NCBI GenBank assembly: GCA_002163135.1
Contig: MAAN01000040.1
Coordinates: 1-54,491, forward strand
Reading direction: 5' to 3'
DNA length: 54,491 bases
Source of the DNA: Alphaproteobacteria bacterium 46_93_T64
Lineage (GTDB): Bacteria > Pseudomonadota > Alphaproteobacteria > Sneathiellales > Sneathiellaceae
Each line of letters opens with the position of its first letter. Position 1 is the first letter of the stretch. Shown piece after piece: positions 1 through 54,491 of the stretch. The translations under genes were made by a program, and so were the position numbers. The notes under the pieces were generated by a model. That model had not been told where the DNA came from and ran no database searches. It saw nothing but the letters and a program-made list of their open reading frames with translations.

Positions 1-225
1 AACTAGGGGAGAACAAATTCCAATTAGTATTTTTGGTTTAGTCTTCAAGTTAGAGAACCAATTGGAAATCGAGCTGGCATTACTTTTTTTCATGACACTC
101 TCTCTATTTAATTTTATCACAATTATGCTTTAAAATACAAAGCTATCTGTAAATACTAAATAGCTGCGGCCTAAATCCAAGTGACAGTCATAAAGCCAAA
201 ACAGATAGGTTAATGGAGGTTTATA

Positions 226-408
226 TTGTATGCTGTTATTCTAATAATTAAGATATTAACTAGCTCCGTCAAGCGTGAATGCAAGAGGTTTTATAAAAAA
301 TTTGGTTCGCGTTTCTCTTCCGCCAAAAGGGGAAAGTTGGGTCAGTTCCTGGCACAAAGCAGAACAAATAACCGCCCACATATTGCGTGTATAAATGTCC
401 GTTGTTGA
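226..408 (+). CDS. Possible 60-aa hypothetical protein
   Basis: A GGAGG sequence at 215-219 sits six bases before a TTG codon that opens a 60-residue frame. The product would have a hydrophobic N-terminus (about residues 3-12) followed by a basic middle (KRECKRFYKKFGSRF). I recognise no family. The region is AT-rich and lies within the presumed integrative element. The only support is the ribosome binding site and the lack of a competing gene, so this may be chance. Confidence 0.2.
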   Translation: MYAVILIIKILTSSVKRECKRFYKKFGSRFSSAKRGKLGQFLAQSRTNNRPHIACINVRC

Positions 409-471
409 GGAAGAAACGGAATGTACAATGCAATTGATCTGTTTAAGTGATTTTGTCTTTCCAATTCACTG

Positions 472-642
472 TTAGCTATCTCTTTTAGTAAGTGAACTAT
501 TTAATTTTGCCAGCTCTGCAATGTGTTTTTTGATCTCAAGGGAGAGTTCTGAAAAGCTGTACTCTTGTTCTTGTTCTTGTTCTTGTTCTTGTTCTTGTTC
601 TTGTTCTTGTTTTTCTTTCTTACGAATACCTTTGCAGTGCAT
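472..642 (-). CDS. Small Gln/Glu-repeat protein, 56 aa
   Basis: This frame is too short for standard ORF listing but has a good ribosome binding site: AGGAG seven bases before the ATG at 642. An alternative ATG at 647 in another frame is too close to the AGGAG. The product starts MHCKGIRKKEK, continues with seven or eight Gln-Glu dipeptides encoded by a perfect CAAGAA hexanucleotide repeat, and ends with an amphipathic segment (FSELSLEIKKHIAELAKLN) that looks helical and could form a coiled coil. No family is recognised. It lies in the presumed mobile element, transcribed in the same direction as the Rep-like and integrase genes. Changes in repeat number would keep the frame and alter only helix length. 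Confidence 0.45.
   Translation of the reverse strand: MHCKGIRKKEKQEQEQEQEQEQEQEQEYSFSELSLEIKKHIAELAKLNSSLTKRDS
564..612. repeat. Hexanucleotide microsatellite (TTCTTG)n
   Basis: About eight tandem copies of TTCTTG (CAAGAA on the minus strand) run through the small minus-strand ORF. The unit is a multiple of three, so slipped-strand changes would alter the length of a Gln-Glu tract without frameshifting. Confidence 0.9.
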
Positions 643-1025
643 TTCATTACTCCTGAACTTCTTGTTCTATATATTTATCAGTTGTTTTGAGGAGTAATGT
701 CCTATCGTAATTGTTAGTAGTTCTTTATATGTATGTTCTAATGATTTGTTGTTCTAGATATCATCTGATATTTATCTAATAATATCTTCTATAACTATCA
801 TCTGCTGTTGTTTCATTTAGACAATACAATGACTAACGCATCCACAAGCGCCACAATCTCAATTTCAATAATACTATTATCCATTGTTTTTAGTGACACG
901 TGCATGATACGCGATAAGTCATATGTACAGTAATTACCCAATTGAGTAGCGTGGCAAACTTTGAAAACAATTACCTGTCTGATTGTGCTGTTTTAAGGAA
1001 AACACAAACCTATTTATCTTTTTGT
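643..1025. other. AT-rich non-coding stretch
   Basis: About 380 bases with stop codons in all frames at short intervals and no recognisable RNA, promoter or repeat. It is unusually AT-rich compared with the housekeeping region after 3.2 kb. It could hold replication or transfer sequences for the element, but nothing specific is visible. Confidence 0.4.
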
Positions 1026-1496
1026 TTAGCGGTGACTAAACACGATATAGTCTGCAGGACGATCAGGCCTTGCATCCTTGCTGCTATACCCACAGAAGGT
1101 TGCGTTAGCAGTATCATCCTTGTTTGCGCATTTTGTAATGACAGACCCGCTTGGCACAATTGAAAGCCAAGTAGCAGATGCTTCAGATTCAAAAATATCA
1201 TGTTTTGGCGCATGCAGTTTTACCATCAAATGCCAGTGAATATTGCTATCTGCATGTTCAAGGAACGCGACGAATTCTATTCGCTGATCCTTTTTATTCT
1301 GCCATTTTGGCCCCAGAAATTTGCGATCCATTCTTGCGTGCCAATTATGCAGTTGCTTATTTGCCCAGCTAACTAAACTATCATTATGTAAACTGTTTGG
1401 AGATTTGTTTGTTGCTAGGGTTACAAAGTAATCCCAATCTTTTTCAGCTAGCCATTTTCCCATTTGGATGGCGTACTCATTGTTGCTTCTTTTCAT
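1026..1496 (-). CDS. HUH endonuclease / Rep-like protein
   Basis: The 156-residue product shows the three ordered motifs of single-tyrosine rolling-circle Rep proteins. Motif I resembles FVTLAT (residues 24-29), motif II is HWH (residues 87-89, the metal-binding HUH) in a hydrophobic strand context, and motif III is YSSK (Tyr137, Lys140), where Tyr137 would be the nicking residue. Known HUH proteins cut and rejoin single-stranded DNA at an origin for replication, transfer or transposition. No helicase domain is present, and 156 residues is near the minimum for the fold. It lies downstream of the integrase on the same strand. The match rests on motif order read by eye; no close family is recognised. 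Confidence 0.55.
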   Translation of the reverse strand: MKRSNNEYAIQMGKWLAEKDWDYFVTLATNKSPNSLHNDSLVSWANKQLHNWHARMDRKFLGPKWQNKKDQRIEFVAFLEHADSNIHWHLMVKLHAPKHDIFESEASATWLSIVPSGSVITKCANKDDTANATFCGYSSKDARPDRPADYIVFSHR

Positions 1497-1577
1497 TTAT
1501 ATTTACTCGCTTTTTACGTGGTCTTTGTTGACCCTTTCTATGTTTATTTATCTAATTTGATTTCAGCCAAGCTTGGT

Positions 1578-1604
1578 ACTAGTGTCGTTTTAAACGACGC
1601 TAGT
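1578..1604. repeat. 27-base palindrome between integrase and Rep-like gene
   Basis: Arms at 1578-1590 and 1592-1604 pair over 13 positions with one G-U/T-G mismatch and a single central base. A second perfect 10-bp palindrome (CCAAGCTTGG) lies next to it at 1567-1576. There is no T-tract on the minus strand as an intrinsic terminator would need. Its place beside a HUH Rep-like gene makes a nick-site or origin hairpin conceivable. Confidence 0.6.
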
Positions 1605-1642
1605 GCATGCCATTGCTTGAAAATAATTGATGACCTGAGCTG

Positions 1643-2932
1643 TTAAGTCCTTGTCAGGCTTTTGCTCATGAGTAGAGGGGTTGTATGGCTATAATATTGT
1701 TGGATCATTTTATAACTCGTTCCCATATTCTTGCTGAGCTCTTCCAACCCAACGCCTTTAGCTAGTCGTAACGTGGCGTAAGTGTGTCGTAAGCTGTATG
1801 GACTTCTATTTCTGCCATGGCTGTCCTTAAGAAGCCCAAATGCTTTTAGTGATCGTTTAAAAGCAGATCTGAAGTAATCATTTTTGACATGAGTTCCGTC
1901 AGCAAGGCAGAATACATACTCATTCTCATCAGGTTCTTGCCCCAAGAAATCAATGCGTCGTTGCCTGATGCGATCAAAATATTTTTTAGTGCGGTCCATT
2001 GCTATTGGCTGACGTTTGCCAGTTTTACCATCAATGCTTAATTGCACGTATAATTTTCCATCTTGAACTACATCCTGAACATCTTTCCAGCGTAACCCAT
2101 CACTCTCAGTGCCTGGTCTGATTCCAGTATTAGCAAGAATAAGAACGTAGTCGTTCAGCAGCAATCTGCGTTGAATTTGATCTTCATCTTTTGTCTTCTT
2201 GTGCCACATCCCAAGCTTGCGTACCAATATTCCATATTCAGCCTTTGAAAAGTCAGGTCTTCTGGAATCTTCTTTTGATTTTCTTTTCTGACCAGCGACA
2301 AGCTTTGATATTTTTGGAACGTCTGCTTCGTTTATGGCCTTCTGTTGAACAGCAATCTTAAAGATAGCTCTGAGTACAACGCAGATCTTGTTCATTGACG
2401 TTGATGATAGTTTTACTTTGGGTTTGGAAGCAGGGTTTTTGATATATTTTCCATTGCGTTGGTATATGAATTCTTTTTGCTTTGAACCTTCACCAGACAG
2501 CCAATAGACAAGGCACCATTTTTTGAATGCTTCAATATCTAACTGCTTCAGTTTATCTATAGCCTTATTACCAAAGTACGCATTGATATAGGTATTCACT
2601 AAGGGTTGGTAGTCACGCATGTGTCGTGGAGTTGTTAATCCAGTGTCAATCTCAGTCTGTAAATTGTCCAGATAGATTTTTGAAATTTGTGTAACTGTGC
2701 GATTTTTAGTTACTAAATCGTTTTTCACCTTAAATCTTATTTCACTGTACAAATCTTCAGCAAAATCAGTGGCCTCTTGCTTATCCAGCGTTTTAGTACT
2801 TTTTTCTATGTAACCTATGCCATTTGGATTTTTGGTTCTGGCCTGCCAAATCTGCTTCTTAGTATCAGTACGAATATAGATTTCTACCCTACCGCTACAT
2901 ACTGTTGTTAAGTGTATTCTGTGTTGTTTCAT
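1643..2932 (-). CDS. Tyrosine recombinase / phage-type integrase
   Basis: A 429-residue site-specific recombinase that would integrate and excise the element at tRNA-Phe. The N-terminal half (about 1-110) is an arm/SAM-like region; the C-terminal half holds the catalytic core: an Arg in TGIRPGTESDGLRW (about 270), Lys in DGKTGKR, the Arg of SLRHTYATLR, and the nucleophile Tyr in QQYYSH near the C-terminus (about 414). The His/Trp box before the nucleophile is changed (MGTSYKMI rather than LGHxxxxT), which also occurs in divergent integrases. The ATG is preceded by a strong GGAAGGA. The start faces the tRNA 3' end. Confidence 0.9.
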   Translation of the reverse strand: MKQHRIHLTTVCSGRVEIYIRTDTKKQIWQARTKNPNGIGYIEKSTKTLDKQEATDFAEDLYSEIRFKVKNDLVTKNRTVTQISKIYLDNLQTEIDTGLTTPRHMRDYQPLVNTYINAYFGNKAIDKLKQLDIEAFKKWCLVYWLSGEGSKQKEFIYQRNGKYIKNPASKPKVKLSSTSMNKICVVLRAIFKIAVQQKAINEADVPKISKLVAGQKRKSKEDSRRPDFSKAEYGILVRKLGMWHKKTKDEDQIQRRLLLNDYVLILANTGIRPGTESDGLRWKDVQDVVQDGKLYVQLSIDGKTGKRQPIAMDRTKKYFDRIRQRRIDFLGQEPDENEYVFCLADGTHVKNDYFRSAFKRSLKAFGLLKDSHGRNRSPYSLRHTYATLRLAKGVGLEELSKNMGTSYKMIQQYYSHTTPLLMSKSLTRT

Positions 2933-3112
2933 TTATTCCTTCCTCTGAAATATAATATTATAAAAATGTGATATTTGTGCTCGCATTGATATAACGTATT
3001 GGGCTTTCAAAAGGCAAAATTAAAATGAACTATTTTTGCACTCAAATGTCTGATTTTAAAAGGTAATTTGTGATAAGGGGAATGGGGATTTACGTTTGTT
3101 CTAACAAAAATC

Positions 3113-3131
3113 TGTGCAACAGTTGTGCAAC
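3113..3131. repeat. Two direct repeats TGTGCAAC, one helical turn apart
   Basis: Identical octamers at 3113-3120 and 3124-3131 begin 11 bases apart, on the same face of the helix, between the integrase start and the tRNA 3' end. This is where arm-type integrase or excisionase binding sites lie in comparable elements. The function is inferred from position only. Confidence 0.45.
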
Positions 3132-3193
3132 GCCTATTTGGGGTGGAAATATATCCCGCATGCAGGCTAACTATTTGATTTTATTAAAAAAAG

Positions 3194-3269
3194 TGGTGCC
3201 CGGAGGCGGATTTGAACCACCGACACGCGGATTTTCAATCCGCTGCTCTACCAACTGAGCTATCCGGGC
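3194..3269 (-). tRNA. tRNA-Phe (GAA)
   Basis: Read on the minus strand, 76 bases fold into a standard cloverleaf: acceptor GCCCGGA pairs with TCCGGGC, the D-arm has AGCTCAGTTGGTAGAGC, the anticodon loop is TTGAAAA with anticodon GAA, the T-arm contains GGTTCAAATCC, and CCA is encoded. It is the likely integration target of the adjacent element, whose integrase lies on its 3' side. Confidence 0.97.
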
Positions 3270-3413
3270 AACATGTTGCAAGACTGTATGCTTGCAAGGA
3301 AGCTGGTTTATAGAAGATAAAACACAGACTGTCCATAGCTGTTTCTGCAAAAAATCAAAATAATTTATAGGGATCATCTGCCGCGGTGAAAGTATGTGAT
3401 TGGCTCGGAAAAT

Positions 3414-3596
3414 CTAATATTCGCCGTCTTCATCATTAGCAGGAATTGTCTCTTCGCCGGGGATTGCATAACTCTCGTTTAGCCACTTGCCGAGATCCAA
3501 TTGTTGGCATCTTTTGGAGCAAAACGGGCGAAATGTTTTATCGGCCTTTTTGCTGCATTGAGGGCATTTCTGATTGCTGATTTTTTCTGTAGTCAC
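3414..3596 (-). CDS. yacG: DNA gyrase inhibitor YacG
   Basis: A 60-residue zinc-binding protein with the YacG pattern: CPQC (residues 11-14), a second pair in [15 protein letters not shown] (about 26-40), and an acidic C-terminal tail. In E. coli YacG binds zinc and the GyrB subunit and inhibits gyrase. The length equals that of the family. It starts with GTG 12 bases after the rng stop, with AGGA upstream, so it is the last gene of the maf-rng-yacG group. Co-occurrence with maf and an RNase G/E gene is common in alphaproteobacteria. Confidence 0.9.
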
Positions 3597-3608
3597 GAGT
3601 TGGGTTTC

Positions 3609-5021
3609 CTAGGTTCTACCGTCGTTAAGTGTGTAGTTCAAACCTTCTAATGAAGGTTCTTCCTTCCAACTTAAGCTAAGGGAGAGGGACGTTTCAATAG
3701 CTTGCTGTTGATCTAACAATAATGGTGAGAGTTTCTTGCTGGCTTTAACGCCAATCTGCCTAGTTTTTGCTTCTGCGGCAAAGCGCTGCAAATTTCTCAA
3801 TAAATCGGATGCTACCGATATCGGAATAGATGCAACTCCACAATTCATCATATTTTTTGCTGACATACTGATGGAAGGCAATTTACGTTGGCGTGTGAGT
3901 TGCATAAGTCCAAGCTCGGTCATTCCAATGACACGCACTTGCGAAGGGTCGTTGCGCGTCACTTTACGTAAGAGATTCTCAATTTCTCTATTGTCCTCTT
4001 TGTTGGACATCTGAATGAAATCTACAATTACTATACCGCTTAAATTACGAAGTATGAGGTGTTCAGCCAATAGGCTCGCTGCTTCTTCATTCGTACGGAA
4101 TGCCGGTGTTCTAAGGCCGATTGGTTTTCCGGCTGAGCCCGAATTTACATCGACAACAACCAGAGCTTCGGTCTCTTCAATTGTAATGTTGCCGCCAGAG
4201 GGCAGCTGCAAACGTATTTGATGTGCTTCTTCTATTTGTGCTTCAACCTGATAGTAATCAAACAATAAATCTGGTTTTGTCCAAAGCGTACAGGAAACAG
4301 TCGGGATGCCACGGCTATTCAATGCTGAATTTAATTTTTGATAGTGTGCCACATCGTTGATGATGACCTCTGGGGCTTCATCATGGTAGCGATTGAACAG
4401 TTTCAAGGCTGTAGGTGGCGTTGCTTGCAGTAATCGTGGTGTTTTGCCTTCGGATGCGTTCGAGCTAACTTCCTGCCATTGTTTTTGTAAATCGTCGAAC
4501 TCTTGTATGAGATGATCTGTAGATTTGTTTAAAGCACTGCTACGAACTGTGAGACCGCCTTCGAAAGGTCCGAGTGTGTCTTGAAGTTCCTGTTTTGAAG
4601 ATTTGTCTTTCAGCTTTTTAGAAAAAACAATATCTTTTGCAAAGGGCTTATAGACCAGATTTTGACTTTCAAATTCGATAAATGATGATAGCTGAGCTGG
4701 TTTGTCGCCAGTGGGATCTTTGATCACCTGAACAGGAAATTTTTCGCCTTCGTTCCGTTTTTGGCGGATCTGTGTAGCTTTGTCGACTGAAGAAGTCGTT
4801 TGGGTGTCGCGTCCCAGCAATAAGCCGCTGGTTTCGCCACCATATTCAATAAAAGCAGCATCCATGGCATCGGAGAAACGACTAATGCGTCCCAGATAGA
4901 TATTGCCAAACAGTGATTTTCGATCATTTGGCTCAATGATCAGGTCTGTCAATTTTTCATCAAGAGTGGCCGCTATGCGGGTTTCGTATAAACCGCGGTC
5001 AATCAGGATTTTCCGGCTCAT
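3609..5021 (-). CDS. rng: Ribonuclease E/G family protein (RNase G-like)
   Basis: A 470-residue endoribonuclease of the RNase E/G family, acting on 5'-monophosphorylated single-stranded RNA in rRNA maturation and mRNA turnover. An S1-like domain spans about residues 35-110 (GNIYLGRISRF, AAFIEYGG). The catalytic segment is VVVDVNSGS (about 270-280) with a second acidic site in IVIVDFIQM (about 320). It ends soon after the catalytic domain, lacking the long scaffold tail of RNase E, so it is the short RNase G-like form. Its ATG overlaps the maf stop by four bases (ATGA), indicating translational coupling. Confidence 0.9.
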   Translation of the reverse strand: MSRKILIDRGLYETRIAATLDEKLTDLIIEPNDRKSLFGNIYLGRISRFSDAMDAAFIEYGGETSGLLLGRDTQTTSSVDKATQIRQKRNEGEKFPVQVIKDPTGDKPAQLSSFIEFESQNLVYKPFAKDIVFSKKLKDKSSKQELQDTLGPFEGGLTVRSSALNKSTDHLIQEFDDLQKQWQEVSSNASEGKTPRLLQATPPTALKLFNRYHDEAPEVIINDVAHYQKLNSALNSRGIPTVSCTLWTKPDLLFDYYQVEAQIEEAHQIRLQLPSGGNITIEETEALVVVDVNSGSAGKPIGLRTPAFRTNEEAASLLAEHLILRNLSGIVIVDFIQMSNKEDNREIENLLRKVTRNDPSQVRVIGMTELGLMQLTRQRKLPSISMSAKNMMNCGVASIPISVASDLLRNLQRFAAEAKTRQIGVKASKKLSPLLLDQQQAIETSLSLSLSWKEEPSLEGLNYTLNDGRT

Positions 5022-5644
5022 GCGGAGTTTCGTCCTGACTGTAGGGCGCTTGACCAGACGTCATACCCATTGCCGTTTAGAAGAGACGATAACTCAAAAA
5101 GCGGAAGGCCAACTACGTTGCTATAGGATCCTGAAATCTGGCGGACAAATAAAGAACCAAGGCCTTGAATAGCGTAGGCACCGGCTTTCCCACGCCACTC
5201 GTTACTTTTTATGTAATTGCGAATATCGTGAGTATCCAAATGTTTAAAGCTAACACTTGAAGTGACGACTTTAGAGATAGAATTGCCATCGGGCCTAACC
5301 AATGTAAGGCCCGTATGCACTTTATGTTTTCGCCCTGAAAGCATGGTCAGATATAATTTTGCTTCGTCTTCAGTTTCTGCCTTGCCAAGCGCACGTCGTC
5401 CTACAGCAACAACAGTGTCTGCTGCAAGGATATAGCTGCCGACATGTCGCTCTGATGTCGACGCTGCTTTCTCACAGGCTAGCCGAAAGGCCAAATCGCG
5501 AGGAAGTTCGCCAGCACCGGGAATTTCAGGGATATCTGCGGGATCAATCGCATCGGGTGTTATCCCGATTTGCAGAAGCAGTTCTTGGCGGCGAGGGGAC
5601 GCCGATGCCAGAACCAGTTTTTGGGAGTGGGTTTGTTTTGTCAT
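5018..5644 (-). CDS. maf: Maf-family nucleotide pyrophosphatase
   Basis: A 208-residue cytosolic Maf protein. Family members hydrolyse non-canonical or specific nucleoside triphosphates (dTTP/UTP or m7GTP) to monophosphates. The signature LASASPRRQELL is near residues 12-23, ILAADTVV at about 68-75, and the KAGAYAIQG segment at about 155-163, all typical. Its stop overlaps the rng start and infA lies 74 bases upstream, the usual alphaproteobacterial arrangement. The subfamily (YhdE or YceF type) cannot be decided by eye. Confidence 0.93.
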   Translation of the reverse strand: MTKQTHSQKLVLASASPRRQELLLQIGITPDAIDPADIPEIPGAGELPRDLAFRLACEKAASTSERHVGSYILAADTVVAVGRRALGKAETEDEAKLYLTMLSGRKHKVHTGLTLVRPDGNSISKVVTSSVSFKHLDTHDIRNYIKSNEWRGKAGAYAIQGLGSLFVRQISGSYSNVVGLPLFELSSLLNGNGYDVWSSALQSGRNSA

Positions 5645-5718
5645 CTCTTAAGTCTTCATGATGATCTAAACTTTGACGCGCACTTGATCGTTGGCAAACT
5701 TCACCACTCCGTCCATAC

Positions 5719-5937
5719 TTATTTGAAGCGGAATGTAATGCGGCCTTTAGTCAAGTCGTAAGGAGTCATTTCAACTGTCACCTTATCACCCGCGAGAACA
5801 CGAATGCGATGTTTACGCATTTTGCCCGCAGTGTGTGCGAGAACTTCATGATCATTCTCAAGTTTTACGCGAAACATCGCGTTGGGTAAAAGCTCGGTTA
5901 CAGTGCCTTCAAACTCCAAAAGTTCTTCTTTAGCCAT
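5719..5937 (-). CDS. infA: Translation initiation factor IF-1
   Basis: A 72-residue protein, the exact length of IF-1, made of one S1/OB-fold domain. It begins [19 protein letters not shown] and contains [17 protein letters not shown] and a [11 protein letters not shown] ending, all hallmark segments. IF-1 binds the 30S A site during initiation. It lies upstream of maf and has a plausible promoter of its own in the 142-base gap before it. Confidence 0.98.
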
Positions 5938-6058
5938 AAATTACCTAATTCCGTTGTTTAAACTCGCGTGCAAAATGCGTTGCCTCGCTGCAAATTGCAA
6001 GCATTTGTTTGCATTGGAGCAACTCAGGGCGCCATCAGGGGCCAAGAAGCGCTCATTT

Positions 6059-6087
6059 ATTTTATAAGTATAGCATAAATCACACAA
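6059..6087 (-). promoter_or_regulatory. Candidate sigma-70 promoter for infA
   Basis: On the minus strand TTGTGT (6087-6082) is followed after 17 bases by TAAAAT (6064-6059). It lies about 120 bases before the infA start, in the gap after the phosphatase gene. It overlaps the end of the upstream coding region by a few bases. Read by eye only. Confidence 0.4.
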
Positions 6088-6541
6088 GTGGGTGAGGGCT
6101 TGTGGAGAAACGGCTTCTTATTTTCTGATACAAATCATCCCGTACCTGACGGTATGCGTTTAGTCGCATCTCCCGATTGCCCTCTACACCAGAAGGATCA
6201 ACTGTAATCCAATATTCGACATCGCTTGCCATAGTACGGGTTATTTCGTTCGCATGCGCCTGTGCCGTTTTTGACAAGCAAACAATTAGGTCAAAGGAGC
6301 TATCCTCAAGTTCGTCGAAGCTGCGTGCCAGATGGTTTTCAATATCGAGGCCGATTTCATCCATAACTTCAATGGCAAAACCGTCAACGTCAATCGGTTT
6401 AACGCCCGCGCTGGCCACGAAAATTCTCGAACCATATAAGCTGCGCATAATCCCTTCCGCCATTGGCGATCGAATGCTGTTATGAGTGCAAGCGAATAAA
6501 ACACTTGTTGGTGCAATTGACTGTAGGGACGGCGTACTCAT
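6080..6541 (-). CDS. Low-molecular-weight protein-tyrosine-phosphatase family protein
   Basis: A 153-residue protein with the P-loop of low-molecular-weight phosphatases and arsenate reductases, CTHNSIRS (C-X5-R-S), just after a short N-terminal strand. LIVCLSKTA and the late acidic DPSG segment (general acid position) follow. It probably dephosphorylates phosphotyrosine proteins or related small substrates. I chose the ATG at 6541 because it gives a normal short lead-in to the P-loop; an in-frame GTG at 6577 would add 12 residues. It sits between UPF0262 and infA, its conserved place in many alphaproteobacteria. Confidence 0.87.
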   Translation of the reverse strand: MSTPSLQSIAPTSVLFACTHNSIRSPMAEGIMRSLYGSRIFVASAGVKPIDVDGFAIEVMDEIGLDIENHLARSFDELEDSSFDLIVCLSKTAQAHANEITRTMASDVEYWITVDPSGVEGNREMRLNAYRQVRDDLYQKIRSRFSTSPHPLV

Positions 6542-6598
6542 TCTGTATGGCCAATGAGTAGCGTGACAGATAAGCACTTTTCTCGAGAGCTGATCATA

Positions 6599-7081
6599 TC
6601 AGCCCCGGATATGTAGCACGCAAATTAGGGTAAATAACCGGCGTGCCGTGTCAAAATCCGTATCAATTTTGCCGTTTAGTCTTTCCAGAAGCAATTCAGT
6701 GCCTTCATTATGCAAACCTCGTCGTCCCATATCTATCGCTTCGATTTTTGATGGGGATGCGTTTTTGATAGCTGTAAAATAGCTTTCGCAGATATGAAAA
6801 TAGTCTTTGATAATTTTGCGAAAGGAGATAACCGGCAGGGGCAAGCGTACAAGTTCAGTTTCATCATCTTCGGCGCGAATATCAAAAACAAGTCGATTGT
6901 CTTCAATGGTTAGATGTAGCGAATAAGGGCCAGCATCTTCATGTCCGACGAGCACGAAATGGTTCATGTCGAGCAAATCATAAACGGCCACTTTCCGTTC
7001 ATGTTCAATATCAGCATTGCGCCGAATAACAGATTTTTCATCCAGTGTTATGTTGACGATATGCTGTCTATCGGCGGGCAT
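6599..7081 (-). CDS. UPF0262 family protein
   Basis: A 160-residue protein with the full extent of UPF0262, a family confined largely to alphaproteobacteria and found next to hisD. Conserved segments are ITLDEKSV near the N-terminus, an FDI and P-rich turn at about 75-85, FRKIIKDYFHICESYFTAI (about 89-107) and the final EIDMGRRGLHNEG and FTLICVLHIRG type blocks. No biochemical role is established. It starts 19 bases after hisD and is probably co-transcribed with it. Confidence 0.9.
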   Translation of the reverse strand: MPADRQHIVNITLDEKSVIRRNADIEHERKVAVYDLLDMNHFVLVGHEDAGPYSLHLTIEDNRLVFDIRAEDDETELVRLPLPVISFRKIIKDYFHICESYFTAIKNASPSKIEAIDMGRRGLHNEGTELLLERLNGKIDTDFDTARRLFTLICVLHIRG

Positions 7082-7100
7082 GATTAAATCCTTATTGCTT

Positions 7101-8402
7101 TTATTGCGACATGTTCAAGCGAACAGCAATCGAAAGAGCGTGGGCGTCAAGTCCCTCTGATTGCGCAAGCTTAATTGCAGGGGGTCCAATTTTTCGAAGG
7201 CCCGTAGCATTAAGTTTGATCAGGGATGATCGTTTCATGAAATCAAGTGTCGAAAGACCCGATGAAAAACGGGCGGTTCGAGCAGTCGGCAGCACGTGAT
7301 TAGGACCTGCAATATAATCCCCAATAGCTTCTGGAGTATATCGGCCCATGAAAATAGCGCCTGCGTGGCGAATTTCGCCAGCGAGTGTTTCAGGATCATC
7401 TACACAAAGTTCAAGATGTTCTGGAGCTATTTGATCGACTAGTGCCGCAGCTTCATTCATATTTCTCAAAATTATTATGGCGCCGTAATCTTTCCAGCTT
7501 TTACTGGCAATTTCAGCGCGGTCCAATGTTTTCAGGTGAAACTGAATTGCGTCTTCTACTGACTCAGCAAAACCGGCATCGTCAGTGATTAGAATGCTTT
7601 GTGCCACAGGGTCATGTTCGGCCTGCGATAAAAGGTCAGCGGCGATCCATGCGGCATCATTTTTATTGTCTGCAACCACTAAAATCTCAGAGGGGCCAGC
7701 GATCATATCAATGCCGACTGTGCCAAAAACCTGTTTTTTTGCTGTCGCAACATATGCATTGCCGGGGCCCACAATCTTGTCGACAGCAACGATAGTATCA
7801 GTTCCATAAGCAAGAGCGGCCACGGCCTGTGCACCGCCAATACGGTAAATCTCGTCAACACCGCAAAGATCTGCTGCGGCCAATACAAGTGGATTGATAA
7901 TTCCGTCAGGCGTTGGCACGACCATCACTAAGCGATCGGCACCGGCAACTTTCGCAGGTACTGCATTCATTAAAACAGATGAAGGGTAAGTGGCTAAGCC
8001 ACCGGGCACATATAGGCCGACCTGTTCAATAGCATTCCAACGATAGCCGAGTTCAATTCCCTCTTCATCTTCATAACGAAGATCTTCAGGTTTCTGTTTG
8101 ACGTGATAGGCTTCAATTCGTTTTGCCGCGATTTTGAGAGCATCCAGTGTCTCGCCGTCACACTGCGTTACTGCGGCACTGATTTCTTCCGCAGATACCC
8201 TCAAGTCAGCACCTGAAGTCATAGATAAACGGTCAAACTTGTTTGTGTATTCAATTACCGCCAAATCACCACGAGCTCTTACATCCTGCAAGATATTGGC
8301 AACGGTGGTATTTACATCCGCATCAGTTTCACGCTTCTGTCCGAGTAAATTAGCAAAGTCTTTGTCGAACCCGCTGTCTGTAGTTGAGAGCTTATTCGCC
8401 AT
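7101..8402 (-). CDS. hisD: Histidinol dehydrogenase
   Basis: A 433-residue zinc enzyme that oxidises L-histidinol twice with NAD to give L-histidine, the last two steps of histidine synthesis. Family marks are [45 protein letters not shown], the SEILVVAD segment, LSQAEHDP (zinc-ligand region), HLELCVDD and [17 protein letters not shown] chose the ATG at 8402 (AGGA eight bases upstream) over an in-frame TTG at 8408. It overlaps the end of hisG by 11 bases. Confidence 0.96.
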
Positions 8403-9054
8403 TGACAACAGTCCTGAATTTCTGGATCCAATCGTTCAACTCAACCGAACGCGTTTTAAGGGCTGCCCGATTAACGACCAGCCGCGACGTAATGTCCAGA
8501 AGCTTCTCAACCTCGACCAAGCCGTTTGCTTTAAGTGTCGCGCCGGAGGAGACCAAATCTACAATACGACGGCAAAGACCAAGCCCAGGCGCTAATTCCA
8601 TTGCGCCAGACAATTTAATACATTCGGCCTGAATACCTTGGGATGCAAAAAAGTTATGGGTCAAGTTTGGATATTTGGTCGCAATCCTAACATGGCTCCA
8701 GCGATTTGGATCCTTATCGTCTTCCAAGCCTTCTGGTTGCGCGACAGCCAGATAGCAATGTCCAATATCAAGATCAACCGGCGCATAAAGCTCAGGGTAA
8801 TTATGTTCGAGAAGGACATCGTTACCGGCAACCCCTAAATGGGCCGCGCCAAAGGCCACAAAAGTCGCGACGTCGAACGAGCGAACTCGGATAATCGAAA
8901 TATGGGGATGGTTGGTTTTAAATTGCAAAAGGCGGCTGTCTGGGTCATCAAACGCCGCTTCAGGTTCAATGCCCACTGCACGTATCAGCGGCATTACCTC
9001 TTTTAGAATTCTGCCTTTTGGCAGTGCTATTACCAACTCTTCGTTCGAAGACAC
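8392..9054 (-). CDS. hisG: ATP phosphoribosyltransferase, short form
   Basis: A 220-residue catalytic subunit for the first step of histidine synthesis, joining ATP and PRPP. It begins with [12 protein letters not shown] and has the PRPP-binding region [22 protein letters not shown] (about 153-174). The short form lacks the C-terminal ACT-like regulatory domain and normally needs HisZ, which is not in this window. The start is a GTG with GGAG eight bases upstream. It precedes and overlaps hisD. Confidence 0.95.
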
Positions 9055-9131
9055 TTGTCTGCTCCGTCTTTGTGACCTTCTGTAATTTTAAATGAAGGTC
9101 TTTTTAAAATCGTTAAGGGTGAACTTTAACG

Positions 9132-9572
9132 CTATTCACCATCTTCATAGTTAGGCAATTTATCTGTATGCCAAGATTTTCCGACATCTGTTAGTACAGC
9201 ATTAACGCATTCAACATTGAGCGAAAGTGTTACGCCGCCCGCAAAGTTCAGATTGATATTTGCGCCGCCATCTTCTTCCGTAGTCGTTGTCATAGACAAT
9301 AATTCAATCGCAGTTGTCGACGCTGATTGTGGGAATCCCATGGATTTGACGGATAAAACGTCTCCGAAAAACAAACCGCTCCGAATGCGATTTGCCCCAG
9401 AGCTGTTCCCAGCCTGTTTTTCCCACATAAGCCGCGACGCAGTAAACGTAAATTGACGGGATACGGAGGAATAACTCATTTCTCCGGGGCTTGTTATGGC
9501 GCCAACGCAAGCAGCCGAAAGAATGTCCATATCTTCTGCTGCCAAGGCACTTAGTTTTAAACCCTCATCCAC
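9132..9572 (-). CDS. DUF2948 family protein
   Basis: A 146-residue alphaproteobacterial protein of unknown function. The opening LKLSALAAEDMDILSAACVGA, the middle FTFTASRLMWE and the VTLSLNVECVNAVLTDVGKSW ending are typical of DUF2948, which usually lies between murA and hisG as here. It starts with GTG 28 bases after murA, so it is probably translated from the murA transcript. No catalytic motif is visible. Confidence 0.85.
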   Translation of the reverse strand: MDEGLKLSALAAEDMDILSAACVGAITSPGEMSYSSVSRQFTFTASRLMWEKQAGNSSGANRIRSGLFFGDVLSVKSMGFPQSASTTAIELLSMTTTTEEDGGANINLNFAGGVTLSLNVECVNAVLTDVGKSWHTDKLPNYEDGE

Positions 9573-9600
9573 TGCACTATCCAGTCTACTTTGTTTCTAG

Positions 9601-10890
9601 TTACTCGCCTTGAATGCGTTCTACATCCGCTCCGCAAGCTGCCAGTTTTTCTTCAAGTCGCTCGTATCCGCGGTCCAAATGATATACTCGATTGATAACC
9701 GTTTCTCCGCTCGCTGCCAAGCCCGCAAGTACAAGGGACACAGAAGCTCGCAAGTCAGTTGCCATAACAGGCGCGCCCACTAGCTGTTTGACGCCGCGTA
9801 CCATTGCGGATCTGCCATGTACGTTAATATTTGCGCCAAGGCGAACAAGTTCAGGGACGTGCATGAAGCGGTTTTCAAAAATCGTTTCTGTAATCATTGA
9901 GGCACCACTGGAAACAGTCATCAAGGCCATTATTTGTGCCTGCATATCTGTCGGATAGCCCGGATAGGGATGGGTTAGAACATCTACGCCTGAAATTGGT
10001 TTTGCTGGATCGCGCTCTACAATGAGGCCGTCATCCGTTATTTCAACGTCTACGCCAGCGGCTTCAATAACTTCAATAACCGAGGTCACCAGGTCGGCGC
10101 GTGTATTCGTGAGTTCAATGCGGCCGCCGGCAATTGCCGCAGCAATCGCGTACGTGCCAGTTTCAATGCGATCTGGCATGACACTATATTCCGCACCGTG
10201 AAGCTTTGGCTTGCCAGTAATAACCAGTCGCTCCGTGCCTGTACCTTCGATTTCAGCACCCATGGCTTTTAGAAGTAGGACAAGATCCGTAATTTCCGGC
10301 TCGCGTGCTGCGTTATCAAGAACTGTTACACCGTCAGCTAGCACTGCTGCCATTAGCAAATCTTCAGTTGCACCCACAGACACATTGTCAAAGCGAATTT
10401 CCGCGCCTTTGAGACCATTCGGTGCCTCGGCAACCATGTAACCTGCTTCGATTTCAATCGTAGCGCCCATGGCTTCCAAGCCATCCAGATGCAAATTCAT
10501 CGGTCGCGTGCCGATCGCGCAACCGCCGGGCAGAGAGACTTTCGCTTTTCCAATGCGCGCCAGAAGGGGCCCCAATACAAGGGCGCCAGCGCGCATTTTA
10601 CGAACGATGTCATACGGCGCTTCTGTACTGGTGATTTCTTTTGCTGTCAGTGAGATCGAACGGCCGTTAGAGTTTCCATCGCCGTGGCCATTTAGGTGAG
10701 CAGATACGCCATGCTGGCAGAGCAGATTGATCAAGGTGGAAATATCCGCCACATGCGGCAGATTTCTTAAAGTTACAGTTTCGTCTGTCAAAAGGCAGGC
10801 AACCATTAACGGTAGAGCCGCATTTTTTGCGCCGCTAATTTCAATCTTTCCGTAAAGTGGCTTTCCGCCGCGAATGCGAATGCTATCCAT
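9601..10890 (-). CDS. murA: UDP-N-acetylglucosamine 1-carboxyvinyltransferase
   Basis: A 429-residue cytosolic enzyme that transfers enolpyruvate from PEP to UDP-GlcNAc, the first committed step of peptidoglycan synthesis. The start [24 protein letters not shown] is standard, so I placed it at the ATG at 10890; an in-frame extension to 10983 would run into the terminator upstream. The fosfomycin-reactive catalytic Cys is present in [11 protein letters not shown] (about 115), followed by DGLEAMGA. The C-terminal [14 protein letters not shown] is also typical. Confidence 0.97.
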
Positions 10891-10937
10891 TGATGTTCTG
10901 ATCCATGATCTGCCGTTTGGCAAAATTAAATAAACTA

Positions 10938-10977
10938 ATAAAAACAAAAGAGGGGCCATCCAGTGAAAGGCCGCCTC
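10938..10977 (-). terminator. Intrinsic terminator after dcd
   Basis: On the minus strand GAGGCGGCC (10977-10969) pairs with GGCCCCTC (10957-10950) with one bulged C, followed by TTTTGTTTTTA. It lies about 46 bases after the dcd stop and before the murA start, so it ends dcd transcription and separates the two genes. Confidence 0.8.
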
Positions 10978-11023
10978 TATCAATCAAATGTATGCTGGGA
11001 AAATAAGGCCAGCGTATGGCGGT

Positions 11024-11578
11024 CTATAGGCGTGGGAGTGTAACACCCTCTTGGCCCATATACTTGCCGGCGCGGTCTTTATAGGACACTTCGCATGGCT
11101 CATTCCCCTTGAGGAATAGGAACTGGCAAGCGCCTTCATTAGCGTAGATTTTGGCCGGAAGTGGCGTTGTGTTTGAAAACTCCAAAGTCACGTGGCCTTC
11201 CCACTCAGGCTCTAGCGGGGTTACATTCACAATAATGCCACACCGTGCATAAGTGGATTTGCCCAGACATATGACCAAGACATCTCGCGGAATTCTGAAA
11301 TATTCGACGGTACGTGCCAAGACAAAAGAATTTGGCGGAATAACGCAGACATCTGTTTTACGATCTACAAAACTGTCATTGGAGAAGGCTTTGGGATCTA
11401 CGGTTGCCGAATCAATATTGGTGAAAATCTTGAATTCATCAGAGACCCGGGCGTCATAACCGTAAGATGACAATCCATAAGAGATCATGCCTTCGCGTTT
11501 CTGGCTCTCCACAAACGGCTCAATTATGTTGTGTTCTTGGGCCGCTGACCTGATCCATTTATCAGACAGAATGGTCAT
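11024..11578 (-). CDS. dcd: dCTP deaminase
   Basis: A 184-residue homotrimeric enzyme that deaminates dCTP to dUTP for thymidylate synthesis. Typical segments are [69 protein letters not shown], with the catalytic Glu in LEPEWEGH, and the C-terminal [11 protein letters not shown]. The length is that of the monofunctional enzyme. GGAGAA lies before the ATG. It is followed by a clear terminator, so it is probably a single transcription unit or the end of one with the small gene upstream. Confidence 0.96.
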
Positions 11579-11674
11579 ATGTCATTTCTCCGTTAAGCTC
11601 GCATAAAAATTTGCGCTATCTTATAGACAACTTAATAATGCGCCAAGGGCAAAAGGGCGGGAGTGCTGTGGCAA

Positions 11675-11848
11675 TTAGTCAGTCATGCGGTTTTTGTTCT
11701 TGATTGCATCGGGCGCAACCTCGCCGCGGCCACGTTGCAATCCTTTTCGTTTACGCAAATTTTCACGCAGTGCTTTGGCAAGGCGGTCTTTTTTGTTGAC
11801 CTCTTTTTGTTGCTTTGGATCCAGTTTTTCTTGTTTAGGGTCTGTCAT
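11675..11848 (-). CDS. Small basic conserved hypothetical protein
   Basis: A 57-residue, very basic and Gln/Lys-rich protein without membrane segments. The core DRLAKALRENLRKRKGLQRGRG resembles small uncharacterised proteins found in many alphaproteobacteria, often with ALRENL-RRK type sequences. I chose the ATG at 11848 (MTDPKQEKL) because related small proteins begin MTD or MSD; an ATG at 11863 adds five residues. It could bind nucleic acid, but this is only from charge. It lies upstream of dcd on the same strand. Confidence 0.6.
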   Translation of the reverse strand: MTDPKQEKLDPKQQKEVNKKDRLAKALRENLRKRKGLQRGRGEVAPDAIKNKNRMTD

Positions 11849-11927
11849 TAGATAACCATCCACTCATCATTTCTAGCATCTGTAACAGTATCTATCCGCG
11901 GGAAGAACAAAAAACTCAATTTTCTCA

Positions 11928-11956
11928 TTGCAGAAATGCTTCCGCTCTTATATACC
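11928..11956 (+). promoter_or_regulatory. Promoter of tRNA-Thr
   Basis: TTGCAG (11928-11933) and TATACC (11951-11956) are separated by exactly 17 bases and followed by a C-rich discriminator. The tRNA begins 34 bases after the -10 box. Confidence 0.6.
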
Positions 11957-11990
11957 CCCTAGCACAAATTCAGCGCTCAAAAAGCGCCGC

Positions 11991-12065
<75 letters not shown>

Positions 12066-12339
12066 TTTTCATCTCAATGATATCAATAGCTTACTGATTA
12101 GTAAGGGGTGTTTGTCTGTGCGGTTTCATTGGACTGTTACGGTGGAGGCATGGCCAGAAAACGCAAGTAACTGGCGTCGGAAGAGGATTATAAGGCGTAT
12201 TATCTAGTTATTAACGCTTGATCTGCCATGTTGTTGAGGAATTCACCACTATAACAAGTAAATATTCACTTGTTGTTATGGGTAATGGTTTGTACCTATT
12301 GGGAAATGATTGTAAGGCGAAGTCTGGGAGAGTCGTAAA

Positions 12340-12948
12340 GTGAGTATTCTAAAGTCTTGTGTTGTTTCACTCTTGGCGATGGTTGTTGTCGTCGCTGCGG
12401 TAAATAAAACAGTCAGTGCGGCGACACTTGATGTCAGAAGCGGTATTTTATATGGCGCCCTGAATGTCAATGTTGGCGGTGAATTCTATGATGTTCAATT
12501 CTTAGAAGGCTCCTGTGGCGCTCTTTTCGGGCGTTGCGACGCAGCAGAGGATTTTGCGTTCACTACAAAGGGTACTGCAGATATTGCTTCCGAGGCTTTG
12601 ATCGATCAGGTGTTTGTCACCCATGGCGCGACAAGTATTGATTTTGATGCGAACCCTGAAAACACGCATGGGATAAGTTCAACATCATTTGGGCAAATTT
12701 TGACTCCTTATTATTTTTTGTCTCCCAATCAGGTAAGGGTGAGTGCTGCCCATAATAGTTCTACAACATTGGATCTTATCGACAGTGCGACTTATGGTAT
12801 TTGGGATACTACCCTTGGACGCGCCAACACAGTATATGCCAAATGGACAACAGTTACTGCGGTTCCGCTTCCTGCAGCTCTCCCTTTGTACGGTACTGCA
12901 TTGGGTCTTTTAGGTTTTATCGGTTGGCGGCGTAAACGTGTGTTATAA
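12340..12948 (+). CDS. VPLPA-CTERM exported protein
   Basis: A 202-residue secreted protein. A signal peptide spans about residues 1-28 (hydrophobic LLAMVVVVAAV, cleavage after SAA). The C-terminus has the tripartite sorting signal VPLPA, a hydrophobic stretch (LPLYGTALGLLGFIGW) and basic RRKR. This is the VPLPA variant of PEP-CTERM, processed by an exosortase that must be elsewhere in the genome. The middle is low in Cys, except for the pair in GSCGALFGRCDA, and has no domain I recognise. Start GTG with GGGAG about ten bases upstream. It stands alone, convergent with the cupin gene. Confidence 0.8.
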   Translation: MSILKSCVVSLLAMVVVVAAVNKTVSAATLDVRSGILYGALNVNVGGEFYDVQFLEGSCGALFGRCDAAEDFAFTTKGTADIASEALIDQVFVTHGATSIDFDANPENTHGISSTSFGQILTPYYFLSPNQVRVSAAHNSSTTLDLIDSATYGIWDTTLGRANTVYAKWTTVTAVPLPAALPLYGTALGLLGFIGWRRKRVL

Positions 12949-13073
12949 GGCAGCAAAGAAAACAAGATTTTCTATCCCTGTCTTCTTCGCATAGAGCTTT
13001 TCAATAATTGGAACCTAGCTCGCGACAGCTTTTGCCATCATAAACACATCTTCTCCGACGTGCAGGGGTTGAC

Positions 13074-13403
13074 CTAATCAACGACAAACAGTTTTGCCCC
13101 AATTTTTGTTGAGGATCGGTGAGCTTCAGCGTTATCCGCGACTTGATAACTCTCACCGGGCTTCAGGGTAAAAACACGTCCATCCTCAAGTTCGGTTACC
13201 AACTCACCTTCGAGGCAAAGCAAAATATGCCCTTTGCTGCACCAGTGATCGGCAAGATAATTTGGCGTGTATTCTACCATTCGCACGCGCATTGTTCCGA
13301 AATTCTGGGTTTGCCAATAGGCGGCGCCAGTATCACCGGTATGTTCAGTTCGCTCTACACTGGACCAGTCTGTCGTGCCAAAAGGCAAGTTATCTATTTT
13401 CAT
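13074..13403 (-). CDS. DHCW-motif-type cupin protein
   Basis: A 109-residue single-domain cupin. It begins MKIDNLPFGTTDWSSVERTE and has YLADHWCSKGHILLCLEGELVTELEDGR, containing the DH-C/W motif and His positions of cupin motif 1, and SYQVADNAEAHRS, cupin motif 2. Very similar small proteins are widespread, with no firmly established reaction. I chose the ATG at 13403; the upstream in-frame extension is not cupin-like and overlaps dppF. It lies 88 bases after dppF and may be the last gene of the transporter operon. Confidence 0.85.
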   Translation of the reverse strand: MKIDNLPFGTTDWSSVERTEHTGDTGAAYWQTQNFGTMRVRMVEYTPNYLADHWCSKGHILLCLEGELVTELEDGRVFTLKPGESYQVADNAEAHRSSTKIGAKLFVVD

Positions 13404-13491
13404 GGTATTTGTCCGATTGAATGTTGGGGGTATCGGCAGGTGGACGATCATAATACGGTCCCCCATTGATTTTTCAATCAGAATGTGAAGT

Positions 13492-14481
13492 CTACATCCG
13501 TCCTTCTTCAACAGCAAAACACGCTGTTTTTGTGTCACCATTATCCTGCAACACTGGAACTTCCTTGCGGCACCGGTCATTTGCATACGGGCAACGTGGA
13601 TGGAAAACGCAGCCGCTTGGCAGGTCCATCGCTGTTGGAACTTCGCCTGTCATTTTAACGTGACCAACACCTGAACCATCGATTTTGGGGATCGCACTTA
13701 AGAGAGCTTGTGTGTAGGGATGGCGCGGTGTTGCAAACAGGTCATTCGTATCTGCAAGCTCGCAAACTGTCCCAAGATACATGACGGCAACGCGGCTTCC
13801 AAAATGCTCCACCACTGAGAGATCATGTGTGATGAAAAGATACGTCAGGTCCCGGTCTTTCTGGGCATCCATCATAACGTTTAGGACCTGCGCCTGAATG
13901 GAGACGTCGAGTGCAGAAATAGGCTCATCCGCGACAATAAATTCGGGGTCGAGCATCAAGGCCCTTGCGATACTGATCCGCTGCCTTTGTCCTCCAGAAA
14001 ATTCGTGCGGGTATCTCTCCCCCCATGTCGGGTCATTCCCGACGGAGAGCATTACGTCCTCAACTTTGGCTCGGATCTCAGTTCGGTTCATATTGGGGTG
14101 ATGAATTCGAAGAGGCTCTTCCAGTGTTTGGTATACGGTCATTCTGGGGTTCAGAGATGCATACGGATTTTGGAAAATCATCTGCATTTTTTTGGTGAAA
14201 GGCTGGCGTTCCTTTGTTTTTAGACCATCAATTCTCTGTCCATTGTATTTGATCTGACCAGCACTTGGTGGATTTAGGCCGATCACTGTTCTGGCAAGCG
14301 TAGATTTTCCGCAACCGCTTTCTCCGACAAGGCAGAAGGCGTCACCTTTATTTATATTAATAGATACGCCGTTCAGGGCTTTTACAACGGGTTGAGCTGA
14401 AGATAAGAAACCACCTCCGCCGCCAAAGCGCATTTCGATATTTTCAATTTCAACTAAGGGCGTTTTTGAAACAAGAATCAT
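13492..14481 (-). CDS. Peptide/opine ABC transporter ATP-binding protein (DppF type)
   Basis: A 329-residue ABC ATPase of the oligo/dipeptide type. Walker A is GESGCGKST (about 54-62), the signature is FSGGQRQR, Walker B is FIVADEP, and the C-terminal extension PSGCVFHPRCPYANDRC is the Cys-rich tail of this class. It powers import with the DppD-type partner gene, whose stop it overlaps by four bases. Substrate class (peptide, opine or similar) cannot be narrowed from the ATPase. Confidence 0.92.
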   Translation of the reverse strand: MILVSKTPLVEIENIEMRFGGGGGFLSSAQPVVKALNGVSININKGDAFCLVGESGCGKSTLARTVIGLNPPSAGQIKYNGQRIDGLKTKERQPFTKKMQMIFQNPYASLNPRMTVYQTLEEPLRIHHPNMNRTEIRAKVEDVMLSVGNDPTWGERYPHEFSGGQRQRISIARALMLDPEFIVADEPISALDVSIQAQVLNVMMDAQKDRDLTYLFITHDLSVVEHFGSRVAVMYLGTVCELADTNDLFATPRHPYTQALLSAIPKIDGSGVGHVKMTGEVPTAMDLPSGCVFHPRCPYANDRCRKEVPVLQDNGDTKTACFAVEEGRM

Positions 14482-15470
14482 TTTGCATCTCCCGCATTTT
14501 GAAACGCCGGAATACGATCAATATGAACGCAAGCTGCACGATGAGTTTCTGAACCAACCAAGGCTGGAACATCTTTATGACACTCCCCATCAGCGAAATC
14601 ACATCTAGGATTAAAAGAACATCCCGCTGGGATAGCATCCAGTGCCGGCATGGAGCCACGGATCTGGTTCAGTCGAGTGCCGGGTAGATTTTCCTGCGGC
14701 AGTGCTTTTATCAGGCCCCGGGTATACGGGTGTTTGGGGTTGGTAATCACGTCATGTGTCAGGCCTTCTTCCACTATTCGGCCTGCATACATGACGATAA
14801 TCCGTTCGGTAACCTGACTGACAACAGCAAGATCATGTGTAATGAGGACCAATCCCACATTGTTATTTTTACAAAGCTCCAGCATTAGAGCCATAATTTC
14901 AGCTTGGATAGTGACATCAAGCGCTGTTGTAGGTTCGTCCGCTATTATGATGGAGGGATCAGACAGCAATGCAATTGCAATCACCACGCGTTGCCTCATG
15001 CCGCCAGACAGCTCATGCGGATAACTATCCATTCTGTTTTCAGGAGAAGGGATCATGACATCGCGGAGTTTGGATATTGAAATCTCCCGTGCCTCGCTAT
15101 TCGAAATATTCCGGTGGGTTTTTAGGCATTCTGACATTTGAGTTCCAATTGTGAGCACCGGGTTAAGGGTCATCATTGGGTCCTGAAATATCATGCTGAT
15201 ACGATTGCCGCGGATGTGTCGCATTTGTGCCCGGCTGAACTCGCTAATAACTTGGCCTTCAAATACCACCTCACCTGCGGAGATCCGACCAGGTTTGCTT
15301 AAAAGATTAAGGATTGAAAATGCGGCTACAGATTTACCCGCGCCACTTTCTCCGACGATACCGAGACGCTCCCCTTCTTCGAGTGCGAAACTTATACCAT
15401 GGATGGCTTGCAGAGTTTTCCGGCCTAGCGGAAATTGGACTTCCAATTTGTTTACTTCTAACAACGCCAT
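14478..15470 (-). CDS. Peptide/opine ABC transporter ATP-binding protein (DppD type)
   Basis: A 330-residue ABC ATPase pairing with the DppF-type protein. Walker A is GESGAGKS (about 38-45), the Q-loop is in [12 protein letters not shown], the signature is LSGGMRQRV, Walker B IIIADEP and the tail has [16 protein letters not shown]. The GMRQRV signature is typical of the DppD/OppD half. It starts two bases after the permease stop, so translation is coupled. Confidence 0.92.
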
Positions 15471-15472
15471 GA

Positions 15473-16393
15473 CTAGTCCTTATACAGTTTTGGGTTCAAT
15501 GCATCGCGAAGCCAGTCACCCAGCAGATTAATGCTGAGGATCAAAGCAATAAGGACGAGACTTGGAATAACTGTGATCCACCATGAACCACTAAATATAA
15601 ACTCAAACCCACTTGAAATAAGGGAGCCGAGGGAAGGTTTGTTGACAGGCATGCCAAGGCCAAGGAAAGAAAGCGCGGCTTCAGAAATGATGGCATTTGC
15701 CACTTGTATAGTTGAGATCACCAAAACCGGAGACAGCGTATTTGGTAAAATATGGCGAAGCATAATACGCTTTTGGCTCATACCAATTACTCGCGCAGCA
15801 TCTACATATTCTTTATGCTTTTCTGCAAGCACAGAGGCTCTCACTGTTCTCGCATACTGCGGCCATTCAGCGATGCCTATAACAAGAATTAGCATGAAGA
15901 TGGCTAATTCACTGTAGAGTTCGGAACCAAAAGAAGCTTGAAAAACTGCCAGCGCAATAATCGCCACCATTAAGGTGGATAGGGAGAGTTGGATATCAGC
16001 AAGGCGCATGAAAAAAGCGTCAACACGACCGCCAACATATCCAGAGATCAATCCAATAGAGACCCCGATGAACAATTGTAGAATAACAGCAAAGAAACCG
16101 ATAAGGAGTGAGATGCGCATACCGTACAAAATAGTACTGAGCATATCTCGCCCTTGAGGATCAGTTCCAAGGAAAAATCTATCGTCTCCTTCTTCCTCAT
16201 TCCAAGATGGCGGAAGCTCACTGTCCATAATATCTATCGACTTTAGATCATAGGGATCGTAAGGGGCAATTGCCGGGGCGAAAACGGCACTGAGGACAAG
16301 TAAAATAACAATACTGAAACTTACGACGGCGACTTTGTCTTTTTTAAATCGGTAGACAAAATCAGAACCGAGAAAAATCCGAAGTTTACTCAT
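15473..16393 (-). CDS. Peptide/opine ABC transporter permease (DppC type)
   Basis: A 306-residue inner-membrane permease. After a cytoplasmic N-terminus and a first membrane helix comes FLGTDPQGRDMLSTILYGMRISL, the hallmark of DppC/OppC, then about five more helices and the EAA-type loop (EYVDAARVIGMSQKRIMLRHILPN) that contacts the ATPases. The ATG at 16393 shares one base with the stop of the preceding permease (TAATG). The in-frame upstream start at 16432 lies inside that gene and is not needed. Confidence 0.92.
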   Translation of the reverse strand: MSKLRIFLGSDFVYRFKKDKVAVVSFSIVILLVLSAVFAPAIAPYDPYDLKSIDIMDSELPPSWNEEEGDDRFFLGTDPQGRDMLSTILYGMRISLLIGFFAVILQLFIGVSIGLISGYVGGRVDAFFMRLADIQLSLSTLMVAIIALAVFQASFGSELYSELAIFMLILVIGIAEWPQYARTVRASVLAEKHKEYVDAARVIGMSQKRIMLRHILPNTLSPVLVISTIQVANAIISEAALSFLGLGMPVNKPSLGSLISSGFEFIFSGSWWITVIPSLVLIALILSINLLGDWLRDALNPKLYKD

Positions 16394-17373
16394 TACTTTG
16401 ACCCCACAAGTTTGACCGTGGGGTTGACCCAAGTGTAAACAAGGTCAACCACTGTATTGGTTACAACAAAGATCAAACCAACGACTATTATGTAGGCGAT
16501 AATCAGCGGGGTATCTACTCGGTTTACCGCTTCTAGAAACAGGAATCCCATTCCAGGCCATTGAAAAACACTTTCAGTCAAGATGGTGTAGGCGAGCATC
16601 GTTCCTATCTGAACGCCACCTACAGTAATCACCGGGAGCAATGTATTCTTAAATGCATGCAGGAACCAAACGCGTGCCGGCATTAGGCCTTTTGCCCAGG
16701 CAAAACGGATGTAATCTAGCTGAAGGATCTCCATCATTTCTGAGCGGATAAGCCGAATGAAAAGTGGCATCATAATGGACGCAAGTGAAATACTGGGTAG
16801 AACCAGATGGACCAAGCCGTCAACGGTCAAAAAGCCGGACTGCCAACCAAGGATACCGGATGTTTCCCCACGACCAAAAGAAGGCATCCAACCCAGCTCT
16901 ACGGAAAATACGTAAATTGAAAAAATTGCGGTCAGGAATACGGGCACAGAAATGCCCACTATACTGAAGCCCATAATAAATTTTGAGAACCAGCCTTTGG
17001 GGTTTATGGCACAATATACGCCAAGGGGAATGGCGAAAAATATAATTAGTAATGATGCCCCGATGACCAGTTCCAGTGTGGCCGGAAATTTTGCAGCGAT
17101 AACTTCTAACGCCGGCTTTTTAAAGAAATAGGAATTTCCCAGATCGCCTTGAACAGCCTTATACATAAAACGGCCGTATTGGGTGAGAAATGGATCGTTA
17201 AGGCCCATACGATCCCGAAGGGCGTCTCGTTCACTTTCAGAGACTGATTGCCCCACCAGTTCACGAAGTGGGTCTCCTAAGTTATCCTGAATTGAAAAGC
17301 CAATGAGGCTGATCACAAACATCACCAACACAGCTTGAAGCAAGCGTCTGATGGCAAAGTATAAATAATCCAA
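16393..17373 (-). CDS. Peptide/opine ABC transporter permease (DppB type)
   Basis: The 326-residue first permease of the transporter. It begins with a hydrophobic helix (RRLLQAVLVMFVISLIGFSI), then the periplasmic segment DRMGLNDPFLTQYGRFMYKAVQGDLGNSY characteristic of DppB, and the EAA loop DYIRFAWAKGLMPARVWFLHAFKNTLLPV. I placed the start at TTG 17373, with AGGGA seven bases upstream. The earlier in-frame GTG at 17400 lies within the loop-proximal arm of a terminator hairpin and would be sequestered. Confidence 0.88.
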   Translation of the reverse strand: MDYLYFAIRRLLQAVLVMFVISLIGFSIQDNLGDPLRELVGQSVSESERDALRDRMGLNDPFLTQYGRFMYKAVQGDLGNSYFFKKPALEVIAAKFPATLELVIGASLLIIFFAIPLGVYCAINPKGWFSKFIMGFSIVGISVPVFLTAIFSIYVFSVELGWMPSFGRGETSGILGWQSGFLTVDGLVHLVLPSISLASIMMPLFIRLIRSEMMEILQLDYIRFAWAKGLMPARVWFLHAFKNTLLPVITVGGVQIGTMLAYTILTESVFQWPGMGFLFLEAVNRVDTPLIIAYIIVVGLIFVVTNTVVDLVYTWVNPTVKLVGSK

Positions 17374-17388
17374 AATGAAATTCCCTAT

Positions 17389-17418
17389 AAAAATCGGCAC
17401 CTTCGAAAAGGTGCCGAT
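17389..17418 (-). terminator. Intrinsic terminator/attenuator between dppA and dppB
   Basis: On the minus strand an 11-bp perfect stem (17418-17408 with 17403-17393) closes a TTCG tetraloop and runs into TTTTT. This is a strong intrinsic terminator shape placed 16 bases after the dppA stop. Such elements allow high expression of the binding protein relative to the membrane genes. Confidence 0.85.
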
Positions 17419-17434
17419 CCCAAATATTTTTGGT

Positions 17435-18988
17435 TTACTTAACTACTAGATCGCCCAGATATGGGAAGTTCATAACGTTGACAACTGCCTCAACGCCAAC
17501 TCCTTTACGAGCAGCCCAAGCAAGGTTTTGCCAATGAAGCGGAACAAATGCGGCATCGTCATAGAGAATTTGTTCAACTTCCTGAAGCGTTTTTGAACGC
17601 GCTGCAGGGTCAGTCATGCTTTGGCTTTTCAATATCAAGCCATCAACTTTCGCATTCCCGTAATTCCCGCTGTTATACTGACCATAACCAGTTTCAGTAT
17701 TTGGTGTCATTGTGAGGAATTCAGAGAAGTTAGCGGAATCTTCAGTGTCTGAATGCCAGCCGATCATCATAATGTCCGCAGCGCGTTCATCAAATGCTGG
17801 CCAGTATTGTGCTTTTGGCATGGTTTTCAAATCAACTTTGATGTTGATTTTTGAAAGCATGCTGGCAACGGCCTCTGCAATTTTTGCATCATTCACATAG
17901 CGATTATTTGGCGCCATCATTGTAACTGAGAAGCCTTTTTCAACGCCTGCATCTTTCATCAATTGCTTTGCTTTTTTCAAGTCATAGCGAGGCGCAAGGT
18001 TATCCATGTAACCTGCATACCCTTTTGGCCCTTGTTGACCTGCCGCTGTCGCAAAGCCCTTCATGATTTTCTTAACAATGCCTTTATTGTTAATGGCATG
18101 AACAATGGCCTGACGAACGCGTTTATCTTTAAATTGTTCTACGCGGTCCTGATTAAGTTGGAACGTAATAATGCGAGTTCCTCCCATAGTTACCAGTTTG
18201 GTACCAGCGTTCTTCTTGATCCGTGGCATGTCATTTGGTGGGACAGGAGCAATGAAGTCCACGTCACCGGAAAGAAGGGCTGCCACACGTGTTGGACCTT
18301 CTTTAATTGGTGTCAGAACAATCTCAGTTACATTGCCGGGAGACTTAGTATCCCAGTAGCTTGCGTTCCGCTTAAAGACAACTTTAACGCCCTGCTCGCG
18401 TGAAGCAATTGTATATGGACCGGTACCAGAAGCATTTGTCGATGCAAAAGCATCGCCATGTTTCACGATAGCTGACTTCGATTTATTATGTGCGTCAAAC
18501 CCTGTGTAGTATTGGCTGTCCATAGCGAAGATGTAGGTTGCTTGGTGCAAGACTAGTGGGTAAGGCTCGGTTGTTACAAGATCGACTGTATTTCGATCTA
18601 CAACTCGCATAGCTTCAAATGGTGCAAAAAGTCCTTTGAAATCGGGACTTTTCTTCAAACGATCAAATGTCCAAACCAAGTCCAAAGAAGTCATTGGGTT
18701 TCCGGAATGGAATTTAACGCCTTCGCGAAGGTTGAAACGCATGGTTTTATCATCTACGCGCGTCCAGCTTTCAGCGAGGCGGCCTTCAAAACCGAGATCT
18801 TTTGTCCAGCGAACGAGCGGATCAAAAACCATATGCGAAAACTGAAGGGTGCCACCAGAGAGTTGCTCATGTGGGTCCAAAGACACTGGATCTGCGTCAT
18901 ACGCTAATTTTAGCGTTTTCGCATGTAGAGTTGTGGATAAGCCGATACACATTGCTGCTGCTGCAGCAACCGTAATAAATTTCCTCAT
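17435..18988 (-). CDS. Peptide/opine ABC transporter substrate-binding protein (DppA type, family 5)
   Basis: A 517-residue periplasmic binding protein. A Sec signal peptide (about 1-23, ending LHA) is followed by the family 5 solute-binding fold: YDADPVSLDPHEQ at the N-terminus, RLAESWTRVDDKTMRFNLREGVKFHSG and the DVDFIAPVPPNDM region. It delivers substrate to the permeases encoded downstream. A strong GGGAGG lies before the ATG. As the first gene before a terminator it is probably the most abundant product of the operon. The substrate is not predictable by eye; peptides, opines or glycosides all occur in the family. Confidence 0.93.
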   Translation of the reverse strand: MRKFITVAAAAAMCIGLSTTLHAKTLKLAYDADPVSLDPHEQLSGGTLQFSHMVFDPLVRWTKDLGFEGRLAESWTRVDDKTMRFNLREGVKFHSGNPMTSLDLVWTFDRLKKSPDFKGLFAPFEAMRVVDRNTVDLVTTEPYPLVLHQATYIFAMDSQYYTGFDAHNKSKSAIVKHGDAFASTNASGTGPYTIASREQGVKVVFKRNASYWDTKSPGNVTEIVLTPIKEGPTRVAALLSGDVDFIAPVPPNDMPRIKKNAGTKLVTMGGTRIITFQLNQDRVEQFKDKRVRQAIVHAINNKGIVKKIMKGFATAAGQQGPKGYAGYMDNLAPRYDLKKAKQLMKDAGVEKGFSVTMMAPNNRYVNDAKIAEAVASMLSKINIKVDLKTMPKAQYWPAFDERAADIMMIGWHSDTEDSANFSEFLTMTPNTETGYGQYNSGNYGNAKVDGLILKSQSMTDPAARSKTLQEVEQILYDDAAFVPLHWQNLAWAARKGVGVEAVVNVMNFPYLGDLVVK

Positions 18989-19098
18989 TCTTGCCTCCCT
19001 GCAAGTTGGAATATCAAATAGTTTTGGGTCTTTGTTCTTTGGTTCCGCAAATACAATGTCTGCCGACCAGAAGAGAACCTCATAATTATTCCACTATT

Positions 19099-19149
19099 GT
19101 CAGTGGTTTACTGACCTATATAGAACAAATTTACCCTCAGGGAAGTCAA
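19099..19149 (-). promoter_or_regulatory. Candidate promoter and hairpin upstream of dppA
   Basis: On the minus strand TTGACT (19149-19144) could be a -35 box; a TATATA is 21 bases away and a weaker hexamer 17 bases away. Immediately downstream is a perfect 6-bp inverted repeat GTCAGT/ACTGAC (19099-19115) that could be an operator or a leader hairpin. The gene start is 110 bases further on. Confidence 0.35.
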
Positions 19150-19209
19150 GACTAAACTTGTTCTTGGAGGGCTCTTTCGATTTTTTTTGGTGGAATTCGC
19201 CGGGATTGA

Positions 19210-19265
19210 ACACCAACATTCGAAATATGTTATGCAACGTGAGCATTTATTCCGAGTGTTGGTGT
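19210..19265. repeat. 13-bp inverted repeat with 30-base spacer
   Basis: Arms at 19210-19222 and 19253-19265 match over 13 positions with one wobble (core ACACCAACA / TGTTGGTGT). It lies in the 360-base gap between the metallo-beta-lactamase gene end and dppA, about 220 bases before dppA. It has no T-tract, so a regulator site or looped operator is more likely than a terminator. Nothing else is seen in this gap apart from the candidate promoter. Confidence 0.6.
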
Positions 19266-19348
19266 CAAATTGAAACATTAGTACGTTAATTATATTTAAA
19301 TTATATAATGCGCAGCTCGATTTCAGAGTATTCGAATCGTTTTTACTA

Positions 19349-21073
19349 TTATTCCGGCTGGAATAACTTCAAGAAAGAAACCAGATCTATCAAGCTGCCG
19401 TCAACTTCGATCTCTCCGCTTGCATAGGCTGTTGCGGGATTTCGCATTTGGGCCAACACCTCTTTCCATATCTGAGAATTCACAGTCACTGTGATGTCAG
19501 CTTTCTCTGCATTGCGTTTTTGAACTTCCGCAACGCCACGCCGCAGGTGGATGAAGTAATTTTCACTGATGTCAGGAAAATTGAATGCGACGATTATGTT
19601 TTCATCGAGTGCTTCTTCGGCGCGTAAGTTTACCGGCAGCGCTGCCATGATATTTTCCATAGGGAAGCTGTGGACAATATCTACGGGGTTATTGTTGGGG
19701 TTGATCGCTGGTATCGACGTTGTACCATCCAGCTCGTAAGCGCGGGTAAGGTAATAGTTTCGGCCATTTGCACTTATTTGGGTTTCGGCTAGAGCTTTTA
19801 AAGCCGCCGCTTTAAGCAATTTTGCTTGCGTTACATCTTCATTTACAAGAATCAAGTGATCCGCAAGTTCGGCGGCCCATTGGAAGTCTTTTTCTTCCAA
19901 CGATTTTTGAGTTGCGATGAGTAGAGGTGTCCCGCTTGATGCCAATGTGGCCATCCGTTTTGCTCGCTCAGGCTTACTTAACGGATGAAGCTCTGCGGCA
20001 TTTCCACTGAACCACCCTAAATAACCTGAAAAGACGGAACGCACTGACCAATCAACCATGCCATAAAACTCTTTAAGGTATGGGCTTTTAGCCAAATGTT
20101 CCGGAAGCTTAACCCGTTCTACAATCTCATCTGGACCAAGATCCAGATTAATGCCGCGAACAGTTTGATCATGAACGAATTGGATGGCGTCTCTATAATC
20201 CGTGAGAATACCGTTTATTGTCTCTGCGCCAGAGAGAGGACGTGTGTGACTTGGGACTAAAAATTCCGGTTTTAACTCCCGCATCAAATCGATACTTTTC
20301 GCCCATTGTAAAACATCACGATAGGATGTGCCGCGAATGGCGTAGAGATTAGGGAACGCTTTATAAAAATTATCTCCGGGTAACAGAACTTTCTTTTCTG
20401 GTAACCAGACGAAAAGTTGGTCTGCGGTTTCGCCGGGCGCGTGGATCAATTCAATTTTAATGCCAGCGATCTCTGTTTTTAGTTCCGATTTGAAGGTGTC
20501 TGTCGGTCGCATTAGACTAATTGCATCAGGCTTATCGACAGAAGCTAGAAACGGACCAATTCCGTCGTTAATACGTCCGCCAGCTGGCAGATAGTTACCA
20601 AATTGCCGCATTGCCCGTGTGTAAATTGCGGGCCGGATAACATTTACAACGCGGTCAATATAGAAATCAGTACTGTCATGGGCGAAGACTTTGGGATTGC
20701 CACCTTCTGCAAAAACACCCGAGCCGAATATGTGGTCAGCATGATTGTGGGTGTAAATAAGTGCCTTAATCGGTTTTTGCGTAAGTTTGGTAAATTCGGC
20801 TTTTACTTCGCGGGCGGTCTCATTGCTTTCCATAGTGTCGACAATTACAACACCGTCCTCACCTTCGAGCAAAATAGAATTGGCTAGGCCATATCCAACG
20901 GCGACATACACACCATCTGTAACTTTAATTATTTCTTTTCTAAACTCGTCCGTGTGGGCATTAAGTTCGGCATTTGCATCTACCTGAACTGGAGCTGCCT
21001 GTTTGGGCGTATCATCACAAGACGCCAAAAACCCTACGGATATGATTGAGAATATGCTTATAATTATTTTCAT
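19349..21073 (-). CDS. Alkylsulfatase-type metallo-beta-lactamase lipoprotein
   Basis: A 574-residue protein of the SdsA1/BDS1 alkylsulfatase-like metallo-beta-lactamase group. The N-terminus is a lipoprotein signal with lipobox LASC (about residues 15-18), so the enzyme is membrane-tethered outside the cytoplasm. Metal ligands are THNHADH (HxHxDH), the His of APGET region, PGDNF and VPSHTRP. An alpha-helical dimerisation region follows (FYGMVDWSVRSVFSGYLGWF), and a C-terminal SCP2-like domain. Members cleave primary or secondary alkyl sulfates, but the substrate is unproved here. Start chosen at ATG 21073; a longer frame overlaps the preceding gene. Confidence 0.83.
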   Translation of the reverse strand: MKIIISIFSIISVGFLASCDDTPKQAAPVQVDANAELNAHTDEFRKEIIKVTDGVYVAVGYGLANSILLEGEDGVVIVDTMESNETAREVKAEFTKLTQKPIKALIYTHNHADHIFGSGVFAEGGNPKVFAHDSTDFYIDRVVNVIRPAIYTRAMRQFGNYLPAGGRINDGIGPFLASVDKPDAISLMRPTDTFKSELKTEIAGIKIELIHAPGETADQLFVWLPEKKVLLPGDNFYKAFPNLYAIRGTSYRDVLQWAKSIDLMRELKPEFLVPSHTRPLSGAETINGILTDYRDAIQFVHDQTVRGINLDLGPDEIVERVKLPEHLAKSPYLKEFYGMVDWSVRSVFSGYLGWFSGNAAELHPLSKPERAKRMATLASSGTPLLIATQKSLEEKDFQWAAELADHLILVNEDVTQAKLLKAAALKALAETQISANGRNYYLTRAYELDGTTSIPAINPNNNPVDIVHSFPMENIMAALPVNLRAEEALDENIIVAFNFPDISENYFIHLRRGVAEVQKRNAEKADITVTVNSQIWKEVLAQMRNPATAYASGEIEVDGSLIDLVSFLKLFQPE

Positions 21074-21098
21074 TATGATCTTTCTTAATCGACAATAA

Positions 21099-21647
21099 TT
21101 ATTGACTGTAGGGTGCCAAATCCAGTGCATCCTGTATTTGATGGAAGACAGGATAATCACTATCTTTTTCAATCCAGAAACGACCAAGGATCCAAACTTT
21201 ATCAGAACTAGTCCTTAGTGTTTGGATGTCACTTGCATCGAGCGATTCAGAAGGTGAAGCAATTAGCAGAGACTGTGGCTTTCCAGTTCCGTGTGTTCGG
21301 CTGGTCACGGATCCAATTACATCTGTATTGTCGCCATAAACTGTAAAGCTGTAATACCCGTCAATCGGGGGTATCCTAAGAAGGTAGGGCCCTTCGCTTA
21401 AATCAACAAACGCGGATGAGTAAATAGTGTCCTGATTGGGTCTGACAATCTCTCTGTAATCGGCGCCGACGACTTTTCGTAAGTGCAACCATTTTGCCCA
21501 ACCGTTCATGGATTGATAGCTACCATTGGCCGTTTTTTCAAAAACTTCATTTGGATAAGTTTTTATTCCAATACTCAAACCCGCAATCAGGCCAACCACG
21601 AGAACTAGAAACAAGAAGAGGGCTTTGAATAATGTTTTTAATGTCAT
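21099..21647 (-). CDS. Membrane-anchored DUF1254 protein
   Basis: A 182-residue protein with one N-terminal membrane helix (about 7-28) and an extracytoplasmic domain. VRPNQDTIYSSAFVDLSEGPYLLRIP and YYSFTVYGDNTDVIGSVTSRTHG are typical of DUF1254. In many proteins DUF1254 is fused to DUF1214; here the partner is the separate gene upstream, three bases away. Function unknown. The gene is followed after 25 bases by the sulfatase-like gene, suggesting one operon. Confidence 0.8.
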   Translation of the reverse strand: MTLKTLFKALFLFLVLVVGLIAGLSIGIKTYPNEVFEKTANGSYQSMNGWAKWLHLRKVVGADYREIVRPNQDTIYSSAFVDLSEGPYLLRIPPIDGYYSFTVYGDNTDVIGSVTSRTHGTGKPQSLLIASPSESLDASDIQTLRTSSDKVWILGRFWIEKDSDYPVFHQIQDALDLAPYSQ

Positions 21648-21650
21648 GTT

Positions 21651-22280
21651 TTATCCCTCCACATTTTGTGTTGTCGAAATTGTGGGTAGGGAGGTATCTC
21701 CAGGCCTACTAATCATTGTAGTGATGGGGACATAATATCTAAGCGTCAGCGAGAAAGGTCCGCTTTCGGGGGCTGGAAGCCAATTTGTCTCGTTGCCTGG
21801 ATTACTCGAAGATACCGTAATTTCGAAGCTGCCGTCTGGGTTTATGAGCAGGTCGTCACGGAGCCCTAATGAGTTTACGCCAGCGGAATTAGGCACAAAG
21901 TAGTGGTCAGGGCCATAAACGGAAAGGCTCCAGAATCCACCATCCTGATGCAGTTGTTCACCGTTAAATTTTAGGGTATAACGAGACTTTCCGTTCAAGC
22001 GTGCGCTGTTCTCATCTTTCTCAGCGATCCAGTAGATGGCTTCTTCTGCGGTAAGGGCTCCCAGACCAATTTGTGCAACAATCGCTTTAACCACGGGGTT
22101 GAGGTCAGGTGTGCCGAGGCCCTTAAACGTTTTCCATGGACCGTTCTGCACCGCGACATCCCCGCCGCTACCTCCGCGCGCTTGTAAAAAAGAAAGGGCA
22201 GGGTCAACGGATTTATAGCCAATCAAAAGACCGAGTATTAATACGAGTACGCAGGCAGTTATGTATTTGTATTTAGTCAT
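21651..22280 (-). CDS. Membrane-anchored DUF1214 protein
   Basis: A 209-residue protein with an N-terminal membrane helix (about 5-22) and a beta-rich outer domain. GGFWSLSVYGPDHYFVPNS, LLINPDGSFEITVSSSNPGNETNWLPAPESGPFSLTLRYYVP is the DUF1214 pattern. Start chosen at ATG 22280 with GGATGGGA just upstream; ATG 22286 and TTG 22307 are also in frame. It opens a three-gene group with DUF1254 and the alkylsulfatase-like lipoprotein. Function unknown. Confidence 0.78.
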   Translation of the reverse strand: MTKYKYITACVLVLILGLLIGYKSVDPALSFLQARGGSGGDVAVQNGPWKTFKGLGTPDLNPVVKAIVAQIGLGALTAEEAIYWIAEKDENSARLNGKSRYTLKFNGEQLHQDGGFWSLSVYGPDHYFVPNSAGVNSLGLRDDLLINPDGSFEITVSSSNPGNETNWLPAPESGPFSLTLRYYVPITTMISRPGDTSLPTISTTQNVEG

Positions 22281-22553
22281 TCCCATCCATCTTTTTTTAT
22301 TATTCAAGAAACCCCTCGATGGTTTCCTGTGCCGTTGACGTGTCGATGATTATTAGCATTACATAAACGGGGTTTTTTGAAAACATGAAAATAGTTCACT
22401 TTGAACTTTTTTTGGGCCAATAACGCGCTGCTCAGTAGAAACCCGACTTGTGTACCTAATCGAGATTGCCCGAATTATAAAAATATATATGGTTCGAATT
22501 ATTGAAGTATAATTGAATTTTGATTTATTGATTTTCAGCAACAAAGGTGAAAG

Positions 22554-23093
22554 ATGCAGAAATTCTTGGCGATCGCACTGTTTGTTGGATCAATCGGCCT
22601 GTTTGGTTGGACAATGCACGCATATTCTACAAGTGGGGAAGAAGTTCTTTCTGTTCCGGTAACGGGCCGTTCTGGAACATTGGCCCCAATTGCATTGAAC
22701 CCAGGGATGTCACCCGTAAGGGTATTCTTAGCTGTAAAAATGGAAATGCAGGTACGTGATGCTATAAGTAATGCGCATAAATATGAGGTCAATGTAACAG
22801 ATCGTTTGGGTGATAAGCTTTTATCTTTTACGAGAACTCATTCTGAGAAAAAAGAAGATCAAGGGCCTGATTTTAGGAGAGAGAGCCAAAATCACATAAT
22901 TGGAACTTTCGATGTTCCCATACAAGGCCCGTATGTTATTGATTGGCACGTAAATCCAAAGCGTGCGGATATCAAGGGTATTACGGTGTCTCTTCGCAGG
23001 AATGTGGAGGGGATGAATATTCCATTGATGCTTCTTGCTGGGTTTTGTTTTGTGTTAGGTTGGGTTGTGATTTTCGTCGGACGTCGCCAGTAA
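22554..23093 (+). CDS. Uncharacterised membrane protein, two helices
   Basis: A 179-residue protein with one hydrophobic helix at each end (about 3-22 and 155-174) and a soluble, probably periplasmic middle of about 130 residues. The middle looks beta-rich (KYEVNVTDRLGDKLLSF, GTFDVPIQGPYVIDWHVNP). I recognise no family. A strong AAGGTGAAAG precedes the ATG. It is divergent from the DUF1214 group and lies 23 bases before a LysE exporter gene. Confidence 0.7.
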   Translation: MQKFLAIALFVGSIGLFGWTMHAYSTSGEEVLSVPVTGRSGTLAPIALNPGMSPVRVFLAVKMEMQVRDAISNAHKYEVNVTDRLGDKLLSFTRTHSEKKEDQGPDFRRESQNHIIGTFDVPIQGPYVIDWHVNPKRADIKGITVSLRRNVEGMNIPLMLLAGFCFVLGWVVIFVGRRQ

Positions 23094-23116
23094 TCAAGAT
23101 TGAAGGTTTACAGTAA

Positions 23117-23743
23117 ATGGAATTTGCTCAGCTTGGGGTGTTTCTTATCGCAACACTCATTCTTAACGTGACGCCAGGTCCCGACATGATCTTTGCTGCT
23201 GCCAATGGTGTTCAGCGGGGATCAGCCGCAGGTGTCGTATCTGCACTTGGGATAGGGTGCGGAGCATTGTTCCACGCCGGTATGGCGGCAATCGGAGTTT
23301 CTGCACTTATAGCCGCGTCAGACCTTGCATTTGATGTCCTTCGTATTGGCGGAGCACTTTATCTCATCTGGATTGGTGTTAAGAATTTTAGAGGAAATGA
23401 CGGGCCTGTTTTTGGGAATACGGTGCCGCAGGTTTCCTATAGGCAGCTTTATCTTCGCGGAATGCTGACTAATATTCTCAATCCGAAGGTTGCCTTGTTT
23501 TTTATCGCGCTTCTGCCGCAATTTGTAAGCCCGGAAGCGGGCAATATTGGCATGCAAATATTCTTGCTAGGCTGTTTTGTCGGCATAAGTGGGGCTGTAA
23601 TTAATGGCCTTGTTGGTATGTTTGCAGGGGGTGCAGGGCGTTTGTTTTTGCAGAGTCCAAAAGCGTCAAAATGGATTGCACGGGTTTCCGGTGTTTTGTT
23701 TGTTGGTCTTGGTATCCGATTGTTTTTGATGGAAAGAAATTAA
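23117..23743 (+). CDS. LysE/RhtB family amino-acid exporter
   Basis: A 208-residue inner-membrane protein with about six helices. NVTPGPDMIFAAANGVQRGSAAGVVSALG (about 16-44), LYLIWIGVKNFR (about 78-89) and MLTNILNPKVALFFIALLPQFV (about 115-136) are the diagnostic LysE/RhtB blocks. Members export amino acids such as lysine, homoserine or threonine; the substrate cannot be read from the sequence. It is followed two bases later by the GST gene. Confidence 0.93.
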   Translation: MEFAQLGVFLIATLILNVTPGPDMIFAAANGVQRGSAAGVVSALGIGCGALFHAGMAAIGVSALIAASDLAFDVLRIGGALYLIWIGVKNFRGNDGPVFGNTVPQVSYRQLYLRGMLTNILNPKVALFFIALLPQFVSPEAGNIGMQIFLLGCFVGISGAVINGLVGMFAGGAGRLFLQSPKASKWIARVSGVLFVGLGIRLFLMERN

Positions 23744-23745
23744 TA

Positions 23746-24396
23746 ATGACACGTCCTCTTCTTGTTCTTGGAAACAAGCGGTATTCATCTTGGTCCCTTC
23801 GTGGATATTTGGCATTGAAACTTGCAGGTTTGGACTTTGATGAAACGGTTATCCCATTGTTTCAAGAAGATACGCATGCACAGATAAAAAAATTGGCGCC
23901 GAATGCTCCGGCACGTGTCCCGCTGTTGCTGCAGGATGGACACGCTATATGGGATACGATGTCCTTGATGGAGTATGCAGCAGATATTTCAGAAAACGGC
24001 CCGCTTTGGCCCGAAGACAAATACGCTAGGGCTCATGCCAGATCAATTGCGGCTGAGATGCATGCAGGCTTTGAAGCCTTGCGCGGCGCCGTTCCAATGA
24101 ACCTGTCACGTAACGACAGCTATGTTCCGCTTCCTGATGATGTGGAAGCTGACATCAATAGAATAACAAGTATCTGGAAAGAATGCCGTCAGCAATATGG
24201 TTCGACAGGTCCTTTCTTGTTCGGTGCTCTTTCTATGGCGGATGTTGCCTTTGCACCAGTTGTTGTCCGACTTAAAAGTAAAGGGTACCCAGTAGATGAA
24301 GTTTGCGGCGCTTACATGCAAGCCGTATGGGATCTTCCTGATTTCGTCGTATGGCGCACAGCGGCAGAGAAAGAAACGTGGATTATTGAACAGTAA
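23746..24396 (+). CDS. Glutathione S-transferase family protein
   Basis: A 216-residue GST. The N-terminal thioredoxin-like domain has LGNKRYSSWSLRGYLALKLAGL, with the Ser active-site region at about 12-16, and ARVPLLLQDGHAIWDTMSLMEYA containing the cis-Pro and glutathione-binding turn. The C-terminal helical domain has FLFGALSMADVAFAPVV. It is closest to the plant-tau/YfcF-like soluble GSTs. I used the ATG at 23746; the longer frame lies inside the LysE gene. Co-transcribed with it by spacing. Confidence 0.9.
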   Translation: MTRPLLVLGNKRYSSWSLRGYLALKLAGLDFDETVIPLFQEDTHAQIKKLAPNAPARVPLLLQDGHAIWDTMSLMEYAADISENGPLWPEDKYARAHARSIAAEMHAGFEALRGAVPMNLSRNDSYVPLPDDVEADINRITSIWKECRQQYGSTGPFLFGALSMADVAFAPVVVRLKSKGYPVDEVCGAYMQAVWDLPDFVVWRTAAEKETWIIEQ

Positions 24397-24419
24397 TTTT
24401 CCGCCTGTTATTTGGGCGA

Positions 24420-24447
24420 GATCTTTGTTTGTACACAATCAAAGATC
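24420..24447 (+). terminator. Hairpin after the GST gene
   Basis: GATCTTTG (24420-24427) and CAAAGATC (24440-24447) form a perfect 8-bp stem 24 bases after the GST stop. No T-tract follows, so it may be a 3'-end stabiliser or Rho-linked end rather than an intrinsic terminator. Confidence 0.4.
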
Positions 24448-24456
24448 TTAGAAAAC

Positions 24457-24486
24457 TTGACCAAACGGTTAGTGTCTCGCTATGGT
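24457..24486 (+). promoter_or_regulatory. Candidate sigma-70 promoter of the BMP transporter operon
   Basis: TTGACC (24457-24462) and TATGGT (24481-24486) are 18 bases apart, about 125 bases before the BMP gene start. The spacer begins AAACGG, giving an ACC-N4-GGT half-dyad that could be a repressor site. Confidence 0.4.
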
Positions 24487-24613
24487 TTTGATAAAAATTA
24501 GATGGGTGCCTTCGCGGGCACAAAATCTGAAGTCAAATAATTGAATTTATAAACGAGTATGAACCATCAACCTGTTTGAAGATGAAACTTTAAACATTTA
24601 CGGGAGTACGAAT

Positions 24614-25606
24614 ATGGGGATGAGAAAATTCTTGTCGGCAATTGTCATTGGTATGGCAATGTTGGCTAGCGTCACCGCGGCTCAGGCCGAAAAACTGAAA
24701 GTAGCAGGTATTTATACTGTTCCAGTTCAGCAAAAATGGGCGGGAACGCTACACCGGGCTTTGGTGAAGGCTGAAAAAGCAGGGAAAATTGACTATGTTT
24801 TCTCTGAAAAAACAGCGAACACCGATTACGTTCGGGTTATGCGTGAATATGCTGAAGGCGGCGCGAAGTTGATCGTTGGTGAAGCGTTTGGCATTAGCCG
24901 TGAAGCACGCAAAGTGGCAGATGATTATCCAGAAGTTGCGTTCTTGATGGGTGATCCGGGTGATAAATACGGTAAAAATTTCTCTGTATTTGATAACTTC
25001 ATTCATGAGCCGTGCTACCTAATGGGTGTCATTGCAGGCTCCATGACGAAAACCAATAAAATTGGCATGATCGGTGGTTATCCAATCGGTGAAGTGAACC
25101 GTCTTTTCCATGCATTTATGGCTGGCGCGAAATCAGTGAACCCTGATGTTGAATTCAAGGTGTCCTTTATTGGCTCTTGGTATGACCCTCCAAAAGCAAA
25201 AGAATTTGCGTTTGCCCAAGTGGAAACCGGTGTTGATGTTCTTTATGCAGAACGCGCTGGTGTTGTGGATGCCGCACGTGAAAAAGGCATTTTGGCATTT
25301 GGCAATGTGAACGACATGAACAAAGAAGAAAACGGCAAAGATGTTGTTGTGGCTTCTGCGTTGTGGCACATGGAAAATGCCATTGATTACGCCATTAATC
25401 AGGTTAATGCTGGTACGTTCAAGGCTGAGAATTACAAAGAGTGGACAATGATGCAAAAAGGTGGCGCATCCCTTTCTTCGTTCTATGAATTTGATGGTAA
25501 AATCTCTGATGCTACTAAAGCGAAAGTCGCTGATCTTACTGCCCAAATTAAAGCGGGTAAGCATACAGTTGAAATCAATGACAATGAGCCAAAATCCACG
25601 TTTTAA
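24614..25606 (+). CDS. BMP-family ABC transporter substrate-binding protein
   Basis: A 330-residue periplasmic binding protein of the basic membrane protein/PnrA family, whose studied members bind nucleosides. A signal peptide covers about residues 1-25 (ending AQA). KVAGIYTVPVQQKWAGTLHRAL, GEAFGISREARKVADDYPEVAFLMGDPG, YLMGVIAGSMTKTNKIGMIGGYPIGEVNR are family blocks. It is the first gene of a transport operon ending in a cytosine deaminase-like gene, which supports a nucleobase or nucleoside substrate. A terminator hairpin follows it. Confidence 0.9.
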   Translation: MGMRKFLSAIVIGMAMLASVTAAQAEKLKVAGIYTVPVQQKWAGTLHRALVKAEKAGKIDYVFSEKTANTDYVRVMREYAEGGAKLIVGEAFGISREARKVADDYPEVAFLMGDPGDKYGKNFSVFDNFIHEPCYLMGVIAGSMTKTNKIGMIGGYPIGEVNRLFHAFMAGAKSVNPDVEFKVSFIGSWYDPPKAKEFAFAQVETGVDVLYAERAGVVDAAREKGILAFGNVNDMNKEENGKDVVVASALWHMENAIDYAINQVNAGTFKAENYKEWTMMQKGGASLSSFYEFDGKISDATKAKVADLTAQIKAGKHTVEINDNEPKSTF

Positions 25607-25622
25607 GGATTGAGCCTATCTA

Positions 25623-25650
25623 GGGTGAGCGTTAGCGCTCACCCTTTTTT
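25623..25650 (+). terminator. Intrinsic terminator/attenuator after the BMP gene
   Basis: GGGTGAGCG (25623-25631), a TTAG loop and CGCTCACCC (25636-25644) form a 9-bp perfect stem followed by seven T residues. It sits 17 bases after the binding-protein stop and 22 before the ATPase start, so it should lower expression of the downstream genes. Confidence 0.85.
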
Positions 25651-25671
25651 TATAATGCGGGGGATAGTTGG

Positions 25672-27219
25672 TTGGCAGATACAGACACAGTTCTGCGTGT
25701 TCAGAATATTACCAAAACATTTGGCGATCTTATCGCTAATGACGCTATCAGTTTCTCTCTGAAAAAAGGAAAAGTCCTTTCTTTGTTGGGTGAAAATGGA
25801 GCTGGGAAAACCACATTGATGAATATCATCTTTGGCCATTACTCGGCGGATGATGGATACATTGAAATTTTTGGGAACAGATTGAGCGCCTCAAACCCGG
25901 CTGAAGCCATAGCACTTGGTGTTGGAATGGTGCATCAGCATTTCACGCTAGCTGATAACCTGACTGTACTTGAGAATGTGATCCTTGGGACTGAACCTCT
26001 CTGGAAGTGGAAACAGGACAAAAGTGCGGGCCGAAGAAGGCTTAGAGAACTCTCGGAAGAGTTTGGTCTGCATGTTGATCCTGATGCTGATATTAAATCG
26101 TTGACGGTTGGCGAGAAACAACGGGTTGAAATCCTGAAAGCTTTGTACCGAGGCGCAAAAATTCTAATTCTGGATGAGCCCACGGCCGTTCTTACGCCGC
26201 AAGAAAGTGATCAACTTTTTGATACTTTGCGCGATATGTTGGCTCGTGGTTTGTCTGTTATATTCATCTCCCATAAACTGGGAGAGGTCATGGCGATTGC
26301 CGATGACATCGTGGTATTGCGCCACGGCAAGCTAGTTGCAAATTTTCCCATTGCCGAGGCCTCACGCGAGATTATTGCTGAAAAAATGGTAGGCGAAGCA
26401 GTTCCCCAACCCGAACGCCAAGTTATGGAAAAAGGGGCTGAGTTGCTTTGCCTCGATACGGTTTCTGTGCAGGATGCGGCCGGACAGAAAATTCTTAAAA
26501 GCGTATCGTTTAATTTAAATCAACATCAGATTATTGGGATAGCTGGTGTCTCAGGTAATGGGCAAAAACCTTTCTCAGACTTAATAAGTGGTATGTGCAA
26601 ACCTACAAGTGGTTCAGTCAGTCTCTCCGGAGAAATAGTGAGTGTGTTTGAACCTCAAAAAATGGTTGAAAGCGGAATTGGCAGAGTGCCTGAAGATCGC
26701 CATGTGCAGGGTGTGGTCGGGGATTTTTCTGTTGAAGAAAATATGATCTTGGAAAGTTACATGACGCCACGTTTTTCTAAACTCGGCTGGCTGCAAAGAA
26801 AAAATGTTTCGGATCATGCAAAGGCATTGATTAAAGCATTTGATATTCGTGGCGCGGGTCCGGAGACAATTGTTCGAGGATTGTCCGGCGGCAACATGCA
26901 AAAGGTAATTCTCGCCCGTGTCTTAGAAAATAATCCTGAAATTATTTTAGCCAACCAGCCAACGCGTGGGCTTGATGTGGGGGCGGCGACATTTGTGCAT
27001 GAGCAGTTATTTGAGGCTCGCAAAGGCGGTGCCGGTGTTATTCTTATCTCTGAGGATCTAGAGGAGCTGCTTGCGGTGTCTGATCAAATCGCCGTCATGT
27101 ATCACGGGCAATTAAGCAAGCTGATGCCCGTTGAAGGCGTCACACAGCAACAACTGGGACTTTTGATGAGTGGTGAAGGTTTCGCAACACAAAAAGAGAC
27201 GAAACATAATGCAGCTTGA
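25672..27219 (+). CDS. Nucleoside-type ABC transporter ATP-binding protein (double ABC)
   Basis: A 515-residue protein with two ABC cassettes, as in sugar and nucleoside importers. The first has Walker A GENGAGKTT (about 38-46), LTVGEKQRVEIL and LILDEPTAVLTP; the second has a degenerate A-loop GVSGNGQKP (Thr/Ser and Lys changed, as usual) and RGLSGGNMQKVILAR with ANQPTRGLDVGA. The start is TTG with a G-rich site (GGGGGA) upstream. Its last 11 bases overlap the first permease gene. Confidence 0.92.
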   Translation: MADTDTVLRVQNITKTFGDLIANDAISFSLKKGKVLSLLGENGAGKTTLMNIIFGHYSADDGYIEIFGNRLSASNPAEAIALGVGMVHQHFTLADNLTVLENVILGTEPLWKWKQDKSAGRRRLRELSEEFGLHVDPDADIKSLTVGEKQRVEILKALYRGAKILILDEPTAVLTPQESDQLFDTLRDMLARGLSVIFISHKLGEVMAIADDIVVLRHGKLVANFPIAEASREIIAEKMVGEAVPQPERQVMEKGAELLCLDTVSVQDAAGQKILKSVSFNLNQHQIIGIAGVSGNGQKPFSDLISGMCKPTSGSVSLSGEIVSVFEPQKMVESGIGRVPEDRHVQGVVGDFSVEENMILESYMTPRFSKLGWLQRKNVSDHAKALIKAFDIRGAGPETIVRGLSGGNMQKVILARVLENNPEIILANQPTRGLDVGAATFVHEQLFEARKGGAGVILISEDLEELLAVSDQIAVMYHGQLSKLMPVEGVTQQQLGLLMSGEGFATQKETKHNAA

Positions 27220-28258
27220 ACCCAGAACCCATACACCTCTTTGGATGACTATATCCGCGCCGATTATTGCTGTTTTTGTTGTAATGATACTTTGTAGTGG
27301 TTTGATTTTGTGGGCAGGTGCACCGCTTTTGCAATCTTATGTGGCATTGGCAAAGGGAGCATTCGGATCTAAATTTGCGATAGCTGAAACCCTGGTGAGA
27401 GCAACTCCTCTCATCTTGACGGGGCTTGCGGCTGCTGTTGCCTTTAGAGCCAAGCTTTGGAATATCGGCGGTGAGGGTCAGCTTTATATGGGGGCACTAG
27501 CGGCCACATATTTTGGTACCGGTATGATAAATCTGCCAGCCCCCTTAATGATCCCATTTCTGTTTGTTGTTGGTGCGATTGCGGGAGGGGTTTTGTTACT
27601 GATCCCGGCACTTCTTAAAACCAGATTGAATGTTGATGAAGTGGTGACGACATTGTTGCTGAACTTCGTGATCCTGCTTCTTGCAAATTATTTGCTGTTT
27701 GGTCCTTGGAAAGATCCGATGGCGATGGGATGGCCGCAAGGGGCACCAATTATTGATGAAGGCATACTACCAAAATTGGTCGCAAAAACGCGGCTTCATG
27801 GCGGATTAATTTTCGCGGTTCTTGCTTCGATATCCGTATGGGTGGTCATGACAAAAACCAAATGGGGGCTCGAAATTCGTGCCGTTGGCCTCAATCAGGA
27901 AGCTGCAAGTTTTGCGGGAATTCCCATCAACAAAACCATCATTCGTACAGCCTTGATCTCTGGTGGGCTTGCCGCCTGCGCTGGTGTGACGGAAGTCGCG
28001 GGCACAAAAGAATATCTAACTTTGGATATTTCTCCGGGATTTGGATATACCGGTATCGCAGTCGCTATGCTCGCTGGACTTAATCCCTTAGGTGTGATTG
28101 TCGCGGCTTTGTTTATTGCAGGTATCTATAATGGTGCTGACAGTATGAGCCGCGCGATGGATGTTTCAAACTATATCGCCGACGTGATCACCGCAGCTTC
28201 ACTTCTTATGGTGATGTTGGCGGTTATGCTGACACGCATGCGCATTCGATTTTCTTAA
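27209..28258 (+). CDS. Nucleoside-type ABC transporter permease 1
   Basis: A 349-residue inner-membrane permease with about nine hydrophobic helices, of the BPD_transp_2 type. ETLVRATPLILTGLAAAVAFRAKLWNIGGEGQLYMGA is the family block for the first permease, followed by LKTRLNVDEVVTTLLLNFVILLLANYL. I chose the ATG at 27209, which overlaps the ATPase stop, over a longer frame inside that gene. It forms a heterodimer with the next gene product. Confidence 0.92.
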   Translation: MQLEPRTHTPLWMTISAPIIAVFVVMILCSGLILWAGAPLLQSYVALAKGAFGSKFAIAETLVRATPLILTGLAAAVAFRAKLWNIGGEGQLYMGALAATYFGTGMINLPAPLMIPFLFVVGAIAGGVLLLIPALLKTRLNVDEVVTTLLLNFVILLLANYLLFGPWKDPMAMGWPQGAPIIDEGILPKLVAKTRLHGGLIFAVLASISVWVVMTKTKWGLEIRAVGLNQEAASFAGIPINKTIIRTALISGGLAACAGVTEVAGTKEYLTLDISPGFGYTGIAVAMLAGLNPLGVIVAALFIAGIYNGADSMSRAMDVSNYIADVITAASLLMVMLAVMLTRMRIRFS

Positions 28259-28270
28259 GGGAGAGGACTT

Positions 28271-29212
28271 ATGGATTTTTTTGATATGTTCCTCAATGTT
28301 GGTTTCTGGGCAGCTACTGTTCGCATGGCCACGCCTTTGATATTTGGGACCTTAGGAGAACTTATTTGTGAGCGGGCGGGAATTTTAAATCTTGGGATCG
28401 AAGGCATCATGACAACGGGTGCCATGGTTGCGTGGATGTGGGTTTATCAAGGCGGTGATTTGTGGACTGCCGTTCTGGTCGCAGCCCTGTTTGGAATGTT
28501 GTTTGGATATTTGCACAGCATATTTTCGGTTTATATGGGGCTTTCTCAACATGTTACTGGAATTGGCATCACGCTCCTTGCTACCTCTCTTAGTTATTAT
28601 TCGTTTAGAATGTTGCTTCCGGGCGTGACAACGCCGCCAAAAATTATTCCGTTTCAGCCATTACCTATTCCGTTGCTGTCAGATATTCCAGTTATTGGAG
28701 AGGCCTTCTTTACGCAGTCACCCCTAACTTATCTCGCGTTTGTTTTGGTGGGGGTGGTCGCCTATATTCTGTATCGGACACCAGTAGGGCTTGCCGTCAG
28801 GATGGTCGGGGAGAACCCGATGGCAGTGGAAGTTCAGGGGATCGACGTTTATAAAGTACGAACTGGCGCTGTCATGGTGGGCAGTGCCTTTATGGCTGTT
28901 GGCGGTGCATTCCTTACTATATCCGTATTCGATGCCTTCTATTTTGACATGATCAACGGGCGGGGCTGGATATGTGTTGCACTGGTTATTTTTGCTTCAT
29001 GGCGACCTGGAAAAGCCTTGTTGGGTGCCGTCCTCTTTGCAGCCTTTGATGCGATACAAATACGCGTGCAACAATCCAGTGCATCGTTTATCCCGTACCA
29101 GTTTTTCCTGATGATGCCATATGTTTTCAGCATTCTGGCTTTGATCATCATGTCACGAAAAGCGGCTTATCCAAAAGCACTGCTGGTTCCGTTCAGACGT
29201 GGGCAGCGTTGA
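28271..29212 (+). CDS. Nucleoside-type ABC transporter permease 2
   Basis: A 313-residue permease, the second subunit of the importer. Family blocks are RMATPLIFGTLGELICERAGILNLGIEGIMTTGAM at the N-terminus and QHVTGIGITLLATSLSYYSFR, with about eight or nine helices. GGAG precedes the ATG in the 12-base gap after permease 1. The C-terminal VPFRRGQR is cytoplasmic. Confidence 0.92.
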   Translation: MDFFDMFLNVGFWAATVRMATPLIFGTLGELICERAGILNLGIEGIMTTGAMVAWMWVYQGGDLWTAVLVAALFGMLFGYLHSIFSVYMGLSQHVTGIGITLLATSLSYYSFRMLLPGVTTPPKIIPFQPLPIPLLSDIPVIGEAFFTQSPLTYLAFVLVGVVAYILYRTPVGLAVRMVGENPMAVEVQGIDVYKVRTGAVMVGSAFMAVGGAFLTISVFDAFYFDMINGRGWICVALVIFASWRPGKALLGAVLFAAFDAIQIRVQQSSASFIPYQFFLMMPYVFSILALIIMSRKAAYPKALLVPFRRGQR

Positions 29213-29235
29213 TTTGAAGTTAAGGAGAAATACAC

Positions 29236-30510
29236 ATGCTTGATCTGATTATTCGCGGTGCAAGGTTGGCGGGCAGTGCTGATAAGCTGTCTGATATCGC
29301 CATAAAAGATGGAAAGATTGTCGATGTTTCGGCTTCGGTGAAGGCAGAGGCTATCGACGAATATGATGCGGCAGGATATCTAGTATCGGCCCCCTTTGTG
29401 GACAGCCATTTTCACATGGATAGTACGCTTACACGCGGACGCCCCCGTGTTAATGAAAGCGGAACTTTACTGGAAGGGATTGCTTTGTGGGGGGAGTTGA
29501 AACCACTACTGGATGCCAAGGATATAAAAACACGGGCACATGAACTTTGCCGCTGGGCCATTGCAAAAGGGAATCTGGCTATTCGCTCCCACGTGGATAT
29601 TTGCGATCCGGAACTTTTAGCCGTTGATGCACTTCTGGAAGTAGTGGAGGAAGTAAAACCCTATTTGGATCTACAGTTAGTAGCTTTTCCTCAAGACGGT
29701 TTTCTGCGCGATCCAAAGGCAAAAGAGCAACTGATCCGCGCATTGGATAAAGGTGTTCATGTGGTCGGTGGGATACCGCATTTTGAACGAAGCATGGCTG
29801 ACGGCAGTACATCAATTGATGAGCTATGCCGGTTGGCTGCAGACCGGGGTCTTAGGGTAGATATGCATTGTGACGAAAGTGATGATCCACTTTCACGGCA
29901 TGTGGAAATGTTGGCGCAAAAAACAGTTGAATTTGGGCTTCACGGACGGGTTGCAGGCTCGCATCTCACCTCCATGCATTCCATGGATAATTACTATGTG
30001 TCCAAACTTATTCCGCTGATGATGGAAGCAGAACTTCATGTGGTTGCGAACCCGCTGATCAATATCACACTGCAAGCCCGTCACGATACCTACCCAAAAC
30101 GTCGGGGAATGACGCGAGTTAAAGAGCTCGCCGAAGCTGGTCTAAATGTGGCGTATGGGCATGACTGCGTGATGGACCCATGGTACTCCATGGGAAGTCA
30201 TGACATGTTGGAAGTCGCTTCAATGGGTCTTCACGTTGGGCAGATGACGGGCCAAGCCGAAATGCGGGAAGCATTCCGGGCTGTAACCTCAAATGGTGCA
30301 AAAGTTTTAGGCCTAGACGGCTACGGAACCGAAGTCGGCTGTCATGCAGATCTCGTTATATTGCAAGCAAGAGATGAAATTGAAGCCTTACGCCTTCGCC
30401 CAACTCGACTGGCTGTGTTCCGACGCGGTAAAAAAATCGCAACTTCGCCAGAGCAGATCTCCACGGTATTTATGGGTGATAAATCATTCCCTGTGGATTT
30501 TACGATTTAA
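29236..30510 (+). CDS. CodA-like cytosine deaminase / amidohydrolase
   Basis: A 424-residue metal-dependent amidohydrolase. Metal ligands fit the CodA pattern: VDSHFHMD (HxH, about 57-62), DMHCDE (about 212-217), GSHLTSM (about 240-246) and GHDCVMDPWY (about 308-317). CodA deaminates cytosine to uracil; relatives act on isoguanine, creatinine or other imine bases. Its position 23 bases after the nucleoside-type importer suggests that imported bases are deaminated on entry. The start ATG has AAGGAG upstream. Exact substrate is open. Confidence 0.85.
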   Translation: MLDLIIRGARLAGSADKLSDIAIKDGKIVDVSASVKAEAIDEYDAAGYLVSAPFVDSHFHMDSTLTRGRPRVNESGTLLEGIALWGELKPLLDAKDIKTRAHELCRWAIAKGNLAIRSHVDICDPELLAVDALLEVVEEVKPYLDLQLVAFPQDGFLRDPKAKEQLIRALDKGVHVVGGIPHFERSMADGSTSIDELCRLAADRGLRVDMHCDESDDPLSRHVEMLAQKTVEFGLHGRVAGSHLTSMHSMDNYYVSKLIPLMMEAELHVVANPLINITLQARHDTYPKRRGMTRVKELAEAGLNVAYGHDCVMDPWYSMGSHDMLEVASMGLHVGQMTGQAEMREAFRAVTSNGAKVLGLDGYGTEVGCHADLVILQARDEIEALRLRPTRLAVFRRGKKIATSPEQISTVFMGDKSFPVDFTI

Positions 30511-30560
30511 ACTCAACACAATAACGTACCTACATAAAATATTTTACTTTTCTGCTCAAA

Positions 30561-31199
30561 TTAAGCTGGGACTTCCGGATTCAAACTGTATGTTCCCACA
30601 GTACTTCCCTTGGCGAGGATATGCCCTGCCATGGCATCCAGTGCGTCTGGACCGCCAAAACTGCCACTAAGGTTCAGGGTTGCAATATCCAGTGCATACA
30701 CTGTGAAGTGATAGTGATGCACGATGCTATCATTCCACGGCGGGCAGGGGCCATCATACCCGCCATATTCACCGCCCATGTCGGCATCGCCAGCAAACCA
30801 GTCTGTGTAATTGTTCAGGCCGGTGACACCATGGGGGTGGGCAGCTGGTGCTTTCCCTCTAGCGGTTATGCCATTGCAATCTTCACCTTCTTCGATGGAG
30901 GTGCGGCCCGCATCAATATCAACAAGAACCCAGTGATAAAAATCGACACGGGGTAAGCTTTCTGGAACGGTTTTTCCTTCTTGATTAACGTATTCGCCAG
31001 ATGACGGTACATCCGGATCATGGCAAATAATTACATAAGATTTAGTGCCTTCAGGGGCATCTGACCAACTGATTTTTGGGTTGATGTTATCGCTGAGGGC
31101 AACATGCCCCTCAACTGCTTGAACTCCGAACGCAAATTTTCCAGGTATTTCAGCGCCGTCAGACCAGCTCTCAATTGTTACATTTAAAGTATTTGTCAT
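30561..31199 (-). CDS. YbhB/YbcL-type PEBP family protein
   Basis: A 212-residue phosphatidylethanolamine-binding-protein fold. The anion-pocket signatures are present: IICHDPDVPSS (about 55-65), FYHWVLVDI (about 86-94), and GGYDGPCPPWNDSIVHHYHFTVYALD (about 145-170). E. coli YbhB and YbcL are periplasmic or cytosolic and of uncertain role. No signal peptide is evident. It starts 22 bases after the carboxyltransferase gene and is probably in its operon, an unexplained pairing. Confidence 0.88.
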   Translation of the reverse strand: MTNTLNVTIESWSDGAEIPGKFAFGVQAVEGHVALSDNINPKISWSDAPEGTKSYVIICHDPDVPSSGEYVNQEGKTVPESLPRVDFYHWVLVDIDAGRTSIEEGEDCNGITARGKAPAAHPHGVTGLNNYTDWFAGDADMGGEYGGYDGPCPPWNDSIVHHYHFTVYALDIATLNLSGSFGGPDALDAMAGHILAKGSTVGTYSLNPEVPA

Positions 31200-31221
31200 G
31201 TTTCGCTCCTTATTCGTATTT

Positions 31222-32775
31222 TTAAGGTCTAAAGCCGAAGCTTACAGGTCCTTTGAGCTCTTCAAGTGATGGCGTAATCCAATCAATCCATTGGCACAGA
31301 TGTGGCCGAGTTTCTCTAGGGTCAATAACATCATGGACACTAAAGCTTTCGCCGCGAGGCATGGGGGATTGTTTCGCCGCGAGTTCTTCTTCCAAGGATT
31401 TTCGCATAGCATCTGGATCGTCCGCTTCGGCAATTTGCCTCCTAAAGGCTACAGCGACGCCGCCTTCAACGGGAAGGGCACCCATTTCGGCACTTGGCCA
31501 GGCTAGCACGTAACTATTGTCACTGAAATGGGCTGCAGCAGCCACGCCAAATGCTTTTTTCACAACGATGGTTGCCCAAGGAACAACGGACATAACAGCT
31601 GCTGCAACCGCAGAGGTGCCGAAACGGATCGTTCCATTCTTTTCTGCGTCAGGGCCAATCATGAAACCGGGCTCATCTACCAAATTAACGATAGGCATGT
31701 GAAAAGTGTCACATAATTCGATGAATTTTCTGACTTTGATCGCTGCATTAGCCCCCATGGCACCGGCGTAATATTTACAATCATTCCCGATGACGCCAAC
31801 CGGTTGTCCGTTTATCCGCGCAAATCCAGTAATCAGGCTGGGGCCATATGATTTGTTCATTTCGAAAAAATCGCGATCATCAACAATTAATTTGATCACC
31901 TTTCGCATATCAAACGGCTGCCTTCGATTTTTTGGCACAATGGACAGAAGCTTGTTTTCGCATCGATCTGCGGGATCGGTGCAATTCTTCACAGGGGGCA
32001 AGCCCCAAACATTGCCCGGAATAAAACTCAGGAACGTACGAATTTGATCAAGAGCATCTTCTTCGCTTTTAGCGATGTTGGTCGCAACCCCATTTTTGCC
32101 ATGGATTTGGGCGCCGCCAAGCTCTTCCTTTGTTAGATGTGTATCAAGTGCGCGGGAGACAACTGCAGGTCCAGCGATCAGGATTTGAGCCGTCTCTTTT
32201 ATCATTACAGAAAAGTGAGAGGCTGCAAAGCGTGCCGCAGGAAAACCAGCTACAGGGCCGAGAGCCGCGGATGCAACAGGGGAGACCGACATGATTTTTG
32301 CAATGGATTGAAATCTTGGTTTTTCATATACAGGACTTCCGACCAGTCCGGGGTTTCCTTTGCCCGTAGCAACACTACCGCCACCCCCCTCCAGCATGCG
32401 AACCAACGGGACTTTATATTGAAGGGCCAGTTCTTCTGCATAAACGCTTTTTCGAAGTCCTACAGCATTTGGCGATCCGCCTTTAAGCGTGAAATCTTCT
32501 CCGCCGACAGCAACAGGACGATTATTTATCTTCCCAAGTCCGGTGATATAATTGGCTGGTGAAAAGTCGCTCAGATTTCCGTCCGCATCACGTATCCCGG
32601 CGCCAGCTAAATTTCCGTGTTCTCTAAATGTTTCATCGTCAAGTAGATGGTTAATCCGTTCTCTGATGGTAAGGCGGCCTTTATTGTGCTGCGCATTTAT
32701 AGCTTCTGCGCCGCCCATCTGTAGGGCTTTGTTGCGCATGCTCTTTATTTCGTTTGTTTCTTTTTCCCAGCTCAT
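31222..32775 (-). CDS. Acyl-CoA carboxylase carboxyltransferase subunit
   Basis: A 517-residue carboxyltransferase (beta) subunit of a biotin-dependent acyl-CoA carboxylase, which moves CO2 from carboxybiotin to an acyl-CoA such as propionyl- or methylcrotonyl-CoA. The N-terminal half has KGRLTIRERINHLLDD and MLEGGGGSVATGKG; the C-terminal half has YAGAMGANAAIKVRKFIELCDTFHMPIVNLVDEPGFMIGP and GVAAAAHFSDNSYVLAWPSAEMGALPVEGGVAVAFRR. No biotin carboxylase/carrier subunit is in the window, so its partner must be encoded elsewhere. Which acyl-CoA is used is not decidable by eye. Confidence 0.88.
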   Translation of the reverse strand: MSWEKETNEIKSMRNKALQMGGAEAINAQHNKGRLTIRERINHLLDDETFREHGNLAGAGIRDADGNLSDFSPANYITGLGKINNRPVAVGGEDFTLKGGSPNAVGLRKSVYAEELALQYKVPLVRMLEGGGGSVATGKGNPGLVGSPVYEKPRFQSIAKIMSVSPVASAALGPVAGFPAARFAASHFSVMIKETAQILIAGPAVVSRALDTHLTKEELGGAQIHGKNGVATNIAKSEEDALDQIRTFLSFIPGNVWGLPPVKNCTDPADRCENKLLSIVPKNRRQPFDMRKVIKLIVDDRDFFEMNKSYGPSLITGFARINGQPVGVIGNDCKYYAGAMGANAAIKVRKFIELCDTFHMPIVNLVDEPGFMIGPDAEKNGTIRFGTSAVAAAVMSVVPWATIVVKKAFGVAAAAHFSDNSYVLAWPSAEMGALPVEGGVAVAFRRQIAEADDPDAMRKSLEEELAAKQSPMPRGESFSVHDVIDPRETRPHLCQWIDWITPSLEELKGPVSFGFRP

Positions 32776-32966
32776 GATGATCCTAGCAATAGATGATTAA
32801 TGCTCATACAGAATGAGCTGCTATAGGAGCAGACTAGAGTGGATTACCCTCTTTTTCAAAAAGAATAGACGCATTCTGCACTCATTTGTTGAATGCATTG
32901 CGGTCTTTTGACCTTCGAAAGGAGGGAGGGGATAGGGAAGAATATTTGGATGGGGCTGTTTGAGGG

Positions 32967-33326
32967 TTACTCTGGGGCCGGCTGCTGCTTCCCCCTGAGG
33001 CCTTCCATAATTTGTTTGTTTACTGAAATAAGAGGGTCTAGCGAGGCCTCACCCTTCATAGCAGAAACACTGTATTTATTTACCCATATCGCTATGGAAA
33101 GAAGCTGGGCCTTTAATTCCAGCGGGAGCATATTCTCCTCTGATGCAAGGTCAATTTGTAATGTAAGCCATAATTGACGGTTATCCGCTACGGCCTTAAT
33201 TAATGCAATTTGACCTTCTGCCTCAGCTTCTTCCAAAGCTCGAGTGAAGATTGCGAATGCCCGATACTCCGTTTGCTTCGGATTCTCGGTATTCTGATTT
33301 GCCTTTTGGTATGCTGCTACAGACAT
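32967..33326 (-). CDS. flaF: FlaF flagellin regulator (copy 1)
   Basis: A 119-residue FlaF-family protein. SVAAYQKANQNTENPKQTEYRAFAIFTRALEEA and NRQLWLTLQIDLASEENMLPLELKAQLLSIAIWVNKYS are the family blocks. FlaF in Caulobacter and Brucella promotes flagellin synthesis or secretion, acting against FlbT. It lies 66 bases after flagellin 1 on the same strand, so it belongs with that gene. It is the most divergent of the three copies here. Confidence 0.92.
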   Translation of the reverse strand: MSVAAYQKANQNTENPKQTEYRAFAIFTRALEEAEAEGQIALIKAVADNRQLWLTLQIDLASEENMLPLELKAQLLSIAIWVNKYSVSAMKGEASLDPLISVNKQIMEGLRGKQQPAPE

Positions 33327-33392
33327 TCTATAACTCTACAATTCCGGATATCGAATTAGATCTTCGCTGAAAATCCTTACGATAGTATTACC

Positions 33393-34526
33393 TTATTGGA
33401 AAAGTGAGAGAATTGATTGTGGACGCGCATTGGCAATAGACAAGGACTGGATACCCAGTTGTTCTTTTGTTTGCAACGCTTGTAGTTCAGCACTTGCCTC
33501 AGCAAGGTTTGCATCGACAAGAATACCAAGACCTTCTTGCAACTTATCGACAAGAAGTTGAGTAAACTCAGACTGGCTATCCAGCCGGTTTGAGGCAGTA
33601 CCCAACGTCGTAATAATTTGTCCGACCAAGGTTTCGGCATTATCCAATACAGCGATTGGATTACCTGCGACAGCACCGGCAGTCGCGCCGGTCAATGTTG
33701 TTGTCGCCGTTACAGTGTCACCATGAGAGATTTCAACTACGCCGGTTTCAGTAATATTAACTGCGAAACCTTCAGCGCGCATAACGGTTGCTATGATGCC
33801 AATCATCTGGCCGTTGGATTGTGTGCCTGTATCTACAGTAACAGCGTGAACAAAAATGCCATTAGCTTCATCAACAGCGGAGGTAAGGGCATTGCCATCT
33901 TCGGTAATTTCGAAAGTATGCACATCGCCGCCTGCCAATGTCAGGACAATCGTGTCGTCTTCTGTTACAGAAAATGTATTATCCATAGTTAATGTGGCAG
34001 CCTGTGCTGACAAATCAAAGTTGGATAACCCAAGGGATGCAATCGTTGCATCTTGCGAAAGAACCGTCTGTGTAATACCGCCAAGCGCAGAGAGAACTTC
34101 AAGATCTGTACCACTGCCATCAATCAGGTTCACACCATTAAAAATAGTAGTGTTCACGACAGATGTAATTTGTTCGACCAAGGCATTTGCTTCTTCTTGC
34201 AAGATCGTAATATCCAAACCGTCGTTAAACGATTGGGTGACTTTCTTGTTCAAGTCGATGATGGTTTGCGATATTTGCAAAGCACCAGCATTACCCATAT
34301 TCACTGTTGCCTGACCAAAGGCTAGGCCTTCTTGAATGGCTTTCAGTGATCCAATATCACCGCGCATACCTTGCGCGATTGTAAATGTAGAGGGGTCATC
34401 TTTTGCCTCGGCAACTTTTAGACCCGTTTCGATTTGCCGCTGAACCGAATTCAACGAATTTTGTGTAATTGACAGCGTACGAAGCGCCGCCATTGCACTA
34501 ACATTTGTATTTACGGAAAAAGCCAT
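33393..34526 (-). CDS. Flagellin 1
   Basis: A 377-residue flagellin. The conserved N-terminus MAFSVNTNVSAMAALRTLSITQ and DDPSTFTIAQGMRGDIGSLKAIQEGL, and the C-terminus LVDANLAEASAELQALQTKEQLGIQSLSIANARPQSIL, form the filament core; the Thr/Ser-rich middle (about 150-285) is the exposed domain. It has no Tyr, Cys or Trp. Start placed at ATG 34526 with CAGGAGAAG upstream, after a sigma-54 promoter. It is clearly diverged from flagellins 2 and 3 (for example RPQSILSLFQ against ASQSILGLFR). Confidence 0.96.
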   Translation of the reverse strand: MAFSVNTNVSAMAALRTLSITQNSLNSVQRQIETGLKVAEAKDDPSTFTIAQGMRGDIGSLKAIQEGLAFGQATVNMGNAGALQISQTIIDLNKKVTQSFNDGLDITILQEEANALVEQITSVVNTTIFNGVNLIDGSGTDLEVLSALGGITQTVLSQDATIASLGLSNFDLSAQAATLTMDNTFSVTEDDTIVLTLAGGDVHTFEITEDGNALTSAVDEANGIFVHAVTVDTGTQSNGQMIGIIATVMRAEGFAVNITETGVVEISHGDTVTATTTLTGATAGAVAGNPIAVLDNAETLVGQIITTLGTASNRLDSQSEFTQLLVDKLQEGLGILVDANLAEASAELQALQTKEQLGIQSLSIANARPQSILSLFQ

Positions 34527-34590
34527 TTTCTTCTCCTGTAGCATTTCCAACAAGCAATCATTCGATCGCAAACTCACTCGGACCGGTACC

Positions 34591-34606
34591 TGCAACAGGT
34601 GTGCCA
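34591..34606 (-). promoter_or_regulatory. Sigma-54 promoter of flagellin 1
   Basis: On the minus strand TGGCAC-ACCTG-TTGCA matches the -24/-12 consensus with the required ten bases between GG and GC. The predicted transcript start is about 54 bases before the flagellin ATG. Sigma-54 control of flagellins is established in Caulobacter. Confidence 0.75.
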
Positions 34607-34780
34607 AAACTATGTAGGCCGCAGAAAATAAGGGGTTTCAGGCTATTTGGATAAGAATTGTATAAAATTTTATGGAGAGTCGACGGCGGTGAGGTAGGTA
34701 AAAAATTCTCTATTCGGAATCTCTTGCCCGCCGGTTTTATACGAACAGGGACATAAGTGCCCAAATCGCCATGCAGATTG

Positions 34781-34809
34781 TTGAACTAAGAGCGCCCATC
34801 TGATAAAAG
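34781..34809 (+). promoter_or_regulatory. Candidate sigma-70 promoter of the TPR-sulfotransferase genes
   Basis: TTGAAC (34781-34786) and TAAAAG (34804-34809) are 17 bases apart, about 80 bases before the GTG start at 34889. Read by eye; the divergent gene is flagellin 1. Confidence 0.35.
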
Positions 34810-34888
34810 TGAATCAAGAACAAAGACTTATGGGTAGCTGTAGAGGCTGTCGCTATGTGGCTTTTATATATTTTGAAGAGGGATAGTC

Positions 34889-36484
34889 GTGAACCGGGCT
34901 TCTAGACGTAAACAAGTGACAAAAAATAAAAAGCGTATTAATAGCCGTTCAAAACAACTTCTAAGTCTTGAGGCAACTGGTCTAACTCTTTTTCAATTAA
35001 ATCAGCTTCTACAAATGAAAGACCAGGCGCAACAAGCTTTCGACGAAGAGAAGTATGAGCTTGCTGAGGCCCTTAGTCGAAAGTGCATTGATTTATACCC
35101 AATTTATACAACGGCTTTGACGATGTTGGGGAAAATAGCAATCAGACAAGACAAATACGAACTAGCTGCGACTTTCTACGAAAAATCGTTAAGTATTTTA
35201 CCCGATGTGCATGAGCGACAAACAGCTTATGCATTTGTGCTGACGCATCTGAATAGGCATGAAGAAGCTGTGGAAGCTCTTAAGTGTAGTGTAAGGTTAA
35301 ATCCAAGTTCTTCTGCGAATACGAATGATTTAGCGAATGCATTAAATACAGTTGGACGTCAAAGGGAAGCAGTATTGATTTTTGAAAAGCTCATTAAATC
35401 TGATCCCCTTTTTGGCGAACCCTTTCGAAGTTTAGCGATGCAGCATAAGTTTACCGAGGGCGATAGGTATTCGGAATATTATCAGAAGCTGGCACTTGAT
35501 ATTAACAAAATGACGAGAGTGTTAGATATCAAAGCAGCACATTTTGCGCTAGGGAAATACAATGAGGACTTAAAAGATTTTGAAAAAGGTTTTTTCCACT
35601 TCTTCGAAGCGAATAAGATAATTAGGCAAGATAGACAATACGATATAGATGCAGAGGTTGAAGTAGTAAATTCACTTAAAAAACATTTTCCTAAAAATGG
35701 CCGCTGGGTAAGTAATAATACCAACGGTAGCTCAAGCAATGTGCCCATATTTATCGTAGGAATGCCTCGTTCGGGTACAACATTGACCGAACAGGTATTG
35801 TCTAGTCATCCTGAAATTTTTGGTGCTGGGGAACTCTTAAATTTCTCCAGTTCTACTCGTAATTTTTCTCCTTTCTGGAAAAACGATACGGAGTTATTAC
35901 CTGAAGAGCCTGTTGAAGCAGAAAAAATCAATGACCTGCTGGCGGCAACGGGTCAAAAAATAGTAGAGGAAATTACTTCACTCTCACCTAAGTCTAAGCA
36001 TATTGTCGACAAAATGCCGCTTAATTTCCTGAGTATTGGGCTAATTCATATGATGCTGCCAAAAGCCAAAATAATCCACTGTAAACGAGATCCGATTGAT
36101 ACATGTCTTTCAAATTTCCGACTTCCGTATGAACAAGAGAACTTATATTTCACGGCAGATCTTATGTGTTTGGGCAAATATTATGTAGCTTATGCGGAGT
36201 TAATGGCGCATTGGAACGAGATTTTGCCAGGAAAGATATTGGAGGTAAATTATGAGGATACTGTCGATGATCTTGAAACACAGGCCCGCCGAATTATTGA
36301 TTTTGTTGGTGTCGAGTGGGATGATGCTTGTCTTGATTTTTACAAAACAAAAAGGTCAGTTAATACTGCCAGCGTAAGCCAGGTACGCCAGCCAATTTAT
36401 AAAACGTCAGTTGGGCGGCACGAGCGTTATGGGGATTTGTTAAAGCCGTTGCTTGATGCGCTCGAACCTGTGCTTTCAAAATAA
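34889..36484 (+). CDS. TPR-sulfotransferase fusion protein 1
   Basis: A 531-residue cytosolic protein. A basic N-terminus (NRASRRKQVTKNKKR) is followed by about four or five TPR units (about 45-215) and a Sulfotransfer_3-type domain (about 280-525). The PAPS 5'-phosphosulfate loop is GMPRSGTT (about 291-298) and the 3'-phosphate site is CKRDPIDTCLSNFR (about 396). The C-terminus ends with SVNTASVSQVRQPIY. Such domains transfer sulfate from PAPS to hydroxyl groups of sugars, lipids or Tyr. Start GTG, with GAGGGAT upstream. First of three tandem paralogs, divergent from flagellin 1. Confidence 0.88.
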   Translation: MNRASRRKQVTKNKKRINSRSKQLLSLEATGLTLFQLNQLLQMKDQAQQAFDEEKYELAEALSRKCIDLYPIYTTALTMLGKIAIRQDKYELAATFYEKSLSILPDVHERQTAYAFVLTHLNRHEEAVEALKCSVRLNPSSSANTNDLANALNTVGRQREAVLIFEKLIKSDPLFGEPFRSLAMQHKFTEGDRYSEYYQKLALDINKMTRVLDIKAAHFALGKYNEDLKDFEKGFFHFFEANKIIRQDRQYDIDAEVEVVNSLKKHFPKNGRWVSNNTNGSSSNVPIFIVGMPRSGTTLTEQVLSSHPEIFGAGELLNFSSSTRNFSPFWKNDTELLPEEPVEAEKINDLLAATGQKIVEEITSLSPKSKHIVDKMPLNFLSIGLIHMMLPKAKIIHCKRDPIDTCLSNFRLPYEQENLYFTADLMCLGKYYVAYAELMAHWNEILPGKILEVNYEDTVDDLETQARRIIDFVGVEWDDACLDFYKTKRSVNTASVSQVRQPIYKTSVGRHERYGDLLKPLLDALEPVLSK

Positions 36485-36496
36485 CTGGAGTTTGCC

Positions 36497-38062
36497 TTGA
36501 GCCGTACGTTCAAAAGGAAGCAGGAACTGCGCCTCAAGAAAGAGTCCAAAAAGCTACGCCTCACGACGGCGACAACTGGATTGTCTGTTGATCAATTAAA
36601 GCAGGTGCAGCAACTGATGCTGCTGGCAAATCAGTCGTTTGCAGCACAAAAATATTTTGAAGCAGAAAAATGCTGTCGCATGGCGTTGGCTTTGTATCCA
36701 AAATATGCAGATCCGTATCGCATATTGGCGGGCATTGCATTGCATTTTGACAAATATGTAGAAGCTGTTGAACTATATGAAAAGGCGCTAAAAATTGCAC
36801 CTGACGCCGCTGTTACGCTGAATAACTACAGTGTGGCGTTAAAAGTTCTAAAACGGCATGAAGACGCACTCGCTGCCTTGAATAAATGCCTTCGTTTGAA
36901 CTCCAAATATTTCGATGCACTGAATAATAAAGGAAGTGTTCTGAGTATCTTGGGGCAAATGGATAAATCTCTCCCATTTTACGAAAAAGCCATTGCGATA
37001 AACCCGTTGTATGGGAAAGCATATTACAATATTGCAACGGCTCATAAGTTTAGTAAGGGTGATAAATACTGCGATCTATTCGAAAATGCTGAAAACAATC
37101 TGGAGCAGATGCCTAAAGCCGATCAGATGAATGTGCATTTCGCGTTGGGCAAATATCACGAAGATCTGAAAAATTATAAATCTGGTATTACCCATTACTT
37201 AAAGGGCAACAAGATCAAAAGTGATGGTCTCGACTATACTGTTCAACCGGCAGAAGAGCTTATGTTGGGAATACAAAATATTTTTAATGGAAGTGATTGG
37301 GCGTTAAGAAAAGATGTCGGCAGTCAGTCAGACGTTCCCATCTTCGTCCTTGGTATGCCCAGATCAGGGACGACATTAACGGAGCAAATATTAGCGAGCC
37401 ATTCAGAAGTTTTCGGTGCCGGTGAGCTCAAGCTTCTAGATAAGGTTGCTGGCGGAATGTCTGTGAATAAAGAAGGCTTTTTTCCAACAGAAAAAGTGGA
37501 TTTAGAAGCCTTTGAAAAGAGCATTAAAAAACGGGCTGACATGTTTGTGAATGAATTGCAGGCAATTGATCCGAAATCAAAACATGTCATCGATAAAATG
37601 CCACAAAATTTCAGGTATATTGGGCTTGTTCATGTGTTAATGCCACGGGCCAAAATAATTCACTGTAGAAGAAACCCAATAGATACATGCTTGTCAAACT
37701 TCCGCATCCTGTTTGGCGAAAGAATGGAATACACGTATAAATTGGAGGATATTGGTCGCTACTATCTGGCTTATGATAGAATGATGAAGCACTGGGCCAA
37801 AGTATTGCCAGGCAGGTTTCTTGACTTTCAATATGAAGACGTTGTTGCGGACATAGATACCCAAGCTCGACGCCTTATCGATCATTGCGATCTTGAGTGG
37901 GAAGATGCGTGCCTTGATTTCCATAAAACCAAGAGAAATGTCCATACGGCGAGCACAACGCAAGTGCGTCAGCCTATCTACAACTCATCCGTTGGACGTT
38001 ACGAAAAGTATGGAGATAGCTTGAAGCCATTGTTGGATATTCTGGCTCCGATTTTATCCTAA
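36497..38062 (+). CDS. TPR-sulfotransferase fusion protein 2
   Basis: A 521-residue paralog of its neighbours. The basic start SRTFKRKQELRLKKESK, TPRs at about 45-220 (AQKYFEAEKCCRMALALYP, DKYVEAVELYEKALKIAP), then the sulfotransferase domain with GMPRSGTT (about 285) and CRRNPIDTCLSNFR (about 389). TTG start with GGAG seven bases upstream and only 12 bases after the first paralog, so they are co-transcribed. Both PAPS-binding elements are intact. The paralogs differ most in the TPR region, suggesting different protein partners; this is inference. Confidence 0.88.
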   Translation: MSRTFKRKQELRLKKESKKLRLTTATTGLSVDQLKQVQQLMLLANQSFAAQKYFEAEKCCRMALALYPKYADPYRILAGIALHFDKYVEAVELYEKALKIAPDAAVTLNNYSVALKVLKRHEDALAALNKCLRLNSKYFDALNNKGSVLSILGQMDKSLPFYEKAIAINPLYGKAYYNIATAHKFSKGDKYCDLFENAENNLEQMPKADQMNVHFALGKYHEDLKNYKSGITHYLKGNKIKSDGLDYTVQPAEELMLGIQNIFNGSDWALRKDVGSQSDVPIFVLGMPRSGTTLTEQILASHSEVFGAGELKLLDKVAGGMSVNKEGFFPTEKVDLEAFEKSIKKRADMFVNELQAIDPKSKHVIDKMPQNFRYIGLVHVLMPRAKIIHCRRNPIDTCLSNFRILFGERMEYTYKLEDIGRYYLAYDRMMKHWAKVLPGRFLDFQYEDVVADIDTQARRLIDHCDLEWEDACLDFHKTKRNVHTASTTQVRQPIYNSSVGRYEKYGDSLKPLLDILAPILS

Positions 38063-38159
38063 AACAAATCAAAATTAATAGTCACTATACAATTATGTGC
38101 AATAGTATTCCGTAGGTGAAGACTTCGTAGTTCTCGAAAAGATGTTTAAGGAATAAGTC

Positions 38160-39722
38160 TTGAATAGAGCCCTAAAAAGACGGCAAGAAAAGCACACCCA
38201 AAAAGGCGCTGAAACTCATCAGCTCACAACTAAGAATACAGGGCTTTCTGCCACACGGTTAAAAACACTCTCCGAGCTTATGATCAAAGCTCGAAAAGTG
38301 TATGACGCGGGGGACAAGCCGTTAGCAGAGAAATACTGCATGCAAATTTTGGCTCTTCATCCATCTAATGCGGATGCCTATAATTTATTAGGAGGTGTCG
38401 CATTATCCGCATCGAAATATGAAAAGGCACGACAGCTTTTCGTTAAAGCTATTGAACTCGCTCCAGAGACTGACAGTCTCTACGTTAATTACGGAATAGC
38501 CCTTAAGTTCCTGGAATTGCATGAGCAGTCACTTGCGGTTTTTGATCACGCTCTCAAATTAAGTCCGAAAAATGTAGAGGCTATGAATAATAGGGGAAGT
38601 AGCCTTATCACTCTTGGCCGATTTGACGAAGCTCGGGTTTGTTTTGAAGCGGCTCTTAAGCTCGATCCAACCTATACAAAACCTCTTCTTAATCTTGGAG
38701 GAATGACAAAACACACAAAGGAAAACGAAAATACGAAAACGCTTCTGTCTTATGAAACGCGCCCAAAGAAGCTATCGGTAGATAACGAAATTAATCTGCA
38801 ATTTGCTTTGGGGAAATGTCACGAGGATCTTGGAAACTTTGAAGAGAGTATGTCCCGTTATGTGAAGGCAAATTCACTTAAACGGCAACAGCTGAATTAT
38901 GATATGGCACCGGTGTTGAAGAATTTTTCGGCGTTGAAAAATACGCTTGTAGCGGGGCCTTGGACTGAAGAGGTTGGGGTCGGATGCCCATCTGATGTTC
39001 CAGTATTCATCGTAGGCATGTCGCGATCTGGCAGCACGCTAGTTGAGCAGATACTCGACAGTCATTCTGAAGTTTTTGGTGCGGGCGAATTGACAGTTGC
39101 GGATAAGTCATTTGCAAAATTGAAACTGCTTAAAGGGATAATTCCCACTGATCCTGAAGCGCGGAAAGCAGTCTGTTCAAATTTTACCAAAAGAGGCGAA
39201 TTCTATGTTGAACAGGTTCAAAAACGTGCACCAAATGCGCGCCGAATTGTCGATAAGATGCTGTTCAATTTCAAGCAGGTCGGTTTGCTGTACTTGATTT
39301 TGCCAAATGCCAAAATTATTCACTGCAAGCGGAACCCCATTGATACGTGTTTATCAAATTTTAAAATTCTGTTCGCTAGCAATATGGATTTCACTTACGA
39401 TTTCGAGGAACTTGGAAGGTATTATTTGGCGTATAAGGAATTGATGGATCACTGGGAAACAATATTCCCCAATAAAATCCTGACAGTTGAATATGAAGAC
39501 GTGGTGCAAGATGTCGAAGGGCAAGCTAAGCGCATTATTGAGCATTGTGATCTCTCATGGGAAGAGGGATGCTTGGACTTTTACAAGTCGAAGCGAGCGG
39601 TACACACTGCGAGCGCTACTCAGGTGAGGCAACCAATATACAACAGTTCCGTTGGAAAATGGCAGCGCTACGGTGACGCGATCAATCCTCTTATAGACGC
39701 ATTGAAACCTATTTTGGATTAG
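38160..39722 (+). CDS. TPR-sulfotransferase fusion protein 3
   Basis: A 520-residue paralog. The basic start NRALKRRQEKHTQK and TPRs (about 45-200) are as in the two upstream copies. The PAPS loop is altered to GMSRSGST (about 286), with Ser for Pro and Ser for Thr, while CKRNPIDTCLSNFK (about 388) is kept; a hydroxyl residue remains at each critical position, so activity is plausible. TTG start with AAGGA upstream. Its last 14 bases overlap the end of the convergent fourth copy. Confidence 0.87.
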   Translation: MNRALKRRQEKHTQKGAETHQLTTKNTGLSATRLKTLSELMIKARKVYDAGDKPLAEKYCMQILALHPSNADAYNLLGGVALSASKYEKARQLFVKAIELAPETDSLYVNYGIALKFLELHEQSLAVFDHALKLSPKNVEAMNNRGSSLITLGRFDEARVCFEAALKLDPTYTKPLLNLGGMTKHTKENENTKTLLSYETRPKKLSVDNEINLQFALGKCHEDLGNFEESMSRYVKANSLKRQQLNYDMAPVLKNFSALKNTLVAGPWTEEVGVGCPSDVPVFIVGMSRSGSTLVEQILDSHSEVFGAGELTVADKSFAKLKLLKGIIPTDPEARKAVCSNFTKRGEFYVEQVQKRAPNARRIVDKMLFNFKQVGLLYLILPNAKIIHCKRNPIDTCLSNFKILFASNMDFTYDFEELGRYYLAYKELMDHWETIFPNKILTVEYEDVVQDVEGQAKRIIEHCDLSWEEGCLDFYKSKRAVHTASATQVRQPIYNSSVGKWQRYGDAINPLIDALKPILD

Positions 39723-41295
39723 AGGTCTTTCGGGAATTCAGAGCCTCGGTAAGAGGGACAAGTTGTTGCTCATATTGCTTCCATGCGTCTACAGAGCTTT
39801 TATAAATTGGTTGCCTGACTTGATCTGAGCTGGCCGTTCTGACAACGCGTTGGGTTTTATGGAAATTGAGGCAATCATCGTGCCAGTCAACACCACAATA
39901 TTCCAGAAGCCGCCTTGTTTGGGCTTCCGTGTTATCAACCATTTCTTCGTATTGCACATCCAGAATGTCACCAGGCATTACGGTGTGCCAGTGATCCATT
40001 AAATCCAGATAACCATTGTAAAACTGTCCGAGTTCAGTCAATTTATAAGCAAATTTTTGATTTCCAACAAAGATTTTCTTATAAATTGAGAGACATGAAT
40101 CTTCAGGCTGTCGTCGGCAATGAATGATTTTTGCATCCGGGAATAATATTTTAATCAACCCTACATACAAAAAATTCCTAGGCATTTTGTCTGTTATTAA
40201 TTTGGCTTTTGTCGGAAGCGCTTTTAGATGTCCTGAATAGAATTTTGCAAATTCTTCAAAATCTTGAGACTGAAGGTTTGGCAATACATCCCGAAGATGG
40301 ATTAATTTCCCTTGCTTGACCTTATGATGGACGAGCAGTTCAAAAAAGTAGAGTTCTCCTGCCCCATATATCTTTGGATGGCTTGCAAGAATTTGTTCAA
40401 CAAGGGACGTCCCAGAGCGGGGCATGCCAAGAATAAAAATTGGGGAAGGAGAGGATTTTGTCTCCCTTTTATTTTCCTCGATATACTCTGCCGTTATGGA
40501 GCGTTTCAGATCTTCCATTAAGGATAAATCTACTTCGACATCATAGTCGTATGTTGTCCGGTGAAGATCGTTTCCTTCTTTAAGGTACTTCCATGAAGTC
40601 GCCGTATCTTTGAGGTCGTTATATGCTTTTGCAGCACCAAATAGAAGCTGTACGCGATCGTCCACATCTTTGACTTTATCGCTTCGCAACAAATCCTCGA
40701 GAGCCGTGATGTCCGAATTTACTGTTTTTAGTTTTTGGCTTTCAACAATATTTCGGTAGGCTTTTGCATAAGTTGGATCCACGTCTATAGCTCGCCTATA
40801 ACAGGCGATGGCTTCGTCCTTCATGCCTTTTTCAAGATAGGCATTTCCTAAGTTGAAATGTCCTAGGTGATAATCAGGTCGGATTTGTATTGCTTTCTTT
40901 TGCTCCCTTATGCCTTTATCTACATCGCCAAGGGCGACATACATATTACCCAAGTTACTTCGGGCGGGAGCACTTTCTGGGTTGATTTTAACCGCGCGCC
41001 GAAACGCAAGAGCGGCGTTTTTATTTTCTCCCATTTCGCGATGAATATTACCAAGATTATTATAATAATAGGATTTTTTGTTGTTTAGTTTGATCGCTTT
41101 TTCAACCAATGGAAGGGCAATTTGGTTCTTCCCTGTTTGATGGTAAAGGGTGCCAAGAAGATTGTAAGCATCAGAGGTTTTGGGATAGTGGGTGAGGATT
41201 GTATTTAGGACCATCTCTGCTTTTACAAACTGCTCAGCATTCATTAGATCCACTGCTTGTTTAAGTGCTTGATTTAAGGCTTGGTCTTTTTTCAC
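39709..41295 (-). CDS. TPR-sulfotransferase fusion protein 4
   Basis: A 528-residue relative on the opposite strand. It lacks the basic N-terminus of copies 1-3 and has about six TPR units (about 10-190; for example NKNAALAFRRAVKINPESAPARS). The sulfotransferase domain has GMPRSGTSLVEQILASHP (about 291) and CRRQPEDSCLSIYK (about 394). It starts with GTG overlapping the stop of the TPR-methyltransferase gene by four bases (GTGA), so the two are translationally coupled and probably act together. It may be the last gene of the flagellin 2 transcript. Confidence 0.88.
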   Translation of the reverse strand: MKKDQALNQALKQAVDLMNAEQFVKAEMVLNTILTHYPKTSDAYNLLGTLYHQTGKNQIALPLVEKAIKLNNKKSYYYNNLGNIHREMGENKNAALAFRRAVKINPESAPARSNLGNMYVALGDVDKGIREQKKAIQIRPDYHLGHFNLGNAYLEKGMKDEAIACYRRAIDVDPTYAKAYRNIVESQKLKTVNSDITALEDLLRSDKVKDVDDRVQLLFGAAKAYNDLKDTATSWKYLKEGNDLHRTTYDYDVEVDLSLMEDLKRSITAEYIEENKRETKSSPSPIFILGMPRSGTSLVEQILASHPKIYGAGELYFFELLVHHKVKQGKLIHLRDVLPNLQSQDFEEFAKFYSGHLKALPTKAKLITDKMPRNFLYVGLIKILFPDAKIIHCRRQPEDSCLSIYKKIFVGNQKFAYKLTELGQFYNGYLDLMDHWHTVMPGDILDVQYEEMVDNTEAQTRRLLEYCGVDWHDDCLNFHKTQRVVRTASSDQVRQPIYKSSVDAWKQYEQQLVPLTEALNSRKTSNPK

Positions 41296-43541
41296 GCTAG
41301 TAAATCTCTCTTTTTACGGACCCAGAATTTATACATTGTCGCAAATACGCCTGGATTTTCTTCTTCAAAGATAGCCCAGTTATCCAAGTTCGTTCGAGTT
41401 GTATCGTCTGGGAACCTATCTTCGTATTTTGAAACATACATTTCTGCATCCAAATTGAAACCCAAAAATTCCAAGCCTAGATGATCCAGCGCTGACATAA
41501 TGCGCTGAACTGTGAAGCGATGCTCTTGCACGTGGAATATGAGATCACGACAAGCGGAGAGCGTATAGAAGTCATTGTGATTGATAATTCGTTTAGCCGG
41601 ATCTTGTTTCTCCAACGCCATCAGCATTTTTCTGCAGTTTCTTATCTCATCTATTTTATCGCCAAAATCGTTTTTCTGAATAAATTCCCGACAGGCGACA
41701 ACGTCTTGCCGGCCCAGTTCGCTATACAGGCCGATGTTCATGTAGCCGTCGTCCTCCAACAGATTACACAGAACTTTCCATCCGGCTTCTGGGTCGTTCA
41801 TGTGATGCAATACCCCGGCGCATTCGATAATGTGAAATCTACGGTCTAATGCGCCCAATTCCATAATGTCGGCTTGCCCGAATTCGATATTTTTAACATT
41901 GATTTCTTTTGCTTTACGCATGGCATAGCTGATGCTCGCGAGACTAAGGTCAATGGCTAAGATGTTTGCTTCCGGATAGGCTTTGGCCGATGAAATTGGT
42001 TGGCGTCCGGTTCCGCACCCTGCAATTAGGACATTTGGTGTCTTGGGAAAGCTTGGTTGTTTGCCTTTCAGGATCGGTAGTTTGCTTACCAAGTCCATAG
42101 CGTAAGAAGAGATACCCGTCGGTGGTAAATTCTGCCAGCGGGGGTAGGGGTTTTCTTCATATTGTTCGCGAACATTGAGAGAGATGGCATCGTTAATTGT
42201 TGTGATTTGTTTTATCTTTTCGTGGCTCGCCAATTCGATGTTTGGTTCAGTGACTTGAATTCTAATCAATTCCGCCATTTCTGGCTGGCTCTTGAAGATC
42301 TGTTTTCCGGTAAGTTCTTTGGCAAAGGCATGTTTATGGCATTGTCGATAACAGGAAAGGATCAGATACCGTAGAGTGATTTCATCTGGAGTGCCTTTTG
42401 CACCAGCTTCAAAATACTCAATTAAGGAGCCAACAGCGCGGCTTTCAAACTCGTTTTCCTGTAAGAGAAATTCAGTAAAGAAGCTGTACTGAGCAAGAGG
42501 AACAAGAAACGTGCGTAGGAGGTCGCAAAGCGGCTTTTCCAGTTTTGCACCACTTACAATAGCTGCCAATGTCAATCGCCGGAATAGCTCCAGCATTTTT
42601 TCTATTTCCGGATCAACAATCCTCATGTTCTTAAGAGCCATCAAAAGAACCTTGTCGGAAAGCGCTTTTATGACTTCGCCAAGATCGAGTTGAAGATCTT
42701 GATTGGTTTGAACTGAATAGGTGAGGGCTGGCAGATGTTTTCTAAATGCCGGTCGAGATCTTATGTATTGGCGAACAATCCTGTTTAAATAATTCCACTG
42801 AATTGCCTTACTGGAAAGCAGTAAAAGCAAGTCATTTCCCATGTCATCTATGTTGGGGACTTTCGGAAGATTTGGGAATATTCGGGAGTATGCTCGTAAA
42901 TTTGTTTCGTTTTTTGGGTCCAGATAAACAGCTTTGCGGTAATGTTTGAAAGCTTCTTCTGCGGAGTCCTTCTTCAGGATATCTCCCATTTTTACATGGA
43001 TTTCTGAATTTTCTGGGTGAAGGATCAGGTTTCTTTTGAATAACTCAAGCGCTTCGTCTTGTTTTTTGTCGCGGACCAAGAGATCTCCGAGATTTAGCAA
43101 AACACCTATATCCTTGGGAGCAAGGGACTGGGCTTTCCACAGGTCATCTAGAGCCGGCGCATTGTTCCCTTGCTTTAGATAGGCGAGCCCTCGGTTGTTA
43201 ATAGCATTTGCATTGCCGGGATCCAGTTCAATGGATGTGTCAAAAAAACGAATGGCTTTTTCTAAATCGTCTTGCACAGAGTAGGCAGAAGCCGCAGCCA
43301 TAAATAGTGTTGAATTTTGCTTGTCTGGCTTTGGGGTGAGGCTTATAGATTTTTCATAAAGCCTGATAGATGTTTCTACATCTCCGGCGTTAAAGGCGGA
43401 AATTCCAGCCTGAAAATATAAGTAACCGTCCGTCCAACCGCTGGAAAGAAGCGAGGAGATTTGCTTCCGTGCATCTTTGATCCGCTTGTTTTTATAATGC
43501 TTGATCGCAGTGCCGGTTATTTTTAGAACTTTTTGCTGCAT
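41292..43541 (-). CDS. TPR-methyltransferase fusion protein
   Basis: A 749-residue protein. TPRs occupy about residues 1-235 (GDVETSIRLYEKSISLTP, DLEKAIRFFDTSIELDPGNANAINNRG), a helical region of unknown type about 236-470, and a class I SAM methyltransferase about 480-690: motif I NVLIAGCGTGRQ (about 500-511), post-I ILAIDLS, then FHIIECAGVLHHM. It has the same modular plan as the TPR-sulfotransferases. It is 72 bases after the DUF1217 gene and overlaps the fourth sulfotransferase. The substrate is unknown; flagellin or its glycan is the contextual guess. Confidence 0.83.
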   Translation of the reverse strand: MQQKVLKITGTAIKHYKNKRIKDARKQISSLLSSGWTDGYLYFQAGISAFNAGDVETSIRLYEKSISLTPKPDKQNSTLFMAAASAYSVQDDLEKAIRFFDTSIELDPGNANAINNRGLAYLKQGNNAPALDDLWKAQSLAPKDIGVLLNLGDLLVRDKKQDEALELFKRNLILHPENSEIHVKMGDILKKDSAEEAFKHYRKAVYLDPKNETNLRAYSRIFPNLPKVPNIDDMGNDLLLLLSSKAIQWNYLNRIVRQYIRSRPAFRKHLPALTYSVQTNQDLQLDLGEVIKALSDKVLLMALKNMRIVDPEIEKMLELFRRLTLAAIVSGAKLEKPLCDLLRTFLVPLAQYSFFTEFLLQENEFESRAVGSLIEYFEAGAKGTPDEITLRYLILSCYRQCHKHAFAKELTGKQIFKSQPEMAELIRIQVTEPNIELASHEKIKQITTINDAISLNVREQYEENPYPRWQNLPPTGISSYAMDLVSKLPILKGKQPSFPKTPNVLIAGCGTGRQPISSAKAYPEANILAIDLSLASISYAMRKAKEINVKNIEFGQADIMELGALDRRFHIIECAGVLHHMNDPEAGWKVLCNLLEDDGYMNIGLYSELGRQDVVACREFIQKNDFGDKIDEIRNCRKMLMALEKQDPAKRIINHNDFYTLSACRDLIFHVQEHRFTVQRIMSALDHLGLEFLGFNLDAEMYVSKYEDRFPDDTTRTNLDNWAIFEEENPGVFATMYKFWVRKKRDLLA

Positions 43542-43613
43542 AGAACGTTGCCTGAAGTGCCAGTTATAGGCTCATCATAAGTAGCTATGGTTAACAATAA
43601 TCTAACAGGGAGA

Positions 43614-44396
43614 TTAAACCGATAAGTTCAAGGAAATGGGCATAGGACCCACTGTATCGCCGGTTGAAAGAGGTTGGAACAGGCTGATCAAGGGATTCGC
43701 AGTCGGATCGGTGTTGTTGATTTCTGTCATAATAAGAAACCTCTCAACCATTTTATCGATTTTTTCAGGGTCTTTGAAGTCCTCGATATCGACTTCCTTA
43801 ATCAGTCTCGCTTTTTGTTGCTCGTAATCTAAAGACAAGAAGCTTTCGGGAAGGCCAAGGCCAACACGAACGACTTGCATAAGCGATTTGTCTGCCAATA
43901 TTTGAGGGACTTCTTCTACATCGCCGGCAAGCCGTTTAAAGTACATGGCTTCGCGAATACCTTCAGCATTTTGACCTTCAAATTTTTCAAACTCGTTGGT
44001 TTTGTAGCCTTCAAGTATGGCGTTCACGTTGGCTTCATTTAGAAAAAAATCTGGATCCTGATTTAGGCCGTACATGGCTTTGGATAGCTTGGTCCAGCGA
44101 GGTTCCACAAGCTTATTGACAAGGCTGTCATCGTCTTCGGGATCTTCGGATAGCATTTTCTCGACAAACGCATATTTGTCGAGCTCACTTTCAAGCTGGA
44201 AAGCAGATAGAGTAACACTTAGCAGCGTTCGGTTTTTCATAAGATCATCAACGGATTTAACATTAACGATTTCGCTTTTGAATTTTTCTATATCGCGGGC
44301 AGTGGTAGGTTGAGCCTCAAACATTTTCATGTGAGCCTCTGTCTGGCTATCCGCCAGTTTGTACCATAAAAATGAACTTGTGCCCGAGAGCTGCAT
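43614..44396 (-). CDS. DUF1217 flagellar protein
   Basis: A 260-residue protein with the DUF1217 domain, found in alphaproteobacterial flagellar clusters. GTSSFLWYKLADSQTEAHMKMFEAQPTTARDIEKFKSEI, then helical segments with LNEANVNAILEGYKTNEFEKFEG and DKMVERFLIMTEINN fit the family. Its precise role is not established, though rhizobial relatives are linked to flagellar function. It begins 23 bases after flaF copy 2. Confidence 0.82.
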   Translation of the reverse strand: MQLSGTSSFLWYKLADSQTEAHMKMFEAQPTTARDIEKFKSEIVNVKSVDDLMKNRTLLSVTLSAFQLESELDKYAFVEKMLSEDPEDDDSLVNKLVEPRWTKLSKAMYGLNQDPDFFLNEANVNAILEGYKTNEFEKFEGQNAEGIREAMYFKRLAGDVEEVPQILADKSLMQVVRVGLGLPESFLSLDYEQQKARLIKEVDIEDFKDPEKIDKMVERFLIMTEINNTDPTANPLISLFQPLSTGDTVGPMPISLNLSV

Positions 44397-44419
44397 AATT
44401 GCTACCTAAATTGTCCATG

Positions 44420-44830
44420 CTAAATGGACATTTGTTTAAACTGGCTTTGGGTCTCAACTTTCGGCGGCGTCCGTCCTACTTTTGTCGCCTCAGTCAAACC
44501 CTGCATGATTTGACGGTTTACCGAAATGAGTGGTTCTAAATCCGCAGTATTACGTAAGGCCGTCGCTGTAAACTTATTAACCCATATTGCCAACGAAATT
44601 AAACCGGCTTTTGTTTCAATGTCCAGTTTATTTTCTGCTGAAGCTAAGTCAGTTCTAATAGTCAACCATAGCTGGCTATTTCTAAATAAAGCGTTAATGC
44701 GGGTGCCAGCCGGAATGTCGTCCGTATTTGCAGTTTCCAATTCGCGTGTGATTTCTGCAAATAGTCTATATTCGGTAAGTGCTGGTTTTTCTACCGACAG
44801 ATTGGCTTTTTTGTAAGCTTCAAAATACAT
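44420..44830 (-). CDS. flaF: FlaF flagellin regulator (copy 2)
   Basis: A 136-residue FlaF. EAYKKANLSVEKPALTEYRLFAEITRELETA and NSQLWLTIRTDLASAENKLDIETKAGLISLAIWVNKFT are the family blocks; the C-terminal tail is longer than that of copy 1. It follows flagellin 2 after a terminator-like hairpin that probably lets only part of the transcription through. It is closer to copy 3 than to copy 1. Confidence 0.92.
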   Translation of the reverse strand: MYFEAYKKANLSVEKPALTEYRLFAEITRELETANTDDIPAGTRINALFRNSQLWLTIRTDLASAENKLDIETKAGLISLAIWVNKFTATALRNTADLEPLISVNRQIMQGLTEATKVGRTPPKVETQSQFKQMSI

Positions 44831-44898
44831 GAGAGAGTTCCATTTCCTGTGGAATTAATCGGAATTCGTTTGAAGAGTTTACGAATATGAGAAATGAA

Positions 44899-44924
44899 AA
44901 GGCGGCCATATCTAAGGCCGCCTT
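44899..44924 (-). terminator. Hairpin after flagellin 2
   Basis: A 9-bp stem (44924-44916 with 44907-44899 on the minus strand), 15 bases after the flagellin stop and before flaF copy 2. The following sequence is only moderately T-rich, so it may stabilise the mRNA or terminate partly. Confidence 0.6.
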
Positions 44925-44938
44925 CATCACTTTTCCGA

Positions 44939-46099
44939 TTAACGGAACAGACCCAGAATAGACTGAGACGCAGCGTTTGCAATTGAGAGAGACTGGATGC
45001 CCAGCTGCTCTTTCGTTTGCTCTGATTGCAACTTGGCAGAAACTTCAGCCAAGTTAGCATCAACCAGAATGCCAAGACCTTCTTCAAGAGTATCGGACAG
45101 AACCTGCGTAAATTCGGCCTGACTTTCTAATCTGTTGGAGAAGGTACCCAGTGAAGTCAAGATACCACCAATTGCTGTTTTCGCACCATCAAGTGCAGCA
45201 ACAGCACCACCGCCAGCGGTGTTGTTGACGGTTATACCACCGGCAGCGACACCTGTAACGTCAACCGTTACTGCCTGGCCGGCCGCAAAGATTGAAATTG
45301 TTCCGTCGTCGGCTATATCAACAGTCAAGCCTTGTTCCCGCATAACGTCAGCAAGTTGACCGACATGTGTGCCAGTTGAGGCACCACCTTGGTCAATAGT
45401 GACTGCGTGAACAAATACACCGTTTGCTTCATCAACAGATTCTGTAAGAGTTTGACCGCCAGCGTTATCAACAAATTCGAAAATATGTGTTTCACCGCCG
45501 TAGGCCACTGCAATATGATCACTGGTCGCAGCAAACGCTGCAGTATTATCCAATGTTAATTCTGCATGCGTACCTGCTAGATCCAGACCTGCAATACCCA
45601 GGCCGGTTGTGCTGGCGTCAACGGCAGTAAAAGAAACGGTTGAGCCACTTAGGCCCGTTACAACATTCAATGAAGCTGTTGTCGTTCCGTTATCCAAAAC
45701 ATTGATGCCGTTAAATTCAGTAGAAGCAACAATTGTTTCAATCTGTGCGAGCATTTCATTGGCTTCATCTTGCAGAATAGAAGTATCAAGGCCTTCATTG
45801 AGGGCTTGGTTTACTTTACTTTGCAAATCGGTCAGCTGATCAGAAATCGCTGTTGCACCTGACATTGCCATACTCATAGAAGCAGAACCGAAGTTCAAAC
45901 CTTCTTGAATTGCTTTCAGGCCACCAATATCACCGCGCATACCTTGTGAAATCACGAAAGTCGACGGATCGTCTGTTGCACTACCAACTTTCAAGCCAGA
46001 TTGAATCTGGTTCTGAATGGTAGAAAGGTTGCTTTGAGTGGAAGAGAGTGACCGCAGTGCGGCCATAGCATTGGCATTCGTGTTTACTGAAAAAGCCAT
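44939..46099 (-). CDS. Flagellin 2
   Basis: A 386-residue flagellin. N-terminus MAFSVNTNANAMAALRSLSSTQ and C-terminus EQTKEQLGIQSLSIANAASQSILGLFR are almost the same as in flagellin 3; the Thr/Gly/Ala-rich middle (about 150-300) differs. It has one Tyr (VAYGGETHIFEF) and no Cys. The ATG follows GAGGA and the conserved structured leader described at 46103-46190. Its 3' hairpin is also shared with flagellin 3, so the whole unit was duplicated. Confidence 0.97.
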   Translation of the reverse strand: MAFSVNTNANAMAALRSLSSTQSNLSTIQNQIQSGLKVGSATDDPSTFVISQGMRGDIGGLKAIQEGLNFGSASMSMAMSGATAISDQLTDLQSKVNQALNEGLDTSILQDEANEMLAQIETIVASTEFNGINVLDNGTTTASLNVVTGLSGSTVSFTAVDASTTGLGIAGLDLAGTHAELTLDNTAAFAATSDHIAVAYGGETHIFEFVDNAGGQTLTESVDEANGVFVHAVTIDQGGASTGTHVGQLADVMREQGLTVDIADDGTISIFAAGQAVTVDVTGVAAGGITVNNTAGGGAVAALDGAKTAIGGILTSLGTFSNRLESQAEFTQVLSDTLEEGLGILVDANLAEVSAKLQSEQTKEQLGIQSLSIANAASQSILGLFR

Positions 46100-46102
46100 T
46101 AT

Positions 46103-46190
46103 ATAATCCTCATTCTAGAGTTGTCGCTATGCGACGTACGCAGCTCGTTTGAGCCTCGGTTCACTTTGAAACCGTGATTGGACTATCGAC
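46103..46190 (-). promoter_or_regulatory. Structured leader RNA of flagellin 2
   Basis: Read toward the gene, the leader holds three hairpins. The first is CGGTT/AACCG around TCAAAGTG, the second GGCTC/GAGCT around AAAC (one G-U), and the third GTCGC/GCGAC around ATA. The shine-dalgarno GAGGA follows the third. The same three occur before flagellin 3. An upstream element GTCGATAG is also shared. FlbT of Caulobacter binds flagellin leaders, so this is a plausible target. Confidence 0.7.
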
Positions 46191-46500
46191 TTGAAGAGCT
46201 TAACAACTTCTTAATCGGTTGTATTTGCGGATCCAATTAGAATGAGGTTTTCATATATTATTAGTCTAACTATTTGATAATAAACATATAAAAATATTTA
46301 TTATTTTTTTATATCTCGCTATAATTGTATTTAAGTAATTTATTAAATTAGGAATAAAATAATATAATTGCCGCTACGGTATATTCTAAGGAGAAATGGC
46401 AGAATTTGGAGGATTTGGAGATGATTTCAATTTTTCCAATCTATTTTCCATCTTCCGAATCAAGTGCTAACGTATCAATACAGAAAGCTATTGATTGCCC
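46191..46500. other. AT-rich gap before flagellin 2 leader
   Basis: About 300 very AT-rich bases between the flaF copy 3 terminator and the flagellin 2 leader. No ORF with a plausible start, and no sigma-54 GG-N10-GC site was seen. The flagellin 2 promoter should be here. Confidence 0.4.
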
Positions 46501-46530
46501 AAAAAAAATAGGGCCCCGTTTAAGGGCCCT
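46501..46530 (-). terminator. Intrinsic terminator after flaF copy 3
   Basis: On the minus strand AGGGCCC and GGGCCCT form a 7-bp GC-rich stem around TTAAACG, followed by A and eight T residues. It ends the flagellin 3-flaF unit, so flagellin 2 needs its own promoter. Confidence 0.88.
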
Positions 46531-46567
46531 GTTTATAAAATGAATTTTGTGTTGAAAAGAGGCCTGT

Positions 46568-46987
46568 TCAGGCTACCGCTTGCTTGAAGTCCTGTGTTTC
46601 AGCGTTTTGATGCGACGGCTCTTTAGTGCGGGCGTTGCGGTTTGATTGGGACAGGCCCTGCATGATGTCTTTGTTCACATCGATTAAGGGACCGAGATCG
46701 ATTTCGCCGCGAATGGCTTCTGCGCTCAGTTTCTCAACCCAGATAGCGAGAGAGATGAGACCGGCTTTTATATGGACATCCAATTTATTTTGTTCAGAAA
46801 TTAGATCCGTCTTTAACGTGAGCCATAATTGTGAATTTCTGAATGCGGCGCGAATGCGATCCGTTGGGGCTGCGTTGCTAGACATTGCTTGCTCTAGTTC
46901 GCGTGTGATCTCCGCGAATAAGCGATATTCAGTTTGTGAAGGTTTTTCTGTCGCCGAATTGGCTCTTTTGTACGCGTCATACTGCAT
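46568..46987 (-). CDS. flaF: FlaF flagellin regulator (copy 3)
   Basis: A 139-residue FlaF. YDAYKRANSATEKPSQTEYRLFAEITRELEQA and NSQLWLTLKTDLISEQNKLDVHIKAGLISLAIWVEKLS are the family blocks. GGAG lies before the ATG. It follows flagellin 3 after a hairpin and precedes a strong terminator. Together with copy 2 it shows that the flagellin-flaF pair duplicated as a unit. Confidence 0.92.
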   Translation of the reverse strand: MQYDAYKRANSATEKPSQTEYRLFAEITRELEQAMSSNAAPTDRIRAAFRNSQLWLTLKTDLISEQNKLDVHIKAGLISLAIWVEKLSAEAIRGEIDLGPLIDVNKDIMQGLSQSNRNARTKEPSHQNAETQDFKQAVA

Positions 46988-47056
46988 TGACCTACTCCTG
47001 TTCCTTGAAAGTTAATCAGGATTGAAATGAAATATTTCCAAAAGTTGGAAAAGAGA

Positions 47057-47082
47057 AGGCGACCTTTATCAAGGCCGCCTTC
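47057..47082 (-). terminator. Hairpin after flagellin 3
   Basis: A 9-bp stem with one G-U pair, at the same place and with nearly the same sequence as the hairpin after flagellin 2 (the change GGCC to GGTC keeps pairing). It is 14 bases after the stop and before flaF copy 3. Confidence 0.6.
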
Positions 47083-47095
47083 ATCATTTGGCTGA

Positions 47096-48244
47096 TTAAC
47101 GGAATAGACCCAGGATAGACTGAGACGCTGCGTTTGCAATCGAGAGAGACTGGATGCCCAGCTGCTCTTTCGTTTGCTCTGATTGCAACTTGGCTGAAAC
47201 TTCTGCCAAGTTTGCGTCAACCAGAATACCAAGACCTTCTTCAAGAGTATCTGACAGAGTTTGAGTAAAATCTGCCTGACTTTCTAGCCTGTTGGAGAAG
47301 GTACCAAGGGTGGTCAATATCGTACCAATCGCCGTCTTGGCTGCGTCAAGCACCGTGGTCGCGGCACCGCCGACATTATCTGTGGCGGTAATTGTACCGG
47401 CCGCAAGTGTCGATGTCGCCGTTGTTGCAACACCGGCCGCAAAGACAGATATTGTGCCGTCTTCGGCAATATCAACGGAGAGGCCTGAATCCCGCATAAC
47501 GGCTGCCAAGTCACCAACATGTTCACCAGTTGAAGCATTAGAGTCGATCGTTACAACATGAACAAACGTACCATTTGCTTCGTCAACTGAGGAGGCTGGT
47601 GTGCCACCATTTTCGTCAAGGAATTCGAAAATGTGTGTTTCGGTACCATACGCAATTGTCACTGTATCCGCAGCTGCAAAGACAGCTGTATTATCCAGTG
47701 TCATCTCTGAATGGACACCCGCAAGATCAAGAGCTGTTAAGCCAAGACCAGCTACCGTTGCATCGACCGCAGTAAGTGTGACGGTTGCACCGCCAAGACC
47801 TGTTAGGACGTTCAAGTCAGCTGTCGTTGCACCATTATCAATTAGGTTGATGCTGTTAAACTCGGTGGAGCCCACGATAGTCGTGATCTGTGCGATCATT
47901 TCATCAGCTTCTGTTTGCAGAACAGCCGTATCAAGTCCTTCATTCAGGGCTTGAGTAACTTTTGTCTGTAAGTCAGTGAGCTGATCAGAGATAGCAGTTG
48001 CACCAGAGAGGGCCATACTTACCGTCGCTGAACCGAAGTTCAAACCTTCTTGAACTGCTTTTAGAGCACCAATGTCACCGCGCATCCCTTGTGAAATCAC
48101 GAAGGTAGACGGATCGTCCGTCGCCCCACCAACTTTCAAGCCAGATTGAATCTGGTTTTGAATGTCGCTCAAAGTGTTTTGAGTTGAAGAGAGTGACCGC
48201 AGGGCAGCCATTGCATTGGCATTAGTGTTTACTGAAAAAGCCAT
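47096..48244 (-). CDS. Flagellin 3
   Basis: A 382-residue flagellin, very close to flagellin 2 in the first 140 and last 80 residues and diverged between. Core blocks are MAFSVNTNANAMAALRSLSSTQNTLSDIQNQIQSGLKVG and DDPSTFVISQGMRGDIGALKAVQEGLNFGS. One Tyr is in the middle domain. The variable part is rich in Ala, Thr and Val, giving possible O-glycosylation sites. It has the conserved leader and its own flaF downstream. Confidence 0.97.
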   Translation of the reverse strand: MAFSVNTNANAMAALRSLSSTQNTLSDIQNQIQSGLKVGGATDDPSTFVISQGMRGDIGALKAVQEGLNFGSATVSMALSGATAISDQLTDLQTKVTQALNEGLDTAVLQTEADEMIAQITTIVGSTEFNSINLIDNGATTADLNVLTGLGGATVTLTAVDATVAGLGLTALDLAGVHSEMTLDNTAVFAAADTVTIAYGTETHIFEFLDENGGTPASSVDEANGTFVHVVTIDSNASTGEHVGDLAAVMRDSGLSVDIAEDGTISVFAAGVATTATSTLAAGTITATDNVGGAATTVLDAAKTAIGTILTTLGTFSNRLESQADFTQTLSDTLEEGLGILVDANLAEVSAKLQSEQTKEQLGIQSLSIANAASQSILGLFR

Positions 48245-48245
48245 A

Positions 48246-48340
48246 ATATATAATCCTCATTCTAGAGTTGTCGCTATGCGACGGACACGGCTCGTTTGAG
48301 CCTTGGCTTACTTTGAAGCCGAGGACCACTATCGACAAAA
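48246..48340 (-). promoter_or_regulatory. Structured leader RNA of flagellin 3
   Basis: The three hairpins of the flagellin 2 leader recur. In the first, GGCTT pairs with AAGCC, where flagellin 2 has GGTTT with gAACC: a T-A pair has become C-G with both sides changed, while the loop CAAAGT is kept. The second is a full GGCTC/GAGCC and the third GTCGC/GCGAC is identical. GTCGATAG lies upstream, as for flagellin 2. GAGGA precedes the ATG. Confidence 0.72.
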
Positions 48341-48344
48341 AGTG

Positions 48345-48880
48345 TTAACATATAATAAAACACTAATTAATTGATTTGCTAATTAATTATATCTTATAAT
48401 TAGTGTATTATATATTTACGTATATATAATAAGTGTCAAATCACGACAAATGCGCCGTTTTTTGACGTTAGGATATTCTGCCAAAGGGCTCCAATTTTTG
48501 AAAAGAAACGGAACAATTAAGAGAGTCTGTTGGAAAAATTCGGATCTTCAGGACGGATTCGACAAAACTGATCGTCAATTAATCCAGAAATCGCTGATCA
48601 CGTGATGAGGTCTTTCTTAAGAGGGATGATCCGGGCGATTCTCATGTGTAAATGCTTATATTTGAGAATGGCAATTTTCAGAACCCAAAATTGCTTCAGA
48701 ATAGGTGCCAGTTTTACCTGAATTCGCTCCTTATATATATAAAGTAGAGTTGAGTGACTGATGCATACCCTATAAGGGCGATAAAATTTGAAGATAAATT
48801 CGATAAAATTGTAAAAAAAAGTATCTTTCACCCATTTGAGGTATGACAACGTTTTTCCCAATCACTACATTCACCGACAA
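48345..48880. other. AT-rich divergent intergenic region
   Basis: Over 500 bases separate the flagellin 3 leader from the RTX gene leader. The first part is extremely AT-rich and presumably carries the flagellin promoter. I see no gene: an 87-codon minus-strand frame at 48598-48861 has no good start site and is hydrophobic low-complexity. No clear sigma-54 site. Confidence 0.4.
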
Positions 48881-48888
48881 TCATATGT

Positions 48889-48942
48889 GCGCTTTTTAAT
48901 GAGCGCCGACAAATTTTGGGATTGTCGCCTGCTTAATAGGCG
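48889..48942 (+). promoter_or_regulatory. Hairpin series in the RTX gene leader
   Basis: Three successive inverted repeats precede the RTX start: GCGC/GCGC (48889-48906), CGACAA/TTGTCG (48907-48927) and CGCCT/AGGCG (48926-48942). The last two share two bases, so they could exclude each other. GGGAAAG follows, about ten bases before the ATG. Confidence 0.4.
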
Positions 48943-48962
48943 GATTGGGAAAGATAGATATT

Positions 48963-51900
48963 ATGGCTAAATCAGAAAACGGCATTGTAAGTGGAAGTAC
49001 AGACGGCACAACTGTAGCGGTTGAGGCTGGGCAAAACATTTTACTCGATGTGACAAGTCCTGATCTTGTCGTATTTTCGCAAGACGGCAGTGACCTGATT
49101 ATCACCTCCATCGCGGATGGTAGTAAAATTGAACTGGAAGGCTTCTTCTCGCAAGCCGCTAGCGAACTTCCTCCTCAACTAACACTTTCCGACGGTTCTG
49201 TTATTACAGCAGCTGACGTTACTGGGTTGGTCGAAGCCTTCGATCCAGGTGCAGTAGCGCCTGCGGCCGGTGGTGCTGGTGGTGCTGGTGGCGGTGGTGC
49301 CAGCTTCGATGCCTACGGCGATGATGGTATCGGTGACGGCATTGGTATCTCAGGTCTGCTTGATCCAACAGCATTAGGTTTCCCAGCCGATGAGCCAATT
49401 GAAGAACTTGTAGCCCTTCCAGGTCAACCACAATTCCTTCTGAACGAAATTGGTCTCGGAACTGATCTCTTCGGCAGCGGTGAAGAAAAAAGAGAAAGCG
49501 TTAGCGATCTAGAAGAGCAGATGATCGCATTTGATAATGCCAATGTTGATGCATTCCTTGAGTTCGCCTCTGGTGAGCAAGTTGATTTTCTTGAACTTCG
49601 CAACAATACAGATTCAAATCAGTCCACTGGCGGTAATGGCCCATCAACAGTTGGCGAAGGTGTTACTACCATTTCCATCATTGGCCCAGAGGGAGAGCCA
49701 GTTTCTTTCGATCTCCCAAATGTAACGGTTCCTTCCGGCGGCCATCTTCTGATTTTACAATCTGATCCGAGTGATGAAGAAGGCTCTGAAGTTTCAACGC
49801 TGTTCCTTGTGTTCAATGCAGACGGCGATATTCTTCAAGCGGGCGCGTTGAACGGTTCTGATGATTGGCCAATGGGCAATGACACAACTGAGCCAGTTGG
49901 TGTTCTTGTAACTTGGTCTTTGGGCGGCGGTAATGTCGGTGAAATTGACACATTCCTTGCCAATGGAGCTCTGTTTGAGCCTCTTATTCTGAATGATAAC
50001 TGGGTAGGCGTTCCTGAAGAAGCTGCAACTCTTGATATCTTTGGCGATAGCGCGACATTCAGCGGCCAAATTTCAACTCAAGAAGTTGTAAGTGAGCCAA
50101 TTTTTGATGCCTATGCTCCTGTAACGCTGGCTGATTTGGTTGCGGCAGGTCCACTCGGCGAAGATTTCTTCCACGATATTCCTGTAAATAACATTTTTGC
50201 CCGTGTTGATAATTTTGATTCTGACACAGCAGGCGACTGGACAACTGGCCTTACGCCAACTGCTGGTTTGGTGAACGATGCTTTCGATCCAAACCCACAA
50301 GATCCATATAACGATGATATGAACCCTGGCCAGCCGACTGGTCCGGAAGCAAATGAAGACGAACTCGATCCTGAAAATGAAGTTCTGGATAACAATGGCC
50401 AAAACGTCATTATCGTTGGCGAAAACGAAGATGGTTTCCTTAATACCGTAACAGGTGCGATTGAAGGCGGACGTGCGCAAGACTTCCTGATCGGTGGTGC
50501 TGGCAACGATATGCTCGACGGCGGCGCGCATAACGATTACCTCGATGGCGGCGCTGGTAACGACATGCTGTATGGCAGCTCTGGCGGCGATGTTCTGATC
50601 GATGATCAAGGCAACGACATTCTAGTTGGTGGTTCTGGTACAGACGTGATCTTTGGTCGTCGCGGCCCAGGTGAAGAAATGACTGGCGGCTACGGCAACG
50701 ACATCAAGTCAATAGATTCCATGAGCGGTGGCTACGGCAACGACAGTACCGAAATTGGCAATGAAGACGGCGGATTTGAATACGGCACTGGCGATCTTCT
50801 GATCGGTGACGATCTGTTTGTCGGCGGCTATGGTAACGAAACCATGAACGGTGGCTACGGTAACGAATCCCCAGAGCCAACTATAAGCTTCATGTCAGGC
50901 GGTTATGGTAATGATGGCGGCTTCGGCGATCCACAAGACTACATGCGCGACATCATTGTTGCTGGTGACGGCAGCGATGTGATCTTTGGTGATAATGCTG
51001 ATGTTCCTGATTATCTTTTGGACGATATTGCGGATCTTCACTGGGAGATTTGGTCCGAAGCGGCATACTATAATACATACAATTTCGTTTACATGATGCG
51101 TGACAATGTCCAGTTTTATTATGGCGGCGCAGACCTGATCTATGGCGGTTGGGGCGACGATGTAATCTTCGGTCAAGGCGGGGATGATTTGATCCTTGCG
51201 GGCCATGGTGACGATGTTGTCGCTGGTGGTACTGGCAATGACATCATGCGCGGTAATTCTGGTTATGACAGTCTGTATGGCGGTTACGGCAACGACATCA
51301 TGTATGGCGATGCCCAAAACGACTTCATGCAAGGTAATGAAGACGACGACACCATGTACGGCGGTACTGGCTACGACGAAATGTATGGTGGTTCTGGTGA
51401 AGACATCATGTATGGCAATGACCAGAGCGATGACATGTACGGTAACAGCGGTGCCGACATCATGTACGGCGGTACTGGTTATGATGACATGTATGGCGGG
51501 TCTGGCGAAGACATCATGTATGGCGGTGCGCAAAGCGATGACATGTACGGCGGATCTCAGGACGACATCATGTACGGTGGCACCGGTTACGACGAGATGT
51601 ACGGTCAAAGCGGTGCCGACATCATGTATGGCCAGAGTAATGACGACACCATGCTTGGCGGTACTGGCAACGACCTCATGTATGGCGGCAGTGGTGATGA
51701 TGCTATGTCCGGCGGCGACAATAACGACGTTATGTATGGCGGCAGTGGTAATGATGGCATGTCCGGCAACGATGACGAAGACATCATGTACGGCGGCTCT
51801 GGCGATGATTACATGTTTGGTGGCAATCATGACGACAGCATGTACGGCGGCACTGGCAACGACTTCATGGACGGTGAAGCTGGCGAAGATCTGATGTATG

Positions 51901-54491
51901 GCGGCACTGGCAGCGTTGATACGATGCACGGTGGATCGCAAGACGACGTCATGTATGGCGACAGTGGCCAGTTCGGCACAGAAGGCGACAATGACATCAT
52001 GTACGGCGATAGCGGTAATGATGACATGTTCGGCGAAGGCGGCGACGATCTTATGTATGGTGGTTCCGGTAACGACACCATGGAAGGCAATAGAGGCGCC
52101 GACGTCATGTACGGTAATTCCGGCAATGACATCATGGACGGCGGCAAGGGAACTGACCTCATGTATGGCGGCTCCGGCAATGACGTTATGGAGGGCGGCC
52201 GACATGACGATGTTATGTATGGCGGTTCCGGTTATGACGACATGGATGGCGGAAAACATGAAGACTTGATGTATGGCGGCACGGGCGGCGATGATATGGC
52301 CGGCGGAAGCCATAACGACATCATGTACGGCGAAAGCGGCAGTGATGACATGCAAGGTAACTCCGGCAACGATGTTATGTATGGCGGTTCCGGCAGTGAT
52401 TTCATGATTGGTGATGACTACGATGATGGCCCGCTCGGTGATTCAATAACTGGCGGTGATGACACCATGTACGGTGGCTCAGATGGTGACGATATATACG
52501 GTCAAGGCGGTAACGACTTGATGTATGGCGGTACTGGCGAAGACCTTATGGTCGGTGGTTATGGCAACGATGTCATGGCAGGCGGTTCTGATAATGATGC
52601 CATGCATGGTAATTCCGGTAATGACATCATGGACGGCAACACTGGCGAAGATGTCATGTACGGCAATGCCGGCGATGATGTTATGCGCGGTGGCGATGAT
52701 GACGACGTTATGTACGGCGGCACTGGCAATGACGACATGGACGGTGACGCGGGCGTAGATCTTATGTACGGCGGAACTGGCAGCGAAGATACGATGCACG
52801 GCGGCACCGAAGGTGACGTTATGTATGGTGATAGCGGTCAAGGCGGTACTGAAGGCGATAAAGACTTCATGTATGGCGATGCTGGCGACGACCAGATGTT
52901 CGGTGAAGGCGGCGCTGACGAAATGTACGGCAACGACGGTGCAGACACCATGGAAGGTGGTGAAGGCGCAGATCTTATGTACGGCGACAATGGCGGTCAG
53001 GTTTCAGCTACTGTTCCTGACGGTGAAGTCAATGTCGATAAGGCAGCAGACAACTACTCCCATTTGGACGCGCAAAACATTGATGATGCATTTGGTGTAT
53101 CAGCCGATGCAAATGTCGAAGGTTCATCCGTAGTTCCTCACGTAAGTATCTCAGCCGAAGGCGGATACGGTGAAAAATCTATCCATTGGTATACCTTCAC
53201 AGTAAATGAAGACGGCAGTCTTGTTGTTCTTGATATCGATGGCGCAAAAAATGACGAACCTGGTTCGTTTGATACTGAAATATTCCTCTATGACTCCGAA
53301 GGAACTTTGATTAAGGAAGATGACGATTCAAGCTTGGATCCAGGATCAGTACACAGCTACGATTCCAATCTTCGGACAACATTAGCCGCTGGCGTCTATT
53401 ATATCGCAGTTGGTAAATATGGTACTGGTGAATGGGAAGAACCGTTTGATGTAGACGCCAAGGGAATACCGAAGAGCGCGACTTACACATTGAACGTATC
53501 TATCTCCAATAACAATGACCTCATGTATGGCGGTGCAGGCGACGACACTATGTTCGGTGAACAGGGTGATGACGTTATGTACGGCGGTACAGGCAACGAC
53601 GTAATGTCGGGTGGTTCTGGCAACGACCTAATGTATGGCGGAACCGGTAGCGTAGATATTATGCACGGCGATAGTGAAGACGACGTCATGTATGGCGATA
53701 GTGGCCAAGGCGGTGCCGAAGGCGATAATGACATCATGTACGGCGACGGTGGCGATGATAACATGTTCGGCGAAGGTGGCGCTGACCTAATGTATGGCGG
53801 TGCCGGAGATGACTACATGGAGGGCGGCGAAGGTGCTGACGTCATGTATGGTGGCACCGGTAATGATGATATGCACGGCGGAGACCAAAACGACATCATG
53901 TATGGTGGTGCCGATGACGATTACATCTACGGTAATGACGATGAAGACGTCATGTATGGCGGAGCCGGCGACGACTATATGGAAGGCGGCGACCAAAACG
54001 ACGTCATGTATGGTGGTGCCGATAGGGACAACCTGTACGGTAATGACGATGATGACGTCATGTATGGTGGCACTGGTCGCGATTACATGGAAGGCAATGA
54101 TGGCCACGACAGCATGTATGGCGGTGACCAAAAAGATGAAATGCACGGCAATGACGGCCGTGACCTCATGTATGGTGGTTCTGGTTCAGACGTAATGTAC
54201 GGCGGATCGCAATCTGATGATATGTACGGCGGAACAGGCGGAGATGCCATGTACGGCGGCTCAGATTCCGACAATATGTACGGCGAAGCTGGTGAAGACC
54301 TCATGTATGGCGGAACTGGCGGCGATAACATGTATGGCGGTGCTAAATCCGACGTCATGTACGGCGAATCTGGTGCAGATAACATGTACGGCGGAACAGG
54401 CGGAGACGTCATGTACGGCGGTGCTAAATCCGACAACATGTACGGCGAAGCTGGTGAGGACGTCATGTATGGCGGAACCGGCGGCGATAAC
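48963..54491 (+). CDS. Giant RTX-type secreted protein, 3' end outside window
   Basis: An open frame of 1843 codons that runs off the window. Residues 1-85 resemble the N-terminal domain of large type I-secreted repeat proteins (DLIITSIADGSKIELEGFF). A Gly-rich linker at about 98-110 and an unrecognised region to about 500 follow. Ordinary RTX nonapeptides (GGAGNDMLDGG) lie at about 505-560. From about 765 nearly every nonapeptide carries Met at the usual Leu position, mostly as Met-Tyr-Gly. A PPC-like beta domain interrupts at about 1345-1515 (DTEIFLYDSEGTLIKEDDD; AAGVYYIAVGKYG). RTX turns bind calcium and fold outside the cell after type I secretion; no transporter genes are in view. No catalytic domain is seen. 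Confidence 0.85.
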   Translation, partial: MAKSENGIVSGSTDGTTVAVEAGQNILLDVTSPDLVVFSQDGSDLIITSIADGSKIELEGFFSQAASELPPQLTLSDGSVITAADVTGLVEAFDPGAVAPAAGGAGGAGGGGASFDAYGDDGIGDGIGISGLLDPTALGFPADEPIEELVALPGQPQFLLNEIGLGTDLFGSGEEKRESVSDLEEQMIAFDNANVDAFLEFASGEQVDFLELRNNTDSNQSTGGNGPSTVGEGVTTISIIGPEGEPVSFDLPNVTVPSGGHLLILQSDPSDEEGSEVSTLFLVFNADGDILQAGALNGSDDWPMGNDTTEPVGVLVTWSLGGGNVGEIDTFLANGALFEPLILNDNWVGVPEEAATLDIFGDSATFSGQISTQEVVSEPIFDAYAPVTLADLVAAGPLGEDFFHDIPVNNIFARVDNFDSDTAGDWTTGLTPTAGLVNDAFDPNPQDPYNDDMNPGQPTGPEANEDELDPENEVLDNNGQNVIIVGENEDGFLNTVTGAIEGGRAQDFLIGGAGNDMLDGGAHNDYLDGGAGNDMLYGSSGGDVLIDDQGNDILVGGSGTDVIFGRRGPGEEMTGGYGNDIKSIDSMSGGYGNDSTEIGNEDGGFEYGTGDLLIGDDLFVGGYGNETMNGGYGNESPEPTISFMSGGYGNDGGFGDPQDYMRDIIVAGDGSDVIFGDNADVPDYLLDDIADLHWEIWSEAAYYNTYNFVYMMRDNVQFYYGGADLIYGGWGDDVIFGQGGDDLILAGHGDDVVAGGTGNDIMRGNSGYDSLYGGYGNDIMYGDAQNDFMQGNEDDDTMYGGTGYDEMYGGSGEDIMYGNDQSDDMYGNSGADIMYGGTGYDDMYGGSGEDIMYGGAQSDDMYGGSQDDIMYGGTGYDEMYGQSGADIMYGQSNDDTMLGGTGNDLMYGGSGDDAMSGGDNNDVMYGGSGNDGMSGNDDEDIMYGGSGDDYMFGGNHDDSMYGGTGNDFMDGEAGEDLMYGGTGSVDTMHGGSQDDVMYGDSGQFGTEGDNDIMYGDSGNDDMFGEGGDDLMYGGSGNDTMEGNRGADVMYGNSGNDIMDGGKGTDLMYGGSGNDVMEGGRHDDVMYGGSGYDDMDGGKHEDLMYGGTGGDDMAGGSHNDIMYGESGSDDMQGNSGNDVMYGGSGSDFMIGDDYDDGPLGDSITGGDDTMYGGSDGDDIYGQGGNDLMYGGTGEDLMVGGYGNDVMAGGSDNDAMHGNSGNDIMDGNTGEDVMYGNAGDDVMRGGDDDDVMYGGTGNDDMDGDAGVDLMYGGTGSEDTMHGGTEGDVMYGDSGQGGTEGDKDFMYGDAGDDQMFGEGGADEMYGNDGADTMEGGEGADLMYGDNGGQVSATVPDGEVNVDKAADNYSHLDAQNIDDAFGVSADANVEGSSVVPHVSISAEGGYGEKSIHWYTFTVNEDGSLVVLDIDGAKNDEPGSFDTEIFLYDSEGTLIKEDDDSSLDPGSVHSYDSNLRTTLAAGVYYIAVGKYGTGEWEEPFDVDAKGIPKSATYTLNVSISNNNDLMYGGAGDDTMFGEQGDDVMYGGTGNDVMSGGSGNDLMYGGTGSVDIMHGDSEDDVMYGDSGQGGAEGDNDIMYGDGGDDNMFGEGGADLMYGGAGDDYMEGGEGADVMYGGTGNDDMHGGDQNDIMYGGADDDYIYGNDDEDVMYGGAGDDYMEGGDQNDVMYGGADRDNLYGNDDDDVMYGGTGRDYMEGNDGHDSMYGGDQKDEMHGNDGRDLMYGGSGSDVMYGGSQSDDMYGGTGGDAMYGGSDSDNMYGEAGEDLMYGGTGGDNMYGGAKSDVMYGESGADNMYGGTGGDVMYGGAKSDNMYGEAGEDVMYGGTGGDN
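50493..54491 (+). repeat. RTX nonapeptide array, Met-Tyr variant
   Basis: Tandem 27-base units encoding GGxGxDxMx, with about 60 Met-Tyr-Gly occurrences by eye. In many stretches Tyr units alternate with units carrying an acidic or other residue (MYGG then MEGG, MDGG, MQGN), giving an 18-residue period equal to one full turn of a parallel beta-roll. The array continues past the window end and is interrupted at about 52996-53515. Confidence 0.9.
51894..53800 (+). repeat. Three copies of a 75-residue super-repeat
   Basis: A block beginning MYGGTGS(V/E)D, then MHGG/D, VMYGDSGQ, EGD(N/K)D, MYGD and MFGEGG occurs at about 51894, 52764 and 53631. The starts are 870 and 867 bases apart. The PPC-like domain lies between copies two and three but not between one and two. 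Confidence 0.75.

Follow-up and report, generated by a model that had tools for sequence, protein, structure and literature searches.

FlmG of Caulobacter crescentus joins TPRs to a glycosyltransferase and recognises flagellin before export. The enzymes described here share with this GT-B flagellin O-glycosyltransferase an N-terminal TPR region, a C-terminal transferase and a tie to flagellins, but they carry a Sulfotransfer_3 or Methyltransf_25 domain where FlmG has its C-terminal GT-B domain, and several of them lie together between flagellin genes. FlmG also uses pseudaminic acid made by NeuB, for which a search of the present genome returned no match. Human O-GlcNAc transferase (OGT) likewise couples a TPR superhelix to a protein-acting transferase domain, although its catalytic domain and donor are different. 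The nearest solved relatives of the sulfotransferase domains, in both sequence and fold, are TPST1/2 and tick TPST, which belong to Sulfotransfer_3 but, unlike our bacterial proteins, are not TPR fusions. The methyltransferase domain counts Rickettsia PKMT1/2 (OmpB), KmtA (AtaA) and Rv2067c among its nearest solved relatives, whereas the present enzyme is a TPR fusion in a flagellin locus whose flagellin inserts are free of lysine. Flagellin methylation has reportedly been studied in Aeromonas caviae. PMC11784438 states that the PKMTs and KmtA act on surface proteins and mentions Salmonella as a case in which flagellin methylation is already known. In the open PMC subset we found no report of a bacterial TPR-sulfotransferase or of sulfated flagellin; a study of an archaeal archaellin turned up.

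The window is the whole stretch of 54,491 nt analysed, contig MAAN01000040.1 of assembly GCA_002163135.1 (Alphaproteobacteria bacterium 46_93_T64, Sneathiella; here G000). ORF calls and Pfam matches confirmed the layout given in the preliminary description, a flagellin locus at about 33393–48244 in which four TPR-sulfotransferases (STs) and one TPR-methyltransferase (MT) are bracketed by three pairs of flagellin and flaF genes and one DUF1217 gene. The first flagellin secretion/regulatory gene, flaF1 (32967–33326, minus strand; PF07309, E 1.9e-30), sits slightly outside the start of 33393 given there. Flagellin 1 (33393–34526, minus; long form of 377 aa, ATG start; PF00669/PF00700) is followed by ST1 (34889–36484, plus; PF13469, 2.8e-48), ST2 (36497–38062, plus; 5.4e-48) and ST3 (38160–39722, plus; 1.7e-46), all of type A in the trees, and then by ST4 (39709–41295, minus; 1.7e-46), which forms a separate lineage, type B, and runs in the same direction as flagellin 2. 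ST3 and ST4 are convergent, with ends overlapping by 14 bases, and the claimed four-base overlap of ST4 with MT (41292–43541, minus; TPRs and Methyltransf_25, 1.2e-14) is present. The gap between flagellin 1 and the DUF1217 gene (43614–44396, minus; PF06748, 1.1e-37) is termed the slot. Beyond it lie flaF2 (44420–44830, minus; PF07309, 1.1e-25), flagellin 2 (44939–46099, minus; 386 aa, Pfam flagellin match), flaF3 (46568–46987, minus; PF07309, 5.9e-26), flagellin 3 (47096–48244, minus; 382 aa; PF00669 8.4e-19, PF00700 2.5e-10) and, on the plus strand, a giant RTX protein with a BapA-like prefix (48945–54491; 34 stretches of PF00353, PF22783 at 1.7e-6) that is truncated by the contig end. Across the 4.0 Mb assembly, Flagellin_N matches no protein other than flagellins 1 to 3. 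The layout recurs in related genomes and therefore does not reflect chance. A sigma54-type site with no mismatches precedes flagellin 1 (minus strand, 34606), as it does in 10/10 loci scanned. A promoter common to flagellin 1 and the enzymes was considered and rejected, since the enzymes scanned are preceded by sites with two to three mismatches in two cases and otherwise by none.

Each of ST1 to ST4 combines TPR families with a Sulfotransfer_3 match (E 1.7e-46 to 2.8e-48), and the nearest PDB chains of this domain are protein-tyrosine sulfotransferases (6e-15; target TM up to 0.69 in the fold comparison). The PRSGTT loop and the Glu, Lys and Ser positions of TPST are retained in the ST alignment: R14, E35, K92 and S211 are invariant in 10/10 slot STs, and we take their aligned counterparts to be the TPST catalytic residues (5'-phosphosulfate loop, Glu, Lys and Ser). 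The C-terminal domain of MT is a class I SAM domain related to the PKMTs and lies nearest to protein-lysine methyltransferases, with Rv2067c ranked first among PDB sequences (9e-24), an uncharacterised methyltransferase second, and Rickettsia PKMT2 and PKMT1 third and fourth; Rv2067c is also the top fold match. Main motifs are invariant or almost so across 10 intact STs and 7 MTs. Models of the enzymes, including an AlphaFold model of ST2 with a pLDDT of 91.9, show a TPR superhelix, nearest to OGT, and a domain resembling either a protein sulfotransferase or a lysine methyltransferase. The TPR parts of MT, type-A STs and type-B STs resemble one another no more than they resemble background TPR-STs, so no common flagellin-binding signature is visible. 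APS kinase, which would supply PAPS, gave a full match in 22/24 Sneathiella genomes and a weak partial one in G006 and G010 (65–66% complete), and thus does not discriminate ST-bearing genomes.

Comparison of the slot across 24 Sneathiella genomes revealed that its occupancy follows the form of the flagellin. Long flagellins carry an extra domain of about 110 residues (the insert), and in all 10 genomes with long flagellins the slot holds an ST and/or an MT (in one of them no more than a broken ST, where the contig ends); in all 10 scorable genomes with short flagellins it is an empty gap of 200–244 bp. The remaining four could not be scored, as no flagellin was found in G006 and G010 and contigs end in G013 and G016. 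The DUF1217 gene is found whether the locus is long or short. Slot content varies between genomes: G005, for example, has STs without an MT, G012 an MT without STs, G015 both kinds and G003 none. The trees resolve three enzyme lineages, MT, type-A ST and type-B ST, which argues against a single hitch-hiking gene. All seven MTs and all four type-B STs point in the same direction as flagellin 2 and DUF1217. The long/short split is one bipartition (100/100) of an AccD tree built without G011, whose locus lacks an AccD gene; repeated gain of the cassette together with the long flagellin was rejected on this ground, and their co-variation counts as one event. A gene of about 579 aa beside several loci was considered as FlmG-like but encodes a TPP enzyme in both copies tested, and one of similar size in G022 encodes an alkyl-sulfatase-like protein.

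Outside the genus, where the best 80 loci were kept, no TPR-ST was found near a flagellin in the 40 regions examined, which indicates that the TPR-ST family as such is not a flagellin enzyme. This count includes two regions without a called ST ORF (L148 and L154) that were left out of the neighbour test. TPR-STs there often adjoin outer-membrane proteins, as judged by a C-terminal signature set post hoc, after the neighbours had been inspected, and by Pfam scans of neighbours chosen for looking like outer-membrane proteins. One 2522-aa neighbour (L172), taken for an autotransporter by its C-terminus, gave no Pfam match at 0.01. TPR-MTs do occur in flagellar clusters, namely in Thalassospira, in the alphaproteobacterial MAG OFTM257, whose MT groups with those of Sneathiella, and in two Gallionellales records, one of them from Gallionella. 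The Thalassospira order is FlgK, FlgL-like, FliW, MT, flagellin, FlaG, FliD and FliS. In L089 a true flagellin lies on either side of MT. Flagellin-HMM matches upstream of FliW in Thalassospira (at about 8.0 kb in L067, L072 and L125, and at 6.8 kb in L089) were set aside as FlgL-like; in L067, L089 and L125 these proteins fall under both the FlgL and the 'flagellin' NCBIfam cut-offs. The neighbour in L118, a locus that groups with Sneathiella, has no Pfam match at 1e-6, but matches Flagellin_N at 4e-6 and NCBIfam flagellin models at 4e-65, under their cut-offs. In the class sample a flagellin stands beside MT in only 1/37 loci (L215, L217 and L227, without a called MT ORF, being excluded), and the called ORF of that MT lacks TPRs. 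Both families are broad and mostly without flagellar linkage. The expectation that such fusions adjoin flagellins in other genomes thus holds for Sneathiella (10/10) and the Thalassospira MTs, but not for TPR-STs beyond the genus (0/40).

We consider it somewhat more probable than the reverse (roughly 0.57) that the slot enzymes are putative TPR-docked modifiers of flagellin before export, similar to FlmG but with other chemistry. The cytoplasmic enzymes would recognise flagellin through the N-terminal TPR superhelix, whereupon the ST domains would transfer sulfate from PAPS, and MT a methyl group from SAM, to flagellin ahead of its export. Slot occupancy in all long and no short loci, the three lineages, their co-direction, the MTs of Thalassospira, Gallionellales and OFTM257, domain kinship and PAPS supply count in favour; against it stand the single-event co-variation, the presence of the RTX giant on the same branch, the 0/40 and 1/37 counts outside the genus, the Lys-free inserts and the lack of a common TPR signature or sigma54-type site. 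The docking proposed in the preliminary description is partly supported by the ties to flagellins in 10/10 long-flagellin genomes, the TPR-MTs of other flagellar clusters and the superhelix models, and loses ground to the absence of flagellin-linked TPR-STs outside the genus and to the co-varying RTX giant.

The probable ST target is the insert that sets long flagellins apart, where Ser/Thr would be modified directly or via a small O-linked group of unassigned nature. As had been pointed out, flagellin 1 contains no Tyr and so could not be sulfated on that residue; the same applies in a second ST-bearing genome, G017, where neither flagellin 1 nor the flagellin 2 insert contains Tyr. Tyr thus cannot be the general acceptor in flagellin, in contrast to the TPSTs, and could serve only on flagellins 2 and 3, which contain one each. 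The inserts of flagellins 1, 2 and 3 (109, 116 and 112 aa, with zero, one and one Tyr) are devoid of Lys, although the core of each flagellin has 6–7. By kinship MT would most likely methylate lysines, which in G000 could only be those of the core, and the Lys-free inserts are awkward for a lysine methyltransferase acting on them. Inserts in general are Thr-rich (13–22), and poor in Lys and Tyr. Whole-protein residue counts for flagellin 1 of G009 are inflated by a mis-called upstream start.

This Thr-rich composition, together with the Tyr-free flagellin regions of G017, would also suit an unlikely variant with the same flagellin client, in which an unassigned cytoplasmic glycosyltransferase first glycosylates flagellin and the STs and MT decorate the glycan. 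One Gallionellales flagellar cluster does contain a TPR-GT41 alongside a TPR-MT. However, searches of G000 for NeuB, Maf and GT41 gave no match, which weakens the earlier preference for Ser/Thr-linked glycans as acceptors; NeuB occurs in 2/24 and Maf in 1/24 Sneathiella genomes, G000 not among either, and a TPR-GT9 protein of G011 has no counterpart in G000. Moreover, no gene in any of the 10 slots was recognised as encoding a glycosyltransferase, and both catalytic domains are nearest to protein-modifying enzymes.

The main rival, which we judge distinctly unlikely, is that the slot enzymes have as their substrate the giant RTX/BapA-like surface protein encoded just past the last flagellin, and lie among flagellin genes only incidentally. 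The giant's co-variation with the cassette is as strict as that of the flagellin extra domain, and falls on the same tree branch: it adjoins all 8 long-flagellin loci fetched that far (G015 and G017 reach contig edges) and is absent from the stretches fetched for 10 short-flagellin genomes. In addition, each of the three other long TPR-STs of G000 comes directly after a same-strand gene with RTX repeats. Those STs are, however, immediately downstream and co-directional, whereas the giant is on the opposite strand and separated from the slot by three to five genes. The RTX-paired STs are also distant from the slot STs (122–171 bits, compared with 284–341 bits for the 40 STs fetched from the class). 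The giant also accompanies MT-only and ST-only slots alike, and the Thalassospira TPR-MTs sit in flagellar operons. That the slot is just a tolerated insertion site for enzymes acting on lipid, polysaccharide or another secreted protein would fit its turnover of content and the breadth of both families, but is very improbable given that three lineages of one design, with near-invariant motifs, occupy the same site only where flagellins have the extra domain.

Beyond flagellin modification itself, we propose tentatively, and at somewhat less than even odds, that TPR-STs constitute a general bacterial pre-export sulfation system for surface proteins, with every enzyme encoded next to the protein it modifies (autotransporters, other outer-membrane proteins or RTX proteins), and that they were recruited at least twice into the exchangeable Sneathiella flagellin slot, so that flagella would be sulfated and, in some species, also methylated. 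If this is true, bacteria would possess protein sulfotransferases that are guided by TPRs and decorate surface proteins, flagella among them, and a simple rule would follow, by which each TPR-transferase takes as its client the surface protein encoded by the adjoining gene. The FlmG principle, in which the TPR dock picks the flagellin and the C-terminal enzyme picks the chemistry, would then extend to a plug-in slot, and the filament of Sneathiella may bear an unusual chemical decoration.

Gene calls and Pfam matches confirmed the flagellin island that the preliminary description had placed at 33393–48244, apart from flaF1, which lies just to the left of that start. The window is one entire contig of a 4.0 Mb draft genome (G000, 99.85% complete), and the genome's three Flagellin_N matches all fall inside it. 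All four sulfotransferases of the island (ST1–ST4) combine TPRs with a Sulfotransfer_3 domain, and its methyltransferase (MT) combines TPRs with Methyltransf_25. No flbT could be recognised in the window by tblastn (48245–48944), though this gene adjoins flagellin 2 in other Sneathiella loci. A sigma54-type site without mismatches is found at 34606 on the minus strand, upstream of flagellin 1, and is kept in each of the 10 loci scanned. In the window, flagellin 2 and flagellin 3 have no such mismatch-free site.

Sulfotransfer_3 and Flagellin_N were searched in 60 relatives, 24 of them Sneathiella, and the flagellin loci were then fetched and their genes compared. The order YbhB–AccD–flaF1–flagellin 1–slot–DUF1217–(flaF2)–flagellin 2–flbT recurred with minor variations only, the slot being the gap between flagellin 1 and the DUF1217 gene. 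Two locus types were apparent among Sneathiella. Ten genomes encode long flagellins (about 377–399 aa when complete) and carry TPR enzymes in the slot: MT alone (G004, G011, G012 and G023), two STs (G005), two STs and one broken ST (G009), MT and one ST (G015 and G017), four STs and MT (G000), or one broken ST at a contig end (G007). Ten others (G001, G002, G003, G008, G014 and G018–G022) encode short flagellins of about 266–271 aa, and their slot is an empty 200–244 bp. The long form differs from the short by one extra domain of 109–131 aa. Outside both types fall G013 and G016, at contig edges, and G006 and G010, where the flagellin was not found. The slot arrangement is real and conserved.

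A 20-row AccD tree (without G011, whose locus lacks AccD) places long- and short-flagellin genomes on opposite sides of one branch with support of 100/100, and the co-variation therefore represents one evolutionary event. The slot STs form two clades, A (ST1, ST2, ST3, G005a, G009a and G015; SH-aLRT 99) and B (ST4, G005b, G009b and G017; 97), the latter grouping with non-flagellin STs (support 89, quick tree), and the MT tree adds MT as a third enzyme of the slot. The slot has thus been filled more than once, which adds weight to the association of enzymes with long flagellins. MT (7/7) and type-B ST genes (4/4) run in the same direction as flagellin 2 and DUF1217, and type-A ST genes run opposite to them in 6/6 cases.

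Across the class, the slot ST domain was matched at 1e-15 in 104 of 385 genomes, including three Sneathiella. The best match was fetched for 40 of the remaining 101, and neither a flagellin nor any of 12 other flagellar proteins was found in these 40 regions. Ten ST neighbours, chosen for an outer-membrane-like look, were submitted to Pfam, which identified five as autotransporters, three of these sharing a bacterial family, two as TonB-receptor plug proteins and one as a porin, with no match for two. An outer-membrane C-terminus signature, drawn up only after the neighbours had been read, was present in 16/82 ORFs of at least 300 aa within two ORFs of the ST versus 1/158 farther off (Fisher p 1.5e-7); by this post hoc measure it occurred near the ST at 13/38 loci. 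MT loci gave no comparable excess (3/125 near, 7/319 farther off). Elsewhere in G011 (locus L019, 7987–14047), an unlinked 740-aa TPR-ST overlaps a TPR-GT9 protein, both beside an 849-aa autotransporter. The other three long TPR-STs of G000 each lie directly 3′ of an RTX-repeat gene of about 900 aa on the same strand (L182, 10264–13014 with 8302–10254; L183, 3764–6532 with 6627–8537; L184, 10965–13805 with 8958–10886). This suggests that TPR-STs neighbour the exported protein they modify.

By this neighbour rule, the client of the slot enzymes could instead be the giant RTX protein just past flagellin 3 (48945–54491, open at the contig end), which has 34 RTX stretches, a BapA-like prefix and a PPC domain; an RTX protein occupies that place in 8/8 long-flagellin loci for which it was retrieved, and no RTX protein does so in the stretches retrieved for the ten short-flagellin genomes. 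However, the slot enzymes are enclosed by the flagellin genes, MT and ST4 lie behind flagellin 2 on the same strand while the giant gene runs in the opposite direction, and TPR-MTs of other organisms are found in flagellar clusters. Flagellin is therefore ranked above the giant RTX protein as client.

An MT search over 84,980 genomes was evaluated for its best 80 loci, 77 of them outside Sneathiella. A flagellin or flagellin-like gene occurred in the fetched flank of seven of these 77: four Thalassospira (two nearly identical), an alphaproteobacterial MAG (L118), a Gallionella (L101) and a member of the Gallionellales (L131). In Thalassospira, MT has FliW or a flagellin on one side and a further flagellin on the other, after which come FlaG, FliD and FliS, and in L131 it is clustered with FliS, FliF, FliG and FliM. 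The Thalassospira MTs belong to another clade than those of Sneathiella, and the L118 MT falls inside the same 11-row group as the latter (support 89). The class sample contained a strong MT match in 60/385 genomes, five of them Sneathiella; the best match was fetched for 40 of the other 55 and MT called in 37, with an adjoining flagellin in one (L229), in whose called MT ORF no TPR was found. The TPR-MT is therefore not a flagellin family, but a broad family with recruitment to flagellins in several lineages. A link between such fusions and flagellins across genomes, which the preliminary description proposed to look for, holds in all long-flagellin Sneathiella and for MT in Thalassospira and the other flagellar cases, but not in the wider class loci (ST 0/40, MT 1/37). 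Two further observations concern the Gallionellales: the flagellar cluster of L131 (613–3531 and 9431–12280) includes a flagellin-adjoining TPR-GT41 (OGT-like) gene as well as the TPR-methyltransferase, and in the Gallionella MAG (L101, 4956–8786) a 1276-aa flagellin lies 0.8 kb from the TPR-methyltransferase.

Profile comparison of the ST domain with the PDB placed protein-tyrosine sulfotransferases on top (8w5z, 6.3e-15; TPST2 and TPST1, about 1e-12). A fold search with the AlphaFold model of ST2 (pLDDT 91.9, pTM 0.87) returned OGT first, via the TPRs, and TPSTs from rank 37 onward (target TM 0.57–0.69). The alignment with TPST retains catalytic positions of that enzyme, namely Arg in PRSGTT, Glu in GAGEL, Lys in DKMP and Ser in TAS. 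The best match of the MT profile was Rv2067c (9e-24), ahead of an uncharacterised methyltransferase (3e-16) and, in third and fourth place, Rickettsia PKMT2 (1.3e-11) and PKMT1 (3.5e-10), with a sugar O-methyltransferase matching more weakly (4.6e-6); Rv2067c was also the top fold match of the MT model (pLDDT 92.7). Published work identifies structure 8HKR as Rv2067c, with a trough like that of PKMT1/2 (PMC10739865), and describes methylation of the autotransporter AtaA by KmtA (PMC11784438). The ST and MT domains both have protein-modifying enzymes among their closest relatives and so suggest proteins as targets.

In G000, none of the three flagellin inserts contains Lys, and their Tyr counts are 0, 1 and 1; each long-flagellin insert contains 13–22 Thr. 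The argument that Tyr sulfation could not apply to the Tyr-free flagellin 1 is borne out and extends to the ST-bearing G017, where Tyr is lacking both from flagellin 1 and from the insert of the partial flagellin 2; sulfation of Tyr cannot be a general answer for flagellin. The proposal of Ser/Thr-linked glycans as acceptors loses support, as the three families of known glycan makers searched, NeuB (2/24 Sneathiella genomes), Maf (1/24) and GT41 (0/24), are absent from G000. Sulfate may be placed directly on Ser/Thr or on an O-linked sugar.

Searches of the open PMC subset, which covers few subscription papers and preprints, found no report of a bacterial TPR-sulfotransferase or sulfated flagellin, and no paper joining Thalassospira, flagellin and methyltransferase; they did list a paper on archaeal archaellin. 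For Caulobacter FlmG, a TPR–glycosyltransferase protein, published work states that the TPR part binds flagellins and that the glycosyltransferase part by itself neither binds flagellin nor restores modification. The locus is best read, with a probability of about 0.57, as FlmG-like, TPR-guided flagellin modification in which sulfotransferase and methyltransferase would serve as exchangeable modules.
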